Position numbers and translations under genes: made by a program. The notes beneath the pieces were generated by a model that had not been told where the DNA came from, searched no databases, and saw nothing but the letters and a program-made list of their open reading frames with translations. Below, piece by piece: positions 1-59,400 of a stretch of DNA of 59,400 nucleotides; position 1 is the stretch's first letter, and the number at the start of each line of letters is the position of its first letter. Source of the stretch: a candidate division Zixibacteria bacterium SM23_73_2 (lineage in GTDB: Bacteria; Zixibacteria; MSB-5A5; SM23-73-2); assembly GCA_001304315.1 (NCBI GenBank), contig LJUW01000002.1, forward strand, positions 1-59,400. Reading direction: 5' to 3'.

Positions 1-864
1 CTTCAAACCTGGGAGAAACCTGATGTTTTAGCCAAATATGAGAAATTGATAAAAGCCCCCGATGCCCAGTTGGCAGAGAAGTTGGCTGAGATGATAGATG
101 TGGATATTGAAAAGCATGGATATGAAGTGGAATTGAGCATAAAAACTCCTTTCAGAGCACCCTGGGAGGAGGAAAGCTATCAGGTTAATTTGTACTTGCA
201 GCTTTTCGTTCCAGAGGGGTTTAGCCTTGAATTTAATACCAGTAATTTCAATTTGGAGATAGATGGACCTTTGAAACAGGTTGATATCAGCTCCTCGAAT
301 GGAACAATTAACGTAAGGCAGGTTAAGGAAAACACCCATATAGCAAACTCCAATGGTAAGATATATGTTGAGGATTTATCCGGAGAAGTGGATATCGAGA
401 CCTCTAATAATCCCATTCATGCGTTAAGAATAGATACTAAGGGGAAATCAGCTTATTTGAGGAACAACAATGAAGAGGTCAGGATAGAACAGTTCAAAGG
501 AGCTCTGGAGGTTGAAACCTCCAATGCTCCAATCGTTGCCAGAGGACTTTCTTTGATCGACGGTGATAGCAGGTTTGAGAATTCCAACTCCGAGATAGAG
601 CTGGAGATCGAAGAGCTTTCCTCCTCGGAGCTTGAGGTGGATAATTCCTTTGGGGATGTAAATATAACCATTCCAAAAAATTCCTCATTTGATCTTTCCT
701 TCTCAGTTGGCTCAGGGGGGAAAATCCACACCAGGAATTTACTGATACAGCCCAAGCTGATCGCGAAAACGATGCTCATAGGAGTTTGCGGAGAAGGCGA
801 ATCCGCAATCGAGGTATTCGTTAACGGAGTTGGGGAAATCGAGCTTTTAGGAATCGAAAAATAA
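1..864 (+). CDS. DUF4097-like beta-strand repeat protein, 5'-partial
   Basis: The reading frame is open from base 1, so the gene starts upstream of the window; an in-frame TTG at 46 is only an internal codon. The visible 287 residues are rich in short beta-strand repeats of the type 'ISSSNGTINV', 'IANSNGKIYVEDLSG' and 'DIETSNNPIHA', with Asn-Ser-Asn turns, the pattern of the DUF4097/putative adhesin family (a right-handed beta-solenoid). No enzyme motif is seen. The stop is 76 bases before the SppA fusion, and no terminator lies between, so the two may share a transcript. The missing N-terminus prevents a call on a signal peptide or membrane anchor. The family's function is not established; a surface or envelope-stress role is only a guess. 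Confidence 0.75.
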   Translation, partial: LQTWEKPDVLAKYEKLIKAPDAQLAEKLAEMIDVDIEKHGYEVELSIKTPFRAPWEEESYQVNLYLQLFVPEGFSLEFNTSNFNLEIDGPLKQVDISSSNGTINVRQVKENTHIANSNGKIYVEDLSGEVDIETSNNPIHALRIDTKGKSAYLRNNNEEVRIEQFKGALEVETSNAPIVARGLSLIDGDSRFENSNSEIELEIEELSSSELEVDNSFGDVNITIPKNSSFDLSFSVGSGGKIHTRNLLIQPKLIAKTMLIGVCGEGESAIEVFVNGVGEIELLGIEK

Positions 865-940
865 TTTTTAAAAATTTGTTTGCCATAAGCTTCTTTTTAC
901 TTTTTATTTATTCAGAGCTAAATTTAAATAGGAGGGTGGT

Positions 941-3364
941 ATGATTAAAAAAATCCTCTATGTATTTTTGTTTTCTTTGTTTCTTTACACCTCTGTGGCT
1001 TCATCATATGTGGCTTCAAATAAAACTACTCAGGTCACCTACTTTCCCTTCTCCTCGGTTGCTACGGAAGATGATGCATCCTGCTTGTTTTTCAATCCTG
1101 CTGGTCTGGGGTGGAAAAGGGGGTTCCAGACCTTTCTTTTGCATTCTTATACCGATTCGAGCTTCAGGGGCAATACCGGGCTTTTCTTTTCAGCCGGTAA
1201 TCTGGGATTCTCGGTGGAGTGGCTGGGATACCAGCTGCCGGAATGGTACAGGAAGTATACCATAGCCTCAGGATTTAAGATCGTGGATAGGTTTTATCTG
1301 GGCTCAAGCTATAGCTGGTTCGGTTCGGAGACAGAAGAATACGATGATTTATCCTCCTGGAACATCGGTGTCCTGGCAAGACCTTGTCCTTTTAGCTCTT
1401 TTGGATTTACCTTAAGGGATCTGAATCGACCCAGATTCAAAGGTGGGGTAATCGACAGGTCTTATCATTTTGGCCTGGCTCTGAGACCTTTGACCGACAG
1501 AGTAACTTTTTCCTTCAATGGGATGCTTTACGAATACCAGAGGCTGGGGGATTTAAAAACCAGGTATGGGGCAGAGGTTGAGGTTCTGGATGGACTTTTA
1601 CTGTCAGGAGACGTTGACCAGGATGGAAACTTCGGGATTAACCTCAGAGTAAACTTCCCCGAGGTGGGGGTGGGTGCCTATTACCATTTTGATGATGAAT
1701 CCGAATTAACCCAGGGGACGTTTTACATCAATTCTTCCAAGGATACCTACCGTAGCTGGTTTCAGCCCAAAAACAACTTTCTTGAGTTGAGGCTTTCAGG
1801 AGAGATACCGGAGGAACCAAAAAAGTTTTTGTTTTTCGGTCCTGAAAAAAGCAACCTGATGGAGCTTATCACCACCATAGATAGAGCCAGAGAGGACCGG
1901 ACCATCAAGGGTATATTCTTGAGGATCGATCCTCTAAATGCTGGATGGGCTAAGGTGCAGGAGTTAAGGGAAGCGATCTTTTCTTTCAGGGAGACCGGAA
2001 AAAAGGTTTTGTGTTATATGGAGATAGGTTCGGACCGGGAGTATTATTTAGCCTCAAGCTGTGATAAGATAATTTTGGCTCCCTCAGGTTATCTGGAGGT
2101 AAATGGTTTAGCCTCAGAGGTAACCTTTATCAAGGGGACTTTAGATAAGTTGGGAATAGAAGCTGAGCTGGAGCACATCGGCGATTACAAGACCGCCTCC
2201 GACCTTTTGACCCGGGATGAGATGTCCGATGCTCACCGGGAGGTTGCCAATTCCATTGTCGATGATCTTTTTTCCCAGCTGATCCGGGGTATAGCCAAAA
2301 CCAGGGGATTAACCGAGGATGAGGTTAGAGTTTTGATGGATAATGGTCCTTATACTGCCAGCGAGGCTTTAAAAGCGGGATTGGTTGATACCCTTGCTTT
2401 TTATGACCAACTGGAGGAGATGGCTGAAAAGATGCTGGTGGAAAAACCTCGAAAAAAAGAGTTTCAGGACTATTCCGAAAAGAAGTACTACCGTTACTCC
2501 TGGGCAATTCCACCTAAGATTGCGGTGATCTTTGCCGAGGGATCGATATTCTCCGGTGAAAGTGGTAATAATTTCCTTTTTGGCAAAATCATGGGTTCGG
2601 AGACCATAGCTTCTGCTATTAAAAAAGCCAGGGAGGATCGTTCGGTTAAAGCCATAGTCTTCAGGATTGACAGTCCCGGCGGCTCTGGAATTGCCTCGGA
2701 TGAGATCTGGAGGGAAATACAGAGAACTAAGGGCAAAAAGCCTTTTGTGGTCTCGATGTCGGATGTGGCTGGTTCCGGAGGTTATTTCATAGCCTGCCCC
2801 GGTGATACGATTTTTGCCATGCCCGCAACCTATACCGGTTCCATCGGGGTAATCACCGGTAAATTCAACCTTTCGGGTTTATATAATAAAATCGGATTTT
2901 CCAAAGAGATTATTAAAAGAGGTGAACATTCGGATTTTTACAACCTATCAAGAGGCTTTTCAGAAGAAGAAAGAAAGATTGTCAAAAGGCAAATAAAAGA
3001 GTTTTACGATGATTTCGTGAAGAAGGTCTCCGAGGGGAGGGAGATGAGCTTCGATTCCGTTCACCAGGTAGCTCAGGGAAGGGTGTGGACCGGGTATCAG
3101 GCAAAAGAAAACGGTCTGGTGGACGAGTTCGGTGGGTTGAAGCTGGCAATTGCCTGTGCCAAGAATATGGCAGGGATTGAACCGGAAAAAGAGATAGAGA
3201 TTGTGACCTTACCCGAAACCAGATGGTCTTTTGACTTTGGAATTATGGATCTTTTGTCTTTCTCTGAAAAGTTCGACCCTCTTTTTAAGGAGATGGAGAA
3301 GGTAAAGCTTTTGGAGGATGAGAGAATCTTATTTTTGGTTCCCTATCAGATTGAGATTGAGTAA
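941..3364 (+). CDS. sppA: SppA-type S49 peptidase fused to an N-terminal outer-membrane-like beta-barrel
   Basis: The 807-residue protein opens with a signal peptide (about residues 1-22). Residues about 30-285 resemble the PorV/FadL class of outer-membrane barrels: a 'DDASCLFFNPAGLGW' motif followed by alternating amphipathic strands. Residues about 290-800 form a complete 67-kDa-type signal peptide peptidase A with two S49 domains. Lys417 in 'GDYKTA' and Ser612 in 'AGSGGYFIA' match the catalytic Lys-Ser dyad of E. coli SppA (Lys209 and Ser409), with nearly the same spacing. Family members cleave leftover signal peptides and other membrane-associated peptides. The barrel would place this protease at the outer membrane instead of the inner membrane; that is inference. 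The start has a strong ribosome site (AGGAGG) five bases upstream. Confidence 0.9.
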   Translation: MIKKILYVFLFSLFLYTSVASSYVASNKTTQVTYFPFSSVATEDDASCLFFNPAGLGWKRGFQTFLLHSYTDSSFRGNTGLFFSAGNLGFSVEWLGYQLPEWYRKYTIASGFKIVDRFYLGSSYSWFGSETEEYDDLSSWNIGVLARPCPFSSFGFTLRDLNRPRFKGGVIDRSYHFGLALRPLTDRVTFSFNGMLYEYQRLGDLKTRYGAEVEVLDGLLLSGDVDQDGNFGINLRVNFPEVGVGAYYHFDDESELTQGTFYINSSKDTYRSWFQPKNNFLELRLSGEIPEEPKKFLFFGPEKSNLMELITTIDRAREDRTIKGIFLRIDPLNAGWAKVQELREAIFSFRETGKKVLCYMEIGSDREYYLASSCDKIILAPSGYLEVNGLASEVTFIKGTLDKLGIEAELEHIGDYKTASDLLTRDEMSDAHREVANSIVDDLFSQLIRGIAKTRGLTEDEVRVLMDNGPYTASEALKAGLVDTLAFYDQLEEMAEKMLVEKPRKKEFQDYSEKKYYRYSWAIPPKIAVIFAEGSIFSGESGNNFLFGKIMGSETIASAIKKAREDRSVKAIVFRIDSPGGSGIASDEIWREIQRTKGKKPFVVSMSDVAGSGGYFIACPGDTIFAMPATYTGSIGVITGKFNLSGLYNKIGFSKEIIKRGEHSDFYNLSRGFSEEERKIVKRQIKEFYDDFVKKVSEGREMSFDSVHQVAQGRVWTGYQAKENGLVDEFGGLKLAIACAKNMAGIEPEKEIEIVTLPETRWSFDFGIMDLLSFSEKFDPLFKEMEKVKLLEDERILFLVPYQIEIE

Positions 3365-3375
3365 TAAGAATTTTA

Positions 3376-3494
3376 TCAACGGATTAAGCGGACAGAATAT
3401 TCCCAACGGATTGAACGGATAAAGGGTTATCAGCGGATTAAGCAGATTGAACGGATAAAAGATTCCCAACGGATTTAACGGATAGAATGGATTA
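3376..3494 (+). repeat. Degenerate short direct repeats (CGGATTAAGCGGAT-like)
   Basis: About four imperfect units built from 'CAACGGATTAAGCGGA' and 'GATTGAACGGATAAA' follow the sppA stop codon. One 34-base unit (3431-3464) recurs at 4993-5026 with about four to five mismatches. The units carry no open frame. Such dispersed arrays between genes are common in some FCB-group genomes; a specific function is unknown. Confidence 0.7.
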
Positions 3495-3606
3495 GAAATC
3501 TTTTCGTTGTGTAAGGACCTTTAAGCCATAAGCGGATCCTATGTGGGTGGATGTCCTGATATGTTTTTTATGATTGAGAGAAAAGTTTTTGCACAAAAAG
3601 TAAAAT

Positions 3607-4529
3607 TTATAAAATCCTCTTCCACAGTTTTGCCCAGAAAGTTCTGTCCTGATAAATGTAGGCGTTGCATTTCTTACAGGGCTCGATAAGGTGGTAGTTG
3701 AGCTCCATGATGAGCCTGCGGTACTCGGTTATTTTCTTCCCTTTCCATATCTGTTCAATGCTTTGTTTGGTTACATCACCGACTTCTGCGGTCAGATCGT
3801 AATCTAAACAACAGAGCCCCCCTTTTCCATCTGCCGAGATCACCAGTTCGTTCCAGGGGTGGATACAGGGATATTCGAACTTTCCCTCTTGGCTTTTATG
3901 CAAGGTCTCTCCCACGTTAAGATCGGGCTTTGAGCCCAGCCAGGTATTGTAATCGTTGATCTCCACTTTGTCTGCAAAACCTTTCCAATATCTTTTGAAA
4001 TCCTCTATCTCGGCAGAAGTTTTGGTCATTTTAATTATGGTGACCGAGACAAAGGGTTTTTGGGCTTTTATCTCGTTTCTCTTTTCAATGAAATATTTAA
4101 CGTTTTTCATAACCAGGTCAAAGTTCACACCTCTTCGAATTGATTCATAGGTCTTTTTGGTAATGCCGTCGATGTCGAAATTAATATGGTCAAGCAGAAT
4201 CTCTTTTAGTATGATATCGCTTCTTTTTTCAGTTAAAAGTTCTGCATTGGTGCTCAGGTTTAAAATGACAATTTTGGGTTGGTCAGAGAGTCACCGAACC
4301 AGAATAAGTTTATTTTCTTCAGTGGTTTTCTCTGACAGTCCCTTATTATCTTCTCCAAAATCTGAAGGGGCATATGTTGAATTTTGCGGGTCAGATCTGC
4401 GCGGGGGCACATAATACAGTTGGAGTTGCAGGCATTGGAGAGCTCGATCGACAGAAGTTTTGGAAACCTCTCTTTACGGGCTTTTATGATATTGCCAATG
4501 AGACCAAGTGGAATTTTAATTAAAGACAT
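3607..4529 (-). pseudogene. Radical SAM/SPASM protein, disrupted by frameshift and probable deletion
   Basis: The N-terminal piece (4529 to 4260) carries the radical SAM cluster motif 'CNSNCIMC' and a following 'FWFGDSLTNPK'. The frame then hits a stop at 4260-4262. Coding sense resumes in a different frame at about 4285 ('IVILNLSTNAELL', then 'DHINFDIDGITKKTYESI') and runs into the C-terminal piece ending at 3607, which has a SPASM-type region with 'GKGGLCCLD' and 'EPCKKC'. Compared with intact relatives, roughly a dozen residues between 'NPK' and 'LNLSTNA' seem to be missing, so a small out-of-frame deletion is more likely than a single-base error. Family members use a 4Fe-4S cluster and S-adenosylmethionine for radical chemistry, often peptide or cofactor modification; the substrate here is unknown. 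A sequencing error cannot be excluded. Confidence 0.75.
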
Positions 4530-5049
4530 CTGCTTTTTCTATGATTGTTTTTCATCCCGGTGGTTCGATTATCGGATAATGCCCATCGGGGGTGACTGAA
4601 CCCAGTCTTGTCTCCTTCACCCGATGAACATTGGCACTTTTCTTTCTATCCATCAGACTGTTGTTTTAACTTCGTTCTATTCTGAAAATCTTCATGTAAT
4701 TTTTAAATATAAAGATCAATAGTTGAAATGCAAATGGTTTTGAAGCCAAGAAATGTCAAGAGAGAATTATGATCTTGAAACTTCACTCCTTGTACTTTAT
4801 AACCTGATTGATAAAACTCACTTTTTTATAAATAGATGGAGAGTCAATCGAAAACAAAGAGGTAAAATTGTGGTTCTGTACTCTTTTAATGTCTTTTAGC
4901 TATCATACTTCTCTTTGTGTGGGGATGTCTTGATTGATCTTTTAAAAATCGAGACTTTGCCTGAATCTGTTTTGAAAATAGAGATTTTTTCCCAGCAGAT
5001 TAAGCAGATTGTTATGATAAAAGATTTTGGGATTTATTTTTTACAGTGT
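4530..5049. other. Non-coding stretch between the radical SAM pseudogene and the NtrC-type regulator
   Basis: This 520-base stretch lies upstream of the pseudogene and downstream of the regulator gene, both on the minus strand. It is AT-rich, and the reading frames within it have no recognisable product. It holds the second copy of the 34-base repeat (4993-5026). A TTGGCAC at 4631-4637 lacks the matching -12 element of a sigma-54 promoter. Nothing else was recognised. Confidence 0.5.
4993..5026 (+). repeat. Second copy of the dispersed 34-base repeat
   Basis: The segment starting CAGCAGATTAAGCAGATTG and ending ATAAAAGATT matches 3431-3464 at about 30 of 34 positions, in the same orientation. 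It sits just past the 3' end of the sigma-54 regulator gene. Together the two copies flank the broken radical SAM gene. Confidence 0.6.
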
Positions 5050-6432
5050 TTATTGATCGAGCTTGTATTCTTTTATCTTGTAAAGCAAAGAGCGGTAGCT
5101 AATCTCCAAAAGTTTGGCTGCTTTTCTTCGGTTCCAGTTGGTCCTGTTTAAAACCTCAGATATTAGCCTTTTCTCCTGGTGGGCAACGGTTTGAGATACT
5201 CTTTTTTTCAAAGACAGGTCTTTCTCGAATGAAGGTTTACTCTCCTCGTCTTCTGAGGAGTGTTCTTCGGTATCCTCCGATAGAATTTGACTGATTATGT
5301 TCTCATCGTTACGGACCACCATCTGTTTTATCAGATTCTCCAGCTGTCTCACGTTTCCGGGCCAGTGGAACTCCTCCAATCTTTTTAAAGTTGGAGATGA
5401 GAAAGGCTCGAACTTTTTCTTATAATGTTCGTTGTATTTGTTCAGGAAAAACTCTACCAGAAGGGGAATGTCCTCTTTTCTCTCCCTTAGGGGAGGAAGG
5501 TTGATGGTGATCTCGTTCAGCCTGTAGAAAAGATCGTCCCTTAAGATTTTCTGTTTCAAAGCCTCATCCAAATTGCGGTTGGTGGCGCATACTATCCGAA
5601 CGTCCACCTTGATGTTCTTTATCCCCCCGACCCTTACGAACTCGTGCTGTTCCAGTACCTGAAGGAGCTTGGACTGAAGCTCCAGCGGCAGATCCCCGAT
5701 CTCGTCCAAAAACATAGTACCTTTGTTAGCAGCCTCAAACCTCCCCGGTTTGGTTTTGTGAGCCCCGGTGAAAGCACCTTTCTCATAGCCGAAAAGCTCC
5801 GCCTCCAAAAGGTCCCGGGGTATGGCAGCGCAGTTGACCTTGGTGAAGGACTCATCCTTTCTGGAGGAGAGGGAGTGAATCATCCGGGCTACGATCTCTT
5901 TACCTGTTCCTGATTCCCCTCGGATAAGCACGGTCAACTCCGAGTCCGCCACCTGCTCGATCAAAGCTTTAACCTCCAGCATATTAGGGCTGTCACCCAC
6001 GAATTTATCGTAATGCTTTTTTCTTTTGATCTCCTCGGTTAACTGGGAAAGCCTTTTTTCCAGGCGACCTTTTTCCAAAACCTTCTGCAGGTGGATTTCC
6101 AACTCCTTAACGTCGAAGGGCTTGTTGATGAACTCAGCTGCACCCTTTTTAATCGAGATAACCACGTTCTGGGTCTCACCATGCCCGGAAAGCATTATCA
6201 CTTCCGGGGAGCTCTGTTTCTTTTTGATCTTGTCCAGAACCTCAAGGCCATCCATCCCGGGCATCTTTATGTCCAGAAGAACCAGGTCGGGCTTACCCTG
6301 TTCTATGAGCTCCAATCCTTCGGAGCCTGATCTGGCGGACAGAATCTCGTAATCTTTCAGCCCCTCGGTCAGGATAATGGAAACTTTGGGATCGTCATCG
6401 ATTACCAGAAGTTTTAATTTCCCCTTACCCAT
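5050..6432 (-). CDS. NtrC-family sigma-54-dependent response regulator
   Basis: The 460-residue protein has the three classic parts. A receiver domain (residues 1-120) has its phosphoacceptor at Asp54 in 'LLDIKMPG' and an acidic pocket 'IDDDP' at 11-15. An AAA+ sigma-54 interaction domain (about 140-370) carries Walker A 'GESGTGKE', the sigma-54 loop 'GAFTGA' and Walker B 'MFLDEIGD'. A C-terminal Fis-type helix-turn-helix (about 415-458) has 'NRTNWNRRKAAKLLEISYR'. Phosphorylation should trigger oligomerisation and ATP-driven opening of sigma-54 promoters. The gene is last in a minus-strand operon, 33 bases after a REC-GAF kinase, which is the obvious partner. Its target promoters are not evident in this window. 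Confidence 0.95.
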   Translation of the reverse strand: MGKGKLKLLVIDDDPKVSIILTEGLKDYEILSARSGSEGLELIEQGKPDLVLLDIKMPGMDGLEVLDKIKKKQSSPEVIMLSGHGETQNVVISIKKGAAEFINKPFDVKELEIHLQKVLEKGRLEKRLSQLTEEIKRKKHYDKFVGDSPNMLEVKALIEQVADSELTVLIRGESGTGKEIVARMIHSLSSRKDESFTKVNCAAIPRDLLEAELFGYEKGAFTGAHKTKPGRFEAANKGTMFLDEIGDLPLELQSKLLQVLEQHEFVRVGGIKNIKVDVRIVCATNRNLDEALKQKILRDDLFYRLNEITINLPPLRERKEDIPLLVEFFLNKYNEHYKKKFEPFSSPTLKRLEEFHWPGNVRQLENLIKQMVVRNDENIISQILSEDTEEHSSEDEESKPSFEKDLSLKKRVSQTVAHQEKRLISEVLNRTNWNRRKAAKLLEISYRSLLYKIKEYKLDQ

Positions 6433-6465
6433 ATCTTATCTTTATCGGCTGATTTGTTTTTTTGC

Positions 6466-8595
6466 TCATCTTTTGATCGGTAGAAAAATGGAAAAACTGC
6501 TCCCCCGGTTGGGTTTGCTCTCCGCCTGGATGAAACCATTATGGGCTTTGATTATTCTCTGTACCACTGCCAGCCCCAAGCCGGTACCTCCCCTTTTGGT
6601 AGTGAAGTAGCGCTCGAAAATTCTTTTCAGGTTATCCGGGGCTATGCCCACCCCGGTATCCTTTATTGTTACATTAAGATACTTTCTCTCTTTTTTGGTG
6701 TCATCAAAAGAATTTTCGCTATACAGGATTTTTATATCAACCTCTAATTTTCCACCCTTGGGCATGGATTCAATTGCGTTTATTAAAAGATTCCACAAAA
6801 CCTCCAGAATCTGTTTCCGGTTCAAAAATACCAGAGGAAGGTCTTTCTGGATGTTTTTTGAAAGCTTTATTTTGTTGTTGTTCAGATCGCGGTTAACCAG
6901 CTCCAGAGCTCTCTCCACCAGGGGGGTGATCTTGGATTTTTCCATATGGTATTTGTCCGGCTTGGAGAAGTTGAGTATCTCGTTGATCATCTCGGTTAGG
7001 ATGTAGACCTCCTCCTCAGCAGAATCGAATAAGCTTTTAGCATCTTCTTTGAGAGATAATTTTCCCTTTAAAATCTGAAGAGAGCCTTTGATATTGGTTA
7101 AAGGTCTTTTAAGGTCGTGGGAGATCTCGGAGATCAAATTTCCCATGGTTAAGAGTCTGGTGGAGTTTAAGATCGCCTTTTGCCGTTCGCAGATCGATGC
7201 TGCCTGGGAAGCAATAATCGAAATCAGATTTTTTTCCTCCTGGGTAAAATCCCTGTCAGGTTCCAGTGCAACACTGAAGACTCCGTGAAAGGTTCCCTCA
7301 AAGCTTATCGGCACTGAAAAGAAGCAGCTTTTCTTTTTATCTGGATTTGCCGATGAAACTATCGCATTTTTATCCAACTGATCTGAAATCCTTCTATTCA
7401 GGTTTTCAATTTTGGATATATCCCCCTTTTTAAGTGGGATTTTTACCTCACCCAGGGATTTGTTTGATTTACTATTGTAAAAATAACTTAAGTTCAAACA
7501 GTCCTTGTTCTCGCTTAGTTCGAGCCAGAAGGCACTTTTTATCGGTATTATCTTTCTTATTCCCTTGAAGATGATTTTTGATATCTGATCAAACTCGGTG
7601 AGGGTGGCAAGGCTGGAGGCGATCTGGTAAAGGACCGAGAACTGGTTCACCTTCTTTTTGGTCTGTTCAAATTGATAGGCGTCATCTATTGCCACAGCGG
7701 CCTGGGAAGCAAAGGTGAAAAGAAGCTTCAAATCATCCCGGTTGAATTCCTTTCTTGTTTTTTTGTTGCTTAAATTTATCACTCCCAGGACGTTATCTTT
7801 TACCAGAAGGGGTACCGAGAGAAGGGATTTGGTCTCGTATTTCTCCTTGTTGATCCTCTTGAACCTCAAATCCTTTTCAACATCCCTTACCATTAAAGGC
7901 TTTTTCTTCAATGCTACCCATCCAGCAATACTTCTTCCCAATTTCAACCTGGTTTTCTTTATTACCTCCGGTTCTAGACCTAAAGCTGCCTTTATGGTTA
8001 AAATCCTCTTTTTTTGGTCCAAAAGCATTATTGAGCCGATCTTGGCACCTATAACTCTGGTAGCCAACCTTATGATTGTGGTCAAAAGCTTTTCCAGATC
8101 AAAGGTTAAGCTCAGCGATTTTCCAGCCTTGTATAAAGCATCCAACTCCTCCAGTTTCTTTTTGAGCAACTGGTTTTTCAATTTAAGTTTTTTTAAAAGC
8201 CTGTTTTTATCAAGCTGCATTCTCCTTTTTTCCAAACCTCTTTGGATGGAGAGCTTGAGCTGGGGGAAATCAACCGGTTTTAAAAGATAATCGAAGGCTC
8301 CGAAGTTGACCGCTTTTATGGCTGAGTCCAGAGAGGCGTAACCGGTCAGGAGGATGACTAAAGCATCCCTGTCCTTTTTTTTGGCTTCTCTGAGAATATC
8401 CATACCGTCGGTTCCGGGCATCTTGATGTCGGTCACAACTAAATCGAAATTTTTCTTTTTCAATATCTCGACGGCATTTCCCCCGGTTTGGGAGGTGGTG
8501 ACATCGAACCCTGAATCGGAGAGAAGGATCTTTAAACTCTGGCACATCCTCTCCTCGTCATCCACAACCAGAATTTTATTGGAATTGTTTTTCAT
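6466..8595 (-). CDS. REC-GAF-GAF hybrid sensor histidine kinase
   Basis: The 709-residue cytoplasmic protein has no membrane segment. The order is: receiver domain (1-120; phosphoacceptor Asp56 in 'VVTDIKMPG'), a Lys/Leu-rich coiled coil (about 125-160), two GAF domains (about 165-310 and 320-470), a HisKA dimerisation helix with phospho-His493 in 'EISHDLKRP', and an HATPase domain with the N box 'NLLINAIESMP', G1 'DTGVGIAP' and G2 'GGTGLGLAVV'. An N-terminal receiver ahead of sensor domains suggests the kinase itself is controlled by phosphorylation, perhaps from the kinase encoded just upstream (8606-9952). The GAF ligands cannot be told from sequence. The start codon is 10 bases from the upstream stop. 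Confidence 0.93.
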   Translation of the reverse strand: MKNNSNKILVVDDEERMCQSLKILLSDSGFDVTTSQTGGNAVEILKKKNFDLVVTDIKMPGTDGMDILREAKKKDRDALVILLTGYASLDSAIKAVNFGAFDYLLKPVDFPQLKLSIQRGLEKRRMQLDKNRLLKKLKLKNQLLKKKLEELDALYKAGKSLSLTFDLEKLLTTIIRLATRVIGAKIGSIMLLDQKKRILTIKAALGLEPEVIKKTRLKLGRSIAGWVALKKKPLMVRDVEKDLRFKRINKEKYETKSLLSVPLLVKDNVLGVINLSNKKTRKEFNRDDLKLLFTFASQAAVAIDDAYQFEQTKKKVNQFSVLYQIASSLATLTEFDQISKIIFKGIRKIIPIKSAFWLELSENKDCLNLSYFYNSKSNKSLGEVKIPLKKGDISKIENLNRRISDQLDKNAIVSSANPDKKKSCFFSVPISFEGTFHGVFSVALEPDRDFTQEEKNLISIIASQAASICERQKAILNSTRLLTMGNLISEISHDLKRPLTNIKGSLQILKGKLSLKEDAKSLFDSAEEEVYILTEMINEILNFSKPDKYHMEKSKITPLVERALELVNRDLNNNKIKLSKNIQKDLPLVFLNRKQILEVLWNLLINAIESMPKGGKLEVDIKILYSENSFDDTKKERKYLNVTIKDTGVGIAPDNLKRIFERYFTTKRGGTGLGLAVVQRIIKAHNGFIQAESKPNRGSSFSIFLPIKR

Positions 8596-8605
8596 AAGTT
8601 AGTTT

Positions 8606-9952
8606 TTAGATTTTTTTGGCGGGAAATTCGATTGTAAATGCCGACCCGCTTTTACCATTACTTAAAGCTTTTATCGAGCCTTTGTGTTTCTCGATTATCC
8701 CGTAGGAGATCCACAACCCCAGTCCTAAACTTTTGACCTCCGATTTGGTGGTGAAAAAGGGCTCGAATATCTTGTTTATATTCTTTTGAGGAATGCCCTT
8801 TCCGGTATCCGAGAATTCAATTCTATAACTGTCGTTTTTCTCGGAAAGCTTAATTTGGATTTTACCCCCCTGGGGCATGGAATCTTTAGAGTTGAGCAAT
8901 AGGTTCAAAAAGACCTGTTTGAGTTCATCGGGTTGTCCAAAGATTTGAGCTTGATCCACATAGAATTTCTTTACCATGAGTATATTTTTGTCTTGGAATT
9001 GTCTTTCCACCAGATCACAGGTTTCATTGACAAGAGAAACTATATCGCATAGCCTTTGCTTTTTTCCGGTGGGACGATGAAAATCAATCAGCTCCCTTAG
9101 AATGTTAGCTATCCTGTCAACCTCCTCTTTTATTATCTTAAGATTTTTTTTGCTTTTGGTATCCTGTTTTTTGGTCAACAGTATGGAGATGTAGTTTTTT
9201 ATTATTCCTAAAGGGTTGTTTACCTCATGGGCGATCGATGCCGAGAGTTTACTTAAGGCAGCAAGTTTCTCCGCCTGAATGAGCTGTTTTTGAGTCCTTT
9301 TCAACTTCTGGTTGACGATCTTCTCGCTCTGGTACAGAAGACCATTCTCTAAAGCCACAGCCGCTTTTTCGGAAAGAAGCTCCAGGAATTCAAGATCCGA
9401 TTCGAAAAAAGGCAGTCCGGAGCTTTTTTTGGAAAGGAAAAGAATTGCCCTGATTTTTTCCTTGGTCAGAAGGGGAACCACAAGTTCGGGTTTTAGCTTT
9501 TCCAGAAACCTTTTTTCGCAAAGAGATTTTTTGGCAAGATTTAAGGATTTCAGCTCTCTTAAAACCTCCTCCAAAAATTGTGGTTTTGGCTGGGACTTCA
9601 AAATCTTTAAAAGATGAGATTTTGGACCGAGTTCAACCCCATCTTTTAGTTTTTTCCCCCAGGATTTGAAATAGATGAATCTTTTCTGATGGAACTTTTC
9701 TTGGGTCAAAATCACCGCCCATTCAGCTTCCAGCTGAGCGGTACAAAAACGTAAAAACCTATCCAGAAACTCCTTTAGCTTTAAATTGGAATTCAGCTCC
9801 TTGCTTATCTCGAATATGGTATAAAAGTCGAAGATCTTGCTCTTCAGAATCTTATTGACTTCGGTTAGCTGATTAAAATTTGATTGCAGGGTCTTTTCTG
9901 TGAGACCTTGAGAGTCTTTTTTATAATTATTGGAAACCTGGATTTTCTGCAT
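8606..9952 (-). CDS. GAF-domain sensor histidine kinase
   Basis: This soluble 448-residue kinase has a GAF-like sensor region (about residues 40-195), a linking helix, a HisKA segment with phospho-His242 in 'SIAHEVNNPLG', and an HATPase domain (about 320-448) with 'NLLLNSKDSMPQGG', 'DTGKGIP' and 'LGLGLWISYGI'. It is the first gene of a three-gene minus-strand signalling operon with the REC-GAF-GAF kinase and the NtrC-type activator. The order fits a relay in which this kinase phosphorylates the receiver of the next protein, but cross-talk directly to the activator is equally possible. A GGGGAGAG ribosome site lies immediately before the ATG. Confidence 0.93.
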   Translation of the reverse strand: MQKIQVSNNYKKDSQGLTEKTLQSNFNQLTEVNKILKSKIFDFYTIFEISKELNSNLKLKEFLDRFLRFCTAQLEAEWAVILTQEKFHQKRFIYFKSWGKKLKDGVELGPKSHLLKILKSQPKPQFLEEVLRELKSLNLAKKSLCEKRFLEKLKPELVVPLLTKEKIRAILFLSKKSSGLPFFESDLEFLELLSEKAAVALENGLLYQSEKIVNQKLKRTQKQLIQAEKLAALSKLSASIAHEVNNPLGIIKNYISILLTKKQDTKSKKNLKIIKEEVDRIANILRELIDFHRPTGKKQRLCDIVSLVNETCDLVERQFQDKNILMVKKFYVDQAQIFGQPDELKQVFLNLLLNSKDSMPQGGKIQIKLSEKNDSYRIEFSDTGKGIPQKNINKIFEPFFTTKSEVKSLGLGLWISYGIIEKHKGSIKALSNGKSGSAFTIEFPAKKI

Positions 9953-10333
9953 ACTCTCCCCTCAAGGCAATGATTTTGAACTTCAGAAAACCTGAAAGCT
10001 CAGATTCCTATATCCCTTCTACCTACTCTTATATTTAAATCGGCATCCATAACTTTCAGATTAGCCTTAAAATCCGCTCAGCTCAGATATACAGCGGAAT
10101 CAAGTTTTCTCAAAAACGTTAGCTGAAAAAACTAAAAACGATGGAAGAAAATTAAAAAAACCCCCTTTCTTTGAAGGAGAGAGGATTTATGTTTGAAAAT
10201 TATCTGAGGGGTTATGAGTACTCTAAGATTAATTTCTTAATCTGGTAAATTGCGGAGATTCATATCTTTTATTTTCAAATTCTTTGGTTGAAATGGTTCT
10301 TATATACTGTCTGTTAATTGATAGGTAGCTTAT
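9953..10333. other. Non-coding stretch upstream of the signalling operon
   Basis: These 381 bases separate the minus-strand kinase operon from the DUF885 gene, also on the minus strand. They must hold the promoter of the operon and the 3' end of the DUF885 transcript. No convincing -35/-10 pair, sigma-54 site, strong hairpin, RNA gene or open frame was found. Confidence 0.4.
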
Positions 10334-11968
10334 TTAGGTTTCTAACATTTTTTCTCTCACCAATTTGATGGGTATAGAGCCGTAGCTTAAAAGCTTGTTG
10401 TGAAAGCTTTTTAAATCAAAATCAGCACCTTTTAATTTTTTGTATTCATCCCTAAGTTTTAATATCTCCATTTTCCCCAGAGAGTAGCTTAATGGCTGGG
10501 CTGGATCGGTGGTATATCGTTTCACCTCCGCTCTGGCATTCACCGGTTCGAGCTTGGCTACGTTAACCAGCATATCCACTGCCTGGTCGAAACTCATCTT
10601 GCCGGTGTGAATCCCCACGTCGATTACCACCCGGCATCCTCTCCAGAGCTGGTCCTTCAGTTTCAGCAGCCTGGTTCGTGGGTCGGTGTAAAATCCCTGC
10701 TCGTACATCATATCCTCACAGTACAAAGCCCACCCTTCCCAGAATAGGCTGGTTCCAAAAAGCCTTCTTACTTTGGAATCAATCCGGTTGGAATGCACCA
10801 GCTGCAGATGGTGACCGGGATAAGCCTCGTGCAGTGCGGTTAATACTGCTCCGTAAGAGTTGTGACCTTCAAGCTGTTCCTCCTGCTGATTTTGGGGAAA
10901 ATTTTCGTTTACCGGAGTTACCCAGAAAAAACCCTCCTGCTTTTCCTCAAAAGGTGCTGGTGGCATGTAGGCGCCGTAGGGTATTATATTTCGCTCAAAT
11001 ACTGGAGTCTCGATCACCTCCAGATTCTCTCCCGGGGGTATGGCAACCAGATCGTTTTGCATCACAAAGCCTTTGGCTTTCTCCATTTCCTTTTTATAGA
11101 ACTCCAAAAGCTTGTCTTTTTCGGGATGGGTCCTCTTTGTTTCTTTGACGATCTCGGTCCAGTGCTTCTGAGGATCGATCTCCTTGGAAACCTCCTCCAT
11201 CTCTTTTTGGGTTTGTCCTATGAGCTTTTCTCCGATGGAATAAACCTCTTCTGAATCGTAGGGAAGCATGTGATGGCTGGATAAAAGATAATCGAAAAGC
11301 TCTTTACCCACGGCAAAATCCCCATCCGATTCGGGAAGGATATCCTGTTTCAGAAAGGTCTCGAAAGACTCAAAAGCTTCTTTTGCCTTGTGGGTGGCAT
11401 CCAGGATTTTCTGTTTTATCTCCGGAACCTTTTCTGCGAATATGGGAATCATTTTATCAAAGAAATCTTTTCCGGATGAGGTGGTTTCAAGACCGGTTTC
11501 AGTCCAGATCTTGGGGATTCCTTCTCCTTTTTTTAAATTGGCTTTTCCCTGTTCCATAAAAGCTGGAATTTTCTCTAACCTGGCTAAGGCAGCCTTCATT
11601 CTTTCCTTCAAAGGTGCAAAGTTCCTCAACATCAATATGTATGGACCCCAAAGAGCGTATCGGGGATAAAAGCTTGAATCCCTTTGTAACTTCTTGGTTT
11701 CCTCCTCGATTTTGACCTCGGTTTTAAGAGAGCTTAAAAGAATCTGTTGGTCCATCTTCTGGTCAGAGGAAAGGGTATCACTCGGGAAATCCTTTACCCG
11801 TTCTAAGTAGTTTTTGATTTTATCCCTGTATTTTTTTCTGGACTCTGAATCCATTTTATCGAGCACCTGGTCATATCTGTGGATGCCGGAGAAGGTTGCC
11901 TCAATTGGGTTTGACTCCCAGTAGAACTCCAAGATCTCATCTACCAGCCTGGTGAACTCTTTTTTCAT
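10334..11968 (-). CDS. DUF885 family protein, putative zinc metallopeptidase
   Basis: The 544-residue, mostly helical protein belongs to the DUF885 family, recognised by 'ALHEAYPGHHLQ', with His380, Glu381 and His386/His387 forming a likely metal-binding and catalytic centre of gluzincin type. Typical family members are 550-600 residues and carry a signal peptide or lipobox; here the N-terminus (MKKEFTRLVDEIL) has no signal, so a cytoplasmic location is likely. A peptidase role is inferred from the HExxx(x)H-like motif, and substrates are unknown. The gene starts 50 bases after the stop of the large activase, on the same strand, so both probably share the promoter at 16260-16288. Confidence 0.85.
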   Translation of the reverse strand: MKKEFTRLVDEILEFYWESNPIEATFSGIHRYDQVLDKMDSESRKKYRDKIKNYLERVKDFPSDTLSSDQKMDQQILLSSLKTEVKIEEETKKLQRDSSFYPRYALWGPYILMLRNFAPLKERMKAALARLEKIPAFMEQGKANLKKGEGIPKIWTETGLETTSSGKDFFDKMIPIFAEKVPEIKQKILDATHKAKEAFESFETFLKQDILPESDGDFAVGKELFDYLLSSHHMLPYDSEEVYSIGEKLIGQTQKEMEEVSKEIDPQKHWTEIVKETKRTHPEKDKLLEFYKKEMEKAKGFVMQNDLVAIPPGENLEVIETPVFERNIIPYGAYMPPAPFEEKQEGFFWVTPVNENFPQNQQEEQLEGHNSYGAVLTALHEAYPGHHLQLVHSNRIDSKVRRLFGTSLFWEGWALYCEDMMYEQGFYTDPRTRLLKLKDQLWRGCRVVIDVGIHTGKMSFDQAVDMLVNVAKLEPVNARAEVKRYTTDPAQPLSYSLGKMEILKLRDEYKKLKGADFDLKSFHNKLLSYGSIPIKLVREKMLET

Positions 11969-12018
11969 TTTTCCTCCAATCTGATTGTTTTTAATTTTAA
12001 GATTCGAGCATTGGTTTT

Positions 12019-15000
12019 TTAGCTTTCATGCTTTTTCTTAAACTCCTTTGCCTGGTGCATGAAGGCTTCCAGCCGGGTAAGCTCAAATGTGTCCTCCAGC
12101 CCCTCATAGGCGATGTTAAGCCAGGGGATATTCCCAAAATCCTCCCTCATTTTGGAAGATAGAGCAGTGACGATGTTCCCGGGCATACAGGTGAAGGGCA
12201 TGGTGTTTACTATACCCGAATAGTCTTTGGCAATATATTCGATCCCCTTTCCTACGGATAAAACCGCTTCGGTGCCAAAGGAGTTATGCAGATAAAGGCA
12301 GGATAGTCCTAAGACCTTTTTTATCGAAAAATCGTGAAGGTCATAAAAATCAGATTCGAATATCCGGATGAGTTGTTTTTCATCTTTTCTCTGGATTCTG
12401 TCCTTTAATGATCCTTTCAAAAAATCCATATATCTTTTATCGATCAGGCTGTCCTCTTTGTATCTATGGGTGGTATAGAATATCCATTCAGCCATAGGAG
12501 CTACTTTTGCTTCCCCCCCCAGGTTTTCGATCTTTCTTACCAGATCGTTGTTAGCAAACCTGTTGGAGCGTATGTAGATCTCACCTACCACTCCGATTCT
12601 GGGTCGTTTTTGCGATTTTTTCTTTTTTATATTCTTAAAAGCCTCTTTAGCCTGATATAGAGTCTCTTTTATATCTTGGTTTTCAGCCAAGGATTTTTCA
12701 ACTCGTTTTAGAAATTCTTGGTAGGCTCCATCGGTTTCGCCGGGATTTTCCTCATATGGTCTTGTCTGCCATAAAAGCTTTTGCAAAAGGTCAATTGCAA
12801 CCATTCCCTGCCAGGTTGTTCTTCTGAATTTCCCATCCAGATTCAAAACGTTACTGTATGAATCCTTGGAATCGGGTGAGTATATGGGAATGTTATGGTA
12901 GCCCAGCTGGTCCAGAACGATCCTTTGAAGATTCTGATATTGACCGAACCGGCAAGGTCCGTTTGCAGTTGGCATGAAAAAGGCTGAGTTTTCTGGATCG
13001 AAATTATCCGATTTTAAAAGCTTCACGAAATCCCCGGTGGTCAAAATGCAAGGGTAGCACTCTTTTCCAGAAGTATATTTTCTTCCCAAAACTAAAGTCT
13101 CCTGATCCGATTCAGGCAGGACCACAGCTTTCAACCCGAATGCACACAGGGAAGCTTTTAAGGCGTAGGCATGGTCGGTCATATTGGGGATGTAGATGAT
13201 TTTTTGATTTTTATCTGGAACGAAAACATAGGAGGAGACTTCTCTTTCTTTTTCCTTGAAATTCTTTAAACTGTCCAGAAAGGCTTCACATCGGGTGATT
13301 ATCCCTGCATCAGCTGAGTGTTCGTCTAACTCCAGTTGTAAAAGAGGTTTTGACCCAACATTTTTTCTGAAAAAATGGAAGATGAAGGAATCGGGACCGC
13401 ATCCGAAATTGGTCACATATACCGGATAAAGATTTTTATGTTCTCTGATTGTGCAGGATGCGGACAAGATGTTTTGTCCGTATTTCCAGTACATGTTAAT
13501 TCTTTTCACCTCACCACCCAAAGGCTTCTGCGGCAGAAAATCCAAAGGAATAGCCAGAGCGCCTAAGTCCAAAAGCTTTTTAGGCAGATCCAGGCTGAGC
13601 TGGGGATCACAGGTGTTGTAAGGTCTCCCCACTATGACCAGTGCTTTTTTTCCTTTCAACTGGGATAGAACTTCTTGGCCTTTTTTTTGCAAAGTTGCGT
13701 AGAATTTGCTTTGACATTTCTCAGCCAGATCCAGAGATTTCTCTATCCTTTCCCTTTTAATCCCCAGGATTTTTTTAAGGGGTAAAAGCTCCTTTAAAAG
13801 GTGTTTTTCCCCGCGCTGGAAATGTAGAGGCAGGGTGAGCAATCGGGATTTTTCTTGATCGAAGTTGAAGTTGGCTCCTACCATGTAAGGAATTGCCTGA
13901 ACATAAGGGCAGGCATAATTCTCTTTGGAAAAATTCTGATCCTTTTTCATGTTTATCAGGCTGGGCAGAAATATGAAGTCAACTTCTTTGGAAAAAAGAT
14001 TGTTTATATGACCGAAAGCCACCTTTATGGGAAAACAAACATCGGCTGATACCTTTTCACATCCGGTGTGAACTATGTTTTTGTTGGTTTTATCCGATAC
14101 CACCACCTCAAATCCCAGATTTTCGAAAAAGGTTATCCAGAAAGGCAGAAACTCCAAAAAAAACAATGCCCGGGGAATACCGATTTTACCCTTTTTTGTT
14201 TCACCTTGGTAATGGATGAATTTTTTTGAAATGGTTTTGAGTATCTTTTCCCTGTATGAGAAGAGATTTTCAAATTCTTTTTTTTCTTTTCTCTTTTTCA
14301 CCACCTCGTATTTTTCGCATCTGGATCCATAGTAAAGTGGCGGTTTGCCTTCAATTTCGATCTTTTTTATCTCGCAGTGGTTAGGGCAGTCTCGACACTC
14401 GAAAGTTGAAAGGCTGTATCGGGTTTTGGAGAGATCGAATCCCCTGAAGCTGGTCTTTACCCCTGCGTAGTTCTCCAGGGCTAAGATAGCTGAGCCAATC
14501 GCACCGGTCACGTCCTGATGGGGAGGGACGGTGATTTTTTTGTCCAATATCTTCTCGAATGCAGAAACGACTCCCTTGTTCCAGGCCACCCCTCCCTGGA
14601 AAAAGATATTTTCCTTAATTTTTTTGTCTCCCACCACCTTATTCAGATAATTGTAAGCAATTGAATAACAAAGCCCGGCTACCAGATCCTTTTTGGATGC
14701 TCCCTGGTGTTGATGGGACACCAGGTCGGACTCCATAAAAACGGTACATCTTTCTCCGCAGTTAACCGGAAACTCAGCCTCCAGAGCTAAATCTCCGAAC
14801 TTCTCGATTTCTATGTTCAATCTCTCTGCCTGTTCCTGTAAAAATGAGCCGGTTCCGGCAGCGCAGACCTTATTCATCTCAAAGTCCACCACCCTTCCAT
14901 GCTCAAGACTTATGAACTTGGAATCCTGTCCACCGATCTCAAAGATGGTATCCACCTTGGGATCGATCTCCACAGCAGCTTTTGCCTGACAGGTTATCTC

Positions 15001-16209
15001 ATTGTGAATCACGTCCGCTCCCACGAAATCACCCACCAGGTACCGTCCGGAGCCGGTTGTCCCCACCCCCAGGATATTAACTTTGTCTTTCACTTTTTGG
15101 TAAACCTCATCCAAGCCTTTTTTCACCGCATCCAAAGGTCTCCCCTCGGTCATCAAGTAGCTTTTGGCAAGGAGTTTTTTGTTTTTGTCTATAACCACCA
15201 CGTTAGTGGAAAGGGAGCCCACGTCAATTCCCAAGTATGCATCAACATTTTTTTGGCTTTTCAAGTCAAAATCCAGAGAGAAGTTATAGTATTTGCTCTC
15301 CGGGTACTTGTATGAGAGTTTTTCTTTGCTTTTTCTTTGAATATCTTTTGCATCGAGATGTAGGCCTAACTTATCCAGACCACTAAAAGATCTTTTTTCC
15401 CCTTGCTCCTTAATTTTCAGAGCAGCCCCGATTGCTCCGGAGACTTTATGGTATTCTGAGACTACAAATTCTTTCTCTTCAAGCTCGAACACATCAACAA
15501 AAGCTTTCCGTATTCCCAGATTGGAGGCAACGCCTCCAAAAAAACAGACCGGCACATCTATTTTTTTCCCTCTGGCGATGTTAGACTTGAAATTTCTTGC
15601 CATAGCATAGCATAGCCCTGCCACGATGTCGTAGTCCGGGGTGCCTATTTGCTGGAGATGAATCATATCAGATTTGGCAAATACCGAACACCTTCCCGCG
15701 ATCCGCGGAGGATTTTTTGATTTCAGCGCGAGTTCTCCAAACTCATCCTCGATTTTTATTATCAATCTTTTTGCCTGCTGGTCCAGAAAGGAGCCGGTTC
15801 CCGCAGCGCAGAGGGTGTTCATCGAAAAATCTTTCAATATCGAATTCCCAGATATCTTCTGGTGTTCTAAAAGGATCAGTTTGGAATCCTGCCCTCCCAT
15901 CTCGATTATGGTCCTGGCATGGGGGCAAAGAAGTTTCGCTGCCTGGATTTGTGCGATGATCTCGTTGACAAAGAAAGAGTCCAAAAGCTCATTTGCCTTT
16001 TTAGCTCCGCTACCGGTTATCCCTGTGGAGACAATCTTTTCTGTGGATATGTTTTCAAAAAGCTTTGCCAGCTCCTGTTTTAAGACCAGAAGCGGTTGCC
16101 CTTCGAATCTTTTATAGGAGTGATAGACGATTCTTTCCTCTTTGTCCAGAAGGACAACCTTAACGCTGACCGATCCGATATCTATGCCTAAGTAATATTC
16201 TTTGGACAT
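12019..16209 (-). CDS. Double BadF/BcrA-type 2-hydroxyacyl-CoA dehydratase activase-related protein
   Basis: This 1396-residue protein joins two ASKHA-fold activase domains (about residues 1-270 and 315-590), a DUF2229 region (about 670-880) and a C-terminal part resembling the D-component of 2-hydroxyacyl-CoA dehydratases (about 1000-1390). Each activase repeats the nucleotide motif 'GIDIGS' or 'GIDVGS' and a cluster loop 'CAAGTGSF' (Cys134, Cys449), followed by 'GRCSVFAKSD' or 'ERCTVFMESD'. Related activators hold a 4Fe-4S cluster and use ATP hydrolysis to inject a low-potential electron into the dehydratase. The dehydratase subunits themselves are not encoded nearby, so the partner is unknown. 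The large fused architecture is a known widespread type. Oxygen-sensitive chemistry fits an anaerobic lifestyle. Confidence 0.9.
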   Translation of the reverse strand: MSKEYYLGIDIGSVSVKVVLLDKEERIVYHSYKRFEGQPLLVLKQELAKLFENISTEKIVSTGITGSGAKKANELLDSFFVNEIIAQIQAAKLLCPHARTIIEMGGQDSKLILLEHQKISGNSILKDFSMNTLCAAGTGSFLDQQAKRLIIKIEDEFGELALKSKNPPRIAGRCSVFAKSDMIHLQQIGTPDYDIVAGLCYAMARNFKSNIARGKKIDVPVCFFGGVASNLGIRKAFVDVFELEEKEFVVSEYHKVSGAIGAALKIKEQGEKRSFSGLDKLGLHLDAKDIQRKSKEKLSYKYPESKYYNFSLDFDLKSQKNVDAYLGIDVGSLSTNVVVIDKNKKLLAKSYLMTEGRPLDAVKKGLDEVYQKVKDKVNILGVGTTGSGRYLVGDFVGADVIHNEITCQAKAAVEIDPKVDTIFEIGGQDSKFISLEHGRVVDFEMNKVCAAGTGSFLQEQAERLNIEIEKFGDLALEAEFPVNCGERCTVFMESDLVSHQHQGASKKDLVAGLCYSIAYNYLNKVVGDKKIKENIFFQGGVAWNKGVVSAFEKILDKKITVPPHQDVTGAIGSAILALENYAGVKTSFRGFDLSKTRYSLSTFECRDCPNHCEIKKIEIEGKPPLYYGSRCEKYEVVKKRKEKKEFENLFSYREKILKTISKKFIHYQGETKKGKIGIPRALFFLEFLPFWITFFENLGFEVVVSDKTNKNIVHTGCEKVSADVCFPIKVAFGHINNLFSKEVDFIFLPSLINMKKDQNFSKENYACPYVQAIPYMVGANFNFDQEKSRLLTLPLHFQRGEKHLLKELLPLKKILGIKRERIEKSLDLAEKCQSKFYATLQKKGQEVLSQLKGKKALVIVGRPYNTCDPQLSLDLPKKLLDLGALAIPLDFLPQKPLGGEVKRINMYWKYGQNILSASCTIREHKNLYPVYVTNFGCGPDSFIFHFFRKNVGSKPLLQLELDEHSADAGIITRCEAFLDSLKNFKEKEREVSSYVFVPDKNQKIIYIPNMTDHAYALKASLCAFGLKAVVLPESDQETLVLGRKYTSGKECYPCILTTGDFVKLLKSDNFDPENSAFFMPTANGPCRFGQYQNLQRIVLDQLGYHNIPIYSPDSKDSYSNVLNLDGKFRRTTWQGMVAIDLLQKLLWQTRPYEENPGETDGAYQEFLKRVEKSLAENQDIKETLYQAKEAFKNIKKKKSQKRPRIGVVGEIYIRSNRFANNDLVRKIENLGGEAKVAPMAEWIFYTTHRYKEDSLIDKRYMDFLKGSLKDRIQRKDEKQLIRIFESDFYDLHDFSIKKVLGLSCLYLHNSFGTEAVLSVGKGIEYIAKDYSGIVNTMPFTCMPGNIVTALSSKMREDFGNIPWLNIAYEGLEDTFELTRLEAFMHQAKEFKKKHES

Positions 16210-16259
16210 CTGAGATTGAATATATTTTAAAATTTCAAATTCTCAAAAATTGGTCTTTA

Positions 16260-16288
16260 ATTATAAGTGTAAAGCTTGGATTTGTAAA
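16260..16288 (-). promoter_or_regulatory. Sigma-70-type promoter of the activase/DUF885 operon
   Basis: Read on the minus strand: TTTACA (16288-16283), a 17-base spacer, then a perfect TATAAT (16265-16260). The predicted transcript starts about 45 bases before the activase ATG at 16209. Confidence 0.65.
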
Positions 16289-16433
16289 GTGTTTTTTTAC
16301 AGTAGTATGTATTTAGTTAAATTCTATTATTTTATTTATGGGGTTGTTGCTTAATCACCTGGCCAGCCAGGCCGGGAAACGAAGTGAAGGGTCTTTTATT
16401 TGCAGGAAATTCGAATAATGCTTCGCAACTGAG

Positions 16434-16466
16434 ATTCTTCTCCCCGCCTTTGGCGGGGAGAAGAAT
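16434..16466. repeat. Perfect 15-bp inverted repeat (hairpin element)
   Basis: Arms 16434-16448 and 16452-16466 are exact reverse complements around a TTT loop; the core reads CTCCCCGCC-TTT-GGCGGGGAG. It is followed by 'AATGACA' with no T-run. It lies between two divergent promoters, so it terminates neither operon. A REP/MITE-like palindromic repeat or an insulator fits better than a terminator. Confidence 0.7.
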
Positions 16467-16618
16467 GACATAATGCCTGCCCGACCAGAGACAAGGAGGG
16501 TGACATTTGCAGACTTTGGCAACAGCGCCTTATAGTATCAAATCTTGTACTGGATTAAAGCGTTTTGTCTTCTTTAGCCAATCATGTTTTTTTAAAAGCC
16601 AACAAAAGCATTTTTCTC

Positions 16619-16647
16619 TTGACTTAAAGTTTTCAAATTGTTTTATT
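16619..16647 (+). promoter_or_regulatory. Promoter for the inositol-phospholipid genes, nearly leaderless
   Basis: TTGACT (16619-16624), a 17-base spacer and TTTATT (16642-16647). A start site 6-8 bases after the -10 element would fall only a few bases before the ATG at 16658. No Shine-Dalgarno sequence precedes that ATG. Confidence 0.5.
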
Positions 16648-16657
16648 TACAAAAATT

Positions 16658-17281
16658 ATGGAGCAGATAAAGCTCATTCGTAAAAGTTGGGCTAAGGTAT
16701 TTTTAGATCTTATCGAGCCTTTAGCCAGATTTTTAATAAATTTGAAGGTTAGCCCCTATGTCCTTACCGGAGCAGGGCTTTTTTTCAGTATCTTGGGTTT
16801 TAATTTCTTCAGGATCGGATACCTGTTTTTCGGTGGTCTGATGATAATCTTAGCCGGGATCTGCGACGTTCTGGACGGGAGGTTGGCCCGGGAGAGCAAT
16901 AGCGTATCCAAATACGGAGCCTTGATCGATTCGGTTGTGGATAGGTACTCGGAGATCTTTTTATTCTTAGGCCTTCTGGTCTATTTCTGGGAGAGGAGCC
17001 TAACTCTGGTAATACTCATATTTCTGGCAGTGGTGGGTTCACTTCTGGTCAGTTATGTCCGGGCAAGAGCTGAGGGATTAGGACTTGAGTGTAAGGTGGG
17101 TATAATGCAGCGTCAGGAGAGAATGAGCTATCTGGCGGCTGGTACCATCCTGAGCCCCATCCCTTTTATGGGGAATTTTCTTTTAATTCTGGCTTTAACC
17201 ATTATAGCGGTGTTTTCAAATTTTACGGTGATACAAAGAGTGGTTTATATAAAGAATCAACTCAAAGAAAAGAATTTGTAA
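16658..17281 (+). CDS. CDP-alcohol phosphatidyltransferase, probable phosphatidylinositol-phosphate synthase
   Basis: The 207-residue membrane protein carries the complete CDP-alcohol motif D-x2-D-G-x2-A-R-x8-G-x3-D-x3-D: Asp70, Asp73, Gly74, Ala77, Arg78, Gly87, Asp91 and Asp95, with about five or six membrane segments. Such enzymes exchange the CMP of CDP-diacylglycerol for an alcohol. The next gene, 14 bases on, encodes inositol-1-phosphate synthase. The alcohol is therefore probably inositol 1-phosphate, giving phosphatidylinositol phosphate as in mycobacteria and archaea. Motif and length alone would also fit a PgsA-like enzyme; context decides. No Shine-Dalgarno site is seen. Confidence 0.85.
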
Positions 17282-17295
17282 AAAAAGGAGACAAG

Positions 17296-18405
17296 ATGAG
17301 TAAGGTAAGGGTTGCCATAATCGGAGTAGGTAATTGTGCCTCATCCTTTGTCCAGGGAGTCAACTATTATAAAAACGCTAAAGAGAAGGATTTTATACCC
17401 GGTCTCATGCACGTAAATCTGGGAGGTTATCATATAAGGGACATAGAGTTTTCAGCAGCTTTTGACATCGATAAAAACAAGGTGGGTAAGGATGTCTCCC
17501 AGGCGATCTTTACCTATCCCAACAATACTTATAAGTTTTGCGATGTTCCTAATTTAAAGGTTCCGGTTCACCGGGGTATGACCCATGATGGCCTGGGAAT
17601 TTATCTGCGTAAGATCATCCAACCGGCACCAGGCCCCACTGACGATATCGTGGGGATATTGAAGGACACGGGAACGGATGTGGTGGTGAATTACCTGCCG
17701 GTGGGCTCGGAGGAGGCTACCAAATGGTATGTTGAGCAGATATTGACTGCTGGGTGTGGTTTAGTTAACTGTATACCGGTGTTTATCTCCAGGGAAAGGT
17801 ACTGGCAGGGACGCTTCAAGGAGAGGGATTTGCCCATGATAGGCGATGACATAAAGTCGCAGGTGGGAGCCACCATTGTTCATCGGATATTAACCCGTCT
17901 TTTCCGGGAAAGAGGGGTAAAGCTGGAAAGAACCAGTCAGCTTAACGTCGGCGGCAACACCGACTTTCTGAATATGCTGGAAAGGGAGAGACTGGAATCC
18001 AAAAAGATATCCAAGACCTCGGCGGTAACCTCTCAGCTGGATTACGATCTGGGAGAGAAAAACATACACATAGGTCCCTCCGACTACGTTGCTTGGCTTA
18101 CCGACAGGAAGTGGGCTTATGTCAGGATGGAAGGAAGAACATTTGGTGACGTCCCCTTGAACGTCGAACTTAAGCTGGAAGTCTGGGACTCCCCCAATTC
18201 AGCCGGGGTGGTGATAGATGCGGTCAGATGCTGTAAGCTGGCTCTGGATAATAAGCTTTCCGGAACCCTGGAAGCCCCCTCCGCATATTTCATGAAATCT
18301 CCCCCGATCCAGCATACTGACGAGGAGGCTCGGACAATGACCGAGGAGTTCATAAAAAAATTCGGAAAAAAGACCAAAAAAACTAAAACTTTAGTCAAAG
18401 GTTAG
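17296..18405 (+). CDS. ino1: Myo-inositol-1-phosphate synthase
   Basis: This 369-residue protein matches the short bacterial/archaeal form of inositol-1-phosphate synthase, which converts glucose 6-phosphate to L-myo-inositol 1-phosphate through an NAD-dependent oxidation, aldol cyclisation and reduction. Visible features are the NAD-binding start '[17 protein letters not shown]' region, the catalytic-domain block with '[11 protein letters not shown]', and '[20 protein letters not shown]'. A strong AAGGAGA ribosome site lies before the ATG. It follows the phosphatidyltransferase by 14 bases, so product and user are made together. The last 20 residues are rich in lysine and probably disordered. 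Confidence 0.95.
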
Positions 18406-18521
18406 AAGCCATTAAAAGTTCTTTTGTTTCAGAATAGATAAATCAAGATAAAAACCATTGATTCTTTTCATCCCGGATTTAAAGGCAGCCATATTGCAGT
18501 TGTCCTAAAGAATTTTGAAAA

Positions 18522-19145
18522 ATGAAGAGAGGAATTTTCATTACCCTTGAGGGGATCGATGCCTCTGGTAAAACCACCCAGTTTAAAAGATTGGTTAATT
18601 ACCTGAAGAGGAGAGGATATGATGTGGTGTCTTTCAGGGAGCCAGGGGGAGAGGATGTCTCAGAGAGAATAAGAAAGATTCTTCTGGATAATAGATTTGC
18701 TCTAACCAGGGAGGCTGAACTTTTTTTGTATTTAGCCTCAAGATCCCAGCTGGTCTTAAACAGGATAATTCCTTTCTTAAAAGATAAAAAAATCATAGTC
18801 TGCGACAGGTTTTCGGATTCCACTTTAGCCTATCAGGGTTATGGACGGGGATTGAGTTTAAAACTGGTAAAAAAGTTAAACGATTTTGCCACGAACAGAC
18901 TTGTGCCCGATTTGACCATCTTAATAGATGTTCCTTTAAAGGAATCCCTGAAACGAGCAAAAGATAAAAAGAAAGATAGGTTGGAGAGAAGCGGGATTTC
19001 GTTTTATCAGAGGGTGAGAGGTGGATTTCTCGAAATTGCAAGAAAGGAAAAAACCAGAGTGAAGATGGTGGATGGGATAGGAGGAGTTGAAAAGACCTGG
19101 GATAAGGTGAAAGCGGTTGTGGATGAGTTTTTGCAAATTGATTGA
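18522..19145 (+). CDS. tmk: Thymidylate kinase
   Basis: The 207-residue protein phosphorylates dTMP to dTDP. It shows the P-loop 'EGIDASGKTT' (residues 10-19), the 'CDRFSDSTLAYQGYGRG' substrate-binding motif, and a basic lid 'RAKDKKKDRLERSG'. The length is typical for bacterial Tmk. It stands 116 bases after the inositol synthase gene and about 100 bases before the TauE gene, so co-transcription is uncertain. Confidence 0.96.
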   Translation: MKRGIFITLEGIDASGKTTQFKRLVNYLKRRGYDVVSFREPGGEDVSERIRKILLDNRFALTREAELFLYLASRSQLVLNRIIPFLKDKKIIVCDRFSDSTLAYQGYGRGLSLKLVKKLNDFATNRLVPDLTILIDVPLKESLKRAKDKKKDRLERSGISFYQRVRGGFLEIARKEKTRVKMVDGIGGVEKTWDKVKAVVDEFLQID

Positions 19146-19214
19146 GATGGGATTTGTTGGCTTAATGATTCAATAGTTTTAAAGTTTAATTGTTTAATGG
19201 TTTAAAGTTTAAAA

Positions 19215-19231
19215 GTTCAAAATCTTTGAAC
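19215..19231 (+). repeat. Short inverted repeat before the TauE gene
   Basis: GTTCAAA-ATC-TTTGAAC is a perfect 7-bp-arm palindrome, 11 bases upstream of the ATG at 19243. It ends a low-complexity run of 'GTTTAA' variants (19175-19215). It could be an operator or a weak terminator of tmk; neither is proven. Confidence 0.35.
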
Positions 19232-19242
19232 CTCTTTTTACA

Positions 19243-20031
19243 ATGGATATATTTTTTCTTATTCTCTCGGGGCTATTAGCTGGAGGTTTTGCATCGCTTC
19301 TAGGAATCGGGGGAGGAATTTTGATAGTGCCCATTCTGAGCTTGATCTTCGGTTTAAGTATGCACACTGCAATCGGAACCTCGCTTTTATGCGTGATCGC
19401 TACCTCGGTTGGTGCTGCTCCATATTATATTCGAGAGGGTTTAACCGATATTCGTTTGGGATTGAGTTTGGAGCTCTCCACAACCCTGGGAGCCATAATA
19501 GGCGGCAGTTTGGCAGGTGTTCTGAGATCCGATACCTTGAGTATCATCTTTGGTTTTCTTCTTTTTTACATTGGATTCTACATGATTTTCAAGAGAGCTC
19601 AATCTCAGGGGAGCTCAGGTGAGGCTGGTCGTTTTTCCAGCTATGAAGTGAGAAATCTCCCTTTGGGTATGGGAATCTGCTTTTTTGCCGGGAACTTCTC
19701 CGGGCTTCTGGGCGTTGGTGGAGGATTTCTCAAGGTGCCGGCAATGCATTATCCTATGAGGATCCCTTTGAAAAAAGCCGTTGCCACCGGTAATTTTATG
19801 GTCTCGATTACCGCCTGTGCTGGAGCTTTGCTCTATTATTTCAGAGGGGATGTTAATCCCGCAGCTGCAGCTCCGATGATAATTGGGGTTTTGATGGGCT
19901 CTTTTTTTGGATCCAGGCTCATCTATAGGATCAAAGCCGATTTAATTCGTAAGATATTCGTTGCCATTATCTTCTATTCTGCTCTGAGGATGCTTTTTCA
20001 AGGATTTAATTTTCACATCCTTAAATTCTAA
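19243..20031 (+). CDS. TauE/SafE family permease (sulfite exporter family)
   Basis: The 262-residue integral membrane protein has about eight hydrophobic segments arranged as two halves. Each half has the family's signature glycine motif: 'LLGIGGGILIVPIL' near the N-terminus and 'LLGVGGGFLKVPAM' in the middle. Members export or import small organic or inorganic anions, such as sulfite or sulfonates; the substrate here cannot be read from sequence. A DUF1634 gene starts two bases after its stop codon, the usual partner arrangement. Confidence 0.9.
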   Translation: MDIFFLILSGLLAGGFASLLGIGGGILIVPILSLIFGLSMHTAIGTSLLCVIATSVGAAPYYIREGLTDIRLGLSLELSTTLGAIIGGSLAGVLRSDTLSIIFGFLLFYIGFYMIFKRAQSQGSSGEAGRFSSYEVRNLPLGMGICFFAGNFSGLLGVGGGFLKVPAMHYPMRIPLKKAVATGNFMVSITACAGALLYYFRGDVNPAAAAPMIIGVLMGSFFGSRLIYRIKADLIRKIFVAIIFYSALRMLFQGFNFHILKF

Positions 20032-20032
20032 G

Positions 20033-20386
20033 ATGCTAAAAGATCAAAAAATTTACTTTTTAATTGCAAAAGTTTTAAGAATATGTTTTTATTTATCTTT
20101 TGGGGTAATTGCTTTTGGTTTGATTTTATTTGTTTTTCATCCTGAAACCCGAAGTCCCCTTGGGGGAAAAACGTTGATATCCTTGTCGTGGTCGCCTGAT
20201 GATCTTTTCTGTCTGAATCCCTTCGCCTGGATCAACGTGGGGATTTTCAGTTTGCTATTCACCCCCTTTGCTGTTGTTGTGGTATCTTTTTTTGCATTCC
20301 TTTTTTCTGAGGAAAGGATTTATTCTCTGGTTTCAGCAGGAGTCCTGTTGATACTGATCTTAAGTCTGGCTTTGGCACTGAGGTAA
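20033..20386 (+). CDS. DUF1634 membrane protein, TauE partner
   Basis: The 117-residue protein has three hydrophobic helices (about 12-33, 66-90 and 95-117) and the family-like 'LNPFAWINVGIFSLLFTP' block. It follows the TauE gene with a one-base gap. DUF1634 proteins are commonly encoded next to TauE permeases, and an accessory role in the same transporter is inferred from that. No catalytic residues are apparent. Confidence 0.8.
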   Translation: MLKDQKIYFLIAKVLRICFYLSFGVIAFGLILFVFHPETRSPLGGKTLISLSWSPDDLFCLNPFAWINVGIFSLLFTPFAVVVVSFFAFLFSEERIYSLVSAGVLLILILSLALALR

Positions 20387-20528
20387 CCTATAAGCGATAG
20401 AGATTAAAAATACAAGATTTGCCATATTGTAAGTCTAACCTGTTACTTTTTGATTTTTCAAAACCAAATCATGTTTTTTGTTAATAAAGAAATTCAAAAA
20501 AAATTCGATTAAAAGAATACGAAAAGAG

Positions 20529-20557
20529 TTGACCTCTCCTTTTCAGTCAATTAATAT
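20529..20557 (+). promoter_or_regulatory. Promoter of the nucleotidyltransferase-phosphomannomutase gene
   Basis: TTGACC (20529-20534), a 17-base spacer and TAATAT (20552-20557). The same -10 form appears at 52209-52214. The following leader has a GAGGAG ribosome site just before the ATG at 20588. Confidence 0.55.
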
Positions 20558-20587
20558 TAGGCCAAGGATTTCTGCTGAGGAGTTAAA

Positions 20588-23086
20588 ATGAAAGCTGTTA
20601 TCATGGCTGGTGGATTCGGTACAAGGCTCAGGCCCTTGACCTCCACTTTACCCAAGCCCATGGTCTACCTTGCCAATAAGCCGATGATGGAGCATATCCT
20701 GAACCTTTTGAAAAGGCATAATCTTATTGATATCGTTGCTCTTTTATATTTTCAACCGGAGGAGATAACCAGTTATTTTGGAGATGGGAAAAGGTTTGGA
20801 GTCAACCTCACCTACGTTTCAGCAACGGCGGATTATGGGACAGCGGGGAGCGTGAGGAATGCCAGGGATTTTTTGAATGATAGATTTTTGATCATCTCAG
20901 GTGATGTTTTAACTGATATAGATTTAAGCAAAGCGATACAGTTCCATATCCAGAAGAACTCTCTGGCAACCATGGTATTAACCAGACTTGAAAATCCTTT
21001 GCCCTATGGAGTGGTGATCATCGATAGGGATGGAAGGATAACTCGATTTTTGGAAAAACCGAGTTGGGGAGAGGTTTTTTCTGACACGGTTAATACAGGT
21101 ATCTACATATTGGAACCTGAGGTTTTAAATGACATCCCCTATCAGGAGAAATTCGATTTTAGCAAAGACCTTTTCCCTTGGATGTTGAACCGGGGGAAAA
21201 GACTTTTTGGCTACGTGGCTGACGAATACTGGAAGGATGTAGGGAATTTAGAGGAATATGCGCGTGCTCATCAGGATGTTCTTGAGGGTCAGGTGAAAAT
21301 CGATGTGGTTGGTAACCTTTTGCATCGTAAGGGTGCGGAGATATGGGCGGGTAAAAATGTTGAGGTTTCACCGGAGGTGGAGTTCAAAGGCAAGGTTATT
21401 TTGGGAAACAACGTCTCTTTAGGATCCAACTCTTTGATATACAACTCGATAATTGGGGACAGAGTTAAAATAGGCGAAGGGGTGAAAATTTCAAGATCGG
21501 TGATCTGGAGAGATACCAGTATTGGTCACCGCGCGGTTGTGAATGAGTCCACGGTATGCAACAATGCCGTGGTAGAAGATGGGGTGCTCCTTTCCGAGAA
21601 CTCGGTTATATCCGAGGATTGCAGGATCGGCAGTCAGGCGGAGATAAGGACCAATGTAAAAGTCTGGCCCGGAAAGGAAGTAGAGTCGGGTTCCATTCTT
21701 TCCTCCAGTCTGGTCTGGGGAGAGAGGTGGAACCGGGAACTTTTCACCGATTCTAAAGTGGTTGGCTTGGGTAGCGTTGAGATAACCCCTGAATTTGCAG
21801 TGAAGTTAGGGGCTTCCTTCGGAGCCCTTCTGGGAAAGGGAAGCACAGTTGTGACCAGCAGGGATGCGGGGAGAAGCTCCCGGATGACTGTGCGTGCGAT
21901 AATCGCGGGACTTCTGTCAACCGGTATAAATGTGGCAGATCTGGTTACCCTGCCAATTCCGGTGGTGAGATTTGAGCTGAAATCTGGAAGGGAAAGGGGA
22001 GGGATCTATGTGAGATGCTCTCCTCTGGATAGAAAGCAGATAGACATCGTATTTTTTAATGGAAATGGTCAGGACCTTCCGACTGCAAAGGCTAAGTCAG
22101 TTGAAAGACTTTTCTTCAGGGAGGATTTTAGGAGAGCTTCGGTGGATGAGACCGGTCAGATAACTTTTCCCCAGAGAATTGTCGAATCCTATCGGGAAGC
22201 TTTTCTGAAAGCTGTGTATTCAGGCTTAATCAAGGATGCGGGATTTAAAGTTGTGGTGGATTACTCCAATGGTGGTGCCTGTGAGATATTCCCATCTATT
22301 TTCGGTGCATTGGACTGTGACGTGATCTCCCTAAATGCCTTTCTTGACCCCAAGAAATTGACCAGGACCCCTGAGGAGATAAGGGGCTCGCTTTCCCAGT
22401 TATCCTCCATAGTGAAATCCTTAAAAGCTGATGTGGGATTCCTGTTGGATGCGGGAGGTGAAAAGATATGGGCAGTGGACGAGAAAGGTGATTTGATTGA
22501 TCCGGACCGGCTGCTTCTGATAGTCACCTCTTTGTTTTTACGTACCCATAAGGCGGAAAAGATCGCGGTTCCGGTAGTAGCCTCAATGGGTGTGGAGAGA
22601 ATCGCTTCAGAATATGGAGTTAAGGTTTTCAGGGTAAAAAACGACCATTTGGCCATGATGGATGCATTGACTTCTTTGAAGGTTGATTTCGTGGGCGGAA
22701 CAACAGGTGGATTTATCTTCCCCGGATTTCAGATGGGCGCGGATGCTATGTTCGGTGTGGTGAAGATCTTAGAGCTTATGGCCAGGGCTAAAAAAAGACT
22801 GGGTGAGGTCAAGAAGGAACTGGAAAAGCTTTTCATCCTTAAGGATTCTGTGCCCTGCCCCTGGGCTAAAAAGGGACAGGTGATGAGAAATCTTATGAAA
22901 TTCACCGAAAGGTATAACCGTGAGCTTATCGACGGGGTAAGGATAATAGAGGATGACTTCTGGATACTGGTTGCTCCTGACAGGAGGAACGCAAGCTTTT
23001 ATCTGGTTTCAGAAGCAAAGGATAAAGCCAGGGCCAAGAGAGTGATTGAGGATTACAAAAAGAAAGTCATGGAGTGGCAGAAGTAA
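20588..23086 (+). CDS. Mannose-1-phosphate guanylyltransferase-like / phosphomannomutase-like fusion
   Basis: The 832-residue protein has an N-terminal nucleotidyltransferase (1-230; 'MAGGFGTRLRPLT', 'LPKPM'), a left-handed beta-helix (about 250-385) and a phosphohexomutase-like C-terminal half (about 400-832). The first domain should activate a sugar 1-phosphate with NTP, probably to GDP-mannose. The mutase half keeps a double serine (Ser430-Ser431 in 'RDAGRSSRM'). It lacks the metal loop DGDxDR, reading 'LLDAGGEKIW' around Asp621. The usual GExSGH sugar loop is 'GGTTGG' (703-708). It is therefore probably not an active canonical mutase. Similar fusions occur in cyanobacteria and other phyla. 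It opens the polysaccharide locus and has its own promoter. Confidence 0.85.
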   Translation: MKAVIMAGGFGTRLRPLTSTLPKPMVYLANKPMMEHILNLLKRHNLIDIVALLYFQPEEITSYFGDGKRFGVNLTYVSATADYGTAGSVRNARDFLNDRFLIISGDVLTDIDLSKAIQFHIQKNSLATMVLTRLENPLPYGVVIIDRDGRITRFLEKPSWGEVFSDTVNTGIYILEPEVLNDIPYQEKFDFSKDLFPWMLNRGKRLFGYVADEYWKDVGNLEEYARAHQDVLEGQVKIDVVGNLLHRKGAEIWAGKNVEVSPEVEFKGKVILGNNVSLGSNSLIYNSIIGDRVKIGEGVKISRSVIWRDTSIGHRAVVNESTVCNNAVVEDGVLLSENSVISEDCRIGSQAEIRTNVKVWPGKEVESGSILSSSLVWGERWNRELFTDSKVVGLGSVEITPEFAVKLGASFGALLGKGSTVVTSRDAGRSSRMTVRAIIAGLLSTGINVADLVTLPIPVVRFELKSGRERGGIYVRCSPLDRKQIDIVFFNGNGQDLPTAKAKSVERLFFREDFRRASVDETGQITFPQRIVESYREAFLKAVYSGLIKDAGFKVVVDYSNGGACEIFPSIFGALDCDVISLNAFLDPKKLTRTPEEIRGSLSQLSSIVKSLKADVGFLLDAGGEKIWAVDEKGDLIDPDRLLLIVTSLFLRTHKAEKIAVPVVASMGVERIASEYGVKVFRVKNDHLAMMDALTSLKVDFVGGTTGGFIFPGFQMGADAMFGVVKILELMARAKKRLGEVKKELEKLFILKDSVPCPWAKKGQVMRNLMKFTERYNRELIDGVRIIEDDFWILVAPDRRNASFYLVSEAKDKARAKRVIEDYKKKVMEWQK

Positions 23087-23430
23087 ATTTGATTTTCTGC
23101 GATTTCACTCAAATAAATCTTATTTTCAAAATCTTTAAAATTAGTAAAGATATAGTCAAAAAATTTATCTTCAAAAAAGCCATTTTTCCCTTGACCTTTT
23201 AAGTTTTTTGTTTATAATTCAATTTTGGAACTAATATGATTTGAACATCAGAAAGGAGAAGCTTATAGACATAAGTTAAAGACAGATTTTATTTTTGTCG
23301 CTTTTTTGATGATCGAAGATTTTAAAAAGAGAATATTTTTAAATTTTGATTTTTATCGAAAACTTCGCCGGGTTAAAAGGGTAGAATGTCTTAGAAACTC
23401 GGTATTTTTATAAGAGTGTAGGAGGATTTT
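23087..23430. other. Leader region of the polysaccharide export operon
   Basis: This 344-base gap contains the promoter at 23191-23218. If that promoter is used, the transcript has an untranslated leader of about 205 bases before the TTG at 23431. The leader holds an orphan AAAGGAG at about 23251 with no start codon nearby. No JUMPstart/ops core was seen, nor a known riboswitch fold. Confidence 0.45.
23191..23218 (+). promoter_or_regulatory. Promoter of the polysaccharide export operon
   Basis: TTGACC (23191-23196), a 16-base spacer and a perfect TATAAT (23213-23218), on the strand of the export genes. Confidence 0.65.
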
Positions 23431-25014
23431 TTGAAAAAGGTATTTTTCGTTTCGATCGTGGTTTTGTTAGTTTCTTCAACCCAAGCCCAAGTTCAACAAT
23501 TTGATGTTCCTACGGAAACAAAGGTTGCTTCCTTATATCCTGTGTCCGAGAAACAAACATTGGAGAAAACCATTGATCCAAATGAATATATCTTAGGACC
23601 AGGAGACCACATCTCCATTGATATTTGGGAACCATATACCTCCTATAGGATTAGGGTATCTCCTGAGGGGAATCTTTTGATTCCCCAGGTAGGTAGTGTA
23701 TTCGTAAGCGGTTTAACCTTAAATCAGGCTAAAAAGGTAATAAGAGATGAAATTTTGAAAAAATATAAAGATATCGATCTTATGGTTACTTTGGTGGATT
23801 TGAGAAGATTTAAGGTATCGGTTACCGGAGCGGTTAAACAACCAGGAGTTTATTCTGTGTTTGCCAATGCTCGAATATCCGAGATAGTCGAGAAGGCAGG
23901 TGGATTCACAGAAAATGCCTCTCGAAGAAACATAGTGATTAAAAGAACTGATGGTTCGGAGATAAAGGTTGATATCTTGAAATTTCTTTTAACTGGAGAC
24001 AGAAGCAGAAATCCTTACGCTTTAGATGGGGATGTAATATACTTACCTGTTCAGGATGAGAGGATTTCTACCTGTGCGATTTTTGGCGCGGTAAGAGCAC
24101 CAGAAGAATTCGAGTATGTGGAAGGGGATAGCCTTCTGGATCTTATAGGTTTGGCTCATGGACTGACCATGGATGCGAATTTAGCTCAAGCTGAAATCGT
24201 GAGGTTTGAACCTGATGATAAAACCATTAAGACGCTTTCAGTGTCTTTAAAGGGATTAATTTTGGATGGGAAAAGGGAGGGCAATCTAAAACTCTTGCCC
24301 GATGATAGGGTTTTCATAAGATCCATTCCGGAATTTCATCAAAAAAGAGAAGTCTTGATCTCCGGTGAAGTGCTTTATCCAGGGATTTATGCCATTGAAG
24401 AAGATCAAACCAGATTGACAGATTTGATTAGAATGGCTGGTGGTTTTACCCAAAGGGCTTCCTTGGCAGAAGCGGAGATGATAAGAGGAGAAGTGGCGGA
24501 TTTGATCGATCTCGAATTCGAAAGACTCAAGAAGATGGATGTTTCCGATATGACCAAAACCGAATATGAGTACTTCAAAACTAAAGCCAGGGAAAAACCC
24601 GGAAGGATTGCATGTAATTTTGAAAAACTTTTTTCACAAAATGACTCAAATCAGGATGTTCTTTTGAAGGACGGGGATATTATAAATTTACCCCCAATAA
24701 GCCTGGTGGTCAAAGTGAGCGGAAATGTGGTAAATCCGGGTTTAATCGAGTATAAACCTGATGAGGATTATAGGTATTACATAAGAAAAGCAGGTGGTTT
24801 TTCATGGAGAGCAAGAAAAGGAAAGGTTCGTATTATAAAGGGATTGACCGGTGAGTGGATAAAACCCGGCAGGTCCGTGAAAATCGACCCAGGTGATGTT
24901 ATCTGGATTCCGGAGAAGCCGGAGAGGGATTACTGGGGATTTTTTAAGGATGCGATGATGGTTATGGGAAACCTGGCTACGGTTTACCTTGTGGTTAAAA
25001 CTGCAACCGATTGA
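23431..25014 (+). CDS. Wza-like polysaccharide export protein with SLBB repeats
   Basis: A signal peptide (residues 1-19, no lipobox cysteine) is followed by a polysaccharide export (PES) domain, 'YILGPGDHISIDIW', and about four SLBB units recognisable by 'V(K)xPGxY...AGGFT' (for example 'GAVKQPGVYSVFANARI' and 'SGEVLYPGIYAIEED'). The C-terminus has a hydrophobic helix (about 505-524) comparable to the outer-membrane helix of Wza. The protein should form the outer-membrane export channel. Translation starts at TTG; AGGAGG at 23420-23425 with good spacing supports this. The absence of a lipidation cysteine differs from enteric Wza. The Wzz-like partner follows directly. Confidence 0.92.
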   Translation: MKKVFFVSIVVLLVSSTQAQVQQFDVPTETKVASLYPVSEKQTLEKTIDPNEYILGPGDHISIDIWEPYTSYRIRVSPEGNLLIPQVGSVFVSGLTLNQAKKVIRDEILKKYKDIDLMVTLVDLRRFKVSVTGAVKQPGVYSVFANARISEIVEKAGGFTENASRRNIVIKRTDGSEIKVDILKFLLTGDRSRNPYALDGDVIYLPVQDERISTCAIFGAVRAPEEFEYVEGDSLLDLIGLAHGLTMDANLAQAEIVRFEPDDKTIKTLSVSLKGLILDGKREGNLKLLPDDRVFIRSIPEFHQKREVLISGEVLYPGIYAIEEDQTRLTDLIRMAGGFTQRASLAEAEMIRGEVADLIDLEFERLKKMDVSDMTKTEYEYFKTKAREKPGRIACNFEKLFSQNDSNQDVLLKDGDIINLPPISLVVKVSGNVVNPGLIEYKPDEDYRYYIRKAGGFSWRARKGKVRIIKGLTGEWIKPGRSVKIDPGDVIWIPEKPERDYWGFFKDAMMVMGNLATVYLVVKTATD

Positions 25015-25024
25015 TTTGAAAGTG

Positions 25025-26260
25025 ATGGAAAGTAAAGAAGAGGAAAAAGTTGATATTTACCGATATATTTTGGTTTTAACCAGATATCGAAGATTCATAT
25101 TTTTAAATTTGGTTTTTGTGTGCGTGGTTGTCGGGATCATCTCACTTTTTCTTCCCAATTGGTATACTGCAAAGACCACAGTATTACCTCCGGAGGAGGC
25201 AGGATCTATTTTACCTTTATCCCTTTCCTCTTTAGGTGGATTTCTTCCCTCCTCAGGCATGTCCTTACCTTTGATGGTTACCCCCTCTGACATCTTCGCG
25301 GCAATACTTAGAAGCAGGACCGTGGCTGAGAGTGTGATCAACAAGGAGGATTTAATGGAGGTATATGATACTGACAAAATCTCAGATGCTTTGAAGGAAT
25401 TGAATTCGCATACCAAGATAGAAGTCACCAATGAAGGAATAGTTTCTTTGGAGTTCGAGGATAACGACAAAAACAGAGCTGCAAGGGTAGCTAATCTGTT
25501 TGTGGAGGAGTTAGATAGGATCAACCAAAAAACCAATACCTCGAAGGCTAAAAGCACCAGGATTTTTGTGGAGGAGAGGTTGTCCCAAACTCAAAAAGAA
25601 CTGGCTTTGGCTGAGGAGAATCTAAGGGCTTTCAAGGAGAAACATAAAACCATAGTTTTGGATGAGCAGATGAGAGCAGCTATCCAGGGCGCGGCTAATT
25701 TGAAGGCTGAACTGACTTTAAATGAGATTCAGCTTAATGTTTTAAGGCAGACCATGTCCGAGTCTCATCCTCAGATTCAAGGGCTCAAAACCAGAATAAA
25801 AGAGATCAAAAAACAGCTGGATCTGATGGAATTCGGGGACAGTGAAGAGAAAGACAGGCAGGATAAAATATTGGATATTCCTTTTTCAGAAGTTCCCGCC
25901 TTAAGTCTGGAGTTGGCTCGACTAACCAGGGAGGTTAAGATTCAGGAAACCGTGTTTGAACTTCTCATCCGGCAATATGAGCAGGCTAAAATCCAGGAGA
26001 CGAAGGATACCCCTACCGTTCAGATTCTGGACAAAGCAGTTCCTCCCGAGAGGAAAACCAGGCCCAAAAGAACCTTTTTGGTGGGAATAGCGGGTTTGGC
26101 CTCGCTTTTTTTGAGTATTGTTTTCGTTTTTGCTTTAGAGTATTTAAAACATTCTAAAACACAAAACCCAGAGGAGTTCAAGAAATTGGAGGAGGTTTTC
26201 AGCTCCATAAGAGAGGATATAAAGGATTTAAAAAAGCTATTCAAGAAAAGATCAAAATAG
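25025..26260 (+). CDS. Wzz-like chain-length determinant / polysaccharide co-polymerase
   Basis: The 411-residue protein has an N-terminal membrane segment ('FIFLNLVFVCVVVGIISLFL'), a large periplasmic coiled-coil region (about 160-330) and a second membrane segment near residue 365-385 preceded by the proline-rich 'PPERKTRPKR', the Wzz family layout. There is no attached Walker-type tyrosine kinase domain. It should set polymer length and bridge to the Wza-like channel. The frame is open from a TTG at 24989 that would overlap the export gene; ATG 25025, ten bases after that stop, is preferred. The short charged C-terminal tail is cytoplasmic. Confidence 0.88.
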   Translation: MESKEEEKVDIYRYILVLTRYRRFIFLNLVFVCVVVGIISLFLPNWYTAKTTVLPPEEAGSILPLSLSSLGGFLPSSGMSLPLMVTPSDIFAAILRSRTVAESVINKEDLMEVYDTDKISDALKELNSHTKIEVTNEGIVSLEFEDNDKNRAARVANLFVEELDRINQKTNTSKAKSTRIFVEERLSQTQKELALAEENLRAFKEKHKTIVLDEQMRAAIQGAANLKAELTLNEIQLNVLRQTMSESHPQIQGLKTRIKEIKKQLDLMEFGDSEEKDRQDKILDIPFSEVPALSLELARLTREVKIQETVFELLIRQYEQAKIQETKDTPTVQILDKAVPPERKTRPKRTFLVGIAGLASLFLSIVFVFALEYLKHSKTQNPEEFKKLEEVFSSIREDIKDLKKLFKKRSK

Positions 26261-26270
26261 AGAGGGAAAT

Positions 26271-27287
26271 ATGGTTAAAGTAGGTATTATCGGTTTAGGA
26301 ACCTGGGGGAAAAATCTGTTGAGGAATTTCTCTAATCTGACCGATTGCGAGGTTTTGGTCTGCTGTGATCAGCAAAAAGAGCAGTTGAAAAAAATTCAAA
26401 GTATCCATCCGGATTACAGATATGTGCAAGATTACAAAGAGATTTTGGAGGACAAAAATATAGATGCGGTGGTCATAGCTACCCCTCCCGAATCCCATTT
26501 TGAGATTGCTCATCAGGCCATATCAAAACAAAAGGATGTTTTCGTAGAAAAACCAATGGTTCTGAAGGTAGAGGATGGAGAAAAACTTCTGAAGGCAGCA
26601 GAGGAGAAAAAAAGGATTTTGATGGTGGGACACATTATGGAATACCATTCAGCGGTGCTCAAGCTTAAAGAGTTGGTGGAAAACGGGGAGTTGGGAGATA
26701 TATATTACCTTTATGCTACCAGGGTTAATCTGGGTAAGGTCCGGGATATCGAAAACGCATTATGGAGCTTTGCTCCTCACGATATCTCCACGATCCTTTA
26801 TCTTCTGAATAAAGAGCCAAAGAGAGTAACAGCTTCAGGTCAATGCTATCTGCAGAAGAAAAAGGGGATAGAGGACGTGGCTTTTTTAACCATGCATTTC
26901 GATGATGGGGTTATGGCTCATATCCATGTTAGCTGGCTCGACCCTCATAAGGAGAGAAAAATGACCATCGTGGGTAACAAAAAGATGGTAGTTTTCGATG
27001 ATATGCAGTCGGGTGGGAAGATCTGGATCTACGATAAGGGAGTGGAGACTAAACTGGATTTTAACAGCTATGGAGAGTATCTCAGCCTGAGATTTGGGGA
27101 TATTTTAATTCCCAAGATAGATTCCTCTGAGCCTTTAAAAGCAGAATGCCAGCACTTCCTTGAGTGCATAAGGGACCGCAGTACCCCCAGAAGCGATGGC
27201 AAAGACGGTTTAAGGGTTCTTAAGGTTTTGGAGGCTGCTCAATCCTCTTTGGAAAAAGGAGGAACACCTGAAGAGATAAAAACTTAA
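26271..27287 (+). CDS. Gfo/Idh/MocA oxidoreductase, WbpB/WlbA-like
   Basis: This 338-residue NAD(P)-dependent enzyme has the Rossmann start 'VGIIGLGTWGKNLLRNF' and the catalytic 'FVEKPMVL'. With the acyltransferase and aminotransferase genes that follow, it resembles the WbpB-WbpD-WbpE set. That set converts UDP-N-acetylglucosaminuronic acid to UDP-2,3-diacetamido-2,3-dideoxyglucuronic acid; this enzyme would oxidise C3. The order oxidoreductase, acetyltransferase, aminotransferase matches such clusters. The UDP-GlcNAc 6-dehydrogenase (WbpA) is not in the window, so the exact sugar remains inferred. Confidence 0.87.
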   Translation: MVKVGIIGLGTWGKNLLRNFSNLTDCEVLVCCDQQKEQLKKIQSIHPDYRYVQDYKEILEDKNIDAVVIATPPESHFEIAHQAISKQKDVFVEKPMVLKVEDGEKLLKAAEEKKRILMVGHIMEYHSAVLKLKELVENGELGDIYYLYATRVNLGKVRDIENALWSFAPHDISTILYLLNKEPKRVTASGQCYLQKKKGIEDVAFLTMHFDDGVMAHIHVSWLDPHKERKMTIVGNKKMVVFDDMQSGGKIWIYDKGVETKLDFNSYGEYLSLRFGDILIPKIDSSEPLKAECQHFLECIRDRSTPRSDGKDGLRVLKVLEAAQSSLEKGGTPEEIKT

Positions 27288-27305
27288 ATCACTACGGAGG
27301 TTAAA

Positions 27306-28049
27306 ATGGAAAACTTCGTTCACCCAGAAGCTAAAATCGGAGAGAGAACCGAGGTGGGGAGATTTTCTGTAATCGGCGAGAAAGCCGAAGTCGGTAAAGG
27401 ATGTGTTATTGGCAATAACGTGACCATTCATCCCCATACCCGGATCGGCGATTACGTGAGGATCGATGACAACACGGTTGTCGGGAAACAACCGATGAAA
27501 GCGGTTGCATCCGCCACCACCAAAATAGAGAAATTGCCTCCGGCCAAGATCGGAGATAACTGCATCATCGGCACTTCGGTGGTGATCTATGCGGGGGCAG
27601 CCATTGGTGAGAAGGTTCTGGTTGCGGATCTGGCTACCATCAGAGAGAACGTCTCCATCGGAGATTTTACCATCATCGGAAGAGGTGTGGCTGTGGAGAA
27701 CTACTGCAAGGTTGGCTCGCGCTGCAAGCTGGAGACCAACGTTTACATCTGTGCCTATTCGGAGATTGAGGATTTTTGCTTCATCGCACCCTGTATTGCA
27801 ACCTCCAACGACAATTACATGGCTCGGACCAAGGAGAGGTTCAAACATTTCAAGGGAGTAACGGTCAAAAAGGGCGGCAGGATCGGAGTACACGCCACCA
27901 TCCTGCCGGGCAAGGTCATAGGTGATGACAGCCTGGTAGCAGCTGGCTCGGTGGTGACCAGAGATACCCCCTCCAAAAAGATCTGTATGGGTTTGCCGGC
28001 TCGGGTGTGGAAGGATGTTCCTGAGGAGCAGCTTTTGGAAAACCAGTAA
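27306..28049 (+). CDS. Hexapeptide-repeat acyltransferase, WbpD-like
   Basis: The 247-residue protein is a left-handed beta-helix with many 'I/V-G-x4' hexapeptides from residue 8 to about 225 and the terminal 'GLPARVWK' typical of sugar N-acetyltransferases. It should acetylate the C3 amine made by the adjacent aminotransferase, using acetyl-CoA. It is longer than WbpD itself (about 190 residues) because of extra N-terminal hexapeptide coils. A clear GGAGG-like site lies before the ATG. It sits 18 bases after the oxidoreductase. Confidence 0.88.
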   Translation: MENFVHPEAKIGERTEVGRFSVIGEKAEVGKGCVIGNNVTIHPHTRIGDYVRIDDNTVVGKQPMKAVASATTKIEKLPPAKIGDNCIIGTSVVIYAGAAIGEKVLVADLATIRENVSIGDFTIIGRGVAVENYCKVGSRCKLETNVYICAYSEIEDFCFIAPCIATSNDNYMARTKERFKHFKGVTVKKGGRIGVHATILPGKVIGDDSLVAAGSVVTRDTPSKKICMGLPARVWKDVPEEQLLENQ

Positions 28050-28074
28050 CTTTTAGAAAAACAGAGGAGAGAAA

Positions 28075-29178
28075 ATGAAGGTTCCGCTTTTGGATTTAAA
28101 AAGGCAGTATCATTCGATAAAAGATGAGATAGATCAGGCAGTAAACGAGGTTTTGGAAAATACCCGATTCATCCTTGGACCCCAGGTGAAGGAATTCGAG
28201 GAGAACGTGGCAAAATACTGTGGTGACGGATATGCTGTGGGAGTAGCTTCAGGAACCGATGCTTTGCTTTTGTCCTTAAGGGCTTGTGGAGTAGAACCCG
28301 GTGACGAGGTGATCATTCCTCCTTTTACTTTTTTCGCCACCGCCGGGGTAATAACCAGGTTGGGAGCCAAGCCGGTTTTTGTGGATATAGACCTTCTGAC
28401 CTATAATCTTTTGCCGGATAAAATAGAGGAAAAAATAACTGAGAGGACAAAGGCGATAATGCCGGTGCATCTTTTTGGCCAGTGTGCGGATATGGATCCC
28501 ATAATGGAGGTTGCTAAAAAACACAACCTTAAGGTGGTGGAGGATGCTGCCCAGGCCATAGGATCAAAATATAAGGGGAGAAGAGCAGGGACGATTGGAG
28601 ATCTGGGATGTTTTAGCTTTTTCCCCAGCAAAAACTTGGGAGGTGCTGGTGATGGTGGTATGGTTATAACCGATGACGAGAAATTAGCTGATCTGGTCAG
28701 AAAACTGAGGGTCCACGGTGCAACCCAGAAATACTTCCATCCCATGGTGGGATACAACAGCCGGCTGGATACCCTTCAGGCAGCCATCCTGAATGTGAAA
28801 CTCAAATACCTGGATGAATGGTCAAGCAAAAGAAGGGAAAAGGCAGAGGTTTATAACCGTGCCTTTGCGAATACGGATATCGTAACTCCAAAGGAAGAGG
28901 AGTTTAATTACCATATCTACCATCAATACACCATATCAGTCAAAAACAGGGATAAGCTGAAAGAACATCTTTTGGAAAACCAGATCGGATGTTCGATCTA
29001 CTATCCCTTATCTTTGCATCTGCAGGAGTGTTACAGGTACTTAGGATATAAAAAAGGAGACTTTCCCAACTCGGAGATAAGGTCAGAGGAAGTGATATCG
29101 ATTCCTGTTTTCCCCGAGCTTACCGAGGAGGAGCAGGAATTTGTGATTGAGAAGATAAAAGATTTCATAAAAGATTAG
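28075..29178 (+). CDS. DegT/DnrJ/EryC1/StrS aminotransferase, WbpE-like
   Basis: This 367-residue PLP enzyme transfers an amino group to a nucleotide-linked keto sugar. The PLP lysine is Lys186 in 'FFPSKNLGGAGDGG'. 'ASGTDAL', 'PPFTFFATAG' and 'VEDAAQAIG' are family blocks. Its place after the WbpB- and WbpD-like genes indicates that it acts on the 3-keto intermediate. An AGGAGA ribosome site precedes the ATG, and 25 bases separate it from the acyltransferase. Confidence 0.93.
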   Translation: MKVPLLDLKRQYHSIKDEIDQAVNEVLENTRFILGPQVKEFEENVAKYCGDGYAVGVASGTDALLLSLRACGVEPGDEVIIPPFTFFATAGVITRLGAKPVFVDIDLLTYNLLPDKIEEKITERTKAIMPVHLFGQCADMDPIMEVAKKHNLKVVEDAAQAIGSKYKGRRAGTIGDLGCFSFFPSKNLGGAGDGGMVITDDEKLADLVRKLRVHGATQKYFHPMVGYNSRLDTLQAAILNVKLKYLDEWSSKRREKAEVYNRAFANTDIVTPKEEEFNYHIYHQYTISVKNRDKLKEHLLENQIGCSIYYPLSLHLQECYRYLGYKKGDFPNSEIRSEEVISIPVFPELTEEEQEFVIEKIKDFIKD

Positions 29179-29224
29179 AATTGATTTTCAATCTTATGAA
29201 GATTTTATAGATTTTACATCTGAA

Positions 29225-30667
29225 TTGACAGTATCAAAGAAAGTCTTAAAGAATTTTTCTTTTTTACTCGGGGCTGATCTAGCAGCCAAAGTTTTAGTCT
29301 TTGTTAGTGTCGTCTATTTAGCGAGGATTTTAACTGTTGAGGGATTTGGCAAGATTGAATTTGCCCAGGCCATAATTGTTTATTTTATTTTATTGGCAAA
29401 TCAGGGACTGGATCTTTGGGGAACTCGAGAAGTTGCAAGGGAGGAAGGGAGGAAAAAGGAGATAGCGGATAACATTCTAAGTTTGAGATTTTTTTTGTTT
29501 TTTCTTGCTTACGGGATACTGGTCCTTTTTGTTTTGCTCTTAAACAAACCTGCGGATATCAAAAAGCTAATCCTTTTATATGGTTTGACTATTTTCACAT
29601 TTTCTTTAACTATTAATTGGTTTTTTCAGGGCATTGAACGAATGGAAATAATAGCTTTAGGACGGCTGATAAATCAATTGTTTTATGTCTGTGGTGTACT
29701 TCTGATAGTGACAAATACTACTCAAATATTTCACGTTCCCGTGATAAAATTTTTTGGGGGATTATTATCATTAAGCCTTTTGGCTTATTTGTTTTTTAAA
29801 AGTGAGGGGATGCCTAAAATACGTTTTGATATATCATTGTGGAAAAAGACTCTTAAACAGTCATTACCTATGGGATTTTCCTTAATATTGATCCAGATCT
29901 ATTATAATCTTGATACTATTATGTTGGGCTTTATCAAAGGGGAGAAAGAGGTTGGTTGGTACAATGCGGCTTATAAGATCATTTTATTGTTTATTGGATT
30001 TGCAAGTTTATTTGGGAACGCTCTTTTTCCAGTCCTTTCACGCTATTATAAGGAATCCAGGGACAAACTTCGGACTATTATCACCGAATCCTCCAGGATC
30101 ACACTTTTTTTTGGAATTCCAATATCGGTTGGAATCTGTTTTCTCTCCAGGGAGATCATGCAGATAGTGTATGGATCTATGTATTTAAAAGGGGCTGTTG
30201 CTTTACAGATATTAGTTTGGAGCGTTTTTACCATCTATTTCAATGCTCCCTTTGGGTTTTTGCTTTTAGCTACGGAGAGACAGAAAAAATATATGTACGC
30301 AGTTGGCTTGGGAGCCTTAGTCAATTTAATTTTGAACTTAATCCTGATACCCAGATATGGTTTGATGGGTGCAAGTATATCAACTATTATTTGTGAAATA
30401 ATTGTTTTAAGTCTAATTCTTTACTATTCAAGAGAGTTGGTTAAAGTTCCTTTATCTGGATATCTAACAAAAGGATTTGTTTCCTCTTTTCTTATGGGTC
30501 TGTTTATTTATTTATTCCCCTTTAATTTATTTATGAAAATTTTTGTTGGGGGTGTGTGCTATTTGATCTGTATGTTTTTCCTCGGGGGAGTTAGCAGAAA
30601 AGATGCGAAGTCAGCCTATGAATTTCTTCGAAATTCTTATCAGGAGAAAAAAATTGGAAAGAACTAA
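29225..30667 (+). CDS. Wzx-type polysaccharide flippase
   Basis: The 480-residue protein has about 12-14 membrane helices and the MATE-like oligosaccharide flippase pattern: the N-terminal 'NFSFLLGADLAAKVLVFVS', then 'LTVEGFGKIEFAQAI' and 'NQGLDLWGTREVAR'. It should move lipid-linked repeat units across the inner membrane to the polymerase at 31684. The start is TTG 29225, since no better ATG is nearby. Its base composition is AT-richer than the sugar-nucleotide genes before it, as is often seen for variable O-unit genes. Confidence 0.92.
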   Translation: MTVSKKVLKNFSFLLGADLAAKVLVFVSVVYLARILTVEGFGKIEFAQAIIVYFILLANQGLDLWGTREVAREEGRKKEIADNILSLRFFLFFLAYGILVLFVLLLNKPADIKKLILLYGLTIFTFSLTINWFFQGIERMEIIALGRLINQLFYVCGVLLIVTNTTQIFHVPVIKFFGGLLSLSLLAYLFFKSEGMPKIRFDISLWKKTLKQSLPMGFSLILIQIYYNLDTIMLGFIKGEKEVGWYNAAYKIILLFIGFASLFGNALFPVLSRYYKESRDKLRTIITESSRITLFFGIPISVGICFLSREIMQIVYGSMYLKGAVALQILVWSVFTIYFNAPFGFLLLATERQKKYMYAVGLGALVNLILNLILIPRYGLMGASISTIICEIIVLSLILYYSRELVKVPLSGYLTKGFVSSFLMGLFIYLFPFNLFMKIFVGGVCYLICMFFLGGVSRKDAKSAYEFLRNSYQEKKIGKN

Positions 30668-31301
30668 GAGCACGCAATACTATTCACATTTAAGGCAAGA
30701 TTTAATAGATATGATTGAGGGTCAGAGAAACAAAATATTAGATATCGGGTGTGGAAAGGGGATTACCGGAAGTGAATTAAAGAGAATTGGTAAGGCTAAG
30801 GAGGTTGTGGGAGTAGAGAAATTCGAACCGGCAGCCTTAGAAGCTAAACTTAAGTTAGACAAAGTCATCGTGGGAGATATTCAAACGGAGTTGCTTCCCT
30901 ATACAGAGGGATATTTCGACTATATAATTTTGGGAGATGTGCTTGAGCATCTTTTAGATCCCGGGGATACTTTAAAAAAGTTAAAAAAGTATCTATCCGC
31001 CAAAGGTTTTCTGATCGCTAGCATACCCAATGTTAGTTATTGGAGAATTTTGAAAGATTTAATTTTTTTTGACAAATGGGAATACGTGGAAGAAGGGATT
31101 CTGGATAAAACCCATCTTAGGTTTTTTACCAAGAAGAGTTTGATTGAACTCTTTCGGGAATCTGATTTGGTTATAAAGGATTTGATACCAAATACATCTA
31201 AGCGGTTCATAAGTAAATTACTAATTATCTTTAGTCTTGGGTTACTCAATCGGTTTCTTACCTCTGGTTATTTAATTAAGGCAGCAAGAAATACTGATTG
31301 A
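30654..31301 (+). CDS. Class I SAM-dependent methyltransferase
   Basis: The 215-residue protein shows the SAM-binding 'ILDIGCGKG' motif, the acidic residue at the end of strand 2 ('VVGVEK'), and 'DYIILGDVLEHLLDPGDTL'. Similar proteins methylate sugars or lipids in surface polysaccharide loci, and a sugar target is inferred from context. The frame is open from ATG 30603, which would overlap the flippase by 65 bases. The TTG at 30654 has an AGGAG site seven bases upstream and leaves a 14-base overlap, so it is preferred. Confidence 0.83.
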   Translation: MERTKSTQYYSHLRQDLIDMIEGQRNKILDIGCGKGITGSELKRIGKAKEVVGVEKFEPAALEAKLKLDKVIVGDIQTELLPYTEGYFDYIILGDVLEHLLDPGDTLKKLKKYLSAKGFLIASIPNVSYWRILKDLIFFDKWEYVEEGILDKTHLRFFTKKSLIELFRESDLVIKDLIPNTSKRFISKLLIIFSLGLLNRFLTSGYLIKAARNTD

Positions 31302-31683
31302 GATTAAAAATTATAAATTAATTGCAAAAAACATGTTATAAGCCAAAAACGATTTAGGGATATTCTTACTGTAGTGATTTTTTTGTTTAAAAATATTTAT
31401 CGCTTTTTCTTATGGTTGATCATGGATGGGAATCAATCAGAACATTATTCAACTGGATTTCGAGGATAAAGAGTTTTTAGGATTAAAGTTTTGGGAAAGG
31501 TGATATTTCATAGGAACGATAGCTTTATGAAATTGTTGAAATTTCACGAGTGTCAATCCATTGAACCTTCAGTTAAATTCGCTAAGATGTTCGTAGTTTA
31601 GTTATAGAATCAAATGTAATTATTATCTTTGATATAAGTTGTTAGAGTTTTTTGTAAAGCTTTAACTTTTAATTCCTCAGTTA
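31302..31683. other. Non-coding gap inside the polysaccharide locus
   Basis: These 382 AT-rich bases between the methyltransferase and the polymerase contain only short frames with several stops. One stretch (about 31462-31500) looks weakly coding ('DFEDKEFLGLKFWER') but is too short to assign. It may be a scar of a lost glycosyltransferase or the site of a second promoter. Confidence 0.35.
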
Positions 31684-33126
31684 ATGGAAATCCAGTTTTT
31701 AAAAGAAAGCAATCTTTCGATGAGATCGTTGATTATCTGGTTTACCTTTCTACTTTTGTTATGTTTTTTGATAATAGCCATGCCACACAAATTCTATCTT
31801 GTTGGAATTGTTTTATTTGGATTGAGTTTTCTGTTAGTGTTGAATCATTGGTTGAAACTTAATGTTGCTTCAATTTTAGTACTTTCGATTCTTTATTCTG
31901 CACCCTTGGAGATCATGTACTGGAAGATAGGTTTTGCCCTAAGACCCATAATTCTTGTTACCCTTTTAGGATTCTATTTTGTAGTGCTGAAATATTTGTT
32001 AGAAGGATTGAGGGCTCATATTAAGACCAAGCGACTTTTTATTCTGTGCTATCTTCTTATCTGTACATTTTTACTATCTTATTTTGGTGCTCTGGAACCA
32101 ATAAGAAGTATAAGGGTAACAATCCTTTATATAACTCTTTTTATGTTACTCTTTTTGATAATTCAATTGATAAAAGAGAAAAAAGAGTTTAAAGTTTATT
32201 TAAAACATTATATGATAATTGGTGTTTTACTCTCATTATACGGGATTTTGCAATTTTTAGGGTGGACGTTTGGTTTCGATTTTTATGGATTATTGCTATC
32301 AAAATTTAGATCAAATATGTATAACATCTTTATGTTAAGTACCTTAGGTACTCAGGTTTTTAGAATCAATTCATTTTTTACTGATTGCAACAATTTTGCT
32401 GCTTTCTTGAACACGGTTTTCCCCTTGTTCCTCGCTGGAAATCTGTATTATTTCTCGATAAGAAAGTCTAAACAATTTTGGATTTATTTCCTAGGTGCTT
32501 TCATCGTTGGAATTACATTGATTTTGACCTTTTCAAGGAGTGGGTGGATGGGATTGTTAGCAGGAGTTTCAGTCGTAATGTGGGATAAAAGAAAGCAAAT
32601 TTTCAAAGCGAAAAACCTGAGAGCGATTGTTCTTACGATATTGCTTTTGCTTTTATTAATTATCCCCTTTTATAATTATCTCAGTTATTCAATTGAGTAT
32701 CGATTGGTTGAAAAGGTGTCTTCCAAAATACACTTTTTTGTGATGAAGGCTGCTTGGGATATGTTCTTGAGCAATCCTATAACTGGAGTTGGCATAGGGA
32801 ATTTCGGTGCTTATTATGGAAGATATATAAACCCCGGATTTGATTATTATAATCCCCATTCAACCTATCTTGCAATTCTTTCTGAGACGGGGATATTAGG
32901 ATTTATAGTACATATGGCTATTTACTTGTTTGTCTTGAAACAGATACTTTGCTTTAAGAGAAAGACAAAAGGATATGAGTCAGAGGTATTGGGGACTGGG
33001 CTTTTAGCTGGTTTTGTTGCTTTAATGGTGGCAAATATTTTCTACCAGAACTATACTTTTCAGTTCTTTTTTGTTTTTCTGGGTTTAGGATTTGTCTCCG
33101 GTTTGGTAGCTGAGCAAAAGGATTGA
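31684..33126 (+). CDS. O-antigen polymerase/ligase family protein (Wzy/WaaL-like)
   Basis: The 480-residue protein has about twelve membrane helices and, between two late helices, the family loop 'GVGIGNFGAYYGRY' followed by 'NPHSTYLAILSETGILGF', typical of O-antigen ligase-like (Wzy_C/WaaL) proteins. It should either polymerise flipped repeat units or attach finished chains to a carrier; sequence alone does not decide between them. The Wzx, Wzz and Wza partners nearby favour a Wzy-type polymerase. The next gene follows closely. Confidence 0.87.
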   Translation: MEIQFLKESNLSMRSLIIWFTFLLLLCFLIIAMPHKFYLVGIVLFGLSFLLVLNHWLKLNVASILVLSILYSAPLEIMYWKIGFALRPIILVTLLGFYFVVLKYLLEGLRAHIKTKRLFILCYLLICTFLLSYFGALEPIRSIRVTILYITLFMLLFLIIQLIKEKKEFKVYLKHYMIIGVLLSLYGILQFLGWTFGFDFYGLLLSKFRSNMYNIFMLSTLGTQVFRINSFFTDCNNFAAFLNTVFPLFLAGNLYYFSIRKSKQFWIYFLGAFIVGITLILTFSRSGWMGLLAGVSVVMWDKRKQIFKAKNLRAIVLTILLLLLLIIPFYNYLSYSIEYRLVEKVSSKIHFFVMKAAWDMFLSNPITGVGIGNFGAYYGRYINPGFDYYNPHSTYLAILSETGILGFIVHMAIYLFVLKQILCFKRKTKGYESEVLGTGLLAGFVALMVANIFYQNYTFQFFFVFLGLGFVSGLVAEQKD

Positions 33127-33137
33127 TAATTTTAAAA

Positions 33138-34082
33138 ATGGATCTATCAATCATAATAGTCAATTGGAAGGTTAGGGAACTTTTGAGAGAATGCTTGAGT
33201 TCGATCATCTCTTTTTCGAATAGAGATGGGTTGGAGTTGATCGTCATTGATAATGCTTCTGAGGATGGTAGTGTGGAAATGATGAAAAATGAATTTCCTA
33301 AGGTTAAGTTGATTGTAAATAAAGAGAATTATGGCTTCGGGAAGGCATGCAATCAAGGTATAGGAATTGCTCGAGGAAGGTATCTTTTCATTTTAAATCC
33401 AGATACTTTGGTTAAAGGTCATACCTTAGAAAATATATTGGATTTCATGGAATCAAATCCCCAGGTCGGGATTGGTGGATGTTATGTCTTTTATCCAGAT
33501 GGTAGACCTCAGAGTTCTTTTTACAGGTTCCCCACCTTGTTCTCCTACCTCAGCCGGATGTTTTCTCTTTTTCGCTTACTTCCGTTAAACAGATTGACCC
33601 AGAAATTCTTTTGGGAATACAAAGATAACAAAGTTTCTGGCTCGGTGGATAGGGTGTTGGGGGGTGCTATGGTGCTGAGTAAAAAGATGGTCGACCAGAT
33701 CGGCTCATTTGATGAAGCCTATTTCATGTATTCGGAGGAACTGGATTTATGTTACCGTGCAAGGTTAACCGGTTGGAAAGTATCCACTATTCCAGGTACT
33801 GAGATAATACATTATCATATGCAAAGCGGTGTTCAAAATCTTAGGAATATAACTTTTCATTCATTCAAAAGTGATTTTATCTTTTTTAAAAAGTTTTATC
33901 CAGTTTACAAGGTGATTCTGATAAGGATAATGCAATTCCTAGGGATATTTTTTCGCACAATGGCATGGGGTGGTATTTATCTTTTCCCCTATTCCAAGAA
34001 ATATTATGCCAAAGAGAAATTTTTGTCTTACCTTAAACTTTTGTTTTCAAATTTTGACTATTCGAAATCGCTATTCTTATAA
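33138..34082 (+). CDS. GT2 family glycosyltransferase
   Basis: The 314-residue protein has a GT-A fold of the rhamnosyltransferase-like GT2 group: 'LSIIIVNWKVRELLRECL', 'VIDNASEDGS', 'FILNPDTLV' for metal and nucleotide binding, and the acceptor-side block 'GGAMVLSKKMVDQIGSFDE' with 'YSEELDLCYRARLTGWK'. A hydrophobic stretch near residue 270-290 may associate it with the membrane. The frame could start at TTG 33123, but ATG 33138 gives the usual N-terminus. The sugar transferred is unknown. Confidence 0.9.
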   Translation: MDLSIIIVNWKVRELLRECLSSIISFSNRDGLELIVIDNASEDGSVEMMKNEFPKVKLIVNKENYGFGKACNQGIGIARGRYLFILNPDTLVKGHTLENILDFMESNPQVGIGGCYVFYPDGRPQSSFYRFPTLFSYLSRMFSLFRLLPLNRLTQKFFWEYKDNKVSGSVDRVLGGAMVLSKKMVDQIGSFDEAYFMYSEELDLCYRARLTGWKVSTIPGTEIIHYHMQSGVQNLRNITFHSFKSDFIFFKKFYPVYKVILIRIMQFLGIFFRTMAWGGIYLFPYSKKYYAKEKFLSYLKLLFSNFDYSKSLFL

Positions 34083-34210
34083 GACAAAAAGTTTCAAACG
34101 CTAAGATGATTACCAGATCACTATCGTGTATTGAAAGATATGTCTGAGGATTGATTTGGACTTAGGTCGAAATGGATCACCAAAATCAATATTGATGATA
34201 TGTTAAGAGC

Positions 34211-35326
34211 ATGAAAGTGGATAGGCATATAAAGAAAATATTGATAATTAAATTATGTTGTATCGGAGATATCCTTTTTACCACTCCGTCAATTCGAGCA
34301 CTGCGAAAAGGATTTCCGGAAGCTCATTTGGCTTATCTTGTGGGGAGTTGGAGTAAGGAAATAATTGAGGACAATCCTAATCTTGACGAGATTATTGTTT
34401 ACGATTCCCCACAACATTCATCCATTAGGTGGCGGTCCTATATCAGGACCTTAAAGTGTTTGCAAAAGCTGCGTCGAGGTAAATTTGATTTGGTGGTAAT
34501 TTTCCACCGAACCCCATTCAGCAGTTTTTTTGCTTTTCTGGCTGGAATCCCTTATCGAATAGGGTTTGATTATGCTGGGAGAGGTAGATTTTTGACCCAA
34601 AGAGTCCTCTTCGATTCTGGCAAACATGAGGTGGATCGTTACCTGGATGTTGTATACTCCCTTGGAATTAAATCGGCTGGAAAAGCCACTGAGATGAAAG
34701 TAATGCCAGAGGAAAAGAGTTATGCTTGGAACATATTGCGAGATAATGGAGTTAAAGCTGAGGATGAAGTAATCGGTGTGTTGGCTGGTGGTGGAAAGAA
34801 TCCAGGTGCATCTATGCTAACCAAGCGTTGGTCACCTCAAAAATTTTCTCAATTAGCTGATCGTATGATCGAAAAATATAAGGTAAAGATTGTCTTCATT
34901 GGCGGATCTGGTGATGAGGATGTGGTCAAAGAGGTGATGTCTGGAATGAGAAATAACTCGATTAATTTAGTCGGAAGGACTAATTTTAAGCAGCTGGCTG
35001 CAGTTTTAAAACGATGTGAGCTTTTCATTGGTGGCGACTCTGGTCCCCTCCATATTGCGGCAGCAGTAGGTACGCCGACGATCGGAATCTTTGGTCCCTC
35101 GGATCCAAAGCTGGTTGCCCCGAGGGGTAAGAACCATTTGACAATTTGGAAGAATGTGAGCTGCAGCCCCTGTTACAGACCTGATACTGTACTATCAGAG
35201 AAAGATTTTTCAAAATGCCACGAGGGCACACTGAGGTGTATGGAGAAGATAACCGTGGAGGATATCCTAGTTGCTGTTGATCAACAAATGGGGAAGCTGG
35301 ATAAACAAAGAAATGAAGATCAGTAA
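34211..35326 (+). CDS. GT9 family glycosyltransferase (heptosyltransferase-like)
   Basis: The 371-residue GT-B enzyme shows 'ILIIKLCCIGDILFTTPSIRAL' at the N-terminus and the C-terminal nucleotide-sugar site 'FIGGDSGPLHIAAAVGTPTIGIFGPSDP', both diagnostic of ADP-heptose:LPS heptosyltransferase relatives. It may add heptose or another sugar to the lipid A core or O-unit. A four-cysteine C-terminal segment ('CSPCYRPD', then 'KCHEG', 'RCME') is a frequent family feature. It is separated from its neighbours by 128 and 176 bases. Confidence 0.9.
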   Translation: MKVDRHIKKILIIKLCCIGDILFTTPSIRALRKGFPEAHLAYLVGSWSKEIIEDNPNLDEIIVYDSPQHSSIRWRSYIRTLKCLQKLRRGKFDLVVIFHRTPFSSFFAFLAGIPYRIGFDYAGRGRFLTQRVLFDSGKHEVDRYLDVVYSLGIKSAGKATEMKVMPEEKSYAWNILRDNGVKAEDEVIGVLAGGGKNPGASMLTKRWSPQKFSQLADRMIEKYKVKIVFIGGSGDEDVVKEVMSGMRNNSINLVGRTNFKQLAAVLKRCELFIGGDSGPLHIAAAVGTPTIGIFGPSDPKLVAPRGKNHLTIWKNVSCSPCYRPDTVLSEKDFSKCHEGTLRCMEKITVEDILVAVDQQMGKLDKQRNEDQ

Positions 35327-35502
35327 GTTTTTTTGAAAAAATCAAGAGAAGTACTGCAAGTTTAACTACAAATTTTCTTAGGATGAACCCTCTTAATTTT
35401 TAAATTTCAAAAATACTTAAAAAACTTGCATAAAAAGGAAAGGATTATTTATTACAATAAGTTAGACAAAAGATTGATTATGATCAGCAAGATAGTTAAA
35501 AG

Positions 35503-36615
35503 ATGATAAAAGTTCTTCATGTTTATAAAAGCTATTATCCTGTAATCGGAGGAGTAGCCAATCATATCAAGGTTTTGTGTTCTGAGATGGCCAAAAACAA
35601 AGATATGAATATAGAGATTCTGGTTGTTAATCAGAAAATGAAAAGTGTTAATGAAACCTATGAAGGGATCAGAGTCGTCAGAGCTGGAAAGGTTTTCGAA
35701 TTATCCTCCACTCCCATCAGCCCCAGTTTATACTACTGGATGAAAAAACTGGATCCGGACATATTGCACTTGCACTTCCCTTTTCCTCCGGGCGAGTTAT
35801 CAGCATTGCTTTTTGATCGCAGTAAAAAGATTGTTTTAACCTATCACAGTGATATCGTAAAACAGAAAAACCTTCTTTTCTTCTATCGACCTTTTTTGAG
35901 AAAGATATTGGAGAAAGCAAAAGCCATCATTGCTTCGAGTCCCAGTTATCTCTCGACCTCATCGTTCTTGGCCAATTTTAAGAATAAAGTTGAAATAATA
36001 CCATATGGGATAGATGTTTCCTTTTTTCAGAAAAGAGATGAGGAAAAGATTAAAGAGATAAAAGATAGATTTAGGTCACCATTAATTCTATTCGTGGGTA
36101 TGTTCAGATATTACAAAGGATTGCAGTTTTTGATCTCAGCTGCTGAGAATGTGGATGCAATATTTATTTTAGTAGGTACGGGAGAATACGAGATGGAATT
36201 GAGGAATCAGGTAAGGGATAATAAATTGGAGAACAGGGTGTTCTTCTTAGGTGAAGTTAAAGATGATGATCTTCCAAATTACTACCAAGCTTCGGATATC
36301 TTTGTTTTACCCTCTACTCATAGGAGCGAGGCTTTTGGCATTACCCAACTGGAAGCAATGGCATGTGGCTTGCCTGTTATCTCCACCGAGTTGAATACTG
36401 GAACCTCTTTCGTGAATGTTGACAGGAGAACAGGTCTGGTAGTTCCTCCGTCTGACGCCAATTCTTTGATCTCAGCATTAAATAAGATATTGTCTGACCA
36501 GACCTTAAGAAGAAGATTTGGAGAAGCAGGTAAAAAAAGAGTGGAACAATACTTCTCAAAAGAATTAATGACTCAAAAAATAAAAGGAGTATATCAAAAA
36601 ATACTAAAAGGTTGA
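35503..36615 (+). CDS. GT4 family glycosyltransferase
   Basis: This 370-residue GT-B retaining enzyme has the N-terminal 'VLHVYKSYYPVIGGVANHI' glycine loop, 'ILHLHFPFPP', and the C-terminal E-x7-E motif in 'SEAFGITQLEAMACG'. GT4 enzymes transfer sugars such as mannose, glucose or GlcNAc from nucleotide donors; the donor is not predictable here. It follows the GT9 gene and precedes the double phosphoglycosyltransferase gene by 26 bases. Confidence 0.92.
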   Translation: MIKVLHVYKSYYPVIGGVANHIKVLCSEMAKNKDMNIEILVVNQKMKSVNETYEGIRVVRAGKVFELSSTPISPSLYYWMKKLDPDILHLHFPFPPGELSALLFDRSKKIVLTYHSDIVKQKNLLFFYRPFLRKILEKAKAIIASSPSYLSTSSFLANFKNKVEIIPYGIDVSFFQKRDEEKIKEIKDRFRSPLILFVGMFRYYKGLQFLISAAENVDAIFILVGTGEYEMELRNQVRDNKLENRVFFLGEVKDDDLPNYYQASDIFVLPSTHRSEAFGITQLEAMACGLPVISTELNTGTSFVNVDRRTGLVVPPSDANSLISALNKILSDQTLRRRFGEAGKKRVEQYFSKELMTQKIKGVYQKILKG

Positions 36616-36641
36616 TTACTTTCTTAGATTGATTTTTAGCT

Positions 36642-39011
36642 ATGGACTATTTTATTACATTTACGATTTCTCTTATAGTGACCTTCTTGTCTATCCCCTT
36701 TTTGATTCGCATTGCCAAAAGGTATAATTTCTTGGATTACCCTTCCAGCCTCAAGTCCCATCCCAAACCCACTCCTCTTTTAGGGGGCGCAGGTGTTTTT
36801 TTAGGATTTCTATTCTCGATGACACTTGGTACCTTTATTACCGGTACAACTTGGAGCCACAACCTGGCTGCTCTTTTTATAGGAGCTATAATTGTTGTTA
36901 TCATAGGTTTAATCGATGATAAAAAAGGTCTTTCCCCCAGCGTAAAATTCTTCTGGCAGATTTTGGCTGCACTAACCTTTATTCTGATAAGTGATAAGGC
37001 GAATATTCTCACCGGTAACGGATGGGATATCTTGATCCTTTTGTTGTGGATAGTAGGATTGATGAATGCCTTGAACTTCTTGGATGCCATGGATGGATTG
37101 TGCGGGGGGGTCTCCTTCATTGCCTCGCTTTCTTTTTTTGTTCTGGCACTATTTTCCGGGCAAAATTATTCTATTCTAATCAGCTTAGCTCTGATGGGAG
37201 CACTTCTGGGATTTTTGAGGTATAATTTTTATCCGGCTAAGATATTCTTGGGGGATGCGGGGAGCATGCTCTGCGGTTATATCCTGGCTTGTCTGGGAAT
37301 TTTTTTTGCAGAAGCAAACCAGTCCCCCTCCACTCTTTTAGTTCCGGTTCTTATCCTGTCCTACCCCATATTCGACATCTCTTTTGTGACTTTAATTCGA
37401 GCACGGGAGGGAAGAAAAATATATATCGGCGACTACAACAATTCGCCCAGGCGCATTTTGAAATTGGTTTTAAATCCGGTGAGAACGGTCTTATCCATTT
37501 ACATGATATGTCTGCTTTTGGGTGGGGTAGGGCTTTTAGTTTTTTTCTTTTTCGATTCCCCTTTCAAGATGCTTCTGTCAGTTTCAATAGGTTTGGCACT
37601 GGTTATTTTGGGACTACACCTCCACCGAAGCTTCGTTAACGTTGAGAAGAAGGTGCTTTTGATCTTCTTTGATCTTTTAGCAATAAATGCCTCATTTATT
37701 TTCTTCTATTTCATAAGATTCAGGCCAGTGATCTTTAACTCGGATCTTTTCATTCCATTAAATGAGCTTGTGGTTCCGATAATATGGATTAATCTTTTTT
37801 GGCTTAATCTGTTTGCCATGTTAGGGCTTTACGAATTTTCCTCTGACCGCTTGATCAAAGAGGAGTGGAAAAGGATTTTTAAATCAGTGGTTTTGGGTAT
37901 TTTTATCTTTCTTGTTTTGAGCTTCGGCCCTGCTTATCTGTCTTTAAAGTCGCTTTCTTTGTTTTGCATCTATGGTTTAAGCCTTTTTGGATTTTTAGGT
38001 CTGGAGAGAACCCTTTTGATATTTTTGTGGAGAAGGCTTTTTTACAGAAAAAAGGTCTATAGAAAAGCATTGATTGTTGGAACAAAAGAAAACGCCAAGA
38101 AACTTCTTCAGAAGATAAATTCTGATCCCAAATCAGGATACAAAGTGGTGGGATTTGTTTCCGAGGAGAGAAACCCTACAAATTCGGATTTAAATGTTCT
38201 GGGCCAGATAGAGGACCTTGGCGAGATCTCCAGAGAAAAGCAGGTGGAGGAGATATTGATTGCTTTTAATCCGGATTGGAAAGGCTCTTTGAGGGAGCTG
38301 ACCAGTAAAGTGTCCAATCTGGAGGTCGATTTCAGAATTGAGTCATCCAATTGGGAGTTTGCCAGAGGGGAGAAAACGGAAAAACTGAAGACCTCTTACC
38401 TTAAAAGATTTTGCCCAAACCAGATGAGAACCTGGGAATGGGGGATAAAAAGATTAGTTGATTTTCTTTCTGCCACGATATTGCTCTTGGGGTTTTCACC
38501 TTTATGGTTTTTGTTATGGGCTTTGGTTAAAACCAATCTGGGCTCCCCTGCGCTGGTCAAAGTGATCTGTGTGGGAGTGAGGAATCGTTTTTTCAAGCTT
38601 TATAAGTTCAGGGTTTCTACAGATGAGAAAAGTGAGAATGAGGGTCCGATCTTATCAGAGACTCCCCAAGGTTTCTGGGGAAAGCTTCTGAGAGAATCGA
38701 AAATTGAGTTGCTGCCAGTTTTTCTTAACGTTCTGAAAGGGGAGATGAGCCTTGTAGGTCCAAGGGTTAATTCTTATCAGACTTTCAAAGATATCTCATC
38801 TCAGATATCGTTATACCCAAAAAGACTCCTGGTGAAACCCGGAGTCATTAATCTGGCTGATTTGAAGGTGAATTTAAAAGATGGCATCGAGAGCGAAAAA
38901 AAAAGGCTTTTCTACGATATATTTTATGAGGAGAACCTGTCATTGCTTCTGGATCTGAGGATTCTTTTAACCAAAATAGTTTTACCTTTCATGGGGAGAA
39001 AAAATGCTTGA
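36642..39011 (+). CDS. Fusion of WecA/MraY-type and WbaP-type phosphoglycosyltransferases
   Basis: Residues 1 to about 320 form a polytopic WecA/MraY-like transferase with 'HPKPTPLLGG', Asp92-Asp93 ('GLIDDKKGL'), 'NFLDAMDGL' (Asp148, Asp151) and 'FLGDAGS' (Asp205). The histidine-rich loop of WecA (HxxHH type) is replaced by 'GDYNNSPRR' (263-271). Residues about 330-789 look like a full-length WbaP/WcaJ protein: membrane helices, a CoA_binding_3-type Rossmann domain ('KALIVGTKENAKKLLQ'), and a bacterial sugar-transferase domain ending 'NVLKGEMSLVGPRVN'. In that domain the catalytic Asp-Glu of 'DELPQ' appears as Glu689-Leu690 in 'IELLPV'. The protein should start repeat-unit assembly on undecaprenyl phosphate, but both active sites look altered. 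serS overlaps its end by 8 bases. Confidence 0.85.
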   Translation: MDYFITFTISLIVTFLSIPFLIRIAKRYNFLDYPSSLKSHPKPTPLLGGAGVFLGFLFSMTLGTFITGTTWSHNLAALFIGAIIVVIIGLIDDKKGLSPSVKFFWQILAALTFILISDKANILTGNGWDILILLLWIVGLMNALNFLDAMDGLCGGVSFIASLSFFVLALFSGQNYSILISLALMGALLGFLRYNFYPAKIFLGDAGSMLCGYILACLGIFFAEANQSPSTLLVPVLILSYPIFDISFVTLIRAREGRKIYIGDYNNSPRRILKLVLNPVRTVLSIYMICLLLGGVGLLVFFFFDSPFKMLLSVSIGLALVILGLHLHRSFVNVEKKVLLIFFDLLAINASFIFFYFIRFRPVIFNSDLFIPLNELVVPIIWINLFWLNLFAMLGLYEFSSDRLIKEEWKRIFKSVVLGIFIFLVLSFGPAYLSLKSLSLFCIYGLSLFGFLGLERTLLIFLWRRLFYRKKVYRKALIVGTKENAKKLLQKINSDPKSGYKVVGFVSEERNPTNSDLNVLGQIEDLGEISREKQVEEILIAFNPDWKGSLRELTSKVSNLEVDFRIESSNWEFARGEKTEKLKTSYLKRFCPNQMRTWEWGIKRLVDFLSATILLLGFSPLWFLLWALVKTNLGSPALVKVICVGVRNRFFKLYKFRVSTDEKSENEGPILSETPQGFWGKLLRESKIELLPVFLNVLKGEMSLVGPRVNSYQTFKDISSQISLYPKRLLVKPGVINLADLKVNLKDGIESEKKRLFYDIFYEENLSLLLDLRILLTKIVLPFMGRKNA

Positions 39012-40275
39012 TTTAAGATTTATTAGGGAAAATTCTGATCTGGTTAAAGAGGCGGTCAAAAACAAGGGGGAGGATGTGAATGTGGATGAGCTTTTGAAAT
39101 TGGATGAAAAAAGAAGGAAGCTTATATCACAAGCAGAAAAGTTGAAGCATCAAAAAAACGTTTTTTCGGAAAAAATCGCTGGTTTGAAAATGAACAAAAA
39201 GGATTTTCAAGCGGATGTTGAGAAGATGAAGGAGGTTTCAAAGAGTATATCAGAACTGGATAAAAGCCTTAAACAGATAAACGAGAAACTCAATGAGCTT
39301 CTGCTTAAGGTTCCCAATATACCCCATGCCTCTGTTCCGGTGGGAGCTGATGAGAGCTGCAATTTGGAGATTAGAAGCTGGGGGGAGCTTCCCCGGTTCG
39401 ATTTTGAGCCTCGCCCCCACTGGGAGATAGGGAAGATATTGGGAATTCTGGATCTCCCCAGGGCAGCAAAGGTCTCGGGATCTGGTTTTCTGATGTTTTT
39501 AGGATTGGGAGCTAAACTCGAAAGAGCTTTGATTAATTTTATGTTGGACCTCCATGTAAAAAAACACGGATACAAAGAGATCTTTCCACCATTTTTGGTC
39601 AACCGTTCCAGCATGACCGGAACGGGTCAACTTCCCAAGCTGGAGGAAGATATGTATCTAACAGAGAAAGACGATCTGTTTTTGATTCCAACTGCAGAGG
39701 TTCCGGTGACCAATATTTATCGGGATGAGATGTTAAAGGAAGATGACCTTCCCTTGAATTTCGCCTCCTATACTGCATGTTTCAGAAGGGAAGCCGGAAC
39801 CTACGGAAAGGATACCCGGGGGATGATCAGGGTTCACCAGTTTGACAAGGTGGAGCTGGTTAAATTCGTCAAGCCCGAGAACTCCTATCAGGAGTTGGAG
39901 AATCTGGTTGACCATGCCGAGGAGGTCTTGAAGCTTTTGGGCTTACCTTACCGGGTGAGGAATCTGTGCACCGGAGATTTGAGCTTTGCTGCTGCAAAAT
40001 GCTACGATCTTGAAGCTTGGGCTTGTGGGCTGGGCAAACATCTGGAGGTTTCATCCTGTAGCAATTTCGAGGACTTTCAGGCGAGAAGGATCGGAATTAA
40101 ATACAGAACCAAAAAGAACAACAAGCCTGAATTTTTACATACTTTGAATGGCTCAGGAGTAGCTCTGCCCAGAACCATGATCTGTATTCTGGAGAACTAT
40201 CAGACCAAAAAGGGGACGGTAAAAGTTCCCGAGGTTTTAAAGCCATATATGGACGGGATTGAGGAGATCGAATAG
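39004..40275 (+). CDS. serS: Seryl-tRNA synthetase
   Basis: The 423-residue enzyme charges tRNA-Ser with serine. It has the N-terminal antiparallel coiled-coil arm (about 30-100) that grips tRNA, class II motif 2 'CFRREAGTYGKDTRGMIRVHQF', and motif 3 'GSGVALPRTMICILENYQ'. Length and architecture are normal. It begins inside the last codons of the polysaccharide fusion gene (8-base overlap), so a housekeeping gene is tied to the tail of the surface-sugar operon. Confidence 0.97.
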   Translation: MLDLRFIRENSDLVKEAVKNKGEDVNVDELLKLDEKRRKLISQAEKLKHQKNVFSEKIAGLKMNKKDFQADVEKMKEVSKSISELDKSLKQINEKLNELLLKVPNIPHASVPVGADESCNLEIRSWGELPRFDFEPRPHWEIGKILGILDLPRAAKVSGSGFLMFLGLGAKLERALINFMLDLHVKKHGYKEIFPPFLVNRSSMTGTGQLPKLEEDMYLTEKDDLFLIPTAEVPVTNIYRDEMLKEDDLPLNFASYTACFRREAGTYGKDTRGMIRVHQFDKVELVKFVKPENSYQELENLVDHAEEVLKLLGLPYRVRNLCTGDLSFAAAKCYDLEAWACGLGKHLEVSSCSNFEDFQARRIGIKYRTKKNNKPEFLHTLNGSGVALPRTMICILENYQTKKGTVKVPEVLKPYMDGIEEIE

Positions 40276-40462
40276 GGGTGAGGGTCAGGGGGCAAGGTGC
40301 AAGAGTTTTTGGTGTTTGAGGATGGAAAAAGGTTTTGCAAAATTCATCTGTAAGATTAAATTAGAGTAAAGAATATAAGGAGATAATGAGGTCAATAAAT
40401 AGGGTAGCAAGAAGGGAGTAGATCAGAACTTATTCTAAAACTGTTAAATGTACGTTTACAAA

Positions 40463-40538
40463 ATGTTAAATATTCAATAATACAAAATTCATAATGTTGT
40501 TGCACATGAAGCACTTATAGCATATAATGTTAAATATT
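40463..40538 (+). repeat. Direct repeats ATGTTAAATATT upstream of the Fic gene
   Basis: ATGTTAAATATT occurs at 40463-40474 and again at 40527-40538, 64 bases apart; a related TGTTAAATGTA lies at 40442. The second copy is within ten bases of the Fic start codon. Such placing fits operators for autoregulation by the Fic protein's own C-terminal winged helix, which is inference. Confidence 0.45.
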
Positions 40539-40545
40539 GAATTTT

Positions 40546-41709
40546 ATGGTTGCAAATTTTAAACACATAGATTTACGACTTATTGATCCCCCTTTTAGAT
40601 CAGAACTGAATACTCTCATTTTAGAACTTGATTATTTACGCAAAAAACCTTTAGGTGGGACAACAAAATCCTTAATATTTTTTCAATTAAAAAATATTTT
40701 TCATTTGTTAGAAAGTATTGGCTCAGCACGTATTGAAGGAAACCGCACTACTTTGGCAGAATATATTGAAAGAAAAATAGAAGGTGGCAAGACAAGAGAC
40801 GAAAGATTTTTAGAAATCGAAAATAATGAAGAAGCTCTTGATTTTATAGAAAAAAATATTGACAGGAATAAGATCGACCGAGCCTTTTTAAGTGAAGTTC
40901 ATAAAATTGTAGTTAATGGACTCACCCCACCGCCAAGGGGTGAGGGAAGTAAATATCCCGGTGAGTATAGAAAAATCAATCTTGCCATAACACAGTCCTC
41001 TCTTACTCCACCAGATGTTTCTCAGGTCCTTTCCTATATGGAAGAACTTTTTAATTTTATAAATGAGGAACATCCGCCACAATACGACTTATTAAAAGTT
41101 GCCCTTGCTCATCACCGTTTTGCCTGGATCCACCCTTTTGATAATGGAAATGGCAGGGCGGTTCGTTTATTAACTTATGCTATGTTGGTTAAATATGGCT
41201 TTCGAGTACATATTGGTGGGAGAATTATAAATCCGACTGCTGTTTTTTGTTCTGACCGTCAAAAATATTATGACTATCTATCTTTAGCAGACAAGGGCGA
41301 TGATGGAGGATTGCTTTCTTGGTGTGAGTATGTGCTCGGAGGACTTAAAGAAGAAATCAATAAGATCGATAAACTTCTTGACTATCGATTTTTGGAAGAA
41401 AACATTTTACAGCCCGCAATTGATTTTGCTTTCGAGAGGAAGTACATAACTGAAATAGAATATAAAGCGTTGCAGGTTGCTGCTAAAAAGCAAGTTATCC
41501 AAGCATCTGATATAAAGAAAATTGCCTCTGGGAAATTACCAGCTGAAATTTCCAGAATTCTTGGAAGATTACGAGAGAAAAAAATGTTGCAGAGCGAAAA
41601 AGAAAAGGGTAGGAAATATTTGCTTCAATTTGTAAATAATTATTTGCTGCGAGGAATTATAGAAATGTTAGGGAAAGAAGGATTCTTACCTATACCAATC
41701 AATAAATAA
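40546..41709 (+). CDS. Fic-domain protein (probable AMP-transferase) with C-terminal winged helix
   Basis: The 387-residue protein holds the catalytic Fic motif 'HPFDNGNGRAVR' (His196), which normally transfers AMP from ATP to a hydroxyl group on a target protein. An N-terminal inhibitory helix with S-x3-E-G (Ser60, Glu64, 'SARIEGN') matches class II autoinhibited Fic proteins. Residues about 300-365 resemble a winged helix ('ASDIKKIASGKLPAEISRIL'), so it may also bind DNA. ATG 40546 is chosen over TTG 40537. No Shine-Dalgarno site is visible. The gene is AT-rich compared with serS and lies in an accessory patch, suggesting horizontal transfer. Its target is unknown. Confidence 0.9.
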   Translation: MVANFKHIDLRLIDPPFRSELNTLILELDYLRKKPLGGTTKSLIFFQLKNIFHLLESIGSARIEGNRTTLAEYIERKIEGGKTRDERFLEIENNEEALDFIEKNIDRNKIDRAFLSEVHKIVVNGLTPPPRGEGSKYPGEYRKINLAITQSSLTPPDVSQVLSYMEELFNFINEEHPPQYDLLKVALAHHRFAWIHPFDNGNGRAVRLLTYAMLVKYGFRVHIGGRIINPTAVFCSDRQKYYDYLSLADKGDDGGLLSWCEYVLGGLKEEINKIDKLLDYRFLEENILQPAIDFAFERKYITEIEYKALQVAAKKQVIQASDIKKIASGKLPAEISRILGRLREKKMLQSEKEKGRKYLLQFVNNYLLRGIIEMLGKEGFLPIPINK

Positions 41710-41732
41710 TTCTATGCTCTACGAAGTTTTAA

Positions 41733-41919
41733 TTCGATAAAACAAAAGATGATTTATTGAAATTATGGGAAACAATGAAAAAGAAAGCCTTTTTGAGTTA
41801 TTTTGCTTGAGTGTTTAGATAAGAATCATCTCTATGTCAATTACAGCGAGATTGATGATGAGGAGTATGGAGTGAGTGAGGCAGATAAAAAATTGAATAA
41901 AAATTTTTATAGTTTTTAA
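41733..41919 (+). pseudogene. C-terminal remnant of a type III restriction-modification methyltransferase (Mod)
   Basis: Two short frames, joined by a shift near 41797, read 'DDLLKLWETMKKKAFLSY' and then 'LLECLDKNHLYVNYSEIDDE' followed by 'EYGVSEADKKLNKNFY'. These resemble, from memory of the family, the conserved tail of type III (and related) DNA adenine methyltransferases. No catalytic DPPY motif is present in the window, so only the end survives. A stop at 41730 and the internal frameshift show that the gene is dead. The next gene in an intact locus would be a res gene, and a res head is present at 42665. Confidence 0.6.
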
Positions 41920-41936
41920 ATATTTATCATTTTTTT

Positions 41937-42662
41937 ATGATCAATTATCAAATAAGCGGACATTTATATCTTGCCGAAGAATTTCAATTAGGTTTAGAAA
42001 ATCCTTTATTCTATCAATTAAATGGTTTGGAAGTTTTCATTAAAAATAGTCCAGAGAATAAGCGATTGAACGTTACTGTAAAAGTAAATTCAGAGAACAA
42101 GGAATCGGCAATTATTAGGGCAGAGAATGAACTTCAAAGAGTATCCAATTTGATAAGTTGGTTTCATAATGTGCCAATTATTAAATGCAGAATAAGTGGG
42201 ATAACTTTTTCAAAAAAGAAAGACTCTCAAAATGTAGTTGTTATGATGGAAAATCTCAGTCTATCAGCAAAATTATGTATTATGAAAACCATGGGCGAGG
42301 AGAGCATAAAAAAATTTAATGAACAGTTAACTAAAAGTTATGATAGAAATTTTGAAGAAATTTTAATAATGTGGAGAGAGGCTTTAGTAGAACAATCTAA
42401 AGGATTAAAGTTTTTTCTTTTTTATAGGATCTTAGAAAGATTGTGTAGTAGTAGAAGGGAAGTAGAGAGATTTATAGAAGGTAAAATAATTAGTATAGAA
42501 AGAAGAAATGATTGGAGAGGCCATCAAGTAACTATTTTCACTTTTCTTCGTGATAATATACACTCAAAAAATCAAAAATTTCCTTATAAAGAAATAGAAC
42601 GGCATTTACCACAAATGCAGAATTTAGTTAGAACAAAAATACAGGAAAGCTTCCCCATTTAA
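41937..42662 (+). CDS. Hypothetical protein, possibly HEPN-like C-terminus
   Basis: This 241-residue, lysine- and glutamate-rich protein is not recognised. The first 110 residues look like mixed alpha/beta ('VKVNSENKESAIIRAENELQR'), the rest is helical. Near the C-terminus 'TIFTFLRDNIHSK' has an Arg-x3-His arrangement that recalls the Rx4-6H motif of Apea-type HEPN nucleases, but the spacing is one short, so this is a weak hint. It lies between two dead fragments of a type III restriction-modification locus; accessory restriction-associated genes are often found in that position. The coding frame is intact and AT-rich, and there is no ribosome-binding site. Confidence 0.55.
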   Translation: MINYQISGHLYLAEEFQLGLENPLFYQLNGLEVFIKNSPENKRLNVTVKVNSENKESAIIRAENELQRVSNLISWFHNVPIIKCRISGITFSKKKDSQNVVVMMENLSLSAKLCIMKTMGEESIKKFNEQLTKSYDRNFEEILIMWREALVEQSKGLKFFLFYRILERLCSSRREVERFIEGKIISIERRNDWRGHQVTIFTFLRDNIHSKNQKFPYKEIERHLPQMQNLVRTKIQESFPI

Positions 42663-42664
42663 CC

Positions 42665-42868
42665 ATGCTCTACGAAACTTTTAACTCGATAAAAGAATCA
42701 TTCGGACAGGATTATTTTACTTCTCGTCTTAGCATTGAAATAACCCAAAATCTCAATCCAAAATTTGAGCTTCGAGAGTATCAGAAAGAAGCATTAGGTC
42801 GTTTTGATTTTTATTTTAATGGCTATGAAGGTGAACCCAGAAAGATTGCATGGGATTTATCTAAATGA
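42665..42868 (+). pseudogene. N-terminal fragment of a type III restriction endonuclease (Res)
   Basis: The 67-codon frame reads 'NPKFELREYQKEALGRF', the Q-motif-like start of DEAD/DEAH-type Res subunits of type III restriction systems, which normally exceed 850 residues. The frame ends before the Walker A motif, so no ATPase or nuclease domain follows. The similarity seems to fade after about 'NGYE' (near 42825), where a deletion junction probably lies. It starts three bases after the hypothetical gene. Confidence 0.6.
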
Positions 42869-42977
42869 GCTTCGGTTAACAGTGGCTAAAAGGAAAATCA
42901 TAGATTTCTCCAAATCCCGACAAGTTAGGGCTTCTTTTACACCAGAGCCGTTATACGCTTGGAGGAGAATGCAATAA
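42825..42977 (+). CDS. Small unidentified open frame (50 residues), possible gene fragment
   Basis: From ATG 42825 the frame, shifted relative to the Res fragment, reads 'MKVNPERLHGIYLNELRLTV', then 'AKRKIIDFSKSRQVRASF', and ends '...LYAWRRMQ'. The composition looks coding (few stops, mixed residues), but I do not recognise it. It begins at about the point where the Res similarity ends, so it may be the tail of another gene brought in by the deletion. A small stand-alone protein is also possible. Confidence 0.25.
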   Translation: MKVNPERLHGIYLNELRLTVAKRKIIDFSKSRQVRASFTPEPLYAWRRMQ

Positions 42978-43143
42978 ATTTATAAAGAAAACATAAAAAT
43001 AGCCATAAGGGTAAAAAAGTTAGTAATGAAAAAATTGGATATTAGAGAATATGAATTTAAATAAATATTAGTGTTTATTAGTTCAATTAGTTATATAAGA
43101 ATCAGAGTGATTCATTCAGGTGAACTTAACAAAAATATAATCA

Positions 43144-44364
43144 ATGCCTAAAGGAAGTGAGAAATATCTGGGTGGTTATACTGAATACCCCCTTTTCTTC
43201 AGGATAAGCCTTGCTTTAGGGGTTATAATCATCGCTTTAGTTTTCATCTATTACACCCAAGAAGTTATCGGGGAGCTGAAAAAGAGCTCCACCCAGGTGG
43301 TCAGTGCTTATGCCCGGCTGTGGCAGCTGGTGGCTATGGAGTCCACCACCGGTCAGGAGGTCAATCTGATCTTTGAAGAGGTAATTCAGAAAAGCCGCTT
43401 TCCGATCGTTGTCACCGACTCCCAGGGGAATCCCCAGGCCTGGCGGGAGGTAGGGATAGCCTGGGATGATACCACTTCGAAATCCAAGAAAAGATTGAAA
43501 GATATAGTTCAGCAGATGGATGGGGAGAAAGAGCCAATTCCCATTTACTATGGTGAGGATGAAAAGCAGGCACTTTATCTTCATTATGCTGATCCTAAAA
43601 TAATCCGTCAGCTTAGATTTCTGCCTTTGATAGAGATAGGGGTTTTAGTTATCTTAGGTTTTATCGGATTTATAACCTTCTCAAACATCAAAAGATCAGA
43701 ACAGCATTCCATCTGGGTGGGCATGTCCAAGGAGACCGCTCACCAGCTGGGAACTCCCATCTCTTCGGTTCTGGGATGGCTGGAACTTTTGGATTCAAAA
43801 TCGGAACCCAAAACCAAGAAGATAGTTGAGGAAATGAAAAAAGATGTAAAGAGATTGGAAAGGATTGCGCATCGTTTTAGTCAGATTGGAAGCGTGCCGG
43901 AGCTTAAACCCGTTGATCTGAATTACGTAATATCGGGGGTGATCAGCTACTTCGAGGTAAGGCTTCCCCATGATGGGCTGGGAGTTAAAATAAAGAGGGA
44001 TTTAGGAAAACTGGAACCGGTTGAGGTCAATTCAGAGCTTTTGAGCTGGGTTCTGGAGAATCTGATAAAGAATTCTTTAGAGGCGGTTGATCCCAAATTC
44101 GGGATTGTGGAAGTCAAGACTAAAATGAATAAAAAGAGAATTTTAATTGAGGTCAACGATAACGGAAGGGGGATTCTGCCAAAGGATCAGAAGAAGATTT
44201 TCATCCCAGGATATACCACCAAAAAAAGAGGATGGGGATTGGGTCTTTCCTTGGCCAAAAGGATCGTGGAGGATTATCATTCCGGAGTAATCTATCTGTC
44301 CAAAAGCGTTCCCAACATTCAAACCACATTTAGCATGATTCTCCCACTTAAATCGAAGAGATAG
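43144..44364 (+). CDS. Membrane sensor histidine kinase, PorY-like
   Basis: The 406-residue kinase has two membrane helices (about 17-40 and 158-180) around a roughly 115-residue extracytoplasmic sensor domain. A cytoplasmic HisKA segment follows with phospho-His200 in 'KETAHQLGTPISSVLGWLELL', the Bacteroidetes-style H box. The HATPase domain has 'NLIKNSLEAVD', 'DNGRGILP' and 'GWGLGLSLAKRIV'. The response regulator encoded 63 bases downstream is PorX-like, so this kinase is probably its partner and would control type IX secretion or related envelope functions. The pairing is inferred from adjacency. Confidence 0.88.
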   Translation: MPKGSEKYLGGYTEYPLFFRISLALGVIIIALVFIYYTQEVIGELKKSSTQVVSAYARLWQLVAMESTTGQEVNLIFEEVIQKSRFPIVVTDSQGNPQAWREVGIAWDDTTSKSKKRLKDIVQQMDGEKEPIPIYYGEDEKQALYLHYADPKIIRQLRFLPLIEIGVLVILGFIGFITFSNIKRSEQHSIWVGMSKETAHQLGTPISSVLGWLELLDSKSEPKTKKIVEEMKKDVKRLERIAHRFSQIGSVPELKPVDLNYVISGVISYFEVRLPHDGLGVKIKRDLGKLEPVEVNSELLSWVLENLIKNSLEAVDPKFGIVEVKTKMNKKRILIEVNDNGRGILPKDQKKIFIPGYTTKKRGWGLGLSLAKRIVEDYHSGVIYLSKSVPNIQTTFSMILPLKSKR

Positions 44365-44427
44365 CTTTACAAAAAGAATAGATTGAAAAAGCGTAAAATG
44401 ATTGAAAACTAAAAAGAGGATGGCAAG

Positions 44428-46002
44428 TTGTATTCATCGAAAAAGGATTCACCCAAAAGAATAATGTGGGTGGATGATGAGATCGATAGATTAAGATCCC
44501 ATGTCATATTTCTTGAGGAAAGAGGTTATGAGGTTACACCTGTCTCCAACGGCGAAGATGCTGTAAGGCTGGTGGAGAAAAGCCATTTCGATCTTGTCCT
44601 TCTGGATGAGGTGATGCCTGGAAAAGATGGCCTGGCCACGCTTGAGGAAATAAAAGAGATAAGTCCACACCTGCCGGTTATAATGGTTACCAAATCGGAG
44701 GAGGAGAATCTGATGGACCAGGCAATCGGAAAGAAAATAGACGACTATCTGACCAAACCGGTGAACCCCTCTCAGATACTCTCCACGGTTAAAAAGATTT
44801 TGGATACAAAAAGAATTCGGGAGGATCATTTTTCAAATAGATATGTGCAGGATTTTAACCGGATTAATGCCCTGGTAAGCTCCTCAACTAATTTCGGTGA
44901 TTGGATGCAGATTCACAGGATTTTATCGGAGTGGGACCTGGAATTGGAAAACTTAAGAGACTCGGATCTTCTGACTACCCATAAAGCCCAGAAAAAGGAA
45001 TGCAATCACGAGTTCGGGAGGTTTGTAGAAAGAAACTATGCTTTATGGCTTCAGGGTGCCGATCCACCGGTTTTGTCCATGGATTTGGTAAAAAAGTATA
45101 TTTTCCCCCATCTTGTTTCTGGAGAAAGCGTCTTTTTCTTTGTTCTTGATTGCATGAGGCTGGATCAATGGCTTTCGGTTGAGCCGACTCTGAATGAGTA
45201 CTTCGATATTAAAAGGGAATCCTACTTTTCCATCCTTCCCACAGCCACTCCATACTCTCGAAATGCTATTTTCTCCGGGCTTTTCCCCTCAGAGCTCAAG
45301 AGGAAATACCCGGAGCTGTGGAGAACCGGAGCCAAAGATGATCTTTCAAGAAACAGGTATGAGGGTCAGCTTATGGAGGCTCAGCTTAAAAGACTGGGGT
45401 TATCACTTGAATCAGAGCCTAAATACGCAAAGATCCTGAATGCCAAAGGAGGAGAGAGTTTGGCTAAGAGAATCTCCACCTACCAGGATGTCTCCCTTTT
45501 CTCCATAGTTTTCAATTTCTTGGACCTTCTGGCTCATGGCAGATCGGAGTCAGAGATCCTCCAACAGATCACCCCGGATGAGTCAGCTTTCAGATCCCTG
45601 ATGAAATCCTGGTTTTTGCATTCCTCCCTTTTCGAGATATTAAAATATCTTTCTACCCAAAATTGCGTGGTGGTGGTTACCACCGACCACGGTAGCATTC
45701 TGGGAACCAGGGGAACAGTTGCTTACGGGAAAAAGGACACCTCGACAAATCTGAGATACAAATACGGGGATAACCTGGGATGTAATACCAAAGAGGCGCT
45801 GCTAATAAAAGATCCCCAAGAGTACAGACTTCCGGTTTACACTATGTCCACTACCTATATAATTGCCAAGGAGGATTTTTACCTCGTTTATCCAACCAAA
45901 TTCAGCGAGTATCAGAGGGAGTACCGGAACAGCTTTCAGCACGGAGGGATTTCCATGGAGGAGATGATCATCCCGGTAGCTACCTTGAGACCAAAAAGAT
46001 AA
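44428..46002 (+). CDS. porX: PorX-like response regulator with PglZ phosphatase-fold domain
   Basis: The 524-residue protein has an N-terminal receiver (1-125; phosphoacceptor Asp60 in 'LLDEVMPG') and a C-terminal PglZ domain of the alkaline phosphatase superfamily (about 200-520). Metal-site motifs are 'VLDCMRLDQW', 'TATPYSRNAIFSGLFPSE' and 'TTDHGSILG'. This architecture is that of PorX, which regulates the type IX secretion system in Bacteroidetes and hydrolyses nucleotides. The start is TTG 44428 with GAGGA seven bases upstream; the nearby ATG at 44420 is out of frame. The PorY-like kinase lies just before it, and a T9SS cargo is encoded at 50267. Confidence 0.92.
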   Translation: MYSSKKDSPKRIMWVDDEIDRLRSHVIFLEERGYEVTPVSNGEDAVRLVEKSHFDLVLLDEVMPGKDGLATLEEIKEISPHLPVIMVTKSEEENLMDQAIGKKIDDYLTKPVNPSQILSTVKKILDTKRIREDHFSNRYVQDFNRINALVSSSTNFGDWMQIHRILSEWDLELENLRDSDLLTTHKAQKKECNHEFGRFVERNYALWLQGADPPVLSMDLVKKYIFPHLVSGESVFFFVLDCMRLDQWLSVEPTLNEYFDIKRESYFSILPTATPYSRNAIFSGLFPSELKRKYPELWRTGAKDDLSRNRYEGQLMEAQLKRLGLSLESEPKYAKILNAKGGESLAKRISTYQDVSLFSIVFNFLDLLAHGRSESEILQQITPDESAFRSLMKSWFLHSSLFEILKYLSTQNCVVVVTTDHGSILGTRGTVAYGKKDTSTNLRYKYGDNLGCNTKEALLIKDPQEYRLPVYTMSTTYIIAKEDFYLVYPTKFSEYQREYRNSFQHGGISMEEMIIPVATLRPKR

Positions 46003-46009
46003 AGATCCT

Positions 46010-46453
46010 TTGTCAAAAGAATTTATAAATCGAAAAATCATAACCTCCTCGCATGAGGAGACAAAAAAAATGGGGAAAAGATTTGCCCAAATGCTTTCAC
46101 CCGGTGATGTGGTGGCTTTCTCGGGGGAGTTGGGATCGGGCAAGACCACATTGATTCAGGGAATCTGTGGAGGTCTTGGGGTAAAGAATTGCGTTAGAAG
46201 TCCATGCTTTGTGATAATAAACGAATACAATGGTAAGTTCAAGGTCTATCATTTTGACCTTTACAGATTGGACAATGAAAAAGAACTTGAGGATTTAGGA
46301 TATGAGGAGTATTTCTACGGGGACGGTGTTTGTCTGGTGGAGTGGGCAGAGAAAGCGGGGGGGCTTTTGCCTGGGCAAAGAATCCAGGTGAATTTAAAGA
46401 TACTCTCAGAGAGAAAAAGGGAGATCCAAATCAAAGGGAGGGGTGCGAAATGA
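46010..46453 (+). CDS. tsaE: tRNA threonylcarbamoyladenosine biosynthesis ATPase TsaE
   Basis: The 147-residue ATPase has Walker A 'GELGSGKTTLIQG' and 'VYHFDLYRLDNEKELEDLGYEEYF', both diagnostic of TsaE. It works with TsaB and TsaD to make the t6A37 modification of ANN-decoding tRNAs. The TTG start at 46010 keeps the conserved 'TSSHEETKKMGKRFA' segment, which an internal ATG at 46070 would lose. It lies 7 bases after porX and overlaps tsaB by four bases (ATGA). Confidence 0.95.
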   Translation: MSKEFINRKIITSSHEETKKMGKRFAQMLSPGDVVAFSGELGSGKTTLIQGICGGLGVKNCVRSPCFVIINEYNGKFKVYHFDLYRLDNEKELEDLGYEEYFYGDGVCLVEWAEKAGGLLPGQRIQVNLKILSERKREIQIKGRGAK

Positions 46454-47139
46454 GGATATTGGGCATAGATACCGCAACCATGCTTGCATCCATAGGTATA
46501 ATTGAAGATGAGAAGGTTCTGGTTGAGATGAAGTTCGACGTCAAGATCACCTACTCCGAGGTACTGCTTTATTTTGTCGATTATCTTTTGAGAAGCTCCA
46601 ATCTTAAAACTACTGATCTGGATGGTTTCTCTGTTTCCATAGGTCCGGGCTCTTTTACCGGTCTGAGGATCGGTCTTTCCACGGTCAAGGGTTTAAGTTT
46701 TTCCACTGGGAAACCCGTGGTAGCGGTTCCCACCCTGGACGCTTTAGCTTCTCATGCGCTTTTTTCTTTTTATCCGGTGGTTCCCTTGATAGATGCCAAA
46801 AAAAATCAAGTTTACTCTGCAGTTTATGATACGAAGAATGGTCAGATTAAAAGAAAATCCCCTTATTTTGCTATATCCCTGGAGGATCTGGTAAGAAAGC
46901 TTTCTGGTAGGGTACTTTTTTCCGGTCCGGGTGTTTTTGTTTTTAGAAAGAGATTAGAAAAACTTATGAAAAAGAAAAAAGCCTATTATCTTCTGGGAGA
47001 AACCGCTTTGCCCAGCGGGGTGGCAGTTGCGAAATTGGGTTTTGAGAAGCTGAAAAAAGGCAAGATAGAAGATTTAAGCTCCCTTGTTCCCTTATACGTC
47101 AGGGAGTCAGAAGCTGAACTCAAATTCAAAAATGATTGA
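46450..47139 (+). CDS. tsaB: tRNA threonylcarbamoyladenosine biosynthesis protein TsaB
   Basis: The 229-residue protein is an ASKHA-fold partner of TsaD: 'ILGIDTATMLASIGI' and the signature 'SIGPGSFTGLRIGLSTVKGL'. The frame is open further upstream, but ATG 46450, overlapping the tsaE stop as ATGA, gives the normal N-terminus. tsaE-tsaB-rimI is a common gene order. TsaD is not encoded in this window. Confidence 0.95.
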   Translation: MRILGIDTATMLASIGIIEDEKVLVEMKFDVKITYSEVLLYFVDYLLRSSNLKTTDLDGFSVSIGPGSFTGLRIGLSTVKGLSFSTGKPVVAVPTLDALASHALFSFYPVVPLIDAKKNQVYSAVYDTKNGQIKRKSPYFAISLEDLVRKLSGRVLFSGPGVFVFRKRLEKLMKKKKAYYLLGETALPSGVAVAKLGFEKLKKGKIEDLSSLVPLYVRESEAELKFKND

Positions 47140-47590
47140 ACGGACAGAGGATTTGGTTATCAAGAGGATGGCGTTAGAGGACCTGGATGAGGTGGTGAAA
47201 ATTGAGAACCAGAGTTTTTCCGATCCCTGGAAAAGGGAGTTTTTTTCAGAAGAGATCAATAACGATTTTGCCTCCCCCCTGGTAGCGAAGCTGGATCAGA
47301 ACGTGGTTGGGTATGCATGTTTGTGGATATTTTTCGGGGAGTTGCAGATTGCTAATATCGCCGTAGAAAAAGACTTCAGGAGAAAGGGAATAGGAACGAA
47401 GATCTTGGAGAGGATTACCGATTATGCCAGGGATAAATCCTGTTTGAAAATAACCCTGGATGTCAGGGAATCCAACCAGGGGGCGATAGATCTTTATAAT
47501 AAATTCGGATTTAAAATCGTAGGTAGAAGGAAAAAATATTACAGGTTTCCGGTGGAGGATTCCTTGATAATGGAGAAGATTCTTCTTTGA
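47132..47590 (+). CDS. rimI: Ribosomal protein S18 alanine N-acetyltransferase
   Basis: This 152-residue GNAT acetyltransferase has the acetyl-CoA loop 'DFRRKGIGTKILERI' and 'LDVRESNQGAIDLYNKFGFK', which mark RimI. It should acetylate the N-terminus of ribosomal protein S18. ATG 47132 overlaps the end of tsaB by eight bases and is preferred over an earlier in-frame codon inside tsaB. Confidence 0.93.
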   Translation: MIERTEDLVIKRMALEDLDEVVKIENQSFSDPWKREFFSEEINNDFASPLVAKLDQNVVGYACLWIFFGELQIANIAVEKDFRRKGIGTKILERITDYARDKSCLKITLDVRESNQGAIDLYNKFGFKIVGRRKKYYRFPVEDSLIMEKILL

Positions 47591-47623
47591 AAAAGCAAAG
47601 GATTTATATATCTTATTTTTGCT

Positions 47624-48460
47624 ATGGAATGGTTCAGAAAAGTAAAAGAGGGTTTGATCCCCCAGAAGAAAAAGGAGATTCCTGACGGGCTGTGGACCAA
47701 ATGCGGGGGCTGTGGAGAGATAATCTACGTTAAGGAGCTGGAGAAAGACTTCTGGGTTTGCAAAAGCTGCGGTTTCCACTTCAGGTTGAAAAGCACAGAT
47801 TACGTGAATATCCTTCTGGATGAAGGTGAACTTGAGGAATATGATAAAGATTTGGTCTCCGCTGATCCTTTGAGATTCAAGGATTCCAAAAGGTATCCTG
47901 ATAGGATAAAAACCTCCAGGCAAAAGACCGGTTTGTCCGATGCCATTATTACCGGTATTGGAAAAATTGACCAAAGAGAGGTTAGTATTGGGGTGATGGA
48001 TTTCGGTTTTATCGGGGGAAGCATGGGATCAGTGGTTGGGGAGAAGGTTGCCCGGACAATCGAGAGGGCAATTGAAAGAAGAATACCTCTGGTTATAGTT
48101 GCCTGCTCAGGGGGAGCCAGGATGCAGGAGGGTATACTTTCCCTTATGCAGATGGCTAAAACCTCAGCCCTTTTAGCTAAGCTCTCCGATATTAGGGTAC
48201 CCTATGTCTCGGTTTTAACCAATCCTACTACCGCCGGGGTGATGGCCAGTTATGCTTCCCTGGGTGACGTGATAATCGCGGAGCCTAAAGCACTTTTAGG
48301 CTTTGCCGGACCAAGGGTGATCCAGCAGACCATAGGACAGGAGTTGCCCGAGGGATTCCAGTCCTCCGAGTTTTTCCTGGAACACGGCTTTGTGGATATA
48401 ATTGTCGAGAGAAAGGATTTGAAAAGGATTATTTCATTGATGCTAGAATATTTGAGCTAA
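47624..48460 (+). CDS. accD: Acetyl-CoA carboxylase carboxyltransferase subunit beta
   Basis: The 278-residue protein carries the N-terminal four-cysteine zinc finger ('CGGCGEII' and 'VCKSCGFHF') and the crotonase-fold carboxyltransferase domain with 'SGGARMQEGILSLMQMAK' and 'TNPTTAGVMASYASLGD'. With the alpha subunit it transfers carboxyl from biotin to acetyl-CoA, giving malonyl-CoA for fatty acid synthesis. accA is not in the window. It lies 33 bases after rimI. Confidence 0.97.
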   Translation: MEWFRKVKEGLIPQKKKEIPDGLWTKCGGCGEIIYVKELEKDFWVCKSCGFHFRLKSTDYVNILLDEGELEEYDKDLVSADPLRFKDSKRYPDRIKTSRQKTGLSDAIITGIGKIDQREVSIGVMDFGFIGGSMGSVVGEKVARTIERAIERRIPLVIVACSGGARMQEGILSLMQMAKTSALLAKLSDIRVPYVSVLTNPTTAGVMASYASLGDVIIAEPKALLGFAGPRVIQQTIGQELPEGFQSSEFFLEHGFVDIIVERKDLKRIISLMLEYLS

Positions 48461-48588
48461 AATATTTGTACTCTTTTGGGTTTTTTTTCAGGGGATTGTT
48501 ATATTTTGGAATTTATTGCATAGATTTCGCATTTCAAACTTGATCTCTGAAAGTTTTTATCCTAAGGACTTATCTCCATTATAAACTT

Positions 48589-49878
48589 ATGAATTACCAG
48601 CAAATCCTCTCCTACATATATGGCTTACAGAGATTCGGGATAAAATTGGGTCTGGAGAACATTACCTCGCTTTTAGATTATATTGGAAATCCACACCTTA
48701 AATTCAAATCGATTCACATAGCCGGAACTAACGGAAAAGGCTCGGTTGTCGCTATGCTCGAATCGATTTTACGTGAAGCCGGGTACAGAACCGGGCTTTT
48801 CACCTCTCCCCACCTGGTGGATTTCAGGGAAAGGGTGAGAATCTGTGGTAAAAAAATAGAGAAGAGGTTCATTCTTTCGTTTGTGGAAAATATCAAATCT
48901 GAAATAGAGAAAAACAATTATACTTTTTTCGAGGTAAACACTGCCCTGGCTTTTTCTTATTTCGCTGAAAAAGAAGTTGATATTGCTGTGGTGGAGACAG
49001 GGTTGGGGGGTAGGTTGGATTCCACCAATGTTATAAATCCTGAGATTGCCATCATAACCAGGATCAGTTTTGATCATACCCAACAATTGGGCATAACTTT
49101 GTCTGAGATAGCTTGGGAAAAGGGAGGTATAATAAAAAAGGGCGTTCCCACTTTGGTTATGGAGCAAAATCAAAGCGTGCTTGATGTCTTAAAATCCCGT
49201 TGTTCGGAAAAAGGCTCTGAGTTTATCTCAACCGGGAATATCTGTAAATGGAAAATCAGAGAGAGTTCGCTTTCCGGCTCTGTTTTTTCTTTATCTTCAG
49301 GTTCAAAAGAATTTAAGGATTTAAAAATAAACCTGTCTGGAAAGCACCAGGTCGAAAATGCGGTTGTTTCAGTTTGCGGGTGTGAACAGCTTAAAAGACT
49401 TGGTTGGAATATTACTGATAATGCCATAAAAGAAGGTTTAGAAAAAACAAACTGGAGGGGCAGGCTTGAGATTATAAAAAATAAACCTCTGGTTATAATC
49501 GACGTGGCACACAATCCGGAGGGCATTTCTGTCTTGGTTAACTCACTTTCCGAGCTTGTTTCGGACAAAAACTTTATATTTGTATTTGGGGTGATGGAAG
49601 GTAAAGATTTCCCCAAAATGCTTGAGATACTTTCCGGATATGCTGATTCTATTGTCCTGACTCAATCCTTGCACCACAAGGGTTTGGATGTCTCCTTTCT
49701 CGAAAAGGAGATGAGGAAGAGAAAAACAGCTTGTACGGTTGTTCCAAAAATAGAAGATGCTTACCGATATGCTTTGGAAAAAGCGGGCACAAAAGGTGCC
49801 GTTTGTGTAACCGGTTCCCACTTCGTTGTTGGTGAATTGCTGGAGAATTTAGAAAATAGACGCAGAAATCTGCGTTAA
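48589..49878 (+). CDS. folC: Bifunctional dihydrofolate/folylpolyglutamate synthase
   Basis: The 429-residue Mur-ligase-fold protein has the ATP loop 'GTNGKGSVVAMLESIL', 'FTSPHLVDFRERVRI', 'VETGLGGRLDSTNVI' and the 'DVAHNPEGISVL' motif. It adds glutamate to dihydropteroate and to folates. Placement after accD (accD-folC) is frequent in bacteria. A rho-independent terminator follows 49 bases after the stop codon. Confidence 0.96.
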   Translation: MNYQQILSYIYGLQRFGIKLGLENITSLLDYIGNPHLKFKSIHIAGTNGKGSVVAMLESILREAGYRTGLFTSPHLVDFRERVRICGKKIEKRFILSFVENIKSEIEKNNYTFFEVNTALAFSYFAEKEVDIAVVETGLGGRLDSTNVINPEIAIITRISFDHTQQLGITLSEIAWEKGGIIKKGVPTLVMEQNQSVLDVLKSRCSEKGSEFISTGNICKWKIRESSLSGSVFSLSSGSKEFKDLKINLSGKHQVENAVVSVCGCEQLKRLGWNITDNAIKEGLEKTNWRGRLEIIKNKPLVIIDVAHNPEGISVLVNSLSELVSDKNFIFVFGVMEGKDFPKMLEILSGYADSIVLTQSLHHKGLDVSFLEKEMRKRKTACTVVPKIEDAYRYALEKAGTKGAVCVTGSHFVVGELLENLENRRRNLR

Positions 49879-49926
49879 GAAGTGGTAAATTAACATCTTA
49901 TTAACTATTTATTTTATTTTATATAG

Positions 49927-49957
49927 GGACAGATCAAAAGATTTGTCCTGTTTTTTC
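49927..49957 (+). terminator. Rho-independent terminator after folC
   Basis: GGACAGATC-AAAA-GATTTGTCC forms a nine-pair stem (one G-U pair) followed by TGTTTTTTC, 49 bases after the folC stop. Confidence 0.75.
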
Positions 49958-50139
49958 TCGCAGTATTCTGCGGTAAGCTGTTTTTCTTTCTGAAGCTTAA
50001 AACCCCTTACTTTTTCACTAAGTTATTTACAATCAATGATTTAAAGGCCAACACCATCATCCCCAAAGATTATGGCACAGGTTTTGTTATATAAAATTGT
50101 TGCAGTAAAGCCCCCTTCCCGGATTAACTCTTCTGCTAC

Positions 50140-50186
50140 CCTTTGCCCACGTTGAAGGAAGTAACGTGGGCAAAGGCGTTTTTATT
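50140..50186 (+). terminator. Hairpin with T-tract, likely terminator
   Basis: Arms 50140-50153 (CCTTTGCCCACGTT) and 50163-50176 are exact reverse complements, 14 pairs around a nine-base loop, followed by CGTTTTTATTT. It lies about 20 bases before the promoter of the next gene, so it may insulate that gene from read-through. Confidence 0.65.
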
Positions 50187-50196
50187 TAGATTTCTG

Positions 50197-50224
50197 TTGA
50201 CTTTCAATTTATAATTTATATGTT
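50197..50224 (+). promoter_or_regulatory. Possible promoter of the T9SS cargo gene
   Basis: TTGACT (50197-50202) and TATGTT (50219-50224), spacing 16. The ATG is at 50267, preceded by TGGGGTGA. The -10 match is only partial. Confidence 0.4.
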
Positions 50225-50266
50225 TACTACAGGGCGATAAATTTAGTTATTTTTTGGGGTGATATT

Positions 50267-51880
50267 ATGGGGGCAAAAATCTTTTATAAACTTTTGAAAT
50301 CAAAGGAGAGATATACTCGTTTTTTACTGATACTACTGATAGTAACTTCCTATTTCAACTTATTTTCCGATTCGAGAACTTTTGCTGACAAATTGGAACT
50401 TACCAGAACCTGGGCAGTGGACGTTTCTGGGCAGATTACAGCTTTTGAGCTTGGGGATTTAGATGGAGATGGAATAGAGGAGATCTTCGTTGGGAACTTC
50501 TCTGATTCAGGTTATATTGATGTCTTCGATGCTGTTGGACAGATCCAGATCGGACATTCTCCGGGGACTATTGGTAAAGTTACTGCTATCGCTGTGGGTG
50601 ATATTGATGACGACGACATTGCTGAGATAGTAGCAGGCACGGACAGTGCCTATCTTTATATTTTCAACTCAGATGATTTCAGCTTACAGTGGGTGTCTGA
50701 TACTTTTAAAGTTTTGGAGGAGCCTATTGATACATCACTTACAATGTTAAACCTTCAAATTAGCTCTGTTGCAGTATCGGATGTTGATAAGGATGATACT
50801 TTAGAGGTTTATGTTGGCACTTATAGACGTAATTATAGACAGAACGAGAGCCCTCATAGTCTTTTCAATATTGAGAAAGGTGGCAGTCTTTTTCGAATGG
50901 ATCCAATTACATATGATTTCACTCGAATTAGTCCTGATCCGATCTTTTCAAAACTTGAAGTTGATGATATAAATGAAGATAATTATGAAGATTTAATATG
51001 CGGAGCTTCAGGTTACATTTACTATTTCGAGATGTTAGGTTCTCTTCACAGCGAAGGTTTCTCAGTGGATTTGTACCAGAATGGATCGCTTGATTATATT
51101 TATCATTTTAATTCTTTATTTGCTGGCGCTCACGAATTAGATTCATTCTCTGTTTTCAACAGCTTAACCACTGGAAATTGCGACTTGGATGAGCAAAAAG
51201 AAATAGTAGCTTCATTCATGTATCATATAACTTATATGTCCTATGAGTTATATGATCCTATAAGGCTTTTGGTTTTTGATAGTGATTCATTGAAACCCCA
51301 ATTGGACTTAACAGATACTGTTCAATCTGAAAGTGAAAGAATAAATGGTCTGGCTATTCATGAAGTCACTGATGATTCTGTAAATGAGATTTTGGCTGCA
51401 AGGCAAAAGGGAATTATTGAGGTATTGGATGGAACCACAGGAGATTTAATTGCAACCAGTGATACCTTACCTTCCATCCTTTTCTTCGGCTTTGGAGATG
51501 TTTGTGACTCAGCTGATATATGTATAAGTGATGGAGATAGCTTTTTCGTTTATAACGTTGGTTATGTGGGAGTTGAAGAAGAAACGGAAAGTAATCTACC
51601 CGAGAAGTTCACACTTTTTCAGAATTATCCCAATCCCTTTAATCCAAATACTACTATAGAATATTATATCCCGAAAGATATAAAAGTTACTGTAAGTATC
51701 CATAATATTTTAGGACAGAAGGTGAAAACATTGGTGGACTGGCACCAAAAAGCTGGTTTCAGAAAGGTCCTTTGGTATGGGAAAAACCAAAATGGAGAAG
51801 ATGTTGCGTCAGGAATCTATTTCTATCAACTGAAAACTGAGGCAGTAGTACAGACCAAAAAGATGGTTTTGATAAAATGA
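50267..51880 (+). CDS. Secreted beta-propeller protein with T9SS type A sorting domain
   Basis: The 537-residue protein has an N-terminal hydrophobic signal (about 18-36, after a basic stretch) and seven repeats of an FG-GAP/VCBS-like unit. Each has an acidic loop such as 'GDLDGDGIEE' (near residue 64), 'GDIDDDDIAE' (near 111), 'SDVDKDDTLE' (near 171) and 'DDINEDNYED' (near 232), which suggests a seven-bladed calcium-binding propeller. Residues about 445-537 are a T9SS C-terminal sorting domain: 'FTLFQNYPNPFNPNTTIEYY', then 'NILGQKV' and 'DVASGIYFYQL'. The protein should cross the outer membrane by type IX secretion and be anchored or released at the surface. No enzymatic domain is seen. Its ligand is unknown. 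Confidence 0.9.
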   Translation: MGAKIFYKLLKSKERYTRFLLILLIVTSYFNLFSDSRTFADKLELTRTWAVDVSGQITAFELGDLDGDGIEEIFVGNFSDSGYIDVFDAVGQIQIGHSPGTIGKVTAIAVGDIDDDDIAEIVAGTDSAYLYIFNSDDFSLQWVSDTFKVLEEPIDTSLTMLNLQISSVAVSDVDKDDTLEVYVGTYRRNYRQNESPHSLFNIEKGGSLFRMDPITYDFTRISPDPIFSKLEVDDINEDNYEDLICGASGYIYYFEMLGSLHSEGFSVDLYQNGSLDYIYHFNSLFAGAHELDSFSVFNSLTTGNCDLDEQKEIVASFMYHITYMSYELYDPIRLLVFDSDSLKPQLDLTDTVQSESERINGLAIHEVTDDSVNEILAARQKGIIEVLDGTTGDLIATSDTLPSILFFGFGDVCDSADICISDGDSFFVYNVGYVGVEEETESNLPEKFTLFQNYPNPFNPNTTIEYYIPKDIKVTVSIHNILGQKVKTLVDWHQKAGFRKVLWYGKNQNGEDVASGIYFYQLKTEAVVQTKKMVLIK

Positions 51881-52227
51881 TCCCCGTATCCATGCATATA
51901 AACCCACTTGAGGGTAGGGTAGCTACCCAATTTCAGTTTTTCATTAAATTTTTGTAGCAGGGATTTCTTCTTAGTGCTTTTTCTGTAAAGAAATGACTCC
52001 TGACTGCACTGTAAAATAATGTGAGTGCTCGCAAGGTTCCCTGACCTTGGGATAAGTATTTTATCTTTTAAAATCAAATGAGACTTTTGCTTTACAAACC
52101 TGAAAGGTAAGGTTATGATATACAACGTGGTGAGATAATAGAGAATTCAATTATTCCGTCCCTCAAATCACAAACAAATTTTCTCTTGACAAGTTCGTAT
52201 CTTTTGGTTAATATCTCTGAGTTAGTT
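51881..52227. other. Intergenic region before the lipid cluster
   Basis: This 347-base stretch contains a perfect 12-base palindrome GGGTAGCTACCC (51917-51928), a CAAGG/CCTTG inverted repeat (about 52031-52048) and the promoter at 52186-52214. A 99-codon frame on the minus strand (52125-51826) has no recognisable product and overlaps the cargo gene, so it is not called. Confidence 0.45.
52186..52214 (+). promoter_or_regulatory. Promoter of the yceD-rpmF-fab cluster
   Basis: Perfect TTGACA (52186-52191), a 17-base spacer and TAATAT (52209-52214). The ATG at 52228 is only 13 bases after the -10 element, so the transcript should be almost leaderless. The TTG of the -35 box is in frame with the gene but is not its start. 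Confidence 0.65.
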
Positions 52228-52737
52228 ATGAAGATAAGAATAACCGAGTTAAAGGAAGATGTAAATAAGCTGCATCTTAAGGCAAATCCTGAGGAGCTTG
52301 ACCTTCAGAATGAAGAAGCGGATTTCAATTCCCCAATAGTGTACAATTTAACCTGTACTAAATCCGGTGATAAGTTTTTGTGTCAGGGCAAGCTTTCAAC
52401 CAAAGTAAACTTAGAATGCGCAAGATGTCTTGTTGTTTTTTCTTACGATCTTAAGACCAGCTTGGATTTCATCCTGGATGTTAAGGATAACCAGGTGGAG
52501 TTAAGTTCAGAAGGAGGGGATTCCGACATTAAAGTAGCCTGTGGGGAGGATTTGGACATCAACCATCTGGTAAGAGAGGCGATTCTTTTAGCTCTGCCTT
52601 TAAAACCCCTTTGTTCTTTAGATTGTAAAGGACTTTGCCCGGTTTGCGGAACCGATTTAAATACCTCCTCCTGTGATTGCCATAAGGAAAGATCTGATCC
52701 ACGTTGGGATAAGCTGAAGGATTTTTTGAAAAATTAA
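52228..52737 (+). CDS. yceD: YceD/DUF177 family protein
   Basis: The 169-residue protein has the DUF177 pattern: a central beta domain with 'LECARCLVVFSYDL' and the C-terminal cysteine block 'CSLDCKGLCPVCGTDLN' with 'CDCHKE', probably a metal site. YceD is encoded next to rpmF in most bacteria and is linked to ribosome or 23S rRNA metabolism, with the exact role uncertain. The frame is open from TTG 52186, but that codon is the -35 box of the promoter; ATG 52228 fits the family start ('MKIRITEL'). Confidence 0.9.
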   Translation: MKIRITELKEDVNKLHLKANPEELDLQNEEADFNSPIVYNLTCTKSGDKFLCQGKLSTKVNLECARCLVVFSYDLKTSLDFILDVKDNQVELSSEGGDSDIKVACGEDLDINHLVREAILLALPLKPLCSLDCKGLCPVCGTDLNTSSCDCHKERSDPRWDKLKDFLKN

Positions 52738-52769
52738 CTTTCCTGAATATCCAAAAGATCGGAGTTTAT

Positions 52770-52952
52770 ATGCCATTACCCAAGCGTAGACATTCGAAAA
52801 CAAGAGGCGCCAAGCGTCGAACTCACTGGAAGCTAAAATCTGCCCAGTGGGTTGAATGCTCGCATTGTCATCAGCCCAAACTTCCCCATCACATCTGCTC
52901 CAACTGCGGTTATTACGATGGCAGAGAAGTTGTTCCACCTAAAGAGAAATAA
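52770..52952 (+). CDS. rpmF: 50S ribosomal protein L32
   Basis: The 60-residue protein begins with the standard 'MPLPKRRHSKTRGAKRRTHW' sequence and has a zinc-binding set of four cysteines in 'CSHCHQPK' and 'CSNCGYYDG'. Retention of all four cysteines makes it the zinc-dependent form. It lies between yceD and plsX, its usual place. Confidence 0.98.
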   Translation: MPLPKRRHSKTRGAKRRTHWKLKSAQWVECSHCHQPKLPHHICSNCGYYDGREVVPPKEK

Positions 52953-52958
52953 AAGTGT

Positions 52959-54005
52959 ATGGAAAGAGGAAAAGTCAGGATAGCACTGGATGCTATGGGA
53001 GGAGATTTTGCACCTAAGTCGGTGGTGCTGGGAGCAATCAAGGCTCACAAGGAGCTTGCGGATAATGTGAAGCTCATTCTGGTGGGGGATAAGGGGAAAG
53101 TCCTTTTGGAGCTTTCCCAGCTTGGATCTGAAAATTACCCCTTTGAAGTAATTCACGCTCCCGGGTTAATCACCATGGCGGACAGCCCCGTAGACGCTTT
53201 AAGGAGAAAGAAGAACTCCTCCATTTCTCTGGGAATAAATCTTTTAAAAGAGGGGAAGGCAGATGCTTTTATCTCCGGGGGAAACACCGGAGCAGTGATG
53301 GCCTCAGCTTTGTTCACCTTGAGGAGAATAGAGGGGGTGTTAAGACCTGCTATCACCACCTGTTTGCCTTCCGAGAAGGGTATTGTGGTTTTTCTGGATG
53401 GGGGAGCTAATGCCGACTGCAAGCCCCAAAACCTCTTTCAATTCGGGGTCATGGGATCGATCTACGCCAATTCCATTATGAAAATCAAAAACCCCAAGGT
53501 TGGTCTTCTTTCCATAGGGGTGGAACAGACCAAGGGGAACGAGCTGATACTGGAGTCCTACAAGCTTTTTTCCAACAGCTGTCTCAACTTCGTGGGTAAC
53601 GTGGAAGGGAGAGATGTCTTAAAGGGAACCTGTGATGTAGTGGTCTGCGATGGTTTTGTGGGTAACATCGTTTTGAAATTTGCTGAAAGTTTTGATGGAT
53701 TTTTGACTTCGCTGGTTAAGAAAAGGGTAAAGGAGTCACTTCTTTTCAGATTGGGAGCTTTCCTTTTGAAGATATCGATAAGAGATCTGAGGAGAACTTT
53801 GGATTATGCTGAATATGGGGGTGCACCACTTCTGGGAGTTGATGGGGTGTGCATTATCTGCCATGGAGGTTCATCCCCCAAGGCGATTAAAAACGCAGCC
53901 AAGTTAGCCTGTGATATGGTTGAAAAAGAAGTGAACAAAACGATAAAGGATAAACTGACCCAGAATTCAAAAGTATTGAAGGAGATAAATGAGCTCAATG
54001 ATTAA
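52959..54005 (+). CDS. plsX: Phosphate acyltransferase PlsX
   Basis: The 348-residue enzyme converts acyl-ACP to acyl-phosphate for phospholipid synthesis through PlsY. Family blocks are 'IALDAMGGDFAPKSVV', 'SGGNTGAVMA' and 'VCDGFVGNIVLKFAE', and 'GGAPLLGVDGVCIICHG'. It starts six bases after rpmF and overlaps fabH by 17 bases, so the genes are translated together. PlsY is not in the window. Confidence 0.97.
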   Translation: MERGKVRIALDAMGGDFAPKSVVLGAIKAHKELADNVKLILVGDKGKVLLELSQLGSENYPFEVIHAPGLITMADSPVDALRRKKNSSISLGINLLKEGKADAFISGGNTGAVMASALFTLRRIEGVLRPAITTCLPSEKGIVVFLDGGANADCKPQNLFQFGVMGSIYANSIMKIKNPKVGLLSIGVEQTKGNELILESYKLFSNSCLNFVGNVEGRDVLKGTCDVVVCDGFVGNIVLKFAESFDGFLTSLVKKRVKESLLFRLGAFLLKISIRDLRRTLDYAEYGGAPLLGVDGVCIICHGGSSPKAIKNAAKLACDMVEKEVNKTIKDKLTQNSKVLKEINELND

Positions 54006-54978
54006 CGCTGCCATAACCGGAACCGGATCCAGTACTCCTAAAAGAGTTTTGACTAATTTTGACCTGGAGAAGATAGTTGATACATCAGATGAGTGGATCA
54101 CCGAGAGGAGTGGAATAAAGGAAAGGAGAATCGTGGAGAATGGGATTGCATCATCCGATTTATCCTTGGAGGCTTCAAAACAGGCGATGGAGGAGGCAAA
54201 AGTCACGCCAGAACAGATAGATATGATACTTGTTGGTACGGTAACTCCAGATTATCTTTTGCCCTCAACAGCCTGTATACTTCAGGATAAACTTGGAGCT
54301 AAAAACGCAGGGGTGATGGACATAGTGGCAGCTTGTTCCGGTTTTATATATGGATTATCTACTGCTCAAGCCTTTATCCAATCGCAACAATGTAAGACTA
54401 TTTTGGTTATAGGAGTTGAGATTTTATCGAGTGTAACTGACTGGACCGATAGAAACACCTGTGTGCTTTTCGGAGATGGAGCCGGGGCAGCCATTGTTCA
54501 AGATACCAACGATGACAGGGGAATTTTAGCCACTTTCCTTTCCGGGGATGGATCTTTGGCCAATCTTTTGCATATTCCAATTGGCGGTAGTAAAGTTCCT
54601 TTGACAGAAGATAATATCAAGGAGAGAAAGCATTTCATAAGGATGCAGGGTTCCGAGGTTTTTAAATCTGCTGTCAGATCGATGGGGGATGCGACTGAAA
54701 GGATTTTGAAGCTTGGTGGAATAACCTCAGAGCAGGTGGACCTTTTGATTCCTCATCAGGCAAATATAAGGATCATCGAGGCAACTGCCAGAAGGGTAAA
54801 GATACCGATGGACAGGGTTTTCGTGAACATCCAAAAGTATGGAAATACCTCGTCTGCCTCTATCCCTATAGCTCTGGATGAAGCGCGTAAGAGCGGAGTG
54901 ATAAAACCAGGGAGTATGGTGGCACTGGTAGCTTTTGGTGGTGGATTTACCTGGGGATCGGCTCTGGTGAAGTTTTAG
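53989..54978 (+). CDS. fabH: Beta-ketoacyl-ACP synthase III
   Basis: This 329-residue thiolase-fold enzyme condenses acetyl-CoA with malonyl-ACP to start fatty acid synthesis. The catalytic triad is visible: Cys116 in 'VAACSGFIYG', His in 'IPHQANIRIIEA' and Asn in 'YGNTSSASIP'. The start may be ATG 53989 or ATG 53998 three codons later; the first is used here. It overlaps plsX. Confidence 0.97.
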   Translation: MSSMINAAITGTGSSTPKRVLTNFDLEKIVDTSDEWITERSGIKERRIVENGIASSDLSLEASKQAMEEAKVTPEQIDMILVGTVTPDYLLPSTACILQDKLGAKNAGVMDIVAACSGFIYGLSTAQAFIQSQQCKTILVIGVEILSSVTDWTDRNTCVLFGDGAGAAIVQDTNDDRGILATFLSGDGSLANLLHIPIGGSKVPLTEDNIKERKHFIRMQGSEVFKSAVRSMGDATERILKLGGITSEQVDLLIPHQANIRIIEATARRVKIPMDRVFVNIQKYGNTSSASIPIALDEARKSGVIKPGSMVALVAFGGGFTWGSALVKF

Positions 54979-55074
54979 CTTTTTTTATAGTTAAAAAAGA
55001 TCATTGGTAAATGAATTTGTGTTGGTGGGTTTTTTTAACCACAAGGAAATTTAGACATAAAAGATAAAGATTTT

Positions 55075-56013
55075 ATGAAAAAATTCGCTTTTATCTTTCC
55101 TGGTCAGGGCTCCCAATATATTGGGATGGCAAAGGACCTATACGGTTCTTTCCCTGAGATAAAGGAGCTTTACCAGAAAGCCGGGGATATATTGAAATAC
55201 GATTTAGCCAGAGTTAGCTTCGAGGGTCCTGAGGAGCTTTTGGTTCAGACCAGATATACCCAGCCGGCAATTTTCGTTCATTCGGTAGCCTTGTGGAGTG
55301 TTCTGGAAAAAGAGGGAATTTTACCAGTATATACAGCCGGTCACAGTTTGGGCGAATATTCTGCTTTAGTGTGCTCGAAATCTTTCAACTTCGAGGATGG
55401 ACTTTTCGCAGTCAAACAGAGAAGCACCCTTATGCAGAAATCCTGCGATAAAAATGAAGGGACCATGGCAGCAATAATCGGTTTTTCCGATGATGATATT
55501 AAAGGGATCTGTGAAGAGGCGAGGACTTTTGGAGTTATCCAACCTGCTAATTTTAATTCAAAAGATCAGGTTGCCATCTCAGGGGAGGTGGAGGCTGTAA
55601 AGAAAGGTGTGGAGTTAGCTAAACAGAAGGGTGCGAAGAGAGCAATTCTTCTGAAAGTTGGCGGTGCTTACCATTCCGAGTTGATGCGGGATGCAAAAGA
55701 TGGTATGAGGGAGGTACTTTCTGAAATCCGGATTAAAAACGCAGAGGTTCCGATGATCTCCAACGTGACAGCCCAGCCTGAAACTGATTCGGAAAAAATT
55801 AAGGAAAATCTCACCCAGCAGATAATTTGCCCGGTCTTATGGTATCAATCGATGAGATACCTATATGATCAGGGTGTAAGGGATTTCGTGGAAATCGGTC
55901 CGGGAAGGGTGCTTCAGGGGCTTTTAAAAAGGTCATTCAAGGATGTCAATGCTTATGGTATTGATAAAGTCAGCGATCTGGAAAAATTTGTTAAAGAGGA
56001 CGTGGCCAAATAG
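55075..56013 (+). CDS. fabD: Malonyl-CoA:ACP transacylase
   Basis: The 312-residue protein loads malonyl groups onto ACP. It has 'FIFPGQGSQYIGMAKDL', the nucleophile Ser91 in 'AGHSLGEYSAL', and the histidine-containing 'GGAYHSELM'. Its length is normal. The 96 bases after fabH contain an imperfect TTTTTT/AAAAAA hairpin but no clear terminator. Confidence 0.97.
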   Translation: MKKFAFIFPGQGSQYIGMAKDLYGSFPEIKELYQKAGDILKYDLARVSFEGPEELLVQTRYTQPAIFVHSVALWSVLEKEGILPVYTAGHSLGEYSALVCSKSFNFEDGLFAVKQRSTLMQKSCDKNEGTMAAIIGFSDDDIKGICEEARTFGVIQPANFNSKDQVAISGEVEAVKKGVELAKQKGAKRAILLKVGGAYHSELMRDAKDGMREVLSEIRIKNAEVPMISNVTAQPETDSEKIKENLTQQIICPVLWYQSMRYLYDQGVRDFVEIGPGRVLQGLLKRSFKDVNAYGIDKVSDLEKFVKEDVAK

Positions 56014-56040
56014 AAAAACAAACCATATCATAGATTTAAA

Positions 56041-56781
56041 ATGAAATTGAAGGATAGAGTTGCCATAGTAACCGGAGGAGCTTCAGGAATTGGAAAAGCG
56101 ATATCGGAAAGATTCGCCAGAGAGGGAGCAGGGGTGGTGATCTGTGACGTTGACTTGAAATCCGCTCAAGAAATTTCAGACCGGCTCAAAGAAAAAGATG
56201 TAAATTCAAAAGCATTCGAGGTGGATGTTTCCGACTCTTCTCAGGTAGAGAGGGTGGTGAATAACATAGTAGAGGAATTTAAAAGAATAGATATTTTGGT
56301 GAACAATGCTGGAATATCCAAGGATTCATTGCTGATAAGAACCGATCCCTCCGATTGGGATAGGATTATAGCGGTTAACCTGAAAGGAGCGTTCAATTTC
56401 ATCAAATCTACCGCCAGGGTGATGATGAGGCAAAAATACGGAAGAATATTAAATATCACCTCGGTGGTGGGAATTATGGGAAATGCTGGTCAATCCAGTT
56501 ATGCAGCATCCAAGGCCGGGCTTGTCGGCTTGACCAAATCTACTGCCAAGGAGTTAGCCTCGCGAGGTATAACGGTCAATGCGGTTGCACCGGGATACAT
56601 TCGAACCCCCATGACCGAGAATCTATCCCAGGCAGTGAAGGAGGGTTATCTCTCCTCGATACCGTTGGGAAAGACCGGAACCCCCCAACAGGTGGCAAAC
56701 CTGGTGTTGTTTTTGGCCTCGGAAGAAGCTGATTATATCACCGGTCAGGTGATTCAAATAGATGGTGGGCTTTTGATGTAG
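56041..56781 (+). CDS. fabG: 3-oxoacyl-ACP reductase
   Basis: This 246-residue short-chain dehydrogenase reduces 3-ketoacyl-ACP with NADPH. It shows 'VTGGASGIGKAI', 'NNAGISKDSLL', and the Tyr154/Lys158 catalytic pair in 'SSYAASKAGLV'. It lies between fabD and acpP, as expected. Confidence 0.97.
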   Translation: MKLKDRVAIVTGGASGIGKAISERFAREGAGVVICDVDLKSAQEISDRLKEKDVNSKAFEVDVSDSSQVERVVNNIVEEFKRIDILVNNAGISKDSLLIRTDPSDWDRIIAVNLKGAFNFIKSTARVMMRQKYGRILNITSVVGIMGNAGQSSYAASKAGLVGLTKSTAKELASRGITVNAVAPGYIRTPMTENLSQAVKEGYLSSIPLGKTGTPQQVANLVLFLASEEADYITGQVIQIDGGLLM

Positions 56782-56812
56782 GTAGGTTTAACCAAAAAAT
56801 TGGAGGTAAAAG

Positions 56813-57058
56813 ATGGCAGCTGTTGCCGAAAGAGTCAAGGAGATAATCGTTGAACAGCTGGGTGTTGAACCCGCTCAGGTGACCGAGGGAGCATCTTTCG
56901 TTAACGATCTGGGAGCGGATTCTCTGGATACCGTTGAGCTGGTGATGGCATTGGAGGAAGAATTTGGATTGGAGATTCCGGACGAGGAGGCGGAGAAGAT
57001 CACTACTGTGGGAGAGGCGATCGCATACATTAAGAACAAAGCACCGCAAGAGGAGTAG
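56813..57058 (+). CDS. acpP: Acyl carrier protein
   Basis: The 81-residue acidic protein carries Ser37 in '[18 protein letters not shown]', where 4'-phosphopantetheine is attached. A GGAGG-type ribosome site precedes the ATG. It is flanked by fabG and fabF. Confidence 0.98.
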
Positions 57059-57075
57059 CAAGTTTAAAGAGAAAA

Positions 57076-58317
57076 ATGAGAACGAAAGTAATGGTAACCG
57101 GTATGGGAGCTGTTACTCCCATTGGCAACACCCTTGAAGAGTACTGGGAGAGTTTGAAAAAAGGAGTTTCGGGAATAACCAAAGTTACCAGATTCGATCC
57201 CTCCCGGTTTTCTTCTCAGGTGGTTGGAGAGATAAAGGGATTTGACCCCACCCTGTACCTTGAGAGAAAAGAGGCTCGAAGGATGGATCTGGTCGAGCAG
57301 TATTCCATTGCTACCGCTCAGCAGGCATTCGATGACGCCGGGCTGGACTCCTCCAGATTGGATCTTTATCGGGCAGGGGTTATTATTGGCAGTGGTATCG
57401 GGGGCATCGAGACCTTTGAGAAGCAGCATTCCACTCTTTTAAATGATGGTCCCTCAAGGGTTAGCCCTTTTTTCATCCCGATGATGATCATAGATATGTC
57501 AGCGGGCTTGGTTTCGATGAGGTTCGGATTCAAGGGACCCAACTATGCAACAGTCTCGGCCTGCTCTACCAGTGCTCATGCCATTGCGGATGCTTTCATG
57601 TTAATCCAGAGAGGTTCTGCCGATCTGATGGTGGCTGGAGGCTCGGAAGCGACGATTACTCCTGCTTCTCTGGCTGGTTTCTGTTCAGCTCGAGCCATCT
57701 CCACCAGAAACGAGGAGCCGGAGAAGGCTTCGCGACCCTTTGACCAGAAAAGGGATGGTTTCGTTATGAGCGAGGGATCGGGTATGTTGATCCTTGAATC
57801 TCTGGAGCATGCCCGAAAAAGAGGCGCAAAGATATACGCTGAGATTTTGGGTGTGGGTATGAGCAGCGATGCTTATCATATAACCGCACCCTCACCGGAA
57901 GGGGAAGGAGCTTCCCGCTCGATGCAGATGGCTTTGGCTGATTCGGGTCTGAAACCGGAAGAAATTGATTATATCAACGCTCATGGGACATCCACCCTTC
58001 TGGGGGATATATCCGAGACCCTGGCGATCAAGAAGGTCTTTGGAGAAATGGCAAAAAAGATTCCGGTTAATGCAACCAAATCCATGATCGGACATCTTCT
58101 GGGAGCTGCCGGAGCGGTGGAGATAATAGCTTCGATTAAATCAATGGAGGAGGGAATCTTGCACCCCACCGTAAACTACGAGTTCCCCGATCCGCAGTGT
58201 GATCTGGATTATGTTCCCAATCAGACCAGGGAAGCTGAGGTCAAGGTAGCCATTTCTAACTCCTTCGGTTTTGGTGGGCATAATATCACCATTGCTTTGA
58301 AAAAATTCAGAGAATGA
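57076..58317 (+). CDS. fabF: Beta-ketoacyl-ACP synthase II
   Basis: The 413-residue condensing enzyme elongates acyl-ACP chains. The Cys-His-His triad is seen: Cys163 in 'SACSTSAHA', His in '[11 protein letters not shown]' and His in '[13 protein letters not shown]'. It starts 17 bases after acpP and its stop overlaps the rnc start (ATGA). Confidence 0.98.
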
Positions 58318-59036
58318 ACTTTCTTTCTTTTTTTGAAAAGATCATCTTCAAAAAGTCCCTTAAGTCCAAAGGAAACCTGACTTCGCTGCAGTCGAAACTG
58401 GGTTATTATTTTAAGGATGTCTCCCTATTAAAGATCGCCCTGACCCATCGTTCCTCGATGGGGAAGCTCTCCAATGAGAGGCTTGAGTTTTTAGGGGATT
58501 CCATCTTAGGGATGGTTGTATCCCATTTCCTTTACCGGAATTTCACCGATAAAGAGGAAGGCGATTTGACTAAGATGAAAGCCATTTTGGTAAGCGAGCA
58601 GAGTTTGAATCTGGTTGCCAGATCGATCGACCTGGGAGAATTTATTTATCTAAGTTCCGAGGAGGAGAAATCAGGGGGCAGAGCCAAACTTTCCATTATC
58701 TCCGATGCTTTTGAGGCTATAATCGGAGCGATCTTTCTGGATGGAGATTTTGGTTGCGCTGAGAAATTGATAAAAGAGTTGCTTTTATCCCGGTTGGATG
58801 AGCTTGTCCAAAAGGAGGTTTCATACAATTACAAAGGGGAGCTTCTGGAGCTTTTACAGTCATCCGATTTGGGATTGCCTAAATACAAGGTTGTGAAGGA
58901 GGAGGGTCCTGATCATAAGAAAGTTTTCAGAATTTCCGTTCTGGTTAAAGGAAAGATCATGGGCACCGGAGTGGGCAAGTCCAAAAAGGAGGCTGAGCAG
59001 AATGCTGCCAGGACAGCTTTGGAGAAATTGAAATAG
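58314..59036 (+). CDS. rnc: Ribonuclease III
   Basis: The 240-residue protein cleaves double-stranded RNA in rRNA and mRNA processing. The signature '[13 protein letters not shown]' (residues 54-66, metal-binding Glu58 and Asp62) and a second acidic site '[14 protein letters not shown]' are present. A C-terminal dsRNA-binding domain (about 170-238) ends '[19 protein letters not shown]'. It overlaps fabF by four bases. Confidence 0.97.
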
Positions 59037-59216
59037 ATTTTTTTTAATACCATAATCAAAAGCTTTTTTTCTATCCTTATTTTGGATTGGCAGGATTTTT
59101 CAGGTTCAGCAGAACTTTTTATTTAATGGATTTTTGTCTTTGTTTAAAACTTCAACAAAAGCTTTGAATTCTATTCCTGTATAAAATTAGTTGTAGATTT
59201 GACTGAATGAGGTAAT

Positions 59217-59400
59217 ATGAAAATCACCACCGTTTTGCTCGATGCAGGTGGGATTATACTTGACGAGTCCGATCACGAGAGGGTCAGGGCTGATATTATA
59301 GTGGAAACATTAAGGGAGACAATTCCCGGATATTCCAAAAGTGACTATCATTCGGATGTTGAGGAGGCGATAATCCTTTTTGCTCCCAGGGTATATCAGT
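59217..59400 (+). CDS. HAD-superfamily hydrolase-like protein, 3'-partial
   Basis: An ATG at 59217, with GAGG upstream, opens a frame that runs off the window. The first 61 residues include 'TVLLDAGGIILDES', which resembles HAD motif I (DxDGTL type) with the second aspartate replaced by glycine, a variant seen in several HAD groups. The catalytic cap and motifs II-IV lie outside the window, so the substrate is unknown. Confidence 0.65.
   Translation, partial: MKITTVLLDAGGIILDESDHERVRADIIVETLRETIPGYSKSDYHSDVEEAIILFAPRVYQ

Follow-up and report, generated by a model that had tools for sequence, protein, structure and literature searches.

A polytopic phosphoglycosyltransferase fused to a catalytically degenerate WbaP-like half in Zixibacteria

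Two unrelated superfamilies of phosphoglycosyltransferases (PGTs), the polytopic and the monotopic enzymes, perform the same first step of surface-polysaccharide synthesis by different chemistry. The locus considered here raises the question of what a single protein built from both could do. It lies in a window of 59,400 nucleotides, the whole stretch of DNA that was analyzed, from candidate division Zixibacteria bacterium SM23_73_2, a Candidatus Zixiibacteriota MAG. One open reading frame of 789 amino acids (36642..39011; this and all features below are on the forward strand) encodes a polytopic, WecA/MraY-like half followed by a large mono-PGT-like half. The original prediction held that both active sites are altered and that either one half has become a scaffold or the fusion carries out a changed two-step priming reaction. 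Our analysis confirms the observation and supports the first of these interpretations but not the second.

That two PGT types are present in one protein is clear from three Pfam matches, all far over their cut-offs. PF00953 (Glycos_transf_4; E = 3e-35, 121.9 bits against a cut-off of 27) matches residues 76–221 within the polytopic half (residues 1–335; 36642..37646), PF13727 (E = 1e-17) matches residues 394–566 (37821..38339), which cover the end of a transmembrane (TM) helix bundle and a Rossmann-like domain, and PF02397 (Bac_transf; E = 2e-32) matches residues 603–779 (38448..38978), the mono-PGT core. The TM bundle, at residues about 335–470 (37644..38051), is placed by a TIGR03025 match that begins at residue 343 and by the helices of a low-confidence model of the full-length fusion (four sequences; pLDDT 40.8), from which helix positions alone were taken. 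Bundle, PF13727, and PF02397 follow each other in the order of the large monotopic PGTs WbaP and WcaJ; the original prediction had called this half apparently full length. The curated NCBIfam cut-offs for large mono-PGTs are not reached (TIGR03025, 226 vs. 295.6 bits; TIGR03023, 204 vs. 410.8; TIGR03022, 133 vs. 403), nor is that of the ECA WecA equivalog TIGR02380 (89.9 vs. 326). Comparison with solved structures relates the N-terminal half to MraY and DPAGT1 and the C-terminal half to PglC and WbaP. The AlphaFold model of the polytopic half (pLDDT 78.7, pTM 0.85) resembles MraY (Foldseek E = 1e-9, TM about 0.7) and DPAGT1 (TM 0.6–0.7).

The same domain order was looked for in 133 genomes of the phylum and, beyond these, in one pattern-based scan of genome contigs. 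Among the 133, it is found in 22 genomes from six GTDB families, as 20 full-length copies and two that end at contig edges; a 23rd genome (G010) holds a C-terminal fragment, also at a contig edge. All fusion-bearing relatives are MAGs, and the nearest named records, 50–74% identical over the full length, are likewise from Candidatus Zixiibacteriota. Because the identical join recurs in 22 genomes, chance, an assembly artefact, or a frameshift uniting two genes can be set aside. A search of the open-access literature yielded no description of a mono/poly PGT fusion or of a PGT pseudoenzyme. In trees with local free-standing homologs, the C-terminal halves form one clade separate from all free-standing large mono-PGTs (support 100/100), and the N-terminal halves also form one clade (82/89). 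The N-terminal half of the fusions is likely, though not certain, to have a single origin, since two Eisenbacteria sequences, once added, are placed inside this clade on long branches. Both Eisenbacteria loci encode an unfused poly-PGT and were rejected as candidate fusions.

The C-terminal half has kept its domain and, to judge from its residues, not its chemistry. Aligned with 16 large mono-PGTs, the window protein reads S-K-I-E689-L690-L-P around the position of the catalytic Asp-Glu dyad (Glu689-Leu690; 38706..38711); DELPQ or DEIPQ stands there in all 18 free-standing mono-PGTs from the phylum. The alignment reveals no shifted copy of the dyad, and the alteration originally reported here stands. 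Moreover, the dyad is missing from all 20 full-length fusions, and the G010 fragment retains the Asp with Lys in place of the Glu. Among positions that do not vary in the controls, those with a structural role are mostly retained (in WcaJ numbering, the re-entrant-helix Pro, K274, D278, G373, G379, K405, G407, Y437, S442, and D446) and those of the catalytic segment are lost, D362, E363, Q366, M330, R348, R381, and T409 being gone; the glycines of the Rossmann domain are partly gone in one family. For every pair that allowed the calculation, each half has a dN/dS below 1, with dS near saturation in the more distant pairs. In a genus-level comparison of G002, G006, and G008, based on few changes, the ratio is about 0.2–0.5 in the C-terminal half against 0.1–0.2 in the polytopic half, so that the C-terminal half is the faster-evolving of the two. 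Given a dyad that is intact in all 18 free-standing mono-PGTs of the phylum and absent from every full-length fusion, we conclude from the alignments that the WbaP-like half is a conserved pseudoenzyme. The predicted scaffold finds support in this half, where active-site residues are lost in every member and structural residues kept.

For the polytopic half, the alignment comprised E. coli WecA together with 20 local poly-PGTs that are free-standing (16 of the WecA type and 4 MraY). The aspartates that the original prediction listed are indeed in place: Asp92-Asp93 (36915..36920) align with WecA D90/D91, Asp148 and Asp151 within NxxxxxDAMDG (37083..37094) with D156 and D159, and Asp205 of FLGDAGS (37254..37256), a Mg ligand in MraY and DPAGT1, with the GD-motif aspartate. 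The first pair is kept in 21 of 21 fusions, and Asp205, like the complete set of five, in 20 of 21. The exception, the G127 fusion, has LGSTGS for LGDAGS and is the sole copy without the Mg-ligand aspartate; its dyad is missing too, and it is possibly a fully inactive member. Opposite the HIHH of WecA, the window protein has G263-D-Y-N-N-S-P-R-R271 (37428..37454), as had been noticed. The histidine loop (HIHH, HxxHR, or HHH), which every free-standing WecA and MraY protein in the alignment has, is thus missing, and the alignment offers no shifted histidines; residues 258–277 are a low-confidence stretch of the polytopic model (pLDDT <50).

Across the family the loop varies, and the claim that both active sites are altered is correct for the window protein but not for the fusions as a whole, in which the polytopic aspartates are nearly always kept and the histidine loop survives intact in roughly half of the lineages. 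A KDHxSHR-like loop with small changes occurs in G002, G008, G009, G013, G022, G027, G029, G034, G036, and G127, and G006 has KDHSSLR. Four patterns replace it: GDYNNSPRR in the window genome, G005, and G007; AQDHSPRC in G001; PDSSPYR in four genera of family f18, which have AAPDSSPYR in common; and KDHAWDM in G019 and G126. The loop is not fixed within a genus, since G001 is congeneric with the window genome. However, it is among the most invariant stretches inside the variant clades, and GDYNNSPRRI is identical in its three proteins despite polytopic halves that are only 58–73% identical. This near invariance makes simple decay less likely, with G001 and the window genome as the counter-example. 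As a family, the polytopic half looks functional, and it probably still starts the sugar chain.

A Wzx/Wzy-type cluster needs an initiator that acts on undecaprenyl phosphate. Wherever the contig extends far enough, a glycosyltransferase-bearing polysaccharide cluster ends with the fusion. In the window, this cluster comprises export (SLBB/Poly_export) and chain-length (Wzz) genes (23431..26260), a WbpB/D/E-like set of Gfo/Idh, hexapeptide acyltransferase, and DegT aminotransferase genes that recurs in other fusion loci (26271..29178), a Wzx-type flippase (29225..30667; PF01943), a Wzy_C polymerase/ligase-type protein (31684..33126; PF04932), and GT2, GT9, and GT4 glycosyltransferases directly upstream of the fusion (33123..36615). 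The cluster is thus of the kind that requires an initiator, and the fusion is the only candidate seen. In agreement with the original prediction, a second priming PGT did not turn up in the window proteins that were scanned. The same is true of the whole draft genome apart from MraY, its sole other PF00953 protein, and there is no other PF02397 protein, although at 86% completeness another initiator could sit in a gap. In G001, which is 98% complete, the other poly-PGT is again MraY only, and the other mono-PGT is only a 5'-truncated remnant. Within this genus (g1), MraY aside, no initiating PGT was found intact other than the fusion, which adjoins the Wzx/Wzy cluster. The remnant itself (contig C43, about 33722–34141) is of the conventional type, with SLDELPQ still readable, and suggests that an ordinary initiator was recently lost in the genus.

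These observations bear on the best-surviving alternative, namely that in the window clade both halves are dead, the protein scaffolding or regulating the polysaccharide machinery and priming being left to another enzyme. Dyad and histidine loop are both lost there, and a loop without histidines could well be dead, since WecA H279S is reported not to restore O7 antigen (PMC5222938) and mutation of His302 in DPAGT1 abolishes 98% of activity (PMC6218659); the G127 fusion, in which D205 is gone as well, indicates that decay of both halves does happen. Yet across the window clade neither the five aspartates nor the N142/N145 region varies, the loop variant shows conservation instead of drift, and the survey of the two congeneric genomes found no other initiator in the one and no intact one in the other. 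We therefore regard this alternative as unlikely.

Downstream, the fusion is followed by serS (39004..40275), a flanking marker phylum-wide, wherever the flank is reached; in one locus the serS reading is broken by masked bases. A histidine kinase and a PorX-like regulator then come in most fusion loci. This block is conserved in the phylum independently of the fusion, so its adjacency was discarded as evidence of a functional link. In the window, the two are a histidine kinase (43144–44364) and a response regulator with a PglZ domain (44428–46002), a pair that adjoins serS in most phylum genomes searched. A Fic-domain protein (40537–41709) and a 241-aa protein without a Pfam match (41937–42662) stand between serS and the kinase, two genes that in most of the other examined loci have little or nothing between them. 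Several Zixibacteria families that lack the fusion have, immediately before serS, a gene for a WbpM/CapD-like UDP-sugar dehydratase of 767–845 aa (nine loci); these dehydratases have an apparent second, extra N-terminal TM bundle that is large mono-PGT-like (33% identity over 94 aa in G035).

Immediately 5' of the fusion, 17 loci carry a sugar-nucleotide SDR that is 62–73% identical across families (the match in G122 is partial). It is missing from the four window-clade loci, and elsewhere in those genomes there are only paralogs at about 31–37% identity. The SDR is most similar to UDP-glucuronate decarboxylase; no curated NCBIfam cut-off is reached, so we name no donor sugar from it. This UXS-like gene is absent at 35503–36642 of the window, and a GmhB-like HAD phosphatase gene, found before the SDR in several loci, is likewise missing from the window clade. 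The absence of the SDR is no more than suggestive of a changed sugar pathway, because it probably represents one event on the tree. Even so, it weighs, as does the invariance of the loop within variant clades, against a second alternative, in which the polytopic half is active, the loop change is neutral, and the donor (e.g., UDP-GlcNAc) is unchanged. This alternative draws on the archaeal and eukaryotic relatives AglH and DPAGT1, which do without HIHH (PMC5222938), and on loop sequences that differ even inside one genus, but the SDR is absent from exactly the four window-clade loci, and we consider a neutral change improbable.

The changed two-step priming of the original prediction finds no support, because a covalent two-step reaction is the chemistry of the mono half, whose dyad is gone and which in two families has no acid at that position. 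It is very improbable that the mono half works with Glu in place of the Asp nucleophile, by an unusual covalent mechanism or as a second transfer step in one chain: 11 of 20 fusions do have an acid (Glu689 in the window protein) where the Asp would be, and K655, F656, and R657 of the KFR motif persist in the window protein, but the partner Glu is replaced by Leu, Met, Lys, Tyr, or Arg, Q366, R348, T409, and M330 (WcaJ numbering) are gone too, and the domain is retained regardless in family f12, with Arg at the acid position, and in f18, where the whole segment is gone.

The N-terminal part has been exchanged between lineages. The congeneric G005 and G009 have C-terminal halves that are 74–81% identical and polytopic halves that are 51% identical, with different loops. 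The polytopic data reject this pair (p-AU 0.0005), and the C-terminal data reject monophyly of the four proteins with variant loops (p-AU 0.0002). With G027 and G126, the pair is again rejected by the polytopic data (p-AU 0.0001), and the C-terminal test gives p = 0.06. The pairs were picked after the trees had been seen, so these p values are somewhat flattering. Recombination inside the gene appears to be the simplest account: it would join a variable polysaccharide cluster, together with its polytopic half, to the conserved C-terminal half and serS flank. The pattern fits a polytopic half that travels with the sugar chain.

We thus favor, with a probability of roughly 0.6, the hypothesis that the fusion is a phylum-specific initiating PGT whose polytopic half is active with changed donor recognition and whose mono half is a non-catalytic membrane module. 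The polytopic half would transfer sugar-1-phosphate from a UDP-sugar to undecaprenyl phosphate in one step, in the manner of WecA and MraY, and so start the repeat unit of the neighboring Wzx/Wzy-type polysaccharide. In the window clade, the replacement of the donor-recognizing histidine loop by the Asn/Arg loop DYNNSPRR most likely alters donor recognition. The C-terminal half would be a large mono-PGT of the WbaP/WcaJ type whose catalysis was lost either ahead of the fusion or shortly afterwards. By analogy with WbaP, whose PF13727 domain senses UMP, a uridine nucleotide, and supports the dimer (PMC10942596), it most likely dimerizes the enzyme and may supply uridine-nucleotide feedback; it may also offer a docking face for regulators, as in EpsZ/EpsW (PMC12802240). 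More tentatively, the fusions may constitute a new class of initiator, in which one PGT superfamily, as a pseudoenzyme, has become the control module of the other (dimer, UMP feedback), the active half is exchanged by recombination as the first sugar of the cluster changes, and the Asn/Arg loop confers a donor specificity unseen in bacterial WecA. A protein that unites both superfamilies and keeps one of them without its catalysis would provide a natural test of the non-catalytic parts of WbaP-type enzymes, and the natural loop variants form a set for testing what the poly-PGT loop recognizes.

Compared with known systems, the N-terminal half has the fold, DD motif, NxxNxxDxxDG motif, and GD Mg-ligand motif of ordinary polytopic PGTs, from which it differs in its C-terminal mono-PGT-like half, in DAMDG or DNMDG for DGxDG, and, in the window clade, in NNSPRR for the HIHH/HxxHR loop. 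The nearest unfused relatives found, the Eisenbacteria poly-PGTs, have DAMDG and a GGVDHTTHRL loop and, unlike the fusion, no mono-PGT half. DPAGT1/Alg7 and archaeal AglH are poly-PGTs that resemble the window protein in lacking the bacterial HIHH, and DPAGT1 and AglH are active without it (PMC6218659, PMC5222938). DPAGT1 uses Arg301, His302, and Arg303 in the equivalent region, where Arg301 grips the pyrophosphate (PMC6218659), and the Asn/Arg loop may grip the donor similarly, the likeness of S-P-R-R being judged by eye and the loop modeled at low confidence. With WbaP, WcaJ, and EpsZ (TIGR03025; PF13727 and PF02397), the C-terminal half has in common the order of TM bundle, Rossmann-like domain, and mono core; it differs from them in scoring below the TIGR03025 and TIGR03023 cut-offs and in having lost, in all members, the dyad and several other active-site residues. 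The bifunctional mono-PGT fusions (Bi-PGTs; PMC10942596) likewise combine a PGT domain with another domain of the pathway, but their mono-PGT domain is catalytic, whereas that of the Zixibacteria fusion is degenerate and its partner belongs to the other PGT superfamily.
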